DNA from: Daphnia pulex
Lineage: Eukaryota; Arthropoda; Branchiopoda; Diplostraca; Daphniidae
Length of the DNA: 64,000 nt
Direction: 5' to 3'
NCBI RefSeq assembly: GCF_021134715.1
Contig: NC_060025.1
Location: 7,068,001-7,132,000 of the forward strand
Part shown: piece after piece, positions 1 through 64,000 of the stretch
Layout of the letters: each line of letters begins with the position of its first letter
How positions within the stretch are numbered: the first letter of the stretch is position 1
Notes under the pieces: model-generated
Seen by the model: only the letters and a program-made list of their open reading frames with translations
Database searches by the model: none
What the model was told of the DNA's origin: nothing
Translations under genes and position numbers: made by a program

Positions 1-1688
1 CGTCCGTGAATCGGCGTCGATTATTGAGGGGAGCGTCACTCTATGATCAGACATTTTTTATTCTGGTGGAGAAAATAAAAGGCAATATAATAATAATAAT
101 AAGATATGGATAGTCACGGCACTTTACGGGCGACCGTAGAGGTTAATTACATCCCATTTGCTGTTTTTAAATTTTTCTACGACGTCATGGAGGAATAAAA
201 AACCAAAAAGAATCGTCGTAAAAAAAAGAACGGAACAAGCCCGCGGTGATATCATCGATAGTTGTTGTTGTTTTCCTCCTCGGCATAAATCATATCAAAT
301 TAAAGTTTTCAGGTGACTTTGAAAAAATATATGAAAAAATATGAAGATATTAGAAAAGAAATAATAAATAGTAAAGTCAAAAAGAAAAAAAGAGCGTGAG
401 AAATATCGGTGGGAATCGGAAGGTTTTCGTCTTCCCGCTTTCTTAAAAGAGTATTTAAGAACTTTTTCTTCTTCTTGTACGACCCCTCGTCTGACCTCTT
501 TACGCCCCCCCCCCATACCCCCTGAGACCTTTGAGATACGAAAATTCCCGCACCATCGAACCTCTCACGAAAAGCTTCACCCTCTGTTGCACATTGCGGA
601 TAATTGAGCCAACATTTTCGTAGAGGAATAAAAACCAAATGAATTTTTCTTCCAATAGTCTGGTAGATTTTTCGCTTCTACTCTTTTCTTACATGTTACC
701 TGGGGAGGAGCTGAACATCATCTCCTGGAATGTGCTCACATTTTGAATAGAAAAACCGCCCTAGGGGGGGTAGTAGTAGTAGTAGCCTGGGCGGGGATCG
801 TCTGGCGTATTATGTGTATTGTATACGATATTATATCGGCCGCGCGGTATTATCGCGCAAGGAGATCGCATTCCTTCCGCCATCTTGTTGTTGTTGTTGC
901 TGCGCCCGTTCATTCGCGCATGTAAAAAGACGCTGACCGCATGGAATTCAGACGACGCAATCAGATATTATAGGGGGAATAGCTCTGGAGATGATCCGTG
1001 AGAAACTAACATCTCTCCCCTCTTCTTCTTCTTCTTTCTACTTCATAGTACAATTCTCTTTTGACACGCTGTGGAATGTGTGAGCTGACTTACAATGGGG
1101 GAGAGACACCCAGCGGGAGATTATTATTTCTTTTCTCTTATTTCATCAAAACGAAAAGAATTTCACTTTTTGTTTCTTTTCTTCGAATAAAATGAAACAA
1201 AATGAAATTTTAGATTTTTTTATTTTTGTTTCGTCGCGCAATTTTAGCTGCAAGGCAAATTTGCGGTGAAGGAATTAAAAAATAAAAAAAAGGGAGGAAC
1301 GTGATTTTTTGATTTCCGGTCCGATGGCTATCCGCACGTGCGGTGGTAAACGGCGGATAGATAGAAGAGGGCCACCGATGGTTATTTTATTTTTCACGGA
1401 GTTGTATATGGCTCGTGTTGTTGCGGTCACTCGAGCGGAACCCAGGCCCATACGGTCGTGAGCGCCAAAGAAACAATGAAATCACCACCACCACCACCAC
1501 ACACGATCGTTATTTTGACGTCGTCTCACGTTGCGGTCACGAATTATTTTTTTTTTATTCCTGACCATGTCTATACACTTCCGAAACTGATTTCATATTT
1601 TTTGACCAGTTATAATATGCCACACACACACACAATTTGCCGTTACTTATATTTTTTGTTAAATGTTTCCTTTTTTGAATTTTTACAG
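1..1688. other. Upstream intron or flank of the echinus-like gene
   Basis: I see no supportable exon here. The next stretch (1689 onward) is an internal exon in phase 0, so the N-terminal exons of that gene must lie further left or be too diverged to recognise. The sequence holds simple repeats (GTT runs near 260 and 880, TAG/TAGT near 770, TTC near 1022, CAC near 1483) and long A/T runs. Reading frames here are low-complexity translations of those repeats. Confidence 0.6.
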
Positions 1689-4600
1689 GTTTTGTGGCAT
1701 TTGGACATTTTCAGAAGAAGTTTCCGCGACCTGACCGGTCACGCTTGCCTCGGCGAATCGTGCATCTTTTGTGCCCTGAAGGTAACAATATATATATATT
1801 TTTTTCCAGTTAGAAAGAAAGAAGATGGGTTATCTTTTTTATTTCCCGTTTTGGAATTTTGTTTCTTTCTCGGGTGGGTTTGGCTTCTGCTGCGCTTTCT
1901 CGAATCCGACGACTCCCGCAGAAAAGCATAAAAAAATATGAACGATCTTCTCTCTCTGACTGGCTAGCTAGCGTCTATTCTTTCCCGGCGGCCAGTCAGT
2001 CACGTATCATCTTCCTTAGAAAAAAAGGAAAATGTTGTATAGCCAAAAGGTGTGTTTTTAAACGGTTTGTGTTTTCCAGCCGCGGGAGAAAAAGGCACAA
2101 TCGTAACAATGAGAAGATTTTTACGTAGCTGTAGGAATGCTGGACTTAGCGCCGCGCTCTGAATTATCAAGTTCTCCTCCTTCCAGCTAGACCTCTATAT
2201 AATGCACTAAATACATTAAACAAAAAAAGAAAAAAAGAAGAGTTGAAATTGTCGACTGCCAGCGGGTTTGAACAGATTCGATCCTTCACTCCCGACACGA
2301 AACGAAACGAAAAAAACAACTTCTCTCTTAAAAATGCATTAAGACACTCTGCGGGTTGTTGGCCTCCTTTCTTTCCACATCGCAATAAAATATAGATATA
2401 CACAAAGAATAAATATAAATAAATACATAAAAATCTGTTTTATTTTAGATAGTATATATACATTTTTTGGCCTTTTTTTTCGCTTCTTTTTCTGTTTCCC
2501 CATTCGTCGTGTGTGCTCTGCGTTCAATACCTCCTCAATGATCTCTAATTTGTGCCTGGAGCATGTCGGAGGAGGAGGAGGTGGATATGGAATCATCTCT
2601 GCGAGATAACGATAATCATTCTCCCTGGAAGAGTAATGGGAGATGTTTCTCTCATTTGCATCTCCCGTGCGTTACCGATCGTGATTCACGAACCTCACGA
2701 TATCGCGTCTCTCTCTCTTCGCTCACCCATTCTTGTAATGGATGCCCTCCCCGAGTCACGCTGTTAATCAGCCTCTAATGCGCATGTCTTCTGCCTTTTT
2801 TTTTCTTCTTCATTTCATATTTTCTTCTTCTTTTCGAACAATGGGAAACCACTGAAAATTTTGAGATTTATGGTTACGGTGCGTTCGTTCGTTCGTTCGT
2901 TTTTTTCTCCCTTCACTGCGCGTGATGACCGCAGACCGCAATCCCGACATCATCCGACGGGATCGATTTAGATCCATTTTTTCCATTCTCGCTTGTTAAT
3001 AATAAAATTGTATTTGATTTATTTTTAGGAATTGTTTGCGCAATTGCAGTATAGCCATGAATCAGCTCTGCCGCCGGACGCGCTCCGGCGGGCATTGGCC
3101 GAAACCTTTCTGAATCAACAGAGATTCCAGCTCGGTTTCATGGACGATGCAGCTGAATGCTTTGTAAGTTTATCTCATAAAGCAATCGAGTTTTACCTAG
3201 GTATAACAATGTCCATTTCTTTTTTCTTTTTTTGAACAGGAGAACATTTTACTTCGAATTCATTTCCATTTGGCCAGCAACGAGGCCGAGGACCAATGCG
3301 CAGCTGGGCATTGTATCCCCCACCAAAGGTTCGCCATGACCTTGGTGGAACAGTCCGTCTGCGCCGCTTGTGGCGCCACTTCCGAACCTTTGCCTTTCAC
3401 TCAGGTGAGTTGCAGCCCCAATCAATTGATTGTTATCTCATTAAACGGCACATTTTTTTCTCGATCCAAATCGAAAGGCCGTTTAACGACCAATCTCATT
3501 AGTGTGATGAGGAGAAATAAGGCCGAATCTACATCATTAATTTATTTTAATCATCATTTTTGTTTTGTTTTGTGTCTGTGTGTGTGTGTGGCTTATTATA
3601 ATCAAAACAGATGGTGCACTACGTCTCGGCGTCGGCGCTGACGTCACAGGCGCGCCAGCCACCCAATTTGATGGAGCCGGGTTCGCCGGCCGGATTATTC
3701 GGTCGTTTGCTGAGACAGGCGGGCGGGATGGGCGACATTCGTGATTGCCCGAGCGCTTGCGGCGCCCAAATTCAAATTTGCCGAACTCTGACGAACCGGC
3801 CGCAAATCGTTTCGGTCGGCATCGTCTGGGACTCTGAGCGACCGCAGCTGGATCACATCATGTCCGTCTTTGCCCTGGTGGGCACCAGCCTCCAGCTGCG
3901 GGACGTCTTCCAGTCGGTGCTGGACTCACGCTGGGCCGAATTGACCACCCACCGGCTGGTGGGCGTCGTCACTTACTACGGCAAACATTACTCCACCTTT
4001 TTCTTCCACACCAAACTCCAGCTGTGGATCTACTTTGACGATGCATCCGTCAGTGAGGTGGGGCCCGACTGGCAGCACGTCGTCGACAAGTGCCGGCGCG
4101 GCCATTTCCAGCCGCTTTTGCTCCTCTACGCAGATCCGGAAGGGACGGCCGTGCCGACGGCCACCGCTCCTTCGGCCGTCACTCCGGTCGGAGCCAAGCC
4201 GCGTCATCATCAATACGGATCACTTTCCAGGCCCAGGAGCATCACGCCCAATCCGGTGCCGGTCCAGCAGCAGCAGCAGCCAAGCTATAACGGCCGCAGG
4301 GCCATCACGCCCAACATGGAACTGATCCAGCACTCGCTCAACAGACGACCTGCTCCGTTGCCACAGCAGCAGCAACAGCAACAGCCGGACTATCGCGACT
4401 ATCAAAACATTTCGGACCTGGAAGGCATTTTCCATCAGCCGGATGAAGTCTTCCACGAGCCGGTTTACATCCAGCGACAAACAGTCGAATCCATTTTGAG
4501 GGCCCAGCAGCAGCAGTCGAACGTTTCCAGCGATCCGGATCTCAAGATCGCCATGCTCGCCGGTGCTAATTTGCCAAGATCGAGAGATTCCGGCAACTGG

Positions 4601-7600
4601 AGTGGCGACCGAAACAGCGCCTCCTCTTCATCCAGCACTTCCATGGACAATCCTTACCTCTACATTATGAACAGAAATCAAAGGTATAATTTAATTTCAA
4701 TTAATGATCTTTAAATCAATTACAGTTGAATTAATTTGGAAAATATTCAATTTTTATAGACCGCAGAGTAGCAGTTCGACCAATAGTTCTCCATCGAAAC
4801 CGGGCGATCCCAACGCTTTACCCAACCACCTGGGCGCTTTCCACGGCGATCCTGGATACGATTCCTATTCTTTATCGTCCAACGACAGTTACCCGTTGCA
4901 GCAGAGTCTGAAACATACCCTCCAGGTATAATTTAATCTTTAAAAAAAATGATTCATTGCGATGGAGTTATTAACGTCTGGAATTATTATTTCTTTTTAA
5001 ATTAGTTATCCCAGATTCCCGAGGGCGGTCACAACAGATGGCAAACCCGAGTGCCTGGGCCGTATCCACCGGCTGATGCTGGTGGAGCCGACGAGTGTGA
5101 AAGGCTTTGCCTCGAGGCGGATCACCTGCTGGAGCGGTCGAGAGTGCAGGAAGATCAAGGCGACCTGGAAGGGGCTTTCAATCTGTGTCAATCGGCGGCC
5201 CAGCGCAGCCGGGCGGCCATGGATGCCCCTTACAACAATCCGCAGACGCTCGTCTTTGCCCGGATGAAACACAACACGTGTGTCATGCGGGGGCGGAGCC
5301 TCCACAGGCGACTTTTGCAGGCGCGGCAGTCTGCCGGATTTTACGACGGATCGAACGCCGTTCACAATGGCGTCGCCGTTATGCCCAGCATCGACGAGCC
5401 GAGACACAGTCGCCAGAGCAGCCGCGATTCCAATCGCAGCGTCCGCCAACAACAACAACCGACTGTCCAGGCTGTCCCGCCCACTCCGTCCGCTCCTTCG
5501 TCCAACACTCAGCCCGGAAGCGTCGGGAAGAACATTGAAATTTACGCCACTTTGCCGAAAAAGAAGGGCAAGAAAGCGGCCGAAATGCTCCGTGAAGCCG
5601 AAACGACACAACAACAGCAGCAACAACAACAACAACCGGAGAGGCAGAGTCGATCGGGTGTTGTTGCCGGATTCGCTGGCGCCATGATGCGCCGGGAGAG
5701 GGCCAAGAGTGAGGAACGCAACAAGAGCAAACCGGTTCCCATTCCGTCGGTGGCCAGTGTGGCCCAGGACGACCTGGAAATGATGGGAGGTGACGGATCG
5801 AGCGACAACTCGTCCAGGTCGCCCGGCAAGAAGCAGCATCGCATCCGGCGGAGGCTTCTCATGGGCGGGCTCATCAAACGGAAGAATCGAAGTTTGCCCG
5901 ACTTGAGAGCCGACGACGACGACGGCCAGGAAGAGCCGCAACAGGAGCCGGAAGAGGATGACTATATCGGTTTACCTCCGCCGCCGGAAGACTCCAGCAA
6001 TCCTAATTTGGAGAAGAGCAAATTGATGATGAGGAGGAGTTTCCACTCGAGTCTGGGCCGGAATTTGCTGCCGCAACCCATCGGCCTCAACAAAGTTCCT
6101 CCGCCGCCGCCCGTCCGGAAAACGTCCCACCTGACTCCGGCGCCTCCGCAATTGCCGTTCTACGATAATTACGCTGAGAGTCAAATCACCGTCCATGCGG
6201 ACATTCACCATGAACGGACGCATAGCGATTTGGCATTCCCCGCTCCACACGATCCGCTTCCGCCTTATCCGGTCGTCGAACACGTCCGGCAAGCCAGCGA
6301 CGATTTCCCACCACCTCCTCCGCCGCAGGAATTGCAGTTACTCAGTTGCGATCCTGAACTGGCGCCGGAAGAAGAAGAAGAAGCGGAGCCTAGCGGATTA
6401 TTAGCCGAACTCCAAAGAAAGCGGAAGGAAATCCTAGGCGCCGGAAATATGCCACCACCTATGGCACCGATCGTCCCCTCCGCTCCGTCATCTTCGGCAG
6501 CCAATCCGCCGAATCATTGGCTGAGAGAACTTCAAAATACTTTGCAAAATAAGAAGATGGGAGTCGCCGCTCTGGCAGTGGCCCCTCAGCTCGTACCTGC
6601 GGCTCTTCCGACGGAAGAGACGGTCAATAAATCCGTCCGGAAGCTGGCGTCCCGTTTCGAACAAGCTAGAATCTCTCCAGTGACTTCATGTGATGTCGTC
6701 GATCACGCTCCTCCTCGCGTCCAGCCACCTGTAGTACCTTGCCAACAACAACAACAACAGCAACAACAACAGCAACAACAACAACAGCAACAACAGCAAC
6801 AACAACAGCAACAACAACAGCAACAACACCAGCCACTCAAGGCTCCTGTAGCGTCTCTACCACCTGCGGCTCCTGCCGGAATTTTGGATCGCAAGAGACG
6901 ATCGGGTGACGGACAGAGTAAAAAGAAGAGCGTGACGTTTTGCGACCAAGTGATTTTGGTCTCGACGGCCGAAGACACCGAACAGGATGAGACGTATGTT
7001 CCCAATCCAATCCTCCAGCGAGTACTCCGCTCGGCTTTCCAACAGGAAATGGTCAAAGATGTTGGCCAGCAACGACCGGAATCGAATCAGCCACTGGTTT
7101 CGCCCACTTTTAATAATGGAACGGATGAAGTGGATCGCCAATCCTTGAGGCCCCCTCAGCCGCCTTATCAAAAGTTGCCCGTCAACAGCCAGGCCTTCCA
7201 GCAATCTCATCACTACGCCCAGCAACAACCTCAGCAGCATTACCAGCAGCAACAACAATACCAACAACCATCAGGACAGCCGATGCGGAATGGTTACGGC
7301 GTTCCCCCTTCACCGATGATGGGCCAGAGGATAGGGCCACCATCCAGCGCAGGTGCTCCTCCATCTTACGCTCCGCCTCCGCAATATCCACACCACGCCA
7401 GAGTGCGCTTCCAGCCGCAGCCAACGGCCAATAACAACAACAACAATAATCTGACACAAAATCTGGCGATGAAAACGAATTACCCGCCGCAACAGCATCC
7501 GGATCAGCAGAGTAGGCCGCAGCAAATGGTCCAGCCGAATGCCGGTTCGTGGCAACAACAACCGCAACAACAAGGGCCAATGCCATCCAGTAGCGCTGGA

Positions 7601-7702
7601 TTCACTCCGTGCAGCCTTTGCGGGAAGAAGCAAGTGCCGTCCAATTTTCAATACTGCTCCGATTGTCAATTTTACATGCAACGGTTCCAGCCGAAAGCGT
7701 GA
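1689..7702 (+). CDS. ec: Echinus / USP53-USP54 family ubiquitin-hydrolase-like protein (5' end missing)
   Basis: Exons: 1689-1781, 3029-3163, 3240-3404, 3611-4683, 4760-4925 and 5006-7702 (stop TGA), giving about 1,440 residues in the window. The first exon reads [13 protein letters not shown]...CIFCALK, the signature that follows the Cys box of USP53/USP54. Next come the [14 protein letters not shown]-type segment and a zinc-binding-like CAACG. The His-box region ([30 protein letters not shown]) ends the USP fold near residue 320. The rest is a long disordered tail rich in Gln, Pro and Ser, with about 28 consecutive glutamines at 6743-6826, and it finishes with a CxxC...CxxC motif (CSLCGKK, YCSDC) close to the stop. 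Drosophila Echinus acts in eye-cell elimination. The vertebrate homologs were long regarded as catalytically weak or inactive. The exon with the catalytic Cys box is outside the window, so activity cannot be judged. Confidence 0.93.
1782..3028 (+). other. Large intron of the echinus-like gene
   Basis: It is bounded by GGTAACA at the donor and TTTTTAG at the acceptor. It contains a TTCG tandem repeat near 2883-2900 and several poly-T stretches. No conserved exon or element was recognised. Confidence 0.6.
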
Positions 7703-10700
7703 GCTTGACCAACTGGATCGTGAACAAAATTTTACTATTATTTTATTGAAGTATTTTGTTATTACCCAATCTGCAATTGTTTTAACTCGAGATATTAATC
7801 CATGATTTGGTTGATCTCCTAGCACACGATATCTGCGCCAACTTTTTTTAAATTGTATTAAGCAGATAGCTGTGCGTGTTTTATTCCTTTTGTTTGGATT
7901 GTTTTTCGCCACCACATTAAATGACCGATCTGATTTTCATCAAAATAATTTTTTTAGCTCTGAATTTATAAGTAACTGTGTAACTCTGTGTATCTCACAT
8001 TTTGCTTGTACATAACGTGCCAAAATTTGTTTTATGTACATTTACGAATGCTTAAGACAAATATAATACGAGAATCGTATTTCTATACAAAATCCGTTCA
8101 ATTCTTTTCATTTTTATTGAAAGTTAAAGAGAACGTAAACTGTAAACGCAAGTGATTTCTTTGTTACGTGATTTGCGATGTCGTAAAAGTGTAACGACTT
8201 CCACCACTGGCCGTTAGGTGTCGTTAGTTTGCATGAACGTCCGCTAGATGGCTTAGAATGTTGTGTTGCTTCCATGAAAAAAAGGAAGTAGGAAAAACCG
8301 CTAATAAGTCACACACCGACGGGAAAAAAGAGGGTGGTAGTTTTGTGATTGCTCATCTGAGTGTCGAAACTCAATTTAACCAAGGATCACATCGTGTCGA
8401 GTTCACAAGATTTCGCCGTCCCACGACAACAGTCAATCTTTCACAGCCAACACAAGCAACACCAACCTCCCTTTCCACCCGACTTTCCTCGACAGTAGTA
8501 CTGTACTACTTGAAAGCAACTGAGTAATTTGACGCCAGCTCAAGTCCCCCCTCACAGTAATTTTTAACATTTCCTTCAAACTGAAGACCGTTTATTCTGA
8601 CTTGTTTCGACTTTCGACGTTTGAAGCTTCTTTGTCTGCATCTCATCCTACTGGACTGTTGATGGTAGGTTGGAATATTTTTCAACACTCCCCGTCATAT
8701 TGTGGTGTTTTCATTTGAGTGATTGAGTCATCATTTTCTTGTGGTCACAGTGTGTCAGCAGCTTAGTGGTGGCCACTTGATCAAACTGTTGACTTCAAAA
8801 ATCATTCCCATATCATTCACAGTTTACTTTTTGTGTTTGTAGTGTTCTTCAGCATGTTTGTCATTAGTATCAAGGCCACCGTTGCTTGACAAACACAAAC
8901 TGTGTCTCTCCAAGTCCATGCAACATTGTAGAGCTATCATTAGTCTGATAAGTCAAGTGTTTAGGTACGAGGGTGCAAAATGAAACTAATTGTAGGGTCC
9001 AACTGTGTTACCCACTTTGGGTAGCACAAAAGACCATTAATCAATAGCAACTAAAATCTTTATTCAATTAATTTAAACAAAAATACTATGGGAATTTTAT
9101 GTGGAAAGGCTGAGGTTACTCAATCACACCATCAATCAGAGTCACTTTGGTGCTGTCAAGGCTAACAAAGTGTTCGAAAAGCGCATCGGAAAATTCTGAA
9201 TGTAGGAAACGAGGAGAAGCAACAATGTACACATACGTTGATTGAAACGGCATTTAACCAAAGTGGCCTGCAATTTAGTTGTTTAACTTTTTGTTCGTAC
9301 GATGCTGTTAAGAAGCAAAAAAAAACTAAGCAAAAAGATTTACGTATTCAAACAGAACCTGTTACGATTGTTTAAACTCGGCAGATTTTCAGGTAAATTC
9401 GCTACGTGCCTTGAAAGCTCAATAGTTTCGCAATCTGAAGTGGCTTCTGTTTGACGAGAGCGACACACACTATTCGGTTGAAAGTAAGAACAAACAAAAT
9501 TGACTTTTCTAAATTCGCTGAAAAAATACAGCATCCGTGTTTGCTGTATTTGGTTCAAAGGGAAAACAATTTCAGATTGCTGGTAAACATGGTTTGAAGA
9601 ATCAAGTAGCCAATAGCCAAGGATTAACAATATTTGCCGTCAGAACAAATATACTACGCTGCTGGAGATTGCCACTCGCTATGTAACTATTGTCACTGGC
9701 TGAATCGAATTGCTTTGTTTGTTGACTTGTCTTCGTCAGCATTTTCCTCTTTTCTTTTTCTTTTTACCAATAGGAGGAATTGCATTTTCCTAGTTTGCTA
9801 TTAACTTGGACTCTTTTAAACCACTACGTCAGTGTCAAGGAAGAACCGTTGGAGAAGACGTTCTCCTCCACAGAACTTAATCCTTTTCTTTTTTGAGCCC
9901 AACGTCTGTATAGTATGTAAACAAGTCCATCAACCATCCCGAGTACTTTGTCTCTCTGGGTCTTGCCAGTCGGGTCATTGACTCGCCAGTGAAATCAGTC
10001 ATACTCTCAATAGCGCAGAAGTCGACGGAGCCAAAACTTTTTGAATCAATCACATCTTCAGAAAGCTGCTGCTGTAATCGCTGAAGTGGAAACTAACGTG
10101 GTTGGCCAGCTCCATCGGATAACTAGCCCAGCTATAGAGTTGGAGAATGCGCACGATAGTAACCATAGTAACACGCTACGTGCGAATTGGAAGATTTTTG
10201 GGGGCAATGAGTTTTTACGACCCAAAACACTCTGAACGCGTCGTCAACAGGAAAAAAAAAAGAAGGGGAGAGAAAATAAAAAACAATTCGTTATCTGGTC
10301 TCATAAACATCCTTTTTGGCGCCAGAACCGATATCGGGAATTAAAAAGGGGAACAAATTCGAATAATCAAGAGGATGCAGGAATGCAGTCGGCTACGAGA
10401 GTGTGACGTAATTTCGGTCGTGGAATCCATTTCAAATGTTGTAAACGAAACCGTGAGAGTGCATGCGTCAGCGTGTTGTTGTTTTTTAAACTCGTTTCTT
10501 TCTCTTCTCTCGCCGTCATTCCCGATCTGAGAACCCAATCCTTGTGTACATATTTTTGGCCGATCTCGTTTCACTCTGCCTGTTCGATTCCAAAAGTCCA
10601 CTTTCAGTTACACACGCACACAATCAAGTTCTCGAGCTTCAGTTCGGGAGATTTCCAGTTAAGAATTGACGCGCGTTGGAGCGTGCCTGAAGCATTCTTT

Positions 10701-10927
10701 TATCGCCTTGTATTTTGTTTTGTTTTTTCATTTTACTTTTATTTTATTTTTTGTTGTTCTTGTTTTATTGATTTACAGATTGCTTTTCTGGGCTTGTAGC
10801 TGCCGTCATCGTTGAGGGTTCCGGTTTGGTAATGGAGCGTGATTGAGTGCTTCCTCTCTTGATTTTTCGGGCTCAATTAGAAGAGCCGTTGCATCCGGAC
10901 CGAAGAGCAAAATACATACCGTAAAAG
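7703..10927. other. 3' UTR of echinus-like gene, intergenic DNA, and 5' leader of RalGPS
   Basis: The segment just after 7702 is AT-rich, as expected for a 3' UTR. From about 8150 to 10700 I see only short unrelated frames without family signatures. A pyrimidine-rich acceptor (TTGATTTACAG, ending at 10778) suggests that a 5' UTR exon of the RalGPS gene runs from about 10779 into the start codon at 10928. Nothing else is supportable. Confidence 0.45.
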
Positions 10928-13900
10928 ATGATGGCTAAAATGAAATATTCCGAAATACCACGCGATTTGTCTTCAGACAGTATCGCCGCCTACAGGCTCG
11001 CCCAGGTAAAAGACAATCATCAAATTGGTCGCGAAAGGTGAAAATTAACAATTTAATTTGTTTCTTCCAAATAGGGATCGCCTGATCGAGACAAATGGAA
11101 AAGAAACTCGAGTGAGGGTCGAGGTAGTCCAGAATCGGGAACTTCATCCAGTGATTCTCCACCCGTCCGACTCTTTCACCAACAGCTGTCGTCACGTCGA
11201 TCCACTTCAGCATTTCGCTCGCATTGCCTGGGCTCGCGGAAGGAGTCGCCCGAGCCGCCCGACGAAGTGGACGGCAATGGGGACGCTTTTGTCCGTGCGG
11301 GATCGAGTCATCGTCAGTGCGAAATGGATCAGCAGCACCGACGTTCTAGTCGACGCGGAGCCAGCCCCGCCCAACCAACTCCTTACATGTTACACCAGTA
11401 AGCCTCCTCCCACCTTGTTGGTCCGGATCCGATCCGACATCCTCCGCCCATTGAAAAACAGGATGGGGGCCCACCCATCCAATTTGTCTCGTTTGCCTCA
11501 TTATTGAAACTTACCTCGACCGCGTTCGTCACAGTCTGTTGACTAAATGTCTTGTTTTCTTTGTATTTTTCTCTCCCCCTCATTTGCCTTTATGTCCGTG
11601 TGTCGAATCGGCCAGTTCACTGCCTCGCTCGGCCGGAGCCAAATCGAGCAGCTTGCCGGCCAGTGCTCGGTCCGGTCTATCGGCCATGCTGTGCGTTGAT
11701 GGCTCAGCGATGGAACGCCATGCCGACTGCCCCGTGCAGTCCATCGTCAATGTATAATATAACCAAGCATTTTCCGGACTTTTGTAAAAACATTTGGAAG
11801 CGGATGGCTAATTTCTTCTCGTTATTGTTTCTAATAGGTGAGCGCGGAAAGCGTGGCTGCCCAATTGACCCTGCTGGTCGTTCCCATCTTTCAAAACATC
11901 CAGCCGGAGGAGTTGACATCTTGCGGCTGGTGCAAGAGCAACAAACTGGAACTGGCGCCAAATGTTGTGGCCATGACGCGCCATTTTAATCACGTCAGTT
12001 TCTGGACCGTCCAGGAGATACTCAACGAAGCGAGCGTGAGGCCGCGCGCGGAAGTCGTCTCGCATTTCATCCGCATCGCCAAAAAGCTGCACGAACTCAA
12101 CAACCTGCACACGCTGATGGCCGTCGTCAGCGCCCTGCGCAGCGCTCCCATCTACCGCCTGCAGAAGACGTGGGCCGCCGTCACCAAGAAAGACGTCCAG
12201 TTGCTGGAACGATTGGCCGACTTGTTTTCGGATCACAACAACTCTGAGAAGCTGCGGCAACACATGGATTCGCTCAAGCTGCCTTGCGTTCCGTATTTGG
12301 GCCTTTTCCTGTCCGACGTCAACTTTATCGACGTGGCGCACCCGCACCACGGCGGCCTTGAATCGCAACGACGACAGTTGCAGATGAACAACTTGCTACG
12401 AATCTTGGCCAACTACCAACAGTCGGATTACTCCTTCCTGCCTGTCAAGAATCACGTGATGGAGTACCTGCGCTCAGCCAAATACATAGAAGAATTGCAA
12501 AAACTCCTCGAAGACGACCAATATAAGTTGTCGCTGAAGTTGGAGCCTTCCACGCCGCCGAGCTCGACGGGGTCCAAAGAATCCTTTTACGACGTCAAAT
12601 CGGCCATGGGCCAATTGAACGTGTCGCCCAGGAAGGCGGCTTCGGTCCGTAAACCGGCAGTGACATCTGACGGCTCTGGCCACGGCGTCAAATTTGTTCC
12701 CGGCCATACGAAATCCAGGAGCTTGGGTACAAAGTACGTATCAACACTCCCGTTTTCTGTTTTTCTTTGTTTACCTAAACTAACTGGCCATTATATAGAC
12801 CCATATTTGTGTCTTAACCAATTTTTTGCGGTCCGTAACCGATTGGGTGATGGTTTTTTCGTGTGTAGGGGACCAATAAGAATAGTTTCCATGACAACAT
12901 ACTAATCCAGTTATTCTAAGTCGAAAAAAAACAAAAACAACCATAACTTTAGTGACTGATCTGATTGTTTATTGACAACAACTTGAAGATTGAGGAGCGC
13001 CAGCTTACCCCGAAGTGCGTATCGTCAGCCCTTTACGGCAGCGTCGGGCGATTCTTCGTGAGTTTCGGGTTGTCCATTTACCCACCGCAACGGAATGCCA
13101 CCTCCTCCTCCTCCGTTTCCCCCAAGCACTCTTTCGTCTTGTCTTTATTTACGAGCCTCTCTTTTTATTGCACTACCTCTGCCGATTCATTTCTAGTCGA
13201 TGTCTTTTGTATTTATTTATTTTGTGGTCTGGTGTCTGTGTGCGTGTGTTGTCTGTTTTGCTCGCCCGCTCCGTTCAGTTAACTGGTTACTAACGTATAC
13301 ATTGTCGGGTATCCTCCCTTGCCCCCTTTTCTTTTTATCCATTCGCAGCATATTCCGGAATGGATCTAATCACGCGCCGTCGTACCTCAAAGAGAACGAG
13401 GCTGGCAGCGGCGTCTGGCGGCATTCGCTGGCCAACCATGGCTTCGATTCGACGCTTCGCAATTTGATTGACGACAGTGTCCAGGAAGAATCGACGACCA
13501 CCACATCGTCGTGTGCGATGAACTCGTCACCACGTCAGTCACTCCACGGCGAGCTTGATCCTTCCGCCCCCCACAACAACGACAACCATTCCGCTCAAGG
13601 GTAATAATTGCATTTTGGGCTCCGAATCATTCTAAATGAAATTACTTCTATTATTGACATGAATGTCCAGGTCGGATCACTCTCTTAGTGGATTGGATTC
13701 GCCTTTGCCACCTCCGCCCATCCGCTGCTGTTGCATTCAGGGATGCGTCCGCAAAAAAGCCGTTTTGAAAGATGGCCGGCGTCCGGCCGTCAGTGCATGG
13801 CAGAGGTATTGGATACAGCTCTCTGGTTCCAACCTGCTTTTTTATCAACCTAAACACCTCCGAGGGTAAATAAAAAGAAAAATCTTTTATTATTGTGTTT

Positions 13901-14205
13901 ATTGCGCTTTGTTTATTTTATTTTCAACGAAACAAAATTCTTTTCATCGATTTAGATCCGACCGATCGGATTTTCGACGACGCCCCTTTAAAGCCGTTTC
14001 CATCACCGGCTGGTCAGTGGAGCGGCACCACAGTCCTCGCCATCCGGACTCTGTTTTATTGAAAAACACTCAAAAGGGTGACGCCTACAAACTTCGTATC
14101 GTCTGTCCGGACGCCATTGAAGATTGGCTCAATTTGTTGACGTTGGCCATTGAAACGCCAGCTGAGAGTTCAGACGACGCAGAGAATCTCATGTCATTTG
14201 AATGA
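10928..14205 (+). CDS. RalGPS: RalGPS-type Ral guanine nucleotide exchange factor
   Basis: Seven coding exons: 10928-11005, 11075-11397, 11616-11751, 11838-12733, 13349-13600, 13671-13865 and 13956-14205. They keep frame throughout and give 709 residues. A Ser/Pro-rich N-terminus of about 180 residues precedes a CDC25-type RasGEF domain (about 180-440) with IQPEELTSCGW, APNVVAMTRHFN, ELNNLHTLMAVVSAL and VPYLGLFLSDVNFID. The linker ends in a PxxP stretch (SPLPPPPIR). A C-terminal PH domain follows (about 580-690, GCVRKKAVL...WQRYWIQLSGSNLLFY...DWLNLL). This order (CDC25, PxxP, PH) is diagnostic for RalGPS1/2, which load GTP onto Ral and are recruited to membranes by the PH domain. The CDC25 exon is unusually long and intronless. 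A likely poly(A) signal AATAAA is at about 15288. Two adjacent start ATGs are present; the first was chosen. Confidence 0.92.
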
Positions 14206-15420
14206 GCCTTCGTCCGTCCTCGACTCGACAGCTGCCCACAGCTGCCGTACCGGATAAGAGTATAGAACATTTTAATGCCCAGTTGGTGTTCTCCTCGCCT
14301 TGGTCGTTGGTCATCGTGAAACACAAGATGATACTCAATGCTGGATAAGATAAGTAACGGGTGGGAAATGATTGTCGACAATTTTGGACCTTTGCCCAGA
14401 ATTCTCCGTCACGGAAGAAAACTCCTCACTCTTATTTGCCATCCCGTCAGTTCCTTCACAGATGAGTGACTGACCTTTTTTGGATGTGTGTATGTGTGTG
14501 TGTGTGTATTTTTTCTCGTCATCAATTATGTAATTCTCATAATCCCACATGTATAGGTAAAATTTTTTTTTTCTTTTGGCTCACTCCTATCACACAGCTG
14601 CTTTCGTTTTTTGTGTGTGTAGTAAAAAAAAGGAAGAAAAATAATCCAGCCTTCTGCCCGGCACGCCTCCTCTTTCCTACTCGTCGTCTTATATTTGAAG
14701 CTCAATCGATTCCTCTTTAAGATGATTGCTGTTACTATAATTTTGTCCTTGTTAAAGTCACACGCGCTCTCGACGTGTGAGCGGAATCTCTCGTTATTGG
14801 ATCAACGTGCTCTCTCCCCCTCCCCCCCTCTTCCGTTCACGACACCGCAGGCATCACCGAATTAACACGGAAGCAGCACGGATGTGGTGTTGCCTTTTCT
14901 AAAAAAAAAACATGTTCTGGCATTCGTTGTGTTTTTCCCCTCGGCTTCATCGACATGTGTTCCCTTATTCTTGCCCCCTTCATTTTCTGTTTGCTCCTCT
15001 ACGTTCTAGTCTGTCTTGGATTTAAGGAGAATGACAGGACAACCCGTTTGTGTCCTTGTCTACCATCATCAGGAAAAATAATTGAAATTAGGAATCTGAA
15101 GGAGCAATTCAAAAAAGTAGCATCCGAAATCTTGTTGTTCTCGATCTTGCGAATACATGAAATAATTCTCGTTCACGTAACGATTTTTGTTGGTCATTTC
15201 TTTTACGTTTCTCTGTTGCGAAGATTTTCTTGGTGCTTCAAGTGACGTTTTTCTTGGGCTTTTCGATAAATTTTGGTCTAAATATTAAATAAATAAATGG
15301 TTAAACTTTTCCTTTATCAACAACCTTTTGGTCACCTACGGTTGAAGACGGGATCGGCTAGTTTACGCAAAATAAATATTGAAATGATGCTGAAATGAAG
15401 CAATTTAAGAAATAAAAGGT
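14206..15420 (+). other. RalGPS 3' UTR and downstream flank
   Basis: This stretch is a non-coding tail with a TG microsatellite at about 14484-14507 and an AATAAATAAAT cluster near 15288 that probably ends the RalGPS transcript. About 120 bases further on begins the 3' fragment of the interrupted tRNA-Glu. A TTTT on the minus strand at 15413-15416 would serve as that tRNA's polymerase III terminator. Confidence 0.5.
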
Positions 15421-15421
15421 T

Positions 15422-15437
15422 TTCCCATACCGGGAAT
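15422..15437 (-). tRNA. 3' fragment of an interrupted tRNA-Glu gene
   Basis: Read on the minus strand this is (A)TTCCCGGTATGGGAA: the 3' side of the T-arm (CCCGG), the 3' acceptor strand (TATGGGA) and the discriminator A. TATGGGA is exactly complementary to TCCCATA, which opens the 5' fragment 4.8 kb away at 20308. A TTTT tract follows six bases later, as expected for a pol III terminator. The 16-base poly(A) tail of the inserted retrotransposon abuts it directly. The first A may belong to either the tRNA or the tail. Confidence 0.85.
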
Positions 15438-15650
15438 TTTTTTTTTTTTTTTAGGAACGTTTCTGTATTTCGGAGACTGATTAAACTAGACAATTAACTG
15501 ACACAGTGGATCAAAAAACAAAGGGACAATACACGTTATGACTATACGGGGTTATCACAGGGTGGGTGTAAAAGAGGCAAGGCCTTCCTGAGAGGGCAGG
15601 GGGGGTTCAAATAAATTAAGAGCATGACGAATGGTTCGGAATAGAGACTG

Positions 15651-18600
15651 TTAATGGGAAAACTGTTGACCGGGGAAGGAGGATTTCCATTTGTGCTGTA
15701 TTTCGGCGATGGTAAGTAAACGGCGACGCTGGCGAGTCCTCCAAGAGAGGTCAACAAAGACCGCTACCAATAAACGGGCGGGGGAACGATACGGCAGTTG
15801 TCCGACATCTCCTCTGATCCAAGACGAAAGATTACCGACGCAGCCAAGGGTCTGGAGAGTTGACTGGAGCCAGGCCGTTAGTTCTTGGCGGACGGGGCAG
15901 CCGATCATCAGATGTTCCGCCGTTTCGTCCTCCAGGTGGCATCGGTCACAGATCGGGTCCACTCTTGGGTCAATGTTATGGCAGCGGTCTCGCGTGAAAA
16001 GTAGCCGGTGGTTGAAGAGAAACTGCGACTCGCGGATGGGCGGTGGGAGGAAACGGGCAGAGCGCCAAATCGCCTCCCAGTCCAGCAGCGGCTGGGCGCG
16101 TTCCATATGCCCTGGGACGAATTCCGGTGTGAGAAGTAGAGAATAAATCTTTCGATGGGTCAGAGGAGACGGTGGGGAGAGTCCGTTGCCGAAGAGCGCT
16201 TTAAGACTCCGAAGGGCGGTTTCGATGTGCGCCGGACGCTGGAAGAAGGACATCGGCGCCGGTGTGTCGGTGAAACAGTGTAGGAAGGCTCGCGTTGGGA
16301 AGGCGAGCCAGTACCGAAGGAGAAAACGGCCGCAGGTGTCAGGACCTAGCACGGTGGCTGCGATGGGCCGGAGAAACAGAGCCTGTAGGAAGAGGTCCGT
16401 GTGTAGCATAGCTAGACCGCCGGCTGTGGTTGGCCGGAAAATGGCGCCGGGTTGAGGCCGCTCCAGTCGCCCGGCCCACAGGAATTTCGTAGTGGCGCTG
16501 TGGAGTTTGACAGCAGACGACGGCGGGCAAGGTAGGACTTGGCCGATAAATACAACTCTAGAGTAGGCGTCGGTCTTGAGGAAGTGAACCCGTTGGTGCA
16601 GGGAAAAGCAGCGGCCAACATTGGTTCGGAGAATCCCCTGCAGGTGGCCTAAGGCCGCATCCCAAATCCGGTTGGTCGTTTCTTGGATGGAATGGGAAAA
16701 CGAGATACCGAGGAGGGTAAGCGTTGGGTCCGATGTTAGCCAAGGCACCGGCCATGTTGTGCGCTGCGCCCATCCTCCGAGGCCAAGGGCTTTTGACTTA
16801 ACAGTATTAAGTCGAGCGTTTGTCCATTGGCAGAAATCGTGTAGAATTTGAACACCGTGGCGGATATCGCCATCCGAGTCGGCAAATATGGCGACGTCAT
16901 CGACAAACGCCCGTGTAACCAACTTCCGGTTGAACATGGTAATCCCCGTTAGTTCATGGCGCAGCCGGCAGAGGAGCGGCTCCAGAAAAAGCACATAGAG
17001 GTGGATCGATAACGGGCAACCCTGTCTCAGAGAGGCGCTGCATGACACGGTTCCAGCCACCGTTTGACCGTTGAGAATGGCCATCCGGGCTCCAGCGTAG
17101 AGGGATTGGATCCATTTGATAAAGAATTCCGGGTATCCAAAGGCGTGCAATATCCGCCAAAGTGTTTCTCTCGGAACCAGATCATACGCCTTGGCAAAGT
17201 CAACGCCAATGACGACGCCGGGCACTGCTTTTGTCGATAAGCTGGAGTTGCAAGGGCCGTGTCGCTCCTCTATGAAGGCAATGACGTCTCGATAGAGCGA
17301 CAAGTTATCGCTGATTTTTCTGCCAGGTACTCCGCCACACTGAGAGGGTCCGACGACGTCGGGCAGCGTCTTTTTGAGGCGGTGAGCGATTGTCCCGGCC
17401 ATTAATTTGTAATCACAATTCAATAGCGCTATGGGCCGATAATCAGACACCGTGGTGGGACAGTCAGATTTCGGCACTAGACGTATCAATCCCATAGCTT
17501 GGGATTCTGTCACGCGACCGTGACGTAAGACGGCTTCAAACATTTCGAGAAAGATGGGCCCGATATCGGCCCAGAACTGTTGATAGAAGTCGTAGGGCAG
17601 CCCGTCCTCACCAGGGCTGCCATTCAGTGGCATTTTAGCAAGAGTGGAAGCCACCTCCGCTAGTTCGACAGGGCGTGAAAGTTCAGAAGAGAAAACCACT
17701 TTCTGGATTCCACCAAGGAAGGAGGTCTCCATGGCAGCGTCTCCACTAGGCTCCTGACTGAAAACTTGACGGAAGCTGTCGGTAAGGATCTGGTTGATCC
17801 GCCCGTCGTCGACAATCAATTCACCGTTGCCGCCGGACAAGGAGCTGATCATGGAAAGACGTCCACGGGTTGTTTCCTTCCGGACATGGTAGAGCGACGG
17901 GGAGTCCGTATCGGTGACTGAGGTGCAACGGGAGCGAATTTTCGCACCCTGGAGAAGCCGAACATTCCAATTACGCGCCTCCTCCCGGAGAGCTTGATAG
18001 TCGGGCCAGGAAAGTTCACGGCCCGGTTGGGTCATCTCGGAAAGGCAGTTCTGGTAGAAGCGGCCCATCTCTCGGCCCAGGCGCGCTCGACGACGGCAGT
18101 AACTTTGGGCTATTCTTTTCACCCCTGGTTTGAAAATACTGTCCCACCATTCGGAGACATTAGTACGGCGGAGGGGGAGAGCTGACACGGTGGCAAGGAA
18201 ATTACGGAAGAGGCTACCGAAAGCGTCTTCCGGCACTATCGACACGTTCAACTTCCAGATGCAGGACTTAGGGCGTTCTTCTTTGCTCGTTTCAGACAGC
18301 AGGGAGCAGTGGGCGAGGATGGCAGAGTGATCCGTGACGTAGGTGGAATCTAATCGAATATCAGTGACAGAATTTTTGATGGAGCGGGAGCAGTAGATCC
18401 GGTCAATCCTCGCGGATCCGCCTTGATGGGTAAAGGTGTGGCCTAAATCTCGTGGCCGCAGGGCCTTCCACATATCAACCAGTTCCAGGCTGGCCACCAG
18501 GGCCACCAAGGCGTGATCAACTGGGGTAGAAGGCTTCGTCCCAGCCAATCTGATGCGATCTTGAGGGCCATCAACTGCATTGAAATCCCCGACCAAGATA

Positions 18601-18980
18601 AGTGGCCGTTTGATGGAGGATAGGAAGGCCGGAACTATGACGCGAAAGAAAGCACTGCGCTCGTCACGGAAGACTCTCCCGGACGGGGCGTAAGGGGAAA
18701 CAAAAGAGACATTATTAAATTGAACAGATATGAGGCGGCCGTCTGGGTCACACACAGAATGATGAACAGCAATATGTTTTGCAACCAATATTGCCGTTCC
18801 CGCTTTATTCGGCCCAGGAGCGGCGAAAAGCTGGAAATGATTTTCCAGTATGGGGCAGGAGGCGAAGGCGACTTCTTGTAGACCGACTACGTCGAATTTC
18901 TGTGTTAAGCAATAATTTAGGAGAAGGATAAGGCGTTCTTCCGAGCTGATTCTTGCAATATTAATTGTAGCAATCTTCAT
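15651..18980 (-). CDS. LINE ORF2: APE endonuclease plus reverse transcriptase
   Basis: 1,109 residues, uninterrupted. Residues 1-220 resemble an APE-like endonuclease: TINIARI at the start, GLQEVAF (metal-binding Glu), VGDFNAV and TDHSAIL (Asp-His pair) near the end. The reverse transcriptase spans about 440-800 with DYRPIALLNCDYK, GRKISDNL, GVDFAKAYD, RQGCPLS and the catalytic box FVDD near residue 692, a variant of the usual YxDD. A C-terminal Cys/His cluster (CDRCHLEDETAEHL) lies near residue 1008. In this class the enzyme nicks the target and primes reverse transcription on it. The start ATG follows the ORF1 stop by two bases, so translation probably depends on re-initiation. The antisense frames inside it are not genes. 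Confidence 0.93.
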   Translation of the reverse strand: MKIATINIARISSEERLILLLNYCLTQKFDVVGLQEVAFASCPILENHFQLFAAPGPNKAGTAILVAKHIAVHHSVCDPDGRLISVQFNNVSFVSPYAPSGRVFRDERSAFFRVIVPAFLSSIKRPLILVGDFNAVDGPQDRIRLAGTKPSTPVDHALVALVASLELVDMWKALRPRDLGHTFTHQGGSARIDRIYCSRSIKNSVTDIRLDSTYVTDHSAILAHCSLLSETSKEERPKSCIWKLNVSIVPEDAFGSLFRNFLATVSALPLRRTNVSEWWDSIFKPGVKRIAQSYCRRRARLGREMGRFYQNCLSEMTQPGRELSWPDYQALREEARNWNVRLLQGAKIRSRCTSVTDTDSPSLYHVRKETTRGRLSMISSLSGGNGELIVDDGRINQILTDSFRQVFSQEPSGDAAMETSFLGGIQKVVFSSELSRPVELAEVASTLAKMPLNGSPGEDGLPYDFYQQFWADIGPIFLEMFEAVLRHGRVTESQAMGLIRLVPKSDCPTTVSDYRPIALLNCDYKLMAGTIAHRLKKTLPDVVGPSQCGGVPGRKISDNLSLYRDVIAFIEERHGPCNSSLSTKAVPGVVIGVDFAKAYDLVPRETLWRILHAFGYPEFFIKWIQSLYAGARMAILNGQTVAGTVSCSASLRQGCPLSIHLYVLFLEPLLCRLRHELTGITMFNRKLVTRAFVDDVAIFADSDGDIRHGVQILHDFCQWTNARLNTVKSKALGLGGWAQRTTWPVPWLTSDPTLTLLGISFSHSIQETTNRIWDAALGHLQGILRTNVGRCFSLHQRVHFLKTDAYSRVVFIGQVLPCPPSSAVKLHSATTKFLWAGRLERPQPGAIFRPTTAGGLAMLHTDLFLQALFLRPIAATVLGPDTCGRFLLRYWLAFPTRAFLHCFTDTPAPMSFFQRPAHIETALRSLKALFGNGLSPPSPLTHRKIYSLLLTPEFVPGHMERAQPLLDWEAIWRSARFLPPPIRESQFLFNHRLLFTRDRCHNIDPRVDPICDRCHLEDETAEHLMIGCPVRQELTAWLQSTLQTLGCVGNLSSWIRGDVGQLPYRSPARLLVAVFVDLSWRTRQRRRLLTIAEIQHKWKSSFPGQQFSH

Positions 18981-18982
18981 GA

Positions 18983-20053
18983 TTATTCTTGATTGAGTTT
19001 AATTTTCTTTGTTCGCGTACGTTTCCTCCTGGTCTGTCCTTGCGGGTCACGATCAGGTCCGGAGTCGTTCGACTCTGAGATTGGGTCTTCTGCGGTCGAT
19101 AATGTGTCGATATGGGAGATTTGGCTGGTGACACCTTCACTGGATGGGTCTACCGATATGGCCAGGGCATCACGTGGCGTGGCCTCTTGAGTTTCTGGCA
19201 CGACGGATGGGTTGACCGACGGCATCGGCGTTGACTCATTTTCGGGCGTCTCTGGAACCAAACATGAGTTCTCGGCTTCCCAGCACGGCCGTGATTTGTT
19301 ACGACTCGTGACTGTTTGCCACTGGGCAGCGTCTGACGACAATAGCGGGGGGTAGTTTGTGGTCGTTAGTTTTGGCGCTTCCTTGGTCGTTGGGGCTTTG
19401 GCCGCTTGGACCTTGGCAGCTCCCTTGGTAGACGCCACTCCTTTGCCGGTAGGTGTAGGGACTGTCGGCGAGTTTTTCGTCAACTTCTGAGGACAGGCCG
19501 TTGCCATATGGCCCGTTTGATTACATTCTCTGCATGTTATGGGCTGATTTGAGTAGCGCACATAAATTTTGTAGTCCCCTACTTGGAGGTAAGAGGGAAT
19601 GGCAGCATTCAAGGTCATCCGCAGCGTTACTTGGCCTTTGAGGCAGGGGATCATGCCAGCTGTTGCACCCGCGTACCGATCTTGCCGTAGATCAAGCACG
19701 GTACCAAATTCCCGCAGACGAACTTTGAGGACCTCCATATTGGCGTTGGGCGGATAGTCGGAAATCCGCACAAATTTTTCGTCCACGTTGGGGTCTTTGA
19801 TGAGTACCTGTATCGGGCGACCTTCAAGGAGATGCTGATGAGGGCCGCCATGTTTGTCCAGAATTGCCGTAACATCTGCAGACTTGAGCAGGGTGACTCG
19901 CACGACCTGATCACCCACTAGAAGAACTGGTGCGATCGCCAAGATTTGTGATGCTTGGAGGCCGAGACCAGTCACAAAACGGTGCACTGTTAATAACTGC
20001 AGACGGGGCTGCGGGTTACCAAACCCAATTTCAAAGGTGTCCTCATACCTCAT
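18983..20053 (-). CDS. LINE ORF1: nucleic-acid-binding protein with CCHC zinc knuckle
   Basis: About 356 residues from the ATG at 20053. An upstream in-frame extension to 20101 would need a GTG start and codes for a proline run, so I rejected it. One zinc knuckle of the form C-x2-C-x4-H-x4-C (CRECNQTGHMATAC) lies around residues 174-187. It follows a region that may fold as an RRM-like domain (VLIKDPNVDEKFVRI, VLKVRLREFG). The C-terminal third is Ser/Thr/Pro/Lys-rich and ends in a basic patch (RRKRTRTKKIK). In L1/Tx1 elements ORF1 coats the element RNA and acts as a chaperone. The stop TAA and the ORF2 start lie in TAATCATG. Confidence 0.85.
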   Translation of the reverse strand: MRYEDTFEIGFGNPQPRLQLLTVHRFVTGLGLQASQILAIAPVLLVGDQVVRVTLLKSADVTAILDKHGGPHQHLLEGRPIQVLIKDPNVDEKFVRISDYPPNANMEVLKVRLREFGTVLDLRQDRYAGATAGMIPCLKGQVTLRMTLNAAIPSYLQVGDYKIYVRYSNQPITCRECNQTGHMATACPQKLTKNSPTVPTPTGKGVASTKGAAKVQAAKAPTTKEAPKLTTTNYPPLLSSDAAQWQTVTSRNKSRPCWEAENSCLVPETPENESTPMPSVNPSVVPETQEATPRDALAISVDPSSEGVTSQISHIDTLSTAEDPISESNDSGPDRDPQGQTRRKRTRTKKIKLNQE

Positions 20054-20257
20054 GGCGAAGCAGAGCCTCAAGCCGGGAGGAGGGGGGGGCAATAAAGTCA
20101 CGGACTAATAAGCCCAATAAAACCCAAAACGAACAAAAACACTTCCTAGTAATTTAATAAATACTCTCTAGGCACGATGCACTTGAAAAGTCCCTATAAA
20201 ACACTGATGCAGGCAGATTCACCATGCGGTCGGGGGGAGCTCGCGAAAACACGTCCA

Positions 20258-20308
20258 CCGAGCCTCTTGGGTGAAAGCCAAGTATCCTAGCCACTAGACC
20301 ATATGGGA
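20258..20308 (-). tRNA. 5' fragment of an interrupted tRNA-Glu (anticodon TTC)
   Basis: The minus strand from 20308 gives 51 bases: acceptor strand TCCCATA, a D-arm (GTCTAGTGGCTAGGAT), an anticodon arm with a perfect stem (CTTGG/CCAAG) and loop CTTTCAC (anticodon TTC, Glu), variable AGGC, and the start of the T-stem TCGG. The match stops there and retrotransposon sequence begins with TGGACG. The missing remainder is at 15422-15437. Only about five T-loop bases (expected GTTCG) are absent from the two halves together. The A box is present but the B box is destroyed, so this locus cannot make a tRNA. Confidence 0.88.
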
Positions 20309-21165
20309 TGAAGCATTTCCCATGAAATTGACATCTATATATTAGACTGGATTACAAAATTCTAAACTTGTTGATTTCGATGTCTAATCAATTTGCCAAC
20401 CGCTAGCTTTGGGAATAGTGTGCTTCTCACTTTCCTGTGTAGTGTTTTGTGGTTTATTTCACTAGCAAACTGTCTTTAATACAGAAAAGGGAGGGTAATG
20501 ATGAAACAAAATTTGCTGCAATGAATCGGCAACCCCCGCTTCAGTACGCACTAGTAGAACAGCAGCACGACTTTCGGCTCTGGTGAGCCCTAACATTTTT
20601 AAAAAGGAAGAGGGTCCTGGGCTGTTAGAGAGTTAGACTGGGTTTTCGTCGGTTTTCGTGCAAATTGTCCCTTGGATCCTGTCTGTGTAAGTGGACGTGG
20701 TTAAACGTGTTGAGACAGACAATATAAAACAAAACATCCTGATTCAGCGGATCATGAGCGTTGTCAAATGTCGATTAAACCGCTTTTGTCGTTTTTACGG
20801 AATGGATTGAGGGAAAGGGTCGATTTTTGGAAGGGGAGGACTGGAGGAGTCGATTTTTCTACCCGGGGGGAGGGGCCTACAAAAGTGTCGTCTGCTTTGT
20901 TTTGTTTGATTCAATCGTTAAGCAGACGCCAGACGTCACAGACACACCTTAAAAACACAACACCAAGTCACCACACAGGCCTGTCACTCAACGTAGGCCA
21001 CACCGGCACCTCAGACTGGTTAACGCTTGAAGATGGACCACAGTAGAAGGTAATATTGGTGCGATAAATCTCAGAAAGCTATTTATTTCTACATCAATTA
21101 CAAGGTATGCTCTGATGCAACTGTGTTACAATTGAAGCTAATATAATAATCCATTTTTATTCATA
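20309..21165. other. Spacer between the split tRNA and the TFIIE-alpha copy
   Basis: No recognisable gene. Short frames (for example around 20768-21046) have no family signature. A good acceptor-like ATTCATAG sits just before 21166, where TFIIE-alpha similarity begins. Confidence 0.45.
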
Positions 21166-22238
21166 GATTTGTGTTAATAATATATTGTTGAATAAAAATT
21201 GGACCATATGAGAAAGAAGATGGAAACCTCTGTTGAAAGAGATGCCACTAGCTTCCACTGTCCATGCTGTAAAAAGAATTTCAGTGATTCGAAAGCTGAC
21301 AGACTATTTGATCCTGCTGACCTGAGTGGGGAATTCAAATGCAATTTCTGTGGTGCAGTGATTATTGAAAACGAATTAGCCATACTAAAGAAATATTTAC
21401 GGCAGCAAATGGCTTGGTTCAACAACCAAATGAGAAAATTTCCCCTGTACAAACTATACTAAGAGAAGTTGAGGATGTGAAACTGGCCCCAGCCTTGCTT
21501 GACCAAGACCCAATGCTGATATAACTCATCTGCAATTTTCCCAAAGCTATGCCTTATCTACAAATCGTCTTTCACTATTTGTATAAGGAATGCCATTGGC
21601 AAACCCAAATTCAGGGTAGCTACTTGCGAAAATTGGTCGGGAGAGGCAACCAGAGGAGGTGTTTTCCGACTGGATGAACAAAGCGTCTACGTCACTATCG
21701 GTGATAATGCGGTTGTCAAGAAAGGAGTTCGCAAGGAGGACCCCATATGGATGAGAGAAAGTACCGTCGATAATGAAGCTGCTACCAGCACCAATGACAA
21801 TATTGCTGGACCTACGATCATTGACGAGGTATAAAACTGGATTCTATTATACCTATTAAAGTAACATCTTATCAATGAATATCAATCTTATCCAGATGGA
21901 GCTACCTACTCTCTCTACGGAGAAGAATCGCAACCAAGAAGACATCATGTCGGTCCTTATGGAACTCGAAAAACCAAGTACAAAGGCCGCTGTTCCAGCC
22001 AATTCAAGTGATGATTAATCTGTTGCAAAGGTTTCTTCTTGAACAACTTACTCATACATGTAAATTTTTGTTTGTCTTCTTAGGTGATGTCGAGCTGATG
22101 GACACTGACTCGGAAGAAGAAGTTTCTCTGGTGAGAGTTGGAAACTTGGAATTCCCTGTTCAAGAAGTTCCAGCTGAACAGGTTGCCCGGATGGCGGCTT
22201 CCGAAAAGGATGCCTACGTCGACTTGCACTTCTTGTAA
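21166..22238 (+). pseudogene. GTF2E1: Decayed partial copy of TFIIE-alpha (GTF2E1)
   Basis: The segments match TFIIE-alpha in order. LDHMRKKMET...RDAT leads into a zinc ribbon with four cysteines (CPCC...CNFCG). A linker follows with EVEDVKLAPALL, and then a segment reading GGVFRLDEQSVYVTIGD...PIWMRESTV. The acidic C-terminal exon (22085-22238) reads LMDTDSEEEVS...ASEKDAYVDL. Damage is clear. There is an in-frame TAA where a Tyr codon is expected just before the KLDHM motif. A +/-1 shift occurs after the KFPLY segment near 21452. A stop follows DPML near 21522. The donor after 22015 is lost, and the last residues are missing. The N-terminal winged-helix exons are absent. Because introns (about 21832-21896 and 22016-22084) remain, it arose by DNA-level duplication rather than retrocopying. 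TFIIE-alpha itself recruits TFIIH to promoters. Confidence 0.75.
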
Positions 22239-23138
22239 CCATTGCTACCTCTCGATGAATATTTGTACTAAGGCTATTTCGATTCCTGGTGTAACTTGTC
22301 TACTTCTCGCCAGATACTCCCTGGTTTTCTCGATCTCTGTTTTCTCAAGGTGCTATTTGCTCGGTTTCTCAAATGTGCGAAAGACAAAGAAAAAATTCTT
22401 CCTTTTCCGTTTACTCCTCTCTTTCGTTTCTTCTTCCGTTTTGCATCTGTGAGACTTGAGACTTCTCAAAACAAAATTTAAAAACACTACAGATTCGATT
22501 ACACTTTGATTAAATTTTTCGCCCTTTTATTCAAAAATTGAATTTGGAACGTAAGATATTTATCAAATCTTTGTTTTTTTAAATCCACGCTTTTGATTTC
22601 AAAATAATTTTAAAATTGGGGATGATGTACGTAGTTAATTGAAAGAAAGAGATTAGAGATAATTTTGCCATAACGTAACTAATTTTTTTTTTTCAAAATT
22701 CGATGTTTTTTCGATACTTCTTAGTTCTTACTGATATTCTGAATACATGAATGGAACGGAACTTTCGCGACGATTATACGAAAAATTAATTTTTTGCTTG
22801 ATGGAAAAATGAATAAAATTTCTCTAAGAAATTGAATTAAGACTTACTGGATATTCTAATTTAAATGGAGTTCTACTGTCGGACACGAAAATAATTTTAA
22901 AATCGTTGGAGTTCTATTGTCGCGTAGTGGAGTTCTACTGTCGGATATTTTAAATAATATTTTTTTAAAAGAGGAGTTCTTGTGTCTTTGGAGTTCTACT
23001 GTCAGCAACCCTACAGCACGACCCTCATCGTAAAGGCGAAAAGGGCTGTAAGGCTTTCATTCACAAACGTCGTCTTTTCTTCAGTCCTCATCAGGAATGG
23101 ATTGGGAACCATTTAAAAATAATATTCATCGCGTGGAT
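22239..23138. other. AT-rich spacer with a repeated 15-mer
   Basis: No coding signal. The right half carries the repeat described separately. The last 120 bases are the left flank of the DIRS-type element. Confidence 0.5.
22867..23001 (+). repeat. Dispersed short direct repeat GGAGTTCTACTGTCG
   Basis: Near-identical copies start at about 22867, 22908 (one C to T change), 22929 and 22988, with a weaker partial copy (GGAGTTCTTGTGTC) at about 22975. Spacing is irregular (41, 21 and 59 bases), so this is not a simple tandem satellite. It may be the end of an unrecognised transposon or a cluster of protein-binding sites. I cannot assign it to a family. Confidence 0.7.
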
Positions 23139-23208
23139 AATTGGTAAATTGTTCGAGCGAGCTTCAGCTCGCGATGAACAATTGGGATTGTTGGGGGAAT
23201 GGAGTGAA

Positions 23209-23330
23209 GACATTGACTGTGTGCGACCTCTATATTTAGCTGCTTCTCAGCAAACAAAAAAGAACAACAAAACGGGGGATAGGTGAGAGATGGCGCTCAG
23301 GTGGGCGGATCTCCCCCTTAGACACGTCAG
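23209..23330 (+). repeat. Left inverted terminal repeat of the DIRS element
   Basis: It runs from GACATTGACTGTGTGCG to CTTAGACACGTCAG and is the reverse complement of 27476-27597 over 122 bases with no mismatch that I found. Identical arms indicate recent transposition or gene conversion. Confidence 0.92.
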
Positions 23331-23662
23331 CATTGGAAGCATATAATAACTGTGGGTCTGGCTTAACGGAAAGAGTTTAAGGCGATCCACGGTTCAAATA
23401 GTCTATTTTCTGTTGTTGTTGTTGTTCTCGTCGCCTTTATTGGCGGGATTGGCTGCGCCGCGGCCGTGATTTGATCTTTGGCCACCGTTGTTGTATCTAG
23501 TAAAAAGATAAAATGAAAGAGAATTAGTGGGCCGTCGACGATCAATGGATGCACCTAATTCGAGTTAAGTATTTAAATAGTTAGAAATAGCTCGGTATTA
23601 AATATAAGATAAAAATAATAATGGAAAACGGGAATGACGTGGGCGGGATGGGTGGTTAGAAG

Positions 23663-23774
23663 ACAGTCAATGTCTTCACTCCATTCCCCCAACAATCCCA
23701 ATTGTTCATCGCGAGCTGAAGCTCGCTCGAACAATTTACCAATTGTCGGTAAATTCGTTCGACATTGACTGTGT
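23663..23774 (+). repeat. Internal complementary region of the DIRS element
   Basis: Bases 23663 to about 23744 are the reverse complement of the left terminal region (23139-23221). The following bases to 23774 are the reverse complement of the right terminal region (about 27584-27616). The switch occurs at CAATTGTCGG, where both ends share ATT. In DIRS-1 such a region is proposed to template completion of the ends during circle formation. It sits just downstream of the recombinase stop at 23811. Confidence 0.9.
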
Positions 23775-23810
23775 CTTAAAAGCAAGATACCCTCTGGTCA
23801 ACGGCTACTA

Positions 23811-25310
23811 CTAGTCGGAGAGTTGAATTTGACGCTCGCTGGAAACTTCTGGGCTGCGTAGGATGGATGCGCCCACCAAATCGGTATTTTCTGGCACGGT
23901 TCTTTTATAGAACCTAGCAAAGGTAGATTCCCGGCTCCAGTGGCCTAAATTCAGGATCGATTGGATTGGAACGCCTCTATTCATCGCCTTAGAAGCGGCT
24001 GCTCCTCTTGCTGAATGGGCCGAAAAAACTGCCGTATCGATACTTGCTTCTTTTAATTGCTCCTTGATCCAGCGTCCAATCGTCGAGCTTGATACGGGTT
24101 TGTGGGGCTTGTTTGAACCGATGAAGAGTGACTCGCTATTTGAGTCGTTCCTAAGCGGAGCCGTGCGGTCCATATAGTTCCGCATGCAGGCCACTGGGCA
24201 AATGGCGGGTTTCTGGTGCCAAGCTCCGACTGACAGCACGTGAAGCGGGCCGGAATGTTGGGCTTTCCTTGGGCGGCTCAAAACAAACTTTACTCCTCCT
24301 TCCGAGAAGCTGATGGAATGGAGCTGGATGGCAGCTAGATCGGCGCATCTCGAAAGCGAGGTAAGGGCAAGAAGAGTGGTCGTCTTGCGGGCTAGCTGCA
24401 AGATTGAGAGGCTGTCCTGGGCGCTTGCGGATACTTCTAAGTGTGTCAATACTACAGAAGGGTCCCATGTATTCGTATATCTGGGCTCAGGTGGCTTTTC
24501 ATTATAGACTCCTTTCATAAGGTTAACGACCAGGGGGTTCCTTCCAACCTCTAGATTCTCTGACGATAAGCTTAGGGTGGATGAGAGCATTGAACGGGCT
24601 ACATTTACCGTGCTGTAGCTTTTACCGGAATGAAAATAATCCGAAAGGAAATTTAATACCTCCTTGACGCCAGACGACAGGGGATTGTGGTTCCGTTGAC
24701 TACACTAACTGCTCCAAGCGACCCAAGCGGACTGGTATGCAGAGTGTGTATTTGAACGAGTTGCTCCCAATATGAGCTCGATAACTTTTTCCGGAAAGCC
24801 TCGCTCTTCCAGACAACTCCGGAGAGCCGCCAGGCGATTAGACGGATGGACTCGTCTTTCGTCAATGGATGACCCTCCCCCAACGGGGACGTCAGCAACG
24901 ACTTGGATGGGAAGAGAAGGAGCGGAATGTCCGTTGCTAGTTCCATCAAGGACGGGAACCAGCATTGGCTGGGCCAGTAGGGTGTCACTAGTACAATCTC
25001 GGCTTGTTCTTGCCGAACCTTCGTCAGACAGAAGGGAATCAAGTTGAAGGGGGGGAAACAATATCCCGCGAGAGCCTTCCAGCTCAGCGACAGAGCGTCT
25101 GTTTTCCAGGCTCCCGGTTGCGGAAACCGGCTGACAAAAATCGGTAACTGAGCGTTCCAGGAGCTCGCGAAGAGATCCACTTCTACTTCCCAGATTGCCT
25201 GAATTGTTTTGAACGATTGCGGGTCCAGTTTCCAGTCCCCCGACGACAGAGGCCTCCGAGATTCTGCGTCGGCCAGAATATTTGTTACGCCGGGCACAAA
25301 TACGGCACAA
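23811..25310 (-). pseudogene. DIRS tyrosine recombinase ORF, interrupted by one TAG
   Basis: One continuous minus-strand frame from within the end of the RT/RNase H ORF to 23811, broken only by TAG at 24707-24705. Before the stop is the N-terminal core-binding segment (LRSCLEERGFPEKVIEL, SNTHSAYQSAWVAWSS). After it, with no frame change, come CSQRNHNPLSSGV and the catalytic domain: Arg I in SLSRCADL, the HxxR box in HSARGAAAS, GHWS, and the nucleophile Tyr in FARFYKR. Related recombinases usually have Trp at the stop position, so TGG to TAG is the likely change. All catalytic residues are intact. A shorter protein could start at 24590 but would lack the N-terminal DNA-binding part. The true start within the overlap is uncertain. 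Confidence 0.85.
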
Positions 25311-27445
25311 AGAGACAAGTTACGGCACTCGCACCATTTCGAAATTTCCAATGCGATACTGCAAAGGTTCGCTGATTTACAACCCCCCATTCTGTTCACG
25401 TAGCTGACAGCTGAGGTGTTATCCATCCTTAATTCGATTGTGGTGTCGTGGGCCGTAGCTGTAAAGCATTGAAGGGCCTTGAGTGCTGCCAGGAGCTCTA
25501 AAAAATTTATGTGTTCGTTGCTTTCGTCCTTTGTCCATGGACCCCCCGTTCTCAAATCTTTGCATACTGCCCCCCATCCTGATAAGGATGCATCCGACGC
25601 GATGGACAGATCCGGCGCCGGAAAAATGAGCGGTCGGCCAGATAAAAAATCTGCCTCTGAAAGCCACCAAAGTAGGTCTTTACGCGCCTCTTTTGACAGG
25701 GTAAAGGATTCACTTGACCTAATCAGACGGCCTTCTGGCCGGGAGTTCAGGAGGATCTGAAGACCGCGGAAATGGGCTGGGGCAAAGTTAACTGCTGCTG
25801 CTGCCCAATTCAAATTTCCGATAATCTTTTCCAGATCGATTTGGGAAATTTGAGGTTCCTTCAGCGCAGATTTACAAAGGCGAAAAATGTCAAGTCTCTT
25901 CCTGTCCGGCAAGATTAGTCTCATTTTGACTGAGTCGATGAACAGGCCTATGTATTCTAATTTCTGAGAGGGCTCTTCCGATGATTTTTCGTTACTAATC
26001 ACGAAGCCTAGGGACTCTAGCAGCAATCTTACTCTTTTCACAGCGACCTTGGCTTCCGACTGGGAGCTAGCCGCGATTAGAATATCATCCAGGTAAATCA
26101 CGAGACGGAGGCCGTTCTTCCGCAGGAAGGCTACCACTACCCTTAAAAGCTTGGTAAACGCCCATGGCGCGGAGCTTAAACCGAAGGGGAGGGACACGAA
26201 TTCGAATAAAACGCCCTCCCATTTAAACTGAAGGAATTTCCGATGGCCTTCAAAAATAGGGACCGTCAAATATGCATCTTTCAAGTCCAACTTGGTCAGC
26301 CAATCCCCTTCCCGAATCGTATGTCTCACTGATGAAATGCCCTCCATCTTGAATTTTTGATAAGACAGAAAACGATTAAGTGCTTTCAGGTTAATGATGG
26401 GCCTATAACCTCCTGTTCTTTTCGGAATTAGAAAAATGCTGGAGATGAAACCTTGATCACGGGCCCTAACAATCGCTCCTTTTTCTATGAGTGAATTCAC
26501 TTCCTGCTTGCAGCAATCGTATTGATGCGTGTCCATGCAGGCGTTTGGTGGAATAAAAAATTGGACGGGCTCAGAAATAAAGTCTAGTTGTAAACCTTGA
26601 GACACCGTCGATAAAATCCACGGGTCGAGAGTAAGTTTTGACCATTCAGACGCAAAACGCGCTATGCGACCCCCAAAAGAATCGTGAAAGGCAAGAATAG
26701 TTTGGACATACCGGGATCCGGGATTTGAATAGCGACCGCCTGAAGATGCCGGTGGATTGCTGAAACTGCGACCCGATTGGCGTTGACCATGACCGCCGCT
26801 GGATCCAGACGCGCGAGGGGCTCCCGCGGTTTCAAGAGCGTTCAGTGTCTTTACCTGCTCGACCAGGGCCTGGGTAAACTTCGGACCGAAGAGATGTTCT
26901 CCGCCGGTTGGTAGGATAGCCTTGTCGTCCAGTAGCCCGATATTCTGTGGGTAGATTTGGGCCAGAATGTTGCGCCGTCGCGCGTTCGTGATGTCATGGT
27001 ACACCACCGCCCAGAGCTTCAGAGCCGTCTTAACCGCCTTGGCGTCGGCTCGGGATTTCTTCTTTTTCTTGATTCGACTCGCCAGAAACATGATGGGCTT
27101 GACTAAGTCAAGGATCTTGAAGGTTTGGTTTCTGTAGATCTTCTCGATTGGGTCGATGTTGGCCTTAGCTGCCGAAGATGACTTAACTGCCTTCAGCCGG
27201 ATGTAGAAAGCCTCATCTAGATTGGGGTTGATCAGCAGGTCGGCGTTCTTCTTTAGCTTGGGTCTAAAGGCCTCTCTAGCACTTTTCGCTCGAGTGTCAT
27301 CTAAACCCGATACAACCCAGCCGGCTAAAGTAGCTGACTTTTCACTTGAGAGACGAAATTTCTTTACGCCTCCCCCTCTTGATGAATCGGAGCCTGAACT
27401 ACTAGAACTTGAGCTAGAGTCGCTTGACTGATCAGGATCCGACAT
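24653..27445 (-). CDS. DIRS Gag-like / reverse transcriptase / RNase H polyprotein
   Basis: 930 residues with no interruption. The N-terminal 280 residues are Ser-rich then basic and Gly/Ser/Arg-rich, as in DIRS Gag-like regions. The reverse transcriptase (about 320-560) shows GGYRPIINLKALN, LTKLDLKDAYLTVPI, LPFGLSSAPWAFTK and the catalytic YLDD near residue 450. RNase H (about 615-720) shows SIASDASLSGWGAV, NFLELLAALKAL, RMDNTSAVSYVN and ILADAESRR. This RT/RH type with a following tyrosine recombinase identifies DIRS rather than Gypsy elements. Its last 600 bases overlap the recombinase frame. It starts at the ATG 30 bases inside the right inverted repeat. Confidence 0.93.
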   Translation of the reverse strand: MSDPDQSSDSSSSSSSSGSDSSRGGGVKKFRLSSEKSATLAGWVVSGLDDTRAKSAREAFRPKLKKNADLLINPNLDEAFYIRLKAVKSSSAAKANIDPIEKIYRNQTFKILDLVKPIMFLASRIKKKKKSRADAKAVKTALKLWAVVYHDITNARRRNILAQIYPQNIGLLDDKAILPTGGEHLFGPKFTQALVEQVKTLNALETAGAPRASGSSGGHGQRQSGRSFSNPPASSGGRYSNPGSRYVQTILAFHDSFGGRIARFASEWSKLTLDPWILSTVSQGLQLDFISEPVQFFIPPNACMDTHQYDCCKQEVNSLIEKGAIVRARDQGFISSIFLIPKRTGGYRPIINLKALNRFLSYQKFKMEGISSVRHTIREGDWLTKLDLKDAYLTVPIFEGHRKFLQFKWEGVLFEFVSLPFGLSSAPWAFTKLLRVVVAFLRKNGLRLVIYLDDILIAASSQSEAKVAVKRVRLLLESLGFVISNEKSSEEPSQKLEYIGLFIDSVKMRLILPDRKRLDIFRLCKSALKEPQISQIDLEKIIGNLNWAAAAVNFAPAHFRGLQILLNSRPEGRLIRSSESFTLSKEARKDLLWWLSEADFLSGRPLIFPAPDLSIASDASLSGWGAVCKDLRTGGPWTKDESNEHINFLELLAALKALQCFTATAHDTTIELRMDNTSAVSYVNRMGGCKSANLCSIALEISKWCECRNLSLCAVFVPGVTNILADAESRRPLSSGDWKLDPQSFKTIQAIWEVEVDLFASSWNAQLPIFVSRFPQPGAWKTDALSLSWKALAGYCFPPFNLIPFCLTKVRQEQAEIVLVTPYWPSQCWFPSLMELATDIPLLLFPSKSLLTSPLGEGHPLTKDESIRLIAWRLSGVVWKSEAFRKKLSSSYWEQLVQIHTLHTSPLGSLGAVSVVNGTTIPCRLASRRY

Positions 27446-27475
27446 GATGTTTGCACAACGAGAGCGAAAAGAGAT

Positions 27476-27597
27476 CTGACGTGTCTAAGGGGGAGATCCG
27501 CCCACCTGAGCGCCATCTCTCACCTATCCCCCGTTTTGTTGTTCTTTTTTGTTTGCTGAGAAGCAGCTAAATATAGAGGTCGCACACAGTCAATGTC
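27476..27597 (-). repeat. Right inverted terminal repeat of the DIRS element
   Basis: Reverse complement of 23209-23330. It lies immediately upstream of the polyprotein start and therefore probably carries the element's promoter. It is followed by a 19-base outer extension ending at ACAAT (27616). Confidence 0.92.
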
Positions 27598-27616
27598 GAA
27601 CGAATTTACCGACAAT

Positions 27617-28054
27617 GAATACTATATTCCAATTGATCACATTCATGCGCATCACACACGTGTCTTTTCAGGTAACACCATTTCCAAAACAAGTAGTGAC
27701 AGTGCAAATTTCAATACATTTCACCTGTTCTGTAAAGAACTTGTTACTACAATTTGTGGCAAAAGGCCGTACAACTAGTGTACACGTACTTATATAATCC
27801 TGGAAAAGATTTAATTTAACTTATGTCGTAATTACTAATAGCAAAGCTAAATGACTTAGATTCATAATGATTAATGAACTAGTCATTTTAAACAAACGTA
27901 CAGAGTCATGAAGGCGTATCAAATATTGAAATGTTGAATCGATATATATATAATAAATGAAAGGTTCAAGAAAGAAACACAATCCAAGGTGGGAGAGAGA
28001 ATTCAAACTGATACACACTGTGAAAGGAATGATCAACCCATAGCTCTGCGTGCT
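27617..28054. other. Right flank of the DIRS element and NAK 3' flank
   Basis: No gene seen. AT-rich, with a TATATATA stretch at about 27942-27955. The NAK stop codon is at 28055-28057, so its 3' UTR and poly(A) site fall here. Confidence 0.5.
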
Positions 28055-32869
<4,815 letters not shown>

Positions 32870-33346
32870 GATTAACTATATACAGCCTGTGTGTTAGGGA
32901 AAAATATACGATATAGTGAAAATCTACAAATATAGAAAAGAAGCAACCGAGATATTGCGACATAAATTGACAGAAAAACTTACAGCTGAAGACAAAGAGA
33001 TAATCCGAATCACGATTAACAGGAACGTCAAACTGGGGTGGCAGAATCACGACGAAAAAGACGTCATGCGAAATAAATGAATATCATTGGAACACGAATC
33101 CAAATAATTTTCTTATCTTCCGAAATTTCTCTCGTCTTCCGAACGGGATTTTGCTTCTTTTCCACCCCCTATAAAACCTGTCAGAAGCTTCACAAAATTC
33201 TCGCTTGAGCACTTGGCAGTGCAATCGGTTCTGTTGCCTAGCAACAGTCTATTGCAGACGACGCAGGAAACCAAATCAAAATAGTCATTTTGGAATTGAA
33301 GTGTTTCACGTGTCTGAAATATAAAAGATTTCCTGTTAGAAATAAA
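32870..33346. promoter_or_regulatory. Shared upstream region of NAK and GPN3
   Basis: 478 bases separate the divergent start codons. This must contain both 5' UTRs and probably a bidirectional promoter. I saw no clear TATA box. Inference from gene layout only. Confidence 0.45.
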
Positions 33347-34397
33347 ATGAGATATGCACAAATTGTCATTGGCCCAGCAGGCTCTGGAAAAGTAAGTTTA
33401 GATGAAAAACCAATCAATGTTTCCTTAAAAAAAGATGTAACAAAATGAATTTGTTTTTAGTCCACCTACTGCACTGAAATGCAACGACATGCTGAAACTT
33501 CTCGACGAAATATTCACATTGTAAATTTGGATCCAGCAGCCGAGTCTTTCGAATATAAACCGTCCATCGATATTCGAGACCTCATTCATGTGGACGATGC
33601 AATGGAAGATGAGGAAATGCATTTTGGACCAAATGGAGCTCTTGTTTTTTGTATGGAGTTTCTTCTGGAAAATTTGCCGTGGCTAGAGAATCAACTTGGA
33701 GAAGATGATGATGACTACTTCATTTTTGATTGCCCTGGACAGATTGAGCTATACACACATCTCAATGTTATGAAGAAATTGCTGGAAGCACTAGAGTTAT
33801 GGAATTTCAGATTGTGTGCTGTCTTTATCTTAGACAGTCACTTTATGATAAACTCTTCATCATTTATATCAGCATCAATGGCTGCTCTAAGTGCCATGAC
33901 AACCTTGGAGGTTACATTCATCAGCATCTTGAGTAAAATTGATTTGTTAAGCAAGAAGAGTAAAAAGCAACTGGAAAGGTGAGAACTTATCATTTCAACA
34001 GTTTTCCTCAACTAATGCCTGCATTTTGTGTAGATTTTTGGAGCCGGACGTGAAAGACATATGTGCGAACGATACGGTTGTGGTCAATTCAAAATGGAAT
34101 CAAAAACATCAGATGCTTACTGAAATGATTGGCCGAGTTTTGGAAGACTATTCTCTAATCAAATTCGCACCGCTTAATATAACGGACGAAGACAATCTCG
34201 CCAATATTCTGTTCATGGTGGACAACTGCATGCAGTTTGGAGAAGACAGGTACCTTTCTAGTTATAGTAGCAAAGGGTTACAAAACAGATCAGTCATTCA
34301 TTAATTGCTGTTCAGGGATATAAAAATGGCGGAATTTGATGCTCCTGACGAGGAAGACGAGGACAACGATGACGGTTACGAAGAAGGAAGGGGATGA
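33347..34397 (+). CDS. GPN3: GPN-loop GTPase 3
   Basis: Exons 33347-33391, 33461-33978, 34034-34249 and 34316-34397 give 286 residues, the normal family length. The P-loop GPAGSGKST spans the first intron. Then come NLDPAAE, the diagnostic Gly-Pro-Asn loop (HFGPNGAL), the DxPGQIELYTH G3 box and SKIDLLSKK as G4. The C-terminus is acidic (EEDEDNDDGYEE). GPN3 works with GPN1 in assembly and nuclear import of RNA polymerase II. In this window GPN1 is its convergent neighbour, with stops about 170 bp apart. Confidence 0.95.
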
Positions 34398-34565
34398 GTC
34401 AATTAAATATCACTTACTTACGAATTTATTATTTCTTTTTCCTTGAAACACAATACACCGCAATTTTTTCAGCATTTCTGTATATTTTGTATTTTCAGAT
34501 GACATTGATGTACATCATGTTATTGTCGTAACATTAGTGGTGTTAAGTGAAGATGGCGCTAGGAT

Positions 34566-35961
34566 TTACGAAGGTTTATTCGATTTCGACTGTTGCTTCT
34601 TCTTCTGTTCTTCCAAGAAGTTGTGGAATGATTTCTGACCAACTCGGTCTTCTTCATCTGCCAAAAATTAATTATTGGTTATTAGGAATAAGCTAACTAT
34701 ATTCACAATCACAAAATATTTATGTATACCATCGTCGTCTCCAGGGCGCCCTTCGTGTTCTTCATCATCACTACTGGATTCTCCGCCGATGGCTCGATTG
34801 CGCAACAATATTTCAGATGTCGCACTTGATACACTTTGGGCTTGTACATCGTTGTCAAAATCGTGTTGAAATTTTTTCTTTTGGCGGTCTTTATCCTTCG
34901 TACGGGCTTCGGCTTGAAGTTTTAGCAAGCGATCATGTTCTGGGCAGTATTCTCTATGAAAGAAAATGTAATTTCAATAAGTTGTTCTGCCGAAATTAAA
35001 TTTAAGTAATAGTCGTTTACGTTTCGTATTCAACAACGGCGGCATCGACAGCGGCCAGAAATTCTTCAAATCCTTCTCCAGTAACAGCAGAAAAACCAAC
35101 AGTAGTGATATCCTTGTAGAATTCGTCTAATGTCAAAGACAAAGATCGTGATAGATTTGCATGGTGGCTCTTATCTCTTTCCACTGCCTCTTCAAACATC
35201 TCAAAATCTTTCATCCATTCCAGAGCAAACTTATGACTCACAACATCAATCTGCCAACAAAAAATTTATCAATTTTGATTTATCTATAATTTTGAAATAT
35301 GACATACCTTGTTCATGACTATGATAAAAGGTAGTCTGAGTTTGTAGAGGATGGAGCATGCATATAGCATATTTGACATGAATGTTACAGGACTGACACT
35401 ACGAACAGTATCTATAACATAGACCACTACTGTTGGGAAAAGAGCACCTAGTGTCTCTGAGATAATAGATCCAGAAGCTGACCAAGTGAAAACTTCAATT
35501 TGCCCTGGTGTGTCAAAAATAGCGATTTCTGTGTTTTCAGATTTTTTTTGTATCAGTTTGATAACTTGATCAAATTTTGTGGCAAAGAGATTTAACGAAG
35601 TGACAATGCCACCATTAGGTCCAAGTGAGTACTGTTTCATTACTTCCTAATGCAAGTAAAAAAATATTTATATATAAATGACAATTCAACAAGTAGGCAA
35701 AAATTGATGTCTTACTTTATAATTGACTGTGTCTCTTATGTCAATGTTGACTGGATAAGGTACTTCTCTACAAGCTGGATCTAAATTGATCACGTAAGGT
35801 GCCTTCTTTTTCATGTGTAGGAGACCCGTTAGCTGTTGTACAAATGTCGTTTTCCCCGAACCAGCCATGCCGAGAACAATTAAACAAACTGGTTTTTTGT
35901 GTCTCTCGAGCAAAGGTTGATCAATTTCTGCTTTTTTTACTGGATCTTCAGCTGTCGCCAT
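34566..35961 (-). CDS. GPN1: GPN-loop GTPase 1 (XAB1)
   Basis: Exons from the start: 35961-35716, 35646-35308, 35250-35021, 34953-34730 and 34657-34566, giving 376 residues. Motifs: P-loop [19 protein letters not shown] loop (SLGPNGGI), [12 protein letters not shown] (G3) and VMNKIDVV (G4). A charged C-terminal tail ([35 protein letters not shown]) extends beyond GPN3, as in other GPN1 proteins. It forms the heterodimer with GPN3 that supports RNA polymerase II nuclear import. It is divergent from the C1orf131-like gene. Confidence 0.95.
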
Positions 35962-36246
35962 GGTGAGTTTACAAAAAATTTAATTTGATAATGAACAATT
36001 TTTTTCTTCAGCTCAAAGACTAACGTGTTCAAACTACAAGCGAGAGCAAAAGAAGAAAACAAGAGAAAAACGTGTTTGTTTGAAAAGATGTCTGCTAGAA
36101 GAACTAGTGCTTCCCTCTATACTTCATTAATTTCGTCTGCACTTTGCCATTCTTTTACCAAATCCTCACTGAAGTGACACTGTCAGTCACGTGTAGATAA
36201 CAGGAAAGCATTTAACTTGTGTGAGTTTTGATTCGTTCTGACGCAA
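35962..36246. promoter_or_regulatory. Shared upstream region of GPN1 and the C1orf131-like gene
   Basis: Only 285 bases separate two divergent start codons, so a bidirectional promoter is likely. No specific element was recognised. Confidence 0.45.
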
Positions 36247-37017
36247 ATGGCTCCAACATTTTCAGATTCCGATGACGATTCATTCTTTGACGACGAGGAT
36301 GAAGAAATTTCTAGTGATGAGTGCCAATCAAAGCCCATCACGGAACCGCAATCTAGCAAGCCAAAATTGAGCAAACATCTAGAGCAACTTCAAAGTAGAC
36401 TAGGTACTTTAGAGCTTCTATATTTTTTTTTTTTTTTTTTTTATGTTCATGCAATTTTTAATTGTCATTCTTTTATAGGCCTCAAGGAATTAAAAAACAA
36501 ACTTGCAACACCAATAGAAGAGCAGCCCAAACCATTGACAGTCGGGAAATCAGAGCCTCTAATTGTTGTATACAATGACCCTAGCAAACGAAAAAAGCTC
36601 AAGAAAAGCCAGGCTACACAAAATTCATTGTCTCAAGTAGAAGACAATTTTCCCGAACCAGAAGAATTTAACCTGATCAAGACAAAACATGAAGTTAAAA
36701 AATTTACTATAAAAGCCTTGAAGAAGACCAGCAAAAATCAAGCTCAGATAGCTCTTGCAGTGTCCCTAGGAGCAAAGCCTCCAAAGGCTATGCCAGTCAA
36801 CTATAAAGTAATGCAGCACTGCAAGAAAAAGGAAGAAGGAAGACAAAAGCGACTCAAACAAGCTGAACACATATTTGCCACTAAATTACAATTACCAAAC
36901 AAAAAGAAGGGTCCTAGGAGGGATAGAAATAAAGTGGTTAATTTTGATGCTGGTTTTGGAAAATTTGGTCCAAAACTTCAAAAACAAATTAAGAATGCAA
37001 AAAAATCTAAAAAATGA
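36247..37017 (+). CDS. C1orf131: C1orf131-like protein, probable small-subunit processome factor
   Basis: Two exons, 36247-36403 and 36479-37017, code for 231 residues. The N-terminus is very acidic (SDSDDDSFFDDEDEE). The central and C-terminal parts are strongly basic and hold the family signature LGAKPPKAMPVNYKVMQ, which matches the conserved LGAKPPKK..VNYKV box of vertebrate C1orf131 (DUF4602). The human protein is a component of the nucleolar SSU processome. The 75-base intron is a multiple of three with no stop, so an unspliced reading stays open. I rejected that reading because it inserts a run of phenylalanines at the GT...AG segment. The convergent neighbour is WDR46, another SSU-processome protein. 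Confidence 0.85.
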   Translation: MAPTFSDSDDDSFFDDEDEEISSDECQSKPITEPQSSKPKLSKHLEQLQSRLGTLELLYFFFFFFYVHAIFNCHSFIGLKELKNKLATPIEEQPKPLTVGKSEPLIVVYNDPSKRKKLKKSQATQNSLSQVEDNFPEPEEFNLIKTKHEVKKFTIKALKKTSKNQAQIALAVSLGAKPPKAMPVNYKVMQHCKKKEEGRQKRLKQAEHIFATKLQLPNKKKGPRRDRNKVVNFDAGFGKFGPKLQKQIKNAKKSKK

Positions 37018-37139
37018 CTTAATGAGAATACAATGTTTATTTGTGATATTTTCACGTCCTGGTAAATTATTTCCATAACAATTCGAATGAAAAACGTCAG
37101 TTTTCTTTCTTTTTTGTCACCACTTCGGATGTCGAGTTT

Positions 37140-39340
37140 TTATTTCTTTTTCTGGGGTTTGGGCTTAAATCGGTCCAGTACACTCGGTGCAGCAACTGGC
37201 TCGGATGGCGCTTTATCTGTTTTCTCTGTCAACGTTTTCGTCGCTTTTTCGGCAGCCGCCGCATGTTTCTAAGCAAATAGGAGTGGATTAAGAATTGGGC
37301 AGTTTAAAAAATTTAATGAGAAAACAAACCAGTCGTTGTTGTAACTGTAGACGTTGTTTGACGCGGAACTGATTAACCGTTTTAGCGTTTTTCCGCTGTC
37401 TGACGTCGATCTTTGGAGGCTTAACAAACTAAAGAGTAAAGTTAGATTTAAATACAAAAGAATAAAGCGTAACACAAATAAAAGTTTTTAAATAACCACT
37501 ATACCATGTAACGAGTCTTTTCTTCGAACTTCTCAATCACTGATTGCCGATTGACTTCACCCAATTCGAAGGGATCCAAAGTAATGAGTTCAGGTTGAAT
37601 CTGTTGAGGTAGTAAAGAGAATACGAAATTATTGTTTGAAGCAATTGGTAAAATATTTTGATTGTAACCTTTTCAAGAAGCGATTTGACTTCTGTTTCCC
37701 GTCGCTGGCTTTTAGTCTGGAACGGATTAGATTCGAGAGCATCGAAGTTGGGTTCTCCAGCTCCCGGTACCAACATGCTGCACATCCCTCTTGCGTGGCC
37801 TACGCCCAACACGTCTTCATAAGGACAAAATTTCAAGCCCGAAACCGAACTGCCAACGAAATGTTTTAAATACGGCTTGTGGATGGTTTCGGTACAAATG
37901 TCTTTATAGACCTGAAATAAAAATTGGTGAACACGAACCTCGATAAGGCTTTGCTAAATTAGAAAATAAATGTTGTCTAGTTAAATACCTCAACAATGTT
38001 GCCCATGGATACAGCCAACAGTCCTCTTTGACTGAATGTAATATTTGAAGCTCCACAGCCTAGTTTGTAGGATTGAAGACAATTGTAGGTTCTCAGGTCC
38101 CATATCTTCAGCGAACAATCTATAGAGGATGTGGCCATATAAACACCACTCTGGTCGACAGCGACCGATCGAACGGGCTGCGTATGGCAAAGCATTTTGA
38201 CAACAGGCGATACGAAATTGGGAGTCCACATCGAAACTGTGCCCTTCGAGTGTCCGCAACAAAGGACAGCGTTTCTGGGATTGTGACACAGAACATCCAG
38301 TCTTCCAAGGTGTGTGTGAGTCCGCTTAACCATCTTTCCCATAGAAACATCCAGCCAACTTAAAGTTCCGCTATCGTTCTGTAAGAGACAAATAAATAAT
38401 TAAATCGAGAGGATTTGAAAATGCATTATTATTTGCTTACTGTGGTAGCCAAGAGGAAATGATATGGAAGAAATTCCATCCTGAGAACATTGTTCAATTT
38501 CTTGATGCAGTGCACTTCAATGCCCTGATTGTCATAGATGTATGTCCACTCTTTCTGCGCTACTGCAAACAGTGTCTCATTGTGCAGCCAAGCCACATCG
38601 TGAACTGATTCCATAACGTTCATTTCGCAAGTCAACTGCTTCGTGACCCAATCGAAGGCAGCAACGTGACCCATTCTACCGCCAATGAGCATTTTTCGTC
38701 CATTACGTAAGTAATTGATGGCATACGGACCAAATTGCATGGATAAATCAAATTGTTTCGTGGCACTGGTAATATCCACAGAACTCTTGATCTGTACCTG
38801 CGTAATTTCCGAAGTGCAATCACCCTTGGCAGGCTCAAGGAAACCAGTTTCCTCTGGCAGCAGAATTTCTGATCTGGCTGCTAAGTTAACTGCATACTTG
38901 ACGAGTTTTTCCTTTTTCTTCAAATGAATTCTGTTTGAAAGGAAAGTGACACCATTCTTGTCAAGGTCTTCTGCCTTTCCTCTTTTGTGCTTCTGGAGTC
39001 TGGCATGAGGAATCGGCGCATCACCTGGGAAAGGATCTTCTTCAGTTTGATTGTCTTGTGTATCTTCTTTCCCTTTTTGGCCAGTCTTCGGAGATCTTGA
39101 AAACTTCTGCACTGCACCCGAATTAGGAGTTTTTCCATGTGAAGACTTAAACTTTGGTAGTTGTCTCTTAACCACGCGACCTTCAGCTTTTTTAGTAAAA
39201 GTATTGTTAGGTTTTTTATTCTTAGTTTTTCGGAGTAAATGTTCGTCCTTTGGAGGCTTGAATTTCTTTTTCAGATTTTGTGTTGCAGTTGAGGGTACTT
39301 CACTAGCTGGCTTTTTTTCGCTGCCTTTCGGAGAACTCAT
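37140..39340 (-). CDS. WDR46: WDR46 / Utp7 / BING4 nucleolar WD-repeat protein
   Basis: Six exons from the start: 39340-38441, 38378-37989, 37911-37669, 37600-37505, 37428-37330 and 37268-37140, giving 618 residues. A Lys-rich N-terminus of about 150 residues is followed by a WD40 propeller ([69 protein letters not shown]). The BING4 C-terminal region follows ([48 protein letters not shown]). The tail is Lys-rich. Utp7/WDR46 is a scaffold of the SSU processome needed for 18S rRNA maturation. About 120 bp separate its stop from that of the C1orf131-like gene. Confidence 0.95.
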
Positions 39341-42186
39341 TTTGAAAACAGAAATAGTTTATTGCTCAAACTGTGTTAATTTCTTTGAATGATACTGCAG
39401 TCGAACGCATGCCCACGTGAGTAAAAAATAAATGAAACTTCAGTTAAAAATTTGGATTTTAATTCGTCTGCTAGCAAAGTTGCCACATTAAAATAATGTA
39501 ATATAGCAGACGAGAATTAGAAAAGAAAAAAGTTCAAAATTCAAACGAATAAAGAATTTTCAAATTTCAAATTTAACATCGGACATTCTTACATAAACCA
39601 TGACCACGCGTACTACTATGAACACTTATTACATGTTTCATAAAAAACATTTGTCCGGCAAATAATTAATCAGCAGATATAGGCAACTGACTGACGTATA
39701 ATCCCTGTCCCCTAATTTAATGCATCAAATTAATTTTAAAAACAACGTACCCTTTCCTCCCTTCAAATTAAAATTGTATGGATTATGTGTTATGTCTCTT
39801 AGTTTCGAATTATGGGGAATTAAAAGTCGTTGTGGGATACGACGAAAGTACAACAGTGCAACCGCAACATTTCCGTCAGGACGATCTAAATAATGATATC
39901 ACATCTCAACCTTTAAGCGTCTTTATTTTCGGTGTATTCACTGTTGATAAAGGTCGTGAATTTTAGGCGGTTTGTGTCTTCCTGGAACTGGGACCATCAG
40001 CAAGTTCGCCCAAAAATCGAGACGTAGAGACTTTTGAGAGATTTAACTTGCCATTTTACGCAGCAAGTCACGGAAATTGAAGGTCATACTAACAGCAAAG
40101 GGGGCTTCACGGAAACAGGTGTCGTTCCTATCAGTTAGTGTTTGTTTCAGCTGCCGCTTATGACTATAGGTATAACACAATATTAAAATAATAAGGAGTG
40201 ATCCAGTGATGAAAAGTGTATAATGTTGGCTTAGGCAGATTTTTTAAGATTATAATCCTGAACGGAATATGTTCAGTTTGTAAAAAAACTTGCTGGCACA
40301 GAATGATTCGGGAGATTAGGGCATTTCAGTATAAGACGATTGCATAGGAAATTGCTGTAAAGGGCTTAATCCGGACACTATAAGAAATAATCAGTCGAAT
40401 GAGATGTCCAAGAAAAAGCCAGACTCACGCATACGGTTCGAGAATTATGAGAGAACAACTTTGACAGCTCATGGAAACCTCTAGGTATACCTACCTATAC
40501 ACTGATGGAACTCTAAGCCATGCTCTAAGTTCAAACACAAAATTGTTGTTAAGCTTCTACAACGTTGTAAACCAATTTTGTTTTCTTTTAATGGCATAAA
40601 ACAAAATCGCCCTCATTGGACAATTTCGAAATTATAGGTATAAACACAATATAGTAAACAAATGTAGAAAATTAATTTATTCAAGTGCGCACGTATGTGT
40701 AACGACTAACGATCGAATTAATCGATCTCTTTCATCTTCTCTCATCTCGAGATATTAATAATTCCCTTTGTATTCTTTCATGAATTTCGTTCACATTGGT
40801 CTTTTATATTCTGTTGCCATGCGTGAGCACTGTCAGCAATGACTGCATTGACTAATCCCTGCATTATATTCACAGATTCCATAATAATAGGAAAACTATT
40901 TTTCACATCGCCAAGTGCAAAAAAAAAACGATTATCCATATATTTATTCCAGCTATTCAGAACGTTTCCTCTTCCAATTCCAATCGTGACAACTGCAGCA
41001 GGTACACTCGTGCAGCATTACCTTGAAAACGTATTCTTAGTGGATAGTTTGCGTAGTCTCGCGATTACAATTTTAAAGCAGTTATATAGCAGCAGTCTAA
41101 CATCTCCCGGTTCCCAAGTCAATTTAATCAGGCAACTTTCATTAGCGGCTCATGAGTTTTAATCCCGCGTACCTACGCACTCTTTTCTCTCAAATTCGCT
41201 TGCCAAGTTCTATATAGCTGAGCGCTATGTCGTATTTCTACACCAGCAGCATCCGCTTTTATGAAATAAGAATAACTTAGCTTTTTACAGTTTTAGCACA
41301 AACTTGGTAGGTAGGATATCTCATTAACAACTTATGACTCTCCACTCCAAGTATTTCATCAGGAGGCTAGCGAATGAAATCGATAACACCAGTTAGACCC
41401 GCTTCGCTTAGTGCGCTAACTATAGTAGATATCTCCTTGATTAGGATTAATGCCAATCCTATAATCAAAATAAAAACATTTAAAATTATTCAACATGGGA
41501 CTATAATCTAAAAATAGTCGTCCATTCTATAAGCCCACGGAAATGAAAATTTGGATAACATAATACGCCCAGACGCATTATTTTGTATTCAGAAGCGTAA
41601 AGAATCATAATACAACACGGTTTTTATTGTGTGAGTAGGTCAATAAATAGTATACAACAAAAAAGAGTGGCGATTGAAAGAAAAAGTCTGCTGGGATATA
41701 ATAATAATAAAGCATATATAGAACGGACGTCGGATGCTGTGCTGTTCACATCATGCGCGCACCCGCCAACTTCTTGTAAATCAAATTCTTACAAAGTTTT
41801 AAATGTCAAGATCGAGAGAGTTCAAAGTGATCCTTTCATCTATTTTTGCGTGTGATGGGTGTACTGTCCATCGATCGATGGTTTTCGGGTGTCTATTGCT
41901 GTCTCTCTATATATAATATAATATGAAATAGAAAGTTTACTTTCGATAGAGAAGAGTGGATGTCGTGCTTTATACGAATGGACTTCTGCTGTCTATATAG
42001 ACACTGTATATTATGATTTAATAATAATAACATCAAATTGACAAGGATAACAAAGTAAGAAGGAGACATACATTTGTCATGTTGTCGATATGAACTTGGA
42101 ATTATGACGATATACTTTTTTTCTTTTTTTTTAAATGGAGGGGAAAGTTTTGTAAAAAGGGAGACGTTGTGTCAAATTTGTTTCAA
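39341..42186. other. Gene-poor AT-rich interval
   Basis: I see no supportable gene. The short frames at 39778-39966 and 40839-41162 lack family signatures or coding bias that I can judge. The right end (about 41870-42186) is rich in TATA-like runs and probably includes the 3' UTR of the neuropeptide gene, whose stop is at 42187. Confidence 0.5.
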
Positions 42187-42752
42187 TTAGATTTTGACAG
42201 GGCCAGACAGGCCGTTTGACCGGCCGTTGTAACCCCGTTTGCCGAGGAATTCACTGCCCATGATGGCCCTTTTGCCCAGAAATTCACTGCCCATAATAGC
42301 TCGTTTGCCAAGAAATTCGGAGCCCATGACGCGTCGAGTGAGAGCATTATTATTCCATTTGTCTTTGTTCATACGCTTGCCGGAAAGGAGAATGGCCCCG
42401 AGTCCGCGTTTATTCACCCTGGCAGCTGCTGCTGGTGCTAGCGAGTCTTCATCCATATTATGTTGGCCGTCGCTGAGGCTGCTGCTGGCCGGAAGTGTGG
42501 ATTGCTCCCAATTGCGGATGCATTGACAGAGCCAGTTTTCGTCGACTTCTTCTTCTGAAAAGAGCAGTTCGGAGCACAGATTTTCCAGTGTCAGCACGAT
42601 GGTGGCGGCCCGCTTACCCAGAAATTCGGAACCGAGTCGTCGGACCGGACGGATTGGCAATGATGATCCTTCTTTCGTGACTGAATCGCTCCCGTCGTCC
42701 GCAGCAGAACGCCGACAACGCAATACCAAGTCGTTCCAATTTTCCACAGCTG
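42187..42752 (-). CDS. EFLamide (GSEFLamide) neuropeptide precursor, signal-peptide exon not found
   Basis: This exon has an open frame of about 190 residues ending at 42187. It contains four GSEFL-GKR units: one after RPVRR (LGSEFLGKR), one after LTRR (VMGSEFLGKR), and two as tandem AIMGSEFLGKR. GKR gives C-terminal amidation and dibasic cleavage, so the products would be LGSEFL-, VMGSEFL- and AIMGSEFL-amide. A further unit, GLGAILLSGKR after VNKR, would give an unrelated amidated peptide. GSEFLamides are known from decapod crustaceans, and the arthropod EFLamide family is regarded as orthologous to TRH/EFLGamide precursors. An acceptor (CATATTTGCAG) precedes 42752. No ATG with a signal peptide lies in frame before it, so the first exon must be upstream on the minus strand. 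Start uncertain. Confidence 0.85.
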
Positions 42753-45700
42753 CTGCAAATATGCCAGAGGGTATAGTGCAGCCATTAACCAACAAGGAAA
42801 ACCAGTACAGACAGCACACACGCAAACAAGTATTTTCTCAAAATGGTTGAAAGAAAAATAAATAAATAAGATGAAAAGAGGAAAATCGATATGATGGTTG
42901 GTTGACATGATAATTTCATTTGGGTTGGTGAAAGAATAATTGTATTGTATATATTCTTTTGATCTTTCGCTTGTGCTGTGTGCATTATTTTTCCACGCAA
43001 AACTTGTATACTCGGAAGGATTGACTGCCCGACTTTGTTTCGTTCATTAAAAATCTCTGACTTATGGACGTTCTTTTTCTTCGTCACGAAGATCCGCGCA
43101 CGTATAGGACGCGGTGACCTCGTTACTTTTTCTTTATTTCTATAACCTTTTCGCGAAGACAGGAAATTAAGTATATAACAAAGCGCCGAGCTGCAACAAG
43201 ATCCCGAACGTTTGAAACAAATCGCAGACATAAGACGACGAGAAAGCGGAGAAGAAGTTTCCAATGACTAACAGCAGTTTGCTGGTAGAGCCAAAGTTAA
43301 AGGTTGACAGATTAATAATTTATAAAAAGTTATACATCGGTTCAACAATTAGCTATCTAACAAGAAAGAACTGCGCGCTGACTTCAACTGGTGAAATTCG
43401 GCGTGACGGTGTCAAGTTGCTGAAACTTTCCTCTTATACTACGTGCAAGACTCCCGCCCGCTCCCGCCCGCTATATACTAATTCCCGACCTCGGAACGTG
43501 TGTCGCTGGCGGGGTGTTAACTATATCAACAGCTATATTCTCCGCCTCGCTCCTGCTGTCCTTAAAACTAATTCGATGATGGATAATGTATCCCCAGAAT
43601 AATAAAAGAAATATCGTTGCTGAACAGGATTAATAAAAGTTTGTCTTTCTCCATGGCGTTGGGGAGAGTGAGAAAGAAGTAGTGTACAGAGCAGTATAGT
43701 ATACGGATGTGTGACATTACTATTCTATACGTAGTGTCGTGGGATGTTGTTTGGTAGGATTACATACTTTGGTGTGCAGCTTGGATTTCTCATCCGGCCG
43801 CTTGGCCTACTAAGTTTTTGACTTCCCCAGAGATGTATAGCACACGGAAATGTATACGAATGTATGAGTTTTGACTGGAGAATTTAACTCTCAGGCAGCA
43901 CGCGGAGAAGTTCCAGCACAGGAGAGAAACCAACAGATAGTTCCAGCATATATGTATAACATGTCCTCGCAATCATCTTTCATCCCAGCAGACATATTAA
44001 TCAAAATCTGTACTCTATATAGACCGGCGGGAGCAGAGGGGGGAAACAAGTTTGAGAAAACGTACGTGATTGTTCGTCGGCTGTCGGGACGAATCCGCTG
44101 GACGCGCTTAGAAGCAACAGCAAAATGGCCAGCATCCGTTGACAGGCGCTGTGATGTTGAAGAATCTCCATTCTCATCTTTCACTCTGTATAATAATAAT
44201 AATAATAATATGGATTGGGAACGATTGGTTATTACGTATGCGGTCGCCGAGTCTGTGCTGCTGCTCAACTTTGTCTATAACAAAACACAAACAACAAAGA
44301 ACACAATCACGGAGCTCTCCATCATCACTTTGCGTGTACTATATGACAAAGGGACGTCAGGTACTCCGCCTAAATGGAGCTGGACGCTGATTGAAATTTT
44401 CGAGCGCTTCTAAAAGGCTCTCGGTCAACGATCATCAAAACCGTACACACGGCACAGACTACCACGTACTATGTGCGTATTAATATGTCAAAAGTTACAT
44501 AGCGGGGGCTGTAAGAGAGCTAGTATAGATGTAATACTCTGGAGAATCAGATATATGATAGTTCGCTATATGTCAACGCGACTAAACTAGTCAAAACAGT
44601 CACGTTTTCCCGCACATAACACGGCACCGCCTAGACATTGTTTCCATATCAGAGAATGAAATGGAATTTTTTTTACAAAAGTTCCTTTGAATTTCAAAGG
44701 AGACAAAACAAAAATAAAAAAGGAGAGTTCGAGTGATGGCAAGGAGCGCCTGGAAGGGATGGAAATTACCCTTACATATAGCCAATAATTCTTCCGTTAG
44801 AAATTGGTCTCTTTATTTTCTAAGAGGATTCTCTCAAGTTTCTACTTTGCAACTCTCGTGTGTACATATACACGCTATACAGACGCCGCTGTCCAACTTG
44901 CACGATATACAAGTATATATAAGAATAGAATATAACAAAGCCTCCAATCTTCTCGCCTGCGGACCAAAGAAAAATAACTAAATAAAACTTTTGGTGTGGC
45001 GACGTACATATAAAGCCATATATTTATCGGGAAAAGTAACTCTCTTATATGTATACTTTTTTGTTATATATATACAGTCTAAAAAGCGGACTCTAGGAAA
45101 GAGTACTGTATCTTACCTTATCGGGTTCGGTATATTGGGCAATGTGACGGGATAAAAAAGGGGGTGAAAGATATCGAGGGACGTGTCGAATGATCCGTCC
45201 AGGAGGTACTTGAGTAACAATACTACTACGTCCGGTGGAGTCGATGCCAGCCGGTATTTATACGAGCCATAGATCCCCCCCCCTCCCAATGAGGGAGGTG
45301 CTGCTGCTGCTCCTGAAAGTACCGCGAATAAGGTAGAGCAGCAGCAGCGGAGAGGTGGGCGATATTTAGGAACCGACAAAAACTCTACGCCAACGCGCGC
45401 ACCATACGACGTCGAACATTTCTTCAAAAATTGACCGATGTCTTTTATATATTCTACGACTGCTGAATCCCACTCGGAATCCCACCCGGAGCACAAACAT
45501 TATTGTCCTTGAGCCCATTATACGTTAATGGATTTACGAGTTCCAATTCGAAAGTACTAACTTTAGAATACTATATATACAACTATGACTTATAGAGTTA
45601 ACCTCTTTTCATATTCTGTGCAGGTTCCTTTATAACCTGAAAAATTAAGGAATCTCCTCTGTGTAGAGGACGATCGATGAGCGGGATGAAAAATCTGTTC

Positions 45701-46983
45701 ATGTTAGTTTTAACCTGTATTTCCAACCATACATAATAATTGAATGAATTCTCTCTTGTTGTGTATGATTCGATTTCTTGTTCGAGTGAGATGATCCGAG
45801 ACCCAATGGTATCAAGATTCACTATTATAGAGCTGATGCTGTTCGTCGCCGGAAGCAGACATATTCTTATTGCATTGGGGCTGTTGCTGCTGTCGATTCA
45901 AAATGGCCTGTACGTCGTCCTTGACAACGGCGACAACTATTCGTGAAACTTGAGATACGCCACTTTACAGTTCAACTGCTGAACGGTCTTGAACTCGATT
46001 TCGTTTCAACTATCACTCAAAAAAATACCTTTCGTGTTCTGGTTATTAGTTACGGTCGTAATTTAGTTTTGAACTGACAAATGCCAAACTTATGTAAGGC
46101 CTAATATGTAACAAGAACTTATTTTAAGAAGGAATTCAATGCGTTTAACTATTTTTCGATTGAATCGAAATTGTTGACAAAGAATTTCCGGATGTAGAAT
46201 ATACAACTAGTTCACAAAAGCTGTTCACTGGAAACGACGCCAGAAGTGTTGCTAATTGGAACTTCTGTTAAACGTTGATACTTTGTTCCGATGAACTGGA
46301 TCAGGTGCAGTTCGTATTTATTTGCAACTCGCGAAATTCCTGGAAATGATGATAGTATTACATTTGTGAAATGGACATACATTTGTTAAAAACGCTAATT
46401 GCACCCAACGACGTTTTGAAATCAGTCGGAAAGCGCGGGTAACTGTTTAATTCATAAAGAGGTGTTGACTCTTGCAGTTAATGCGATCCAGTTTTCTAAA
46501 TGTCAACGCTCCCTAACACAATGTTGGTACATCGTTACTTTCTATACATGATTTATTGGCACACCGGTTTTCCGTCAGCCCATGCAATCCTACTCGCACG
46601 ATTCAGTTTCTTTTATTTAAAAAATTTACATGCATAAAGTTTTTGTATTTTTGACAAAATCAGCTTACGGCACCGCAAAGTACGTGCGCTCTCTCACTTC
46701 AGCGTCACGCGCTATCTTATTACAAGCCTCAACCGTCCCAGGCGTCCCACCCAAATTTAATGCAGTCGTCATTTATTCAAAACCTTATATTTTTAAACCT
46801 GGCGTAACGGAAGAAGAGTTCTAGCGGATTTTTCCTCACTCCGTCGGGAGTCAAACTGGGACTGTTGGAGATTATTTTTGTAATCTGTTCAAAACGCAAC
46901 AGATAGCGCTGACGTCGCTACAGATTACAATTAACAAACCATAACAAACACGTACGAAAAGTTTCTCCGACTGGTCCCCAAAG
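42753..46983. other. AT-rich interval, probably intron and upstream region of the neuropeptide gene
   Basis: It contains a TAA trinucleotide microsatellite at 44190-44210 and many ATA runs. Several short frames exist on both strands (for example 43871-44413) but none shows a domain, and I could not identify the neuropeptide gene's signal exon. Nothing else is supportable. Confidence 0.5.
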
Positions 46984-48288
46984 ATGTCCATAACGAGTAA
47001 AGTTGAATCAACAATTCCTTCTCATTTTCTTTGAAAATGTTCTAAATTTAGATGAATCGTTTGGCTAGAATTCAAGCTAGCGCTTATACAACTAGCTGTT
47101 GGAACCAACAAGGCCGAAAATCTTCTTCGAGCCGGTCGATTCATACAGGAAGCAGCGAAAAAGGGAGCTCATTTGGTAACTTTGCCTGAATGTTTTAACT
47201 CTCCTTACGGCACAGGTGATTATAATAAAGAGATTTGACATGATCTCATTATTCATAATGTCAGGGGATTTTTACGTTTATTATATTAGGATACTTTGCT
47301 GAATATGCCGAACAGTTAGAGACAGGAGAGTCATCTCTGGCTTTATCCTCTGCAGCAAAGGAAAACAAAATCTACCTTGTAGGTGGTTCGATTCCAGAGA
47401 AGAAGGATGGCAAACTGTACAATACTTGCACCGTATGGGGCCCAGATGGTGGTCTGTTGGCTGTTCATAGAAAGGCATTACATAACTACCTATATACATC
47501 TAACTAAATTTGAAGATGAATTCTAACAAATTCCAAATGCAGGTTCACTTGTTTGATATTGACATTCCAGGCAAAATAAAATTTCAAGAGTCAGAAACCC
47601 TCAGCCCTGGCAATGAGTTGACCAGTTTTCAGATGGGTGATATTTGTAAGGTGGGCGTTGGAATTTGTTACGACATTCGCTTTGCAGAAATGGCTCAAAT
47701 CTACGCTCGAAACGGTATAATATTTATAAAGTTACACCAACCAAAGATATTAAAAAATTCCTCTCCATAATCTATTTTTATTTTTATTTCTACTAGACTG
47801 TAGACTTTTAATTTACCCTGGAGCTTTTAATATGACGACGGGTCCAGCTCACTGGGAACTTTTGCAAAGGTGCCGTGCCGTAGATAACCAGGTATGAAGT
47901 CATTCATATTAATATTTTTCCCCCCGAAAGTACATAATCACGCGCTCACTCAACTGGAAACTTCTTTGTAAGGTCTATGTGGCTACTGCCAGTCCTGCAA
48001 GATCGGAATCTAGTTCGTACGTGGCTTGGGGCCATAGTTCGGCAGTCTCGCCTTGGGGAGAAGTAATCGCTTCGACCGATGAAAAAGAAAGCGTCGTCTA
48101 TGCTGACATTGGTGTGGTCAAATCGATGTTTTATATGGCTCAATTGCCAGACTTCAAGGGTGTCAAATAATCGTTTCTATATATATTTTCGTTTAGATTT
48201 GGAATTTTTTGAGCAAATCCGCTCTCAAATCCCCATCACTCATCAAAGACGACCGGATATGTATGAAGTTGTCCAGAAAAAGAACTAA
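46984..48288 (+). CDS. NIT2: Omega-amidase NIT2 (nitrilase superfamily)
   Basis: Seven exons: 46984-46996, 47069-47215, 47290-47474, 47543-47714, 47797-47891, 47973-48111 and 48197-48288, giving 280 residues (human NIT2 276). The first coding exon is only 13 bases. It was chosen because it supplies MSIT-K before [11 protein letters not shown] in the right phase with a GTAAAG donor. The catalytic triad is intact: Glu in [11 protein letters not shown], Lys in AVHRKVHLFD and Cys in [10 protein letters not shown]. Other signatures are [34 protein letters not shown] and YVAWGHS. The enzyme deamidates alpha-ketoglutaramate and alpha-ketosuccinamate. The intron after 47474 starts with GC instead of GT, splitting the Lys/Val junction of the active-site lysine segment. 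Confidence 0.93.
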
Positions 48289-48442
48289 GATCGTTGAATT
48301 GTGTATTTCTACAACGAAGATTCGAAGATATCGCAGAAAACTATCAAGGCCTGAGAAAGACTAATAATCGTTTACGTGTACTGTAAAGAGAAGTCAAAAC
48401 TTAAATTGGGGAGTAGTGACAGTACACTTAATTCATTCAAAT

Positions 48443-49804
48443 TTAATCTTTGTTCGACCCAATGAGACGCCTTTGTTTCTTGGCCGATTTCAACATGAAT
48501 TTGGCCATTTTCTTTTCCATTGATGGAGGAATGAGCACATTGTCGATGCCGTGGATAACCCCATTACTGCCAAGACCATCTGGTCCGGTTACCGTAGCTT
48601 TTCCGCCGATCATAACAGAGCCTATTGATTCGTAGCAAATCATATAATTAGCCTTTGAATGACTTAAATACGAATAATCGAGAGGTATTACTTTCTTGGA
48701 TGGTGACGGACAGCTTTGAATTCTGAAGAGATTCCAATGACATACCATCTTCGAGACCAGCGCTGAACCAACTTCCTTGGGCAACGTGGAAGAGCAGAAC
48801 TTGACGAAGCATAGGTGGGTTATCAACCAAATGTTTGATGCAATCTGCAGGCATCTTGGCGAAAGCACTAGAAACAAGGAATGAGGTGATGTTATAATAA
48901 TTTGAGACAAGACATTGTCATTACTCGTCAGATGGGGCAAAGAGAGTGAAAGGTCCTTTTGCGTGCAGGGCATCATTCAGTCCGGCGATGGTGATCAACT
49001 TTGTAAGAGTCTTAAAGGAAGGGCATCGACCCAATTGCTTAACAATGGTGCCTCCGCGCTCGTAGATAGATACCATTACGCGGTCGATGATGTGGAGAAC
49101 GCCATTATGAGCTGTGAAGTTGACAGCAGTGATGGGGCTGCCATTTGCAGTAACTACATCTCCATTCTATCATTAAAAAAGGCAAATTAACTAATGAGCT
49201 CATTATGCGTCCAACAGCCTTGCAAATGTTACCTTGTAAATGTTTAAGCGAATGTCACGCTTGGAGAGAATGGACCGAGCCAACATGTCATTTTGGATTT
49301 CATCAGCATGGATGAGACCACGAGCTACATGAAAACTGAGAAGTTCCTTTAACGGAATGTTGCTTGCCCATTTTGGAATATTGAGAAAAGCTTCATTCGT
49401 TGGAGCAAACAAAGTGTACTTCCCTGTTTCCGGAGAGCAGAAACTATTATATGCTCTAATAAAATTGAAAAATTCCAATGAAGAGAAATTGAGGTTATAC
49501 CTTCATGGTCAATAATGTCATCCAAGCCTGTCTGTTCCAACGCTTTGACGAGAGTTGTTAAATTGAGCGATTCGGCCAAATCGACTAGATTTTTAGCTTC
49601 GGTTGGTTGTCTGTGAAGTTCCCCTTCGATGTTGGTCAAATTCTTGGGTGTCGACGAAGCATCGTTTGGAGATAGCATCAAATAGGGTTTACGTTTTCCC
49701 AACTCTTCGATTTTCTTCTCCACTTCAACCGATGGCAGCGTGATCATAAAGACCGCTTCCATCGAATGTAAAACGCACAGCAGCGTGACGACTTTAGCCC
49801 ACAT
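48443..49804 (-). CDS. Secreted protein with two FAS1 (fasciclin) domains
   Basis: Exons from the start: 49804-49501, 49423-49233, 49166-48925, 48867-48692 and 48621-48443, giving 363 residues. The N-terminus is a signal peptide (WAKVVTLLCVLHSMEAVFM). FAS1 domain 1 (about 75-215) has KYTLFAPTNEAF and the H-box-like LLSFHVARG. FAS1 domain 2 (about 220-345) has PFTLFAPSDEAFAKMP, LLFHVAQG and GVIHGIDNVLIPP. A basic tail (KSAKKQRR) follows. No GPI or TM segment is evident, so it is likely extracellular and TGFBI/periostin-like in domain type, mediating matrix or cell adhesion. It is convergent with NIT2, stops about 155 bp apart. Confidence 0.9.
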
Positions 49805-52135
49805 TTTAACTATTTAAATGCGGTGAAATTTTATTGAAACAACCTCTTCCGATCGAAAAGTGATAATGACGTTTTTGTCCGTGGCTGAAGGTTGAAGCTT
49901 CCTAAGTTGAATAACATTTAGACGTTGCCAAATTCTATATTAGTTTTTAATTTTCTTTTTTCAAAAATAGAAAATTTTGGAAACAATCGCCACCGAAAAG
50001 CAAATAGTAAAAAAATTGGTAGCTAATTGTTTCGGATTCATTACACCGAAATCGCCTCAAATTGGTTGGTTATATAACAAGCGGAAATTATGAAGTTGCA
50101 TTGTTCAAAATGTTCTCAATGGCAGCCATTTATACAAAGGGTGTCATAAATTGTTTCAACGACAAGGCGACGATTTCCAAATTCAATATTGCACGATTCA
50201 CCTAAGGCTCTTTTGAGGTTTTTTGTTAGCAGTGCGAAGCTTAAATGAAAAATCGACGGTTCGTTGTTAAAATCCTATTTGGCCATCTGTTGGCGTACTT
50301 TTATTTTTACGCGTTTCGATTAAAACCACCACCAACCACCTGCTGATTTGCTTTTGGCAAAGCGCCCTGTTGGTACGTTCTACATCTGTCCATCCATCGA
50401 CCAGAACAACGACGACGCGTGACTTTAGGTGCTACTCCCGCATCATTTATTATAACGTCTCTTGACCTTGACGACGACGTGCCACCCATAAATAGGTATG
50501 TATCTAAAGAAATGGTTTCGCCTTTATTTCGCTCAACCGAGACTTTGCGGCCACCACTTCTCTACGCTGCTGTTGTTGTTGTTGAAGGTAAATAAAAAAA
50601 GGACGAAAGAGAAAGAGAGACGAAAAAATAAAAAAAAACTCGTTTCTTATTTGCCGAAGACTAGCACAACCCACACGCTCACGCACGCGGGAAGGAAGGA
50701 AAAAGAAAAAATAACTCTGGTGTGGCCTCCAGTTCTTCCAGTGACTCCTTACGGAACAGTTGAATTTTTAAAACCACGTTTGGTTGTTGTATTGTTTGTT
50801 AGTTTTTGTTTAAAAGTTTTATCAAAGTTGATTCACCGCTGCTGCGCAATATATACTCTTATCGGCTTGCTGTGTATTGATTGGCTAATTAATTCTACTG
50901 GTAAGTCACCACCAGCTTCTACGTAATTCTAAAAGACAATTGACAGGAACGTGAGAACAAAAATTAGGATCCAAGTTAATAAGCTTCTCGGCGATGTATG
51001 AGTCAATGATGGGCCGTCTACCTGGGCGCACCTTTCGCCCCATCACGCGCGTGGTGTCGTAATAATGTATGCAAAGCGTGGGAAATGATGTCATGGGTAC
51101 AGCAGGTTTTTTCTTTAGTCATCTACACATTCTAAAAAATTTCCTTTTGTCTCATTTCCTTTCCTGTTATTTGACGTATGGAGAGAATGGGGTTCTTAGA
51201 CAGGAACTTGTATCGAGCAGCCAATCTAATATCGCTAAAACAAATTCACACTCGACATATTTGCGTCCGAAAAAGAATGTTAATATTTCTAGTCCTCAGG
51301 TTGTCATTCTAAAAATGTTGTAACATGCGGGTGTTTACACGCTCTGATTATGGTAAAGGTGAAATTGGTCTTGAGTAATGCAATCGATGTGAGAAATGTA
51401 AGGTAAATTTTAAAATGCCACCTTGCTGTTTGGTAACGCTCCGTAGACGATGACTTTCTCTCGCATGTCCTCGCAATATTTGACAGACTTGTAGGAAAGA
51501 ATTCCGCTTGACGGAAATATAATCACATCACATTTGTTAGCTGCTGTCGAATAATTTCGTGAACAATTGCTGTGTGAGAAAGCTGAATGGCCTGTTCAAC
51601 CTGTTTTTGACTTGATGTGTTGCGTGACCCCGGAAGATCACGATATTTCTCTATCTTGTCCTAAAATATTTAGTGATTGGAAAGAAAATAGGAAAAGAGC
51701 TGAACACTATGGAAAACAAAAGAAGAAAAAAAACACGTGCCGACTGCTTATAGAGAGGAGTAGACGTACAAATGTGTGTCACGCCCTGCGTGAGAAAGTT
51801 TCCTCAGGCGTAAAAAAAAGAACAAGAAGGAAAGAAAAAAAAACTAAATTTTTATATGTTTCGCGCTGCGCCATCAATTATCGGCTTCTTTCAAAGTTTT
51901 TCCGTACAGGCGATTTTCCGCGTCTGTACGGAGGCCCATCGGACTTTCACCTTTTCGGCTTGTGAAGAAAAAAGGACATTATTTACTTACGTCCAACCCT
52001 TTCTTTAAATGTACAACTCATCGTTTCACTTTAAGAGCTTCAGATATTATTTAACCGCAAATATATACCTTTCACAAATATCAGACAGTGTGTGCGCTGT
52101 GTGTGTCGTCCGGGATATCCTATACATCGTTGGAT
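49805..52135. other. Intergenic region and likely 5' leader of the small membrane-protein gene
   Basis: No conserved exon was recognised. A GTTGTTGTTGAAG|GTAAAT site near 50586 could be the donor of a 5' UTR exon for the gene that starts at 52136, but this is weak. The remainder is AT-rich with poly-A runs. Confidence 0.4.
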
Positions 52136-52760
52136 ATGGCCCGTTGCTCTTGGATGATATGCATCGGCCTAATTTTCCTCTTTTCTTCAGCTGCTGCTGT
52201 TGCGTCAGGTATAACGCGTTTCTCTCTCTTTCTTTAGCTTCGAAAAGTGACAAAATTGGGTAATTTGTATCCGTTCTGTTTCTTTTTTTCTTCTGCGGAA
52301 CAGAATCGCTGTCAAATGGAACACGTACGAACGTGACGGCGGCGGCGGAGAGAGACGGACGGGCGTACGACGTTCATCCACCTGACTCGACCAACAATCA
52401 ACGGGTGGAAGTTGTTCAGTCGCTCTCTCCTCGTCCTAAATCACTTGGAAGTAAGTGAGATGACATCGCAATTGCTACGGAATAATATAATAACCAAATA
52501 TTATCATTTTTCACTTTCTCTTATTCCATTCGTCGTCGGCAGCCGGGACGTGGAAAGCCATCAAAATCTGGAACGATCCGGTGGAAGCAACATCATCATC
52601 TACGGCTAAAAGAGCATCTTCACCTGAACGAGTTGTCGCTTCTTCTTCTTCCGCAAGTCGGCCCGGAGACTCGTCCATCTTGATTACGTTTCTCTTTTTA
52701 CCCGCCTTTATGTTGTTCGTAACGCGACTGATTGAAGAGCTCAGCATTTCACCCAAATAA
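52136..52760 (+). CDS. Unrecognised small type I membrane protein
   Basis: Three exons, 52136-52208, 52304-52450 and 52543-52760, join in frame (438 bases, 145 residues) with consensus donors (GTATAA, GTAAGT) and acceptors. Residues 1-24 are a classical signal peptide (MARCSWMICIGLIFLFSSAA...VAS). A hydrophilic lumenal or extracellular part of about 90 residues follows, with two Asn-x-Thr glycosylation sites (NGT, NVT). It is rich in Ser and contains WKAIKIWNDPVE. A single hydrophobic helix near residues 117-135 (SILITFLFLPAFMLFV) is followed by a short tail of about 12 residues. I do not recognise the family. The exons are too short to stand out as ORFs, but splice phase plus signal peptide plus TM argue that it is real. 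It is convergent with UFSP1 (163 bp). Confidence 0.72.
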
Positions 52761-52923
52761 CTCAATTTAGTTTTTTTTTAAAAGCTTATTTTATTTCTTA
52801 ACTATTCGCATCTACCTTAAAAAGTGATACCTAAAATTAACGCATGATTTACACGCATACATTATATTTTTTTCCGGATACCATAACAATAATGTCATAA
52901 TATTGTACATATATTATACGTCG

Positions 52924-53869
52924 CTAGCTGCTGCTGTTGAATTGAGGGAGACATATATTGTAAAATGATTGCTTGTCAAATTCACTCGTGTGTGTCCATC
53001 TGACGTATCCTTCTTTCTGGAGTTTGACAGCAGATGTTTGATGTTGTCCTCGTTGGTGGTAATAATGAGGGTCCTATATAGACACACATCCGAAAAAAGA
53101 AAAAACAGATCTAGTACAATACAAACATTTCAGCTATGTACACACAAGACATTTTTAGAAATTTATTTCTCTCACCAGAACCAGCAGCCAGTGGTCATTG
53201 TCGACGCAACAAGTACCGAGGACTCCTTTAGAAGAAGCATCGTGATCACCGCCCATCATAATTGGTCGGGCGGATGATTTGGCAAAGTGTTCTTCCAACT
53301 TTGGAAAAATGTCTGTCATTGCATTTTCACCAGAAGGACAATGGAGAATTTTGCAGGGAACATCAAAAAGCTTGTCAATTACTAAACACACCTGTGAAAT
53401 AGAAAATATGGTCAGGGAATTCAAATTAGATTTCAAATCTGAAACATTATTATATATTAATGTGGAATTGTGCCAACATACTTCAAAACTTCCAATCCAT
53501 TCTCTTGATCCTACAAAAGATTTCTTCTTATCTTCAATGGCAACTAGTGTTTCTTGAATTTCCTTGAGACTTGGAACTTGTCCAGCTTTTTTACCTGGCT
53601 GCTGCTGGAGTGAAAGGTAGGAGGCAATGGTCTGGAGAGTTCTGTATCCACAACCCCATCCCTGCGTATGTAACATCATGTAATGAGGTCAAAGAAAAAT
53701 TCAAGAGTTTACTCCCACACTGCATAATATGATGATGCCTCACCACATCATCAAAACCATCGCATTTGTAATGATAATACTGATAATCGTTCGTGATGAT
53801 GTGGGTCGTCCTTTGGGGATTCGAGGTTGGATCGCTCAATCCTAAATGTACGTTCGACAGCAAATTCAT
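52924..53869 (-). CDS. UFSP1: Ufm1-specific protease 1
   Basis: Four exons from the start: 53869-53744, 53661-53482, 53391-53176 and 53073-52924, giving 223 residues, as expected for the short UFSP1 rather than UFSP2 (over 450). NVHLGLSDP opens the protein, then YHYKCDGFDDV. The catalytic Cys lies in GWGCGYRTLQ, a GGDHDASSKGVLG segment follows, and the Asp-Pro-His dyad lies in LVLDPHYY in the last exon. That exon is easy to miss. An unspliced reading ends shortly after LLVL at 53155 and would lack the catalytic Asp-His, but CTG|GTGAGA is a strong donor and ATATAG|GACCCTCAT an acceptor. The enzyme matures pro-UFM1. Confidence 0.92.
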
Positions 53870-54495
53870 TTCTGAGAAAACTCGATTTGATAAGCTTGCC
53901 AAAACGTGAGGAAATTACGTATTCACTTTACGTTCGATTCAAACAGTTGGGGTTGTGTGTGTGAAACGAAGGAAAACAACTCAAACGAATTCGTCTGCTA
54001 TAAACTACACCGTCGATAGTTTCTAGTTCAAAAATCCGATACGTTTGGTTAATGAACCCATGAACCTATAACTTTATACACGAAAGAGAAAGTCCGTGCA
54101 GCACACAAAAAATAACTTCCAAATAGAAACTGAAAACTCAACAATATGCGCTCATCTGATATACATAAGTGCACACAGCATACGCATACAAATCCGCTGT
54201 TAAATAAAAATAATGACGCAGCAAATATATTCAAAGAACTTGATTTTCTTTGGAAGTGTTGAACTCGAAATAGTTTGGTAAGTTTCTAATTCGCTAGAGT
54301 GAACAAAAATAAACCTGTTGTACACAATAAATTAGATAAAAACGATATAAAATAACTCTCGAATTGAGAATGGTAACAAATGTACTTTATTTGGCTACAC
54401 ATGGCAAATCTTAGTTGACATATTTCTCAGTGATAACATTTGGTGGCTTCTCAGAACAGAAGTAGTTTAGTAAGCTCCTAATTTTAGTTACAGCA
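53870..54495. other. Spacer between UFSP1 and BTB-zinc-finger gene A
   Basis: No coding signal. The right part (from about 54350) is the probable 3' UTR of the zinc-finger gene, whose terminal exon stops at 54496. Confidence 0.5.
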
Positions 54496-56051
54496 TCACT
54501 TGGGTCTACTGTGCAAATTCATGTGTCTCTGCAGAACATTCCGGTGATGAAAGGGTGCCCGACAGATTGGACAGATAAACTGAGGTTCCACGCCACATTC
54601 GTATTTCACATGCCGCAATAAAGTCTGTTTCCATTTGTACGTTCGGCCGCATCTAGGACACGAATGACGACCAGGTCCAGGATCGGGATCGTGATGATGA
54701 AGATGGTGATTATCGACTGACCCGTTGTGGACCGACCCCCAGGCCATGTGTTCGACCAGTAAATCTAGAAAATAGCAGAACAGGTTAGAAACAAAGTAAG
54801 TTGTAACCGCAAATACTAATTGGTGTCAACCCATTTCAAATTTTGAGCCCGCCTCCCACCCCCTGGTTGGTGGGAAATATAGAAGGGAAAACGACGACAA
54901 TGATCTAGCGTTCCGGAAATGTGTTCGACCAGGTAATGCTTAAGCCGAGAACGTTTCCCACAGAGTGGGCATTTAAATTTTGCCGTAACACCACATTGAA
55001 TTGGTCGGCTAATTCCAGTTCCCATATGGGTGTGACACATAATGACTGTCATAATTTTGCGCTACCTTTTCTGTCCTCTTTCTAAAGAAAATAAGTTTAC
55101 TAATTTGTTTCGGAATTTACCTTGACCAGATGAATGAAGTTCTTCTGCAGACAGCCGAGATGGTCCAGGATGGTGCAGGTGATTGTTATGATGGTTATTG
55201 ACATTGTTGACTCCGCAATGCTGAAATAAATCTAGTTCGTCGTCCTCCAGCTCTTGGCCAGAATTAATACTTGAATTTTGTGTCAATGATTCTGTTTCGG
55301 GTTGCATGGTGTTCATTGCTGATTCAAATCTAGTTTCTTGGTTCATCGGTAATTCACATTTAACTTCGAGATTCTGCGGTTTCGTGAGGCTGGTTTTGTG
55401 CTTGAGTAGCGGTGGTGGTGGTGGAGGAGGCGATGAAGCTGTAAGGCTGTTTTCCTCTTCTTCTTCTTCCTGATCACTTGATAGCTCTACTGAATGTCTG
55501 CGCTTTCTTTTCTTGTCATTTTCTATGTCTACTTTCTTGCCATCGCCCATCAAGCCACGGATACCCAGAGATTTTGCTGTGTGTAGGAACGAGTTCAGTT
55601 GGTCTTCATTGATTCGCACTTCCCCCTTTAAAACAGAAAAGAATTTTGGTTAGGCAAAGTAGCTGTAAGCGTTACATTCATAATCCATACCTTGTACATA
55701 TAGTCGACTAAGGCCTTCAGGTCACTATATGAGACATCCTTCAAGAAAACAATGATTTGTTTATCGGAGTTACCTTTTAGAGTTAGTACATCCTGAATGT
55801 CAAAATTCAAAAATTATTTACGAAAAAACAATATTGATCCACATGTTGGTTAGCTGTACCTGAAAGAATTTACTGCATGCACACAATACGATTCTGTGAA
55901 CATTTATGTGCTGGCCATCTGCAGCCAGAGTGACATCAACAAGCTCCTGCCGCTCCCAAAGAGCATCCAGCAGGGAGACTAGAGTGTTGTGATGTTGATG
56001 CCATTGAAGCGACAACTGAGGTGGGCCGACTAGTTCTTCACCGTTCTCCAT
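54496..56051 (-). CDS. BTB zinc-finger transcription factor A (lola-like)
   Basis: Exons 56051-55860, 55792-55691, 55625-55121 and 54764-54496 give 355 residues. The BTB/POZ domain (about 1-115) is of the insect type: LQWHQHHNTLVSLLDALWERQELVDVTLAADG, VHRIVLCACSKFF and DLKALVDYMYKGEV. A linker follows with an acidic run, a proline run and a His-rich segment. The last exon begins DLLVEHMAWG and encodes a lola-type zinc-finger pair (CPRCGRTYKWKQTLLRHVKYEC, then FICPICRAPFHHRNVLQRHMNLH). A second candidate terminal exon at 55008-54816 carries a different finger and could make another isoform. Insect relatives dimerise through the BTB and regulate neuronal and other transcription programs. Confidence 0.88.
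54816..55081 (-). CDS. Alternative 3' exons of BTB zinc-finger gene A
   Basis: An exon at 55008-54816 encodes RPIQCG...KFKCPLCGKRSRLKHYLVEH, then a short tail to a stop. It cannot join directly to the exon ending at 55121 because the phase is wrong. A 16-base exon at 55081-55066 (AAAGAGGACAGAAAAG, flanked by TTTAG and GTAGCG) would correct the phase, adding Glu-Arg-Gly-Gln-Lys-Ser. The following intron would be 57 bases. The arrangement is hypothetical but each border is consensus. Confidence 0.5.
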
Positions 56052-57139
56052 GTTTTTCTAAAGGTCTTTCGTAATTAAAGTGTTCATGAGTCAACCTAGT
56101 TTCAAACCAAAGTAAAATCTAATTTCTCGCAGATGCCGCTCGTCCGAATCAACAATCTTGTCGTATGGAGAACGTGAATCCAGAAAAATAAACAAATTTG
56201 TCTAACAATGTGGAGATTTAGTTAGCAGCTGGAAAGAACCTCATAGCGTCTGGAGCCAGAGCAGAAGAAACGTAAAGTAAATAAAACAGAATCGCGCAGT
56301 TGCCAGAGCTAATTTTTTGAACAATTTTGCGATGAATTGAAAACGAATTGAAATTATTCACTCTGATTCAGTGTAGTTCAAAGCCACAATTTATTCGTTC
56401 ATAAATTTGCGTGGATTTTCATTTGAAATTGAGGGACTTTTTTCTTCAAATTTTATTTATCAATTATCAGACAATTTGTGTCCAAGTGGGGTGGGGAATG
56501 AAGTGTGTGCTGTGGAGGTGGAGGGGGCACGGGGAAAATGATTCTAATAATAAAGTTAACTCATTGCAAAGATTGGACATAGAATTTACCAACATTTTTC
56601 CTTTACTTTCTCAAACACCATCAACGGCGAAGAGATTCCCCAAAACAATACAAAAAAAAAAAAACAATTCACGGAACGGAACAAATTTCAGTCCTTCCAA
56701 GAGCTGAACTCCCAGGAAAAAAATAATGGAAAAATGGGAAACAAAAGAGGCCAATTCTTCAAGGAGGCTAGAAACTTCCGCTCCAACACACAAAAGGACA
56801 GAAGAAAAGCACTTTTTTTAAAGCGCCATCGAATGAATGAAATCACTGAACCGGCACATCATCTACAATTTTAAAAAAAGAACCACACTCAGACAAAAGA
56901 AAAAAGGAATTCTTCACTAGAAAAAAAAAGGATCAGTGCACAAAAAAACTTTATAAAGTTTCAACGTTTCACTTTTAGTTTCACTTAGTCACTTCGACAC
57001 TAACAAACAGGCACCTAAGGACACGTAAAGAGCTGTGTTGAAGGAGGAGGAAACGGTTGCCTCTGTATTAAATTTTGTTTGTATATCTAACACGCACGCA
57101 CGCGTGCACACGTCGTAATGGCGGCTACACACAGTCACG
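56052..57139. other. Spacer between the two BTB zinc-finger genes
   Basis: 5' flank of gene A and 3' UTR of gene B. It contains many A runs (56640-56940). No ORF of interest and no extra zinc-finger exon was seen. Confidence 0.5.
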
Positions 57140-58682
57140 TTAGTTGGTATTCTGATTGTGGTGCATATTGCGAATATGCCGGTTGAGGCTGTCCTTGCGT
57201 TTTATCTTGTAGGGGCACATGGGGCAGGAAAATTGCGGCTCGATCCCGCACTCGTAGCGCTGGTGCTGAATAAGAGCACCGCGTCGCGAGTAGCACCGAC
57301 CACAGCGTGGGCACACATACGGTTTGTCTTGGATCAGGGTGGCTGAAGTCGAATTGCCTGACGGTCGAGATGGACGGCGACTGTTACCTATGGAAAAACA
57401 TCAAAGATTAGCATTACCAAATTTAGAATGACCGTTTGATGTTATGAATTACGTTGTTTGCCACGAACTGGAGCAATGACGGGTGGCGCAGTTGATGGTG
57501 CTTGAATATTGTAAACTCCTAGTGTTCCTGACGGGCCAGCAAGTGAAGAGGTAGAGGCAATGGCGGCGGCTGCTGCAGCTGCCAGACTCTCTCCCCAAGG
57601 AACGTGAGCTATTGAATAAAAATTAAAAATTAACTTCTTTTTGTTTGGTCGTGGAAAAATTTGAAACATTTCATACGGTATGGCGTCGTGGAAGCGAACG
57701 ACTGTGCGGCTACAGCCGCTGCAGCGACGGCAGCAGCCGTAACTTGGTGTGCCTGTGTTTGATGAGCTTGTGTTTGGTGGGATTGTGTTTGATGAGGTTG
57801 CGCCTGGTGAGGTGTCGTAGGTCCTGTCAGGTCAGCGTCACTCCATTCCTCGTTCTCACTAGCCGCACTTCCGTCGTTCTCGGTGTCCAGCTTGGGCGCC
57901 ACCGAGAAAGCCACGCCGTTATTGTTTGCCTGCGAATAAAATTAATAAAACACAACTTGTAATCGTTGTAAACTCACCAATGTACCTGGGAAGCCATGGG
58001 GTTGGCCGAGTAGATAGGCTGTTGTAACGAGTGCAAGGAAGTTGTTGACGTTGTTGTCATAAAGGGAAGAGACAGGGTGGCTGAGGTTAGGCTCGGTGAC
58101 GGTCCCTGGGCCACAAGGGTTGCAGCGACTTCACACGAATCGGGCGAGCTGGCTTCACAGGAGGTTTCAGTGATGTTGATGCTCTGTCCTATCTGGTTCA
58201 GGCGAAGACTTTCAGCGAGGTCATCAGGGTTCCTCTGCTCAATATTGTTCATCTTACAATCACTGTCGGTAAGACCCTTAATTTGCAGGGACTCTGCAGT
58301 GCTGAGTAGATCTGCAAGTTGGTCTTCAGCTATGTTAACCTCACCGTGGTATATGTAGTGAACCAGCGCTTGAAGGTGATGAAAGGGGATATCCTTCAGG
58401 AAGATGATGGCTTGTTTGTCACTGTCGCTGGATAGAAGTTCCTGCGTTTGAAAAGCACAAAATTCTCAAATGAACATTGCTGCACACAAGAATATATACC
58501 TGAAAATATGGAGATACAGCGCAGAGTACTAGTCTGTGAACTTGGATTGATTTGCCGTCTGCGGCAAGGGTGCAATCAACAAAACTCTGCTCCTGGTAGA
58601 GGGATTGAAGGACATCAATCAGGGTTCCGTGGTGGTTGTTCCAGCGTAGACAGTACCCCTCCACTTCACTGACTGGGCTCAT
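57140..58682 (-). CDS. BTB zinc-finger transcription factor B (lola-like)
   Basis: Exons 58682-58500, 58441-57986, 57929-57677, 57608-57453 and 57387-57140 give 431 residues. The BTB domain (about 1-115) reads YCLRWNNHHGTLIDVLQSLY, FVDCTLAADGKSIQVHR, FLKDIPFHHLQALVHYIYHGEV. A low-complexity middle holds four HQTQ-type repeats (QPHQTQSHQTQAHQTQ...) and two polyalanine tracts. The C-terminal finger pair is CPRCGRCYSRRGALIQHQRYEC, then FSCPMCPYKIKRKDSLNRHIRNMH, with the YECG-x-EPQF linker typical of lola/fruitless-like insect proteins. Its BTB is similar to that of gene A, and the two lie in tandem on the same strand, so they probably arose by duplication. Confidence 0.9.
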
Positions 58683-60157
58683 GGTTTGTTGTTTTCAACT
58701 GTGTGGATTTCATGGGAATGGAGTTTAGACCCGAGGGGGCAAGGAATAAGAATACAAATTCTCCGGCGGCAGAGGCCTTTTCTATGATGTAAAAAATCCA
58801 ACTGCCTGGACGACACTGTACGCGTCCAAACAGGGCCACTACGTCAAAAACTGAAAATGTTTAGGAAACAACAGCCAATAACAAAAGAAAGTCTATCGGA
58901 ATTCAATAGAAGAAGACAGAAGGAATAGATGAAAGAGCCAAGAAAAAAGGGTGACAAGGCGGCTTTTTCACTTCGTCGGCGAGAAATGTTGAGGGGGACA
59001 AGTTGATAAATCCTTTCAACTGAAGGCTTTCTCGTCAATTCCCGAGTTCTTAAAGAATACTAGATTGACTATGAACGTGTTCTTAATTCTGGGACTCTTT
59101 TCAGAGACGTCTGGTGGTAAAATGATTAAACTTAAAACTTTTATTAAAATAGAAATATTGATTAACCGAGGAACCGCTTGGCATTCGAAAAAAGGCTATC
59201 AAATTTAAAACTTGAAAAAAAGTAATAGGGCGAAATCTAATTTTTTAATGAATGCACAATATAAAAATAAAGAAATAAAGAATTTGTTAAATTCTTTAAG
59301 ATGACTCTGCTTTGATACCCCACCCCTTACAAGGGGAAAAAATCGCTTTTCCGAATAGATGGAAAAAAATTGTGGCCTTTTTTTAGTAGAACGACCCGCT
59401 GTTGCGAAGTCGCCACTATGCATTGTGGCGCCACTTTATTTATTCTGTAAAGGTTCAAAAAAGCGCATTGTTTTTCAAACTGGAATTTTTATCGCATTTT
59501 ACGTCACTAACTTTTCTAATCCACAAATTTTTGGTCGCATCATTCTAAACCAATACATAGAAATTCCGTGCGTGATTTCCTAAGGATAATTACCAATTTT
59601 AATTTGCCAATGTAACACAAAAACCAAATTAAATCAATCAAAATACAATTTTAACTAAAATTCTGCAAACTTGAATGAAACAAAGTTGCATTCCTTTCAG
59701 AGTTTACTAAAAATTAATAGAATATACTAACTATCTAACTACTGAATAGCGTCGAATAGTCTGCTTAAAACTGGTTGATTGCCCCTGAGCGTTTCACGGA
59801 TGGGTGATATCGTTCCGGTCTTTTGCGGGTATTGTCAAAGATTTTATTCAAAATAAAAACGTTTGGCCTTCAGCAGAGAAATTACCCTGAAATATAATTT
59901 TGTACCTCATTTCGTTTTGCAGCGATTATACCGCCCACTATCCATTATGGAGAAGCGAAAAAATCTATTAATTAAAAAGCATGAAATTCTTATTGCTTTC
60001 GAAAAATTCAGTCACAACTCACAAGTTAAGATTTGATTGGCAGTATCGCAAAACTCATGTATATTTTTTAACAAGTGTGTCACATCAGACATAATCAAAA
60101 ATTGTGTGCTTTTTATAAATCTAAGGAATGTAAGATTATTTGGAATGAAACCTTTTT
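58683..60157. other. Intergenic region upstream of BTB gene B
   Basis: No supportable gene or RNA. The 5' UTR of gene B lies at the left end and the 3' flank of the galactosidase gene at the right end (stop at 60158-60160). Confidence 0.5.
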
Positions 60158-62165
60158 TTAGAAGAGAGCATTGTCTTCGTTCCAATCGGCTTCTGAAATA
60201 AGCGACTCCTCTATTTGTACCGTACATTTAATCATCACAACACCTAATGTTTAAATGAAAATAAAAAATTATTAAAATTTTTTTTTGAAGAATAACTCAT
60301 TTCACGGGCAAATTTTAGCGCCTTAATTACCAGAAGGGTTAACGGTGACGGTTAGACTGTCATCAGGGCGGTAGACGCCCAGATTCTTCCCATCAAACAG
60401 CTCTTCTACGTTGTAACCGAAAAAAGAAGTAAGGCCGATATCACGCAATATCACAGATACTCGAGTTGGCGTTCCATCTGTACGCTGGTTAAGGAAAACA
60501 ACTGCGGCAGAACGATCAGGTCCCAAGCTGGGCTTAACAGACTTTATCCAGATTTCAACGCCGGATTTCTGAGAGACACACGCACACAACCACAAACAAA
60601 ACGATTGATTATTTAAAAAAAAAACGTATGCAGTAGTAAAAATTGCTCATACCTTGTAAATACGTCTGCCTTGAACGCCCAATGGATCCTGATTAATGGC
60701 AATTACGTTTTTATTGAGAAGGATTGCTTTCATCTCTGGTCGAATCGTTCGCAAATCGACAGACATAAAGAGTGGTGAGGCTAAAACCGCCCACATGGCC
60801 ATTTGCGCTCGTGATTGATCAAAGCTTAAACCAAAATTGCCAATAATGAGCTACGAATAAAAAAAAGGAAATATTTTCATGGAAATTTTTTTAACAAAAT
60901 ACAAAACTACAGTTTACCATATCAGGATCATTCCAATGCCCAGGTCCAGCGACCGGGATCAGCGTGTCTTGATTATCACCATAATAATCAATGATGCTTG
61001 ACACACTAACCCACGAATCATCGATGTCGTCAAAGTTTCGCCAAAGGTTACAAACAGTTCCAATGAAGGTATAATTAGGCTAAATTAAACGAAAATTGAC
61101 AAATCATGTAAATACAAATATCTGGGTTGATTAATAATCACTACTTACTTTTATTCCTTTATCAAGCTGATAATCCGGCCTAAAATACAGAATAGAAACT
61201 TTTTCGAAATCACGTTAACTAGCCATGATAATAATGTTTTTACCAACTACAGGAGTACACCATGGGTCTACCAGTAAGATTCAAAAGAGTACCAAATTCA
61301 GGGTAACCTATTACACATTTTTTGAAAAGATAAGTTGCAACATATTTTTTTGAACAACTCATATTTAGAATAAGGTACCTTTATCCATTTCAGAAGGATC
61401 TGCATAGCATCCATCAAGTTTAACATAATCAACTCCCCATTCAGCAAAAGTTTTGGCATCTGTTTCTAAATGATTGAGAATCCCTGGATATCCTGTCAAA
61501 CATTTAAATAAACAAATAATTCACATACAGAATCAATTTTGATTCATTTCCAACTACCTCCACAAGTAAGAGTTCCATAGTCTTCATACATTCCAAATTG
61601 CAAACCTTTAGAATGAACCTAAAAAATAGTTATTAGTAGGGGAAAAAATATGATGGCAGAACACCAAATAGTATGAAGTTCAATCAACTTACATAGTCAG
61701 CAAGTGCTTTGATTCCACTAGGGAATCTAGAAGCATCAGCTTGGAGTTGCCCACTCTCTGAGCGATTATGATCAAGCCAACAATCATCCAAGGAAATTAT
61801 ATTGTAACCAGCACTTAAATATCCTTCAGATACCATGATATCAGCCATCTTCATGAATAGTTTTTCACTAAATGCACAATGTTGAAATTAAACTTAAAAA
61901 ACTAAAAAAATACTTGTGTGAACCAAGAAGTACTGTGTAAAGCAATGCATACCTAATGCAGTTTTCAGGATCATTTTTGCAGTCTGTATTACAACGGAAC
62001 CTTTCCCATGCAAGCTGATAAAACTTGAAATAAAATTCTATAGTTTGTGTTAGTTTGATGCCAATAACTTACCCATCCCATGGGAGGAGTTCGAGCTAAC
62101 CCATTTTCAAGGGCATCTCCACAGACCAAAAAGCAGATTATTCCAGCCAAGATGGTTAACTTCAT
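60158..62165 (-). CDS. GH27 alpha-galactosidase / alpha-N-acetylgalactosaminidase-like enzyme
   Basis: Eleven short exons from the start: 62165-62073, 62014-61953, 61867-61693, 61618-61558, 61492-61379, 61307-61244, 61179-61149, 61079-60918, 60850-60653, 60568-60331 and 60243-60158, giving 427 residues. A signal peptide ([18 protein letters not shown]) is followed directly by [21 protein letters not shown], the GH27 opening. Then come [10 protein letters not shown], the nucleophile Asp in VDYVKLDGC, the substrate loop SCSWPDY, the acid/base region [22 protein letters not shown] and [11 protein letters not shown]. The C-terminal beta domain ends in SLISEADW. It is a lysosomal-type glycosidase that removes terminal alpha-galactose or GalNAc. 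The recognition loop has Ser as in NAGA, but the next specificity position is Asp. Confidence 0.93.
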
Positions 62166-63350
62166 AATGATTGCATTAAAATTCTTTGTTTGCTGTAAAT
62201 TTTAATTGACAGGGGAATATTCTGAATTAATACTTAATTAACAGCAACTAATCTTAAATGATTAAATAAATATTTAAGAAGTTTTCAATCTTACGAAGGA
62301 GAATATGGTTACGACTGGTTTCGAGTTGTTTACTATGTTTGACACTTCAAACTGTTGGTAGCAGACGACATAATGTACATTCACAGCCATCTAGCGGCTA
62401 TTACCCGTTTTTACAGCATGTCCAACCTTTCTTGAAGCTGCGGTAGTTCGAAAAAACATCCTTGTTGGAAAATCATGAAGAGAAGTTCTCCAACAACACA
62501 AAGAGCTTTTGACCGTAGCGTAATCGCTGCTGTATTGGGTCATTCTCAATCGATGATACCTGTGCGCTTCAGGTGAGACTGACTGAAGAATGCTCTACAC
62601 AGGATTCCAAGGGGAATTCCGGGCTGCAATGGCTCCTTATCCCACCCCTACTGACGGAGAAGCGAGTGGCGGATAAAACCGACCCAAGGCGACTTTGAGC
62701 AAAAAAAATAATAATTGAGTTAAAGTCGCCGGATGGTTTACAGACTGCATGGGCAAGGGTCGAGATTGACCTTCTTAAGGATGAACAGTCGCGATTGATC
62801 AAGAAAAGAAAGAAAGAAATCTTCTTACCGAGTTTGTTTTGTCGCAAAGTTTCAACGCAGAACTACCGATATCTCTCGTCGTTGCTATGTGGACCACTCG
62901 CGCGCGCGTAAAATGACTAAAATGCCGTTGCGCCAACCTTATTATGTTCCTGCCCACGCGATCGAAGACATTGATGAATTCGTGAAAAATGTCAACCAGG
63001 CCAACGAGAGTAGTCACTAGAAGTATCAGACCATACAAACGGATCGAAAATTACGTTGCTCTCTGGCGTTGCGAATTTGATATAAAATAAACTCGCGAAT
63101 CGTAAAAAAAATCGGCCGGTTTCACGTTCGTGTAAAGAGTCCTTCAATCTCCGTATAAGAAGCCCCTTTCCTTTTTTGCTAAAATGAGACGGTAAATTGG
63201 TCTACTCGTCGAAGCGTCGAGTTACAAAACTTAGGCACTCCATATGTCAACAGTAGATATCTCTATTCAAATAGAGAAACGATGAGCTCGAACAAAAGAA
63301 TAGAATTCCATTTCATTCTATGATCAAGCAATGCAATTAAAAAATTATTG
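62166..63350. other. Intergenic region between the galactosidase and ELP1
   Basis: No gene recognised. It holds the galactosidase 5' flank and, on the right, the 3' flank of ELP1. Short frames at 62569-63038 show no family signature. Confidence 0.5.
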
Positions 63351-64000
63351 TTATTTAAGGCTGTCGAGTTTCCAAGACGCATCTGGTGAGTCAGGTGGGC
63401 TGCGTAATTTGGGGTCTGAAAATATAATTAAAACTTTAACATGTCATTTTTCGGACTTAACATAACAAAATATAAAATGCGTATGCCTTACCAAGCTCCA
63501 AGTAACGCGTAGAGAAGAACTCTTCTTTCTCTTGGTTGACTTGTGAAATTATCATCTCAGTAGTAGCTGACGGACCAAAGTTCTGCAAAAATATAAAGAA
63601 GTTGTTTCGGTTAAAAGCTGTAACTACATGTCATGGTTCAAAAGAGTTCAAAAGTTTTAAAAAAGTTAAACCCGACCTTGTCGTTTTCTTGATTTTTATG
63701 GATCAAAGAGAAGTTCCAAATATCTTTCTTTTTGTCTTCCATTTTCTTTACAAGTAACTCAGCTTTACTCTGAAAGCATTTTGCTCGGCTCCAGTCTTTT
63801 GAAATGAGCAAGTCTCCTCTAAGAAGTCGGCTGACGTCCTCTAGATATCAAAATTATAATAATGTTACATAAAATAGATGAGTTGAGAACAAACTTACGA
63901 AGGACAGAAGACATCGATGAGTAGAGGGCATGCAGCTCGTTGATGATGGCCATATCTTCAAATGGGCTCCCTTCTTTGAGTCGTAACTTCTTCCTTTCCT
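63351..64000 (-). CDS. ELP1: Elongator subunit 1 (ELP1/IKAP), C-terminal part
   Basis: Four exons: 64000-63899 (cut by the window edge), 63840-63677, 63582-63492 and 63415-63351 (stop TAA), about 140 residues. The order ERKKLRLKEGSPFEDMAIINEL, KKDIWNFSLI, NFGPSATTEMI, YLELDPKLRSPPDSPDASWKLDSL matches the ELP1 C-terminus (KEGSP.E..AL, the IW(T/N) segment, LGPNS-like, and a final WKLSLL-like end). ELP1 is the scaffold of the Elongator complex, which makes the cm5/mcm5 modifications of wobble uridine in tRNAs. Most of the protein lies beyond the right edge. The short exons were found by phase because they contain no long ORF. Confidence 0.88.

Follow-up and report, generated by a model that had tools for sequence, protein, structure and literature searches.

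A LINE specific for tRNA-Glu genes, LIN25_SM, has been described from a planarian, as has LIN15_SM, which is directed to tRNA-Arg, and NeSL-1_TV is directed to tRNA-Pro (PMC4640811). Kojima and Jurka 2015 treat these three elements as NeSL-related and place NeSL among the restriction-like-endonuclease clades, the position of NeSL-1_TV being left open in that paper (PMC4640811). The Daphnia pulex LINE described below likewise lies in a tRNA-Glu gene, whereas its endonuclease, located at the N-terminus of ORF2, is of the AP type rather than restriction-like. An AP-type endonuclease is carried by Keno and the target-specific Tx1 clade (PMC4640811), and Mutsu, Keno and Dewa are reported in 5S, in U2 and in the tRNA-Leu spacer of zebrafish, respectively (Kojima and Jurka 2013, PMC3706591). 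Dewa, Mutsu and Keno thus have multicopy small-RNA gene targets, but Dewa occupies the spacer and not the inside of the tRNA gene. The Dictyostelium elements TRE5-A and TRE3 are also tRNA-associated non-LTR elements, but are described as inserted outside the gene (PMC5391098), whereas the insertion reported here is inside the gene, with nt 52 of the tRNA on one side and nt 58 on the other, and not at a set distance from it. Fixed places inside tRNA genes are also used by the Dada DNA transposons, which have tRNA and snRNA targets; however, Dada elements are described as having a DDE transposase and 6-7 bp target duplications (PMC3706591), and the Daphnia element is a LINE without a duplication. 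Among the matches listed in open-licence PubMed Central papers, no AP-endonuclease LINE inside a tRNA gene or its B box was found. LINEs in tRNA-Glu are already known; an AP-endonuclease LINE within the tRNA-Glu B box would be new.

The locus lies in a 64,000-nt stretch of Daphnia pulex DNA, referred to as the window, and comprises the following features.

20258..20308, minus strand: 5' 51 nt of tRNA-Glu(TTC), from direct reading and ARAGORN on the joined flanks
15438..20257, minus strand, sense same as tRNA: LINE of 4,820 nt including poly(A), from direct reading
20054..20257, minus strand: 5' UTR of the LINE, 204 nt to the first in-frame ORF1 ATG, adjoining tRNA nt 52
18983..20053, minus strand: ORF1, 356 residues plus stop (357 codons), from the first in-frame ATG
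15651..18980, minus strand: ORF2, 1,109 residues plus stop, with AP endonuclease, reverse transcriptase and C-terminal zinc region
15438..15452, minus strand: poly(A) tail of 15 A (16 with the boundary A), from direct reading
15422..15437, minus strand: 3' 16 nt of tRNA-Glu, from direct reading
15414..15417, minus strand: TTTT, Pol III terminator-like, four bases past nt 73, from direct reading

The earlier note had described a full-length LINE within the T-arm of tRNA-Glu with both tRNA parts kept, and the junction reading, the ORFs and the domains support this description. Its coordinates for both tRNA halves hold on direct reading, TCCCATA and TATGGGA pair along the whole acceptor stem without a mismatch, as it claimed, and the TTTT following the tRNA was confirmed. 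All four stems of the split tRNA-Glu are found in order by base-by-base reading, with complete D and anticodon arms and the anticodon TTC. The 5' part comprises the acceptor 5' strand, the D arm and A box, the anticodon arm, the variable loop and T-stem nt 49-52, and the 3' part comprises A58, T59 and T60, the T-stem strand CCCGG, the acceptor strand TATGGGA and the discriminator A at 15422 (15437-15423 being the 15 nt without this discriminator). The T-stem reads TCGG(G)/CCCGG. The boundary A at 15437 is a tRNA base or possibly part of the poly(A).

At the insertion point, five bases of the tRNA (nt 53-57, GTTCG) are missing, or six (GTTCGA) if the boundary A is assigned to the tail. The lost letters GTTCG are deduced from the near-universal sequence of the T-loop. 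The count of about five lost bases given in the earlier note stands; however, not all of them are T-loop bases as it had stated, since G53 belongs to the T-stem and only T54, T55, C56 and G57 to the T-loop. No direct repeat abutting both junctions was found, in agreement with the earlier note, which saw no target duplication. The bases that were lost form the B-box core, the motif being written GTTCRANNC in PMC5391098. GTTCRANNC occurs 19 times in the window (nine occurrences on one strand and ten on the other), and the motif alone would therefore not confine the element to tRNA genes; specificity would need more tRNA sequence than the B-box core. The proposal that the B box is the landing site fits the single insertion, but has to be set against this abundance.

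The scan of the joined flanks proposed in the earlier note was carried out using ARAGORN. With the mitochondrial model, tRNA-Glu(ttc) was called when the flanks were joined directly (the bare join) and also when five N were placed between them. However, the standard model made no call on the bare join and returned tRNA-Glu(ttc), with a length of 72 nt, only once GTTCG had been put in; the relaxed setting (-ps50) gave an unrelated tRNA-Thr shape on the bare join. In a control set of 4,000 random joins, each of 60+60 bases drawn from the same window, a mitochondrial-model call spanning the junction was obtained in 23 joins, with Glu called in one, and standard-model calls were obtained in none. 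The Rfam tRNA model RF00005 scored 21.6 bits on the 5' half against a gathering score of 29, with the match extending into the start of the LINE (20240-20308), and none of the eight weak Rfam matches near the 3' part was a tRNA. Over the whole window, no Rfam match at the gathering score was found and ARAGORN with default settings found no tRNA. Given these weak Rfam and default ARAGORN results, the identity of the gene as tRNA-Glu rests mainly on the base-by-base reading.

The LINE has a GC content of 53%, compared with 44% in flanking sequence sampled at 10001-15400 plus 20401-23500. One CCHC zinc knuckle (PF00098, E 2.1e-4, 21.7 bits, cut-off 20.8) is present in ORF1, which begins at element position 205. 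Comparison of ORF1 with solved structures gave three weak matches, up to E 5, none of them to a LINE, and a single-sequence structure model of ORF1, including two residues before the first ATG, had a mean pLDDT of 34 and was not usable. The ATG of ORF2 is located two bases after the ORF1 stop (TAATCATG), which suggests that ORF2 is translated by reinitiation after ORF1. In the stop-to-stop translation of ORF2, the AP endonuclease (PF03372, 2.1e-12) covers 11-224 and the reverse transcriptase (PF00078, 3.7e-28), with FVDD, covers 508-738; zf-RVT (PF13966, 3.9e-6) scored 27.9 bits, barely above its cut-off of 27.5, and the C-terminal zinc motif is CX2CX8HX4C. The catalytic motifs GLQEV, GDFN, IDRIY, TDHSA and FVDD are all present. 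As judged from the 204-nt leader, the two open ORFs and the tail, the copy is full-length, and the open ORFs and clean tail suggest that it is young. The fold z-score of the 3' UTR was 0.39 and gave no support for a structured 3' UTR as a recognition signal. Transcription of the LINE by Pol III reading on from the tRNA promoter was also considered and was thought unlikely: the A box is still present in the 5' tRNA part, but the best B-box-like site in the first 600 bases of the LINE has three mismatches in ten scored positions (two when all of the LINE is taken, at 1903 and further on), and TTTT runs occur from element position 9 onwards, the earliest in the LINE.

Membership of the L1/Tx1 group, as put forward in the earlier note, is supported at group level: ORF2 combines an N-terminal AP-type endonuclease with a reverse transcriptase, as expected of this group, and its best solved relative is human LINE-1 ORF2p (E 4.8e-45, residues 10-874). 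With a threshold of E 0.001, ORF2 matched 15 solved sequences; the top four are named LINE-1 ORF2 protein and the fifth RNA-directed DNA polymerase. Two R2 proteins matched at 6.7e-17 and 7.9e-17 through the reverse transcriptase alone, best over 446-730; ORF2 stands nearer to L1 than to reverse transcriptases of the R2 type, and those of R1, I, CR1 or RTE are absent from the 15 matches. The endonuclease alone gave 44 matches to solved sequences with a threshold of E 1, the top four being 2v0s 'LR1', the LINE-1 entries 8sp5 and 1vyb, and 2v0r 'LTX', directly followed by an exonuclease III; LR1 and LTX are L1 endonuclease variants. Mammalian LINE-1 likewise has its APE and reverse transcriptase in ORF2, but the ORF1 of the Daphnia LINE differs by its CCHC knuckle. 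The layout of ORF1 presumably resembles that of Tx1, the clade to which Dewa and Mutsu belong.

No second copy of the element was found in the window, where its only matches besides itself were two 17-base chance matches. Elsewhere, the window encodes a GSEFLamide-like precursor; as all eight papers listed for GSEFLamide name decapod crustaceans in their title or at the start of their abstract, this precursor suggests a crustacean host. Scans with a peptide pattern, which reach close relatives only, identified no relatives of ORF2 in viral contigs (one stretch fitted the pattern) or in prokaryotic genome contigs (nine stretches fitted). The poly(A)-tRNA-Glu junction pattern was absent from both the viral and the prokaryotic genome contigs, and the 5' junction pattern was absent from the viral contigs. 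As the scanned collections were viral and prokaryotic, these empty results do not count against specificity.

We consider it probable that an AP-endonuclease L1/Tx1 LINE entered the B box of a tRNA-Glu(TTC) gene through target-primed reverse transcription, in the orientation of that gene, and that its family is site-specific. The endonuclease would have made its nick in the antisense strand at 5'-CCGGGAAT/CGAAC-3' (or a single base before this), and the poly(A) RNA would have been reverse transcribed from the nicked 3' end. The sense strand would have been cut after G52, five or six bases upstream, so that the bases between the two cuts (GTTCG or GTTCGA) would have been lost and not duplicated. 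The family would be specific for the tRNA-Glu site, with the copy number of tRNA genes serving as a safe home. Although seen from one insertion, tRNA specificity across the LINE family is favoured on balance, because tRNA genes are seldom hit by chance and there is no T-tract at the nick site. It is made plausible by the prior examples of the tRNA-Glu-specific LIN25_SM and of Dewa in the tRNA-Leu spacer, and the precise junctions inside the tRNA gene and the full-length copy are as expected of a tRNA-specific LINE. A narrower reading, which we hold tentatively and regard as slightly more doubtful than probable, is that of a LINE lineage, probably crustacean, whose AP endonuclease reads the T-arm and B-box core of tRNA-Glu (nt 52-60) and excises GTTCG(A). 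On the same tentative reading, such an endonuclease could in principle read other tRNAs, and the lineage would be an independent counterpart of the flatworm tRNA-Glu elements.

A LINE without tRNA specificity may instead have landed in tRNA-Glu by chance, the small deletion being end-joining noise. This explanation is unlikely, but deserves serious weight: there is a single insertion, genomes with thousands of LINE insertions hold a few in tRNA genes, and non-specific LINE insertions also show small target deletions. However, tRNA gene numbers and genome sizes suggest that roughly 1e-4 to 1e-3 of random insertions would fall in a tRNA gene, low odds that are nevertheless no clean test, as the insertion was picked from the 64-kb window for looking unusual. 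L1-type endonucleases prefer T-rich sites, and L1 itself favours TTTT/A and leaves target duplications of 7-20 bp; the nick site at the junction is not T-rich, which argues against a chance landing, as does the coincidence of the lost bases with the most conserved bases of the tRNA.

If the LINE was guided by the Pol III machinery (TFIIIC/TFIIIB), in the manner of the Dictyostelium TRE elements, and this copy landed inside the gene, that would account for the missing bases being the B box core, and a functional B box is described as required by TRE5-A (PMC5391098). We nevertheless regard such targeting as quite improbable, since in the same source TRE5 is placed ~50 bp upstream and TRE3 ~100 bp downstream of tRNA genes (PMC5391098), and the endonuclease would need access to the B box at a time when TFIIIC occupies it. 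It is also conceivable, and in our judgement very improbable, that the tRNA parts do not represent a host gene. They would then be tRNA-like ends carried by the element itself, in the way of a tRNA-headed SINE, or the product of an assembly join. The rejection of the bare join by the standard tRNA model favours this view, but the two parts continue each other in register, the acceptor stem is perfect and a terminator follows. Moreover, the 64,000-nt window contains each part only once, and the sequences beyond them are unrelated: the longest stretch common to both outer flanks is nine bases, and over 500 bases beyond each part nothing recurs elsewhere in the window except for one 14-base chance match. 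An assembly join would need two mis-joins, both exactly at the element ends.

If this is a single chance insertion, the locus is merely a disrupted tRNA gene copy. A compact AP-endonuclease LINE landing inside tRNA genes would also be attractive for targeted gene insertion. Should the family prove specific, tRNA-Glu genes would be a point of convergence for two unrelated endonuclease types, and a comparison of the two would reveal why a small-RNA gene can serve as a lasting home.

The LINE, an AP-endonuclease retrotransposon (15438-20257), has a GC content of 53% compared with 44% in sampled nearby sequence (flanks 10001-15400 and 20401-23500), and its ORF1 stop is followed two bases later by the ORF2 start (TAATCATG). 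A second, DIRS-like element carries the two ORFs listed below and inverted ends, the latter comprising a 122-nt pair (23209-23330 and 27476-27597) of 100% identity, with two more inverted pairs close to the ends. Host gene pieces were identified using a domain scan of 10 window ORFs.

23136-27616, minus strand, DIRS-like element
24656-27484, minus strand, its reverse transcriptase ORF (PF00078, 2.1e-22)
23814-24704, minus strand, its tyrosine recombinase ORF (PF00589, 2.2e-11)
11838-12902, plus strand, host RasGEF domain
30971-32059, minus strand, host protein kinase domain
53158-53688, minus strand, host C78 peptidase
42190-42837, minus strand, stop-to-stop ORF of 216 codons resembling a neuropeptide precursor

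The last of these, which gave no Pfam match among the 10 window ORFs scanned, contains LGSEFLGKR once and MGSEFLGKR three times. It offers a hint about the host's identity, since with these GSEFLGKR-type repeats it resembles crustacean GSEFLamide precursors.
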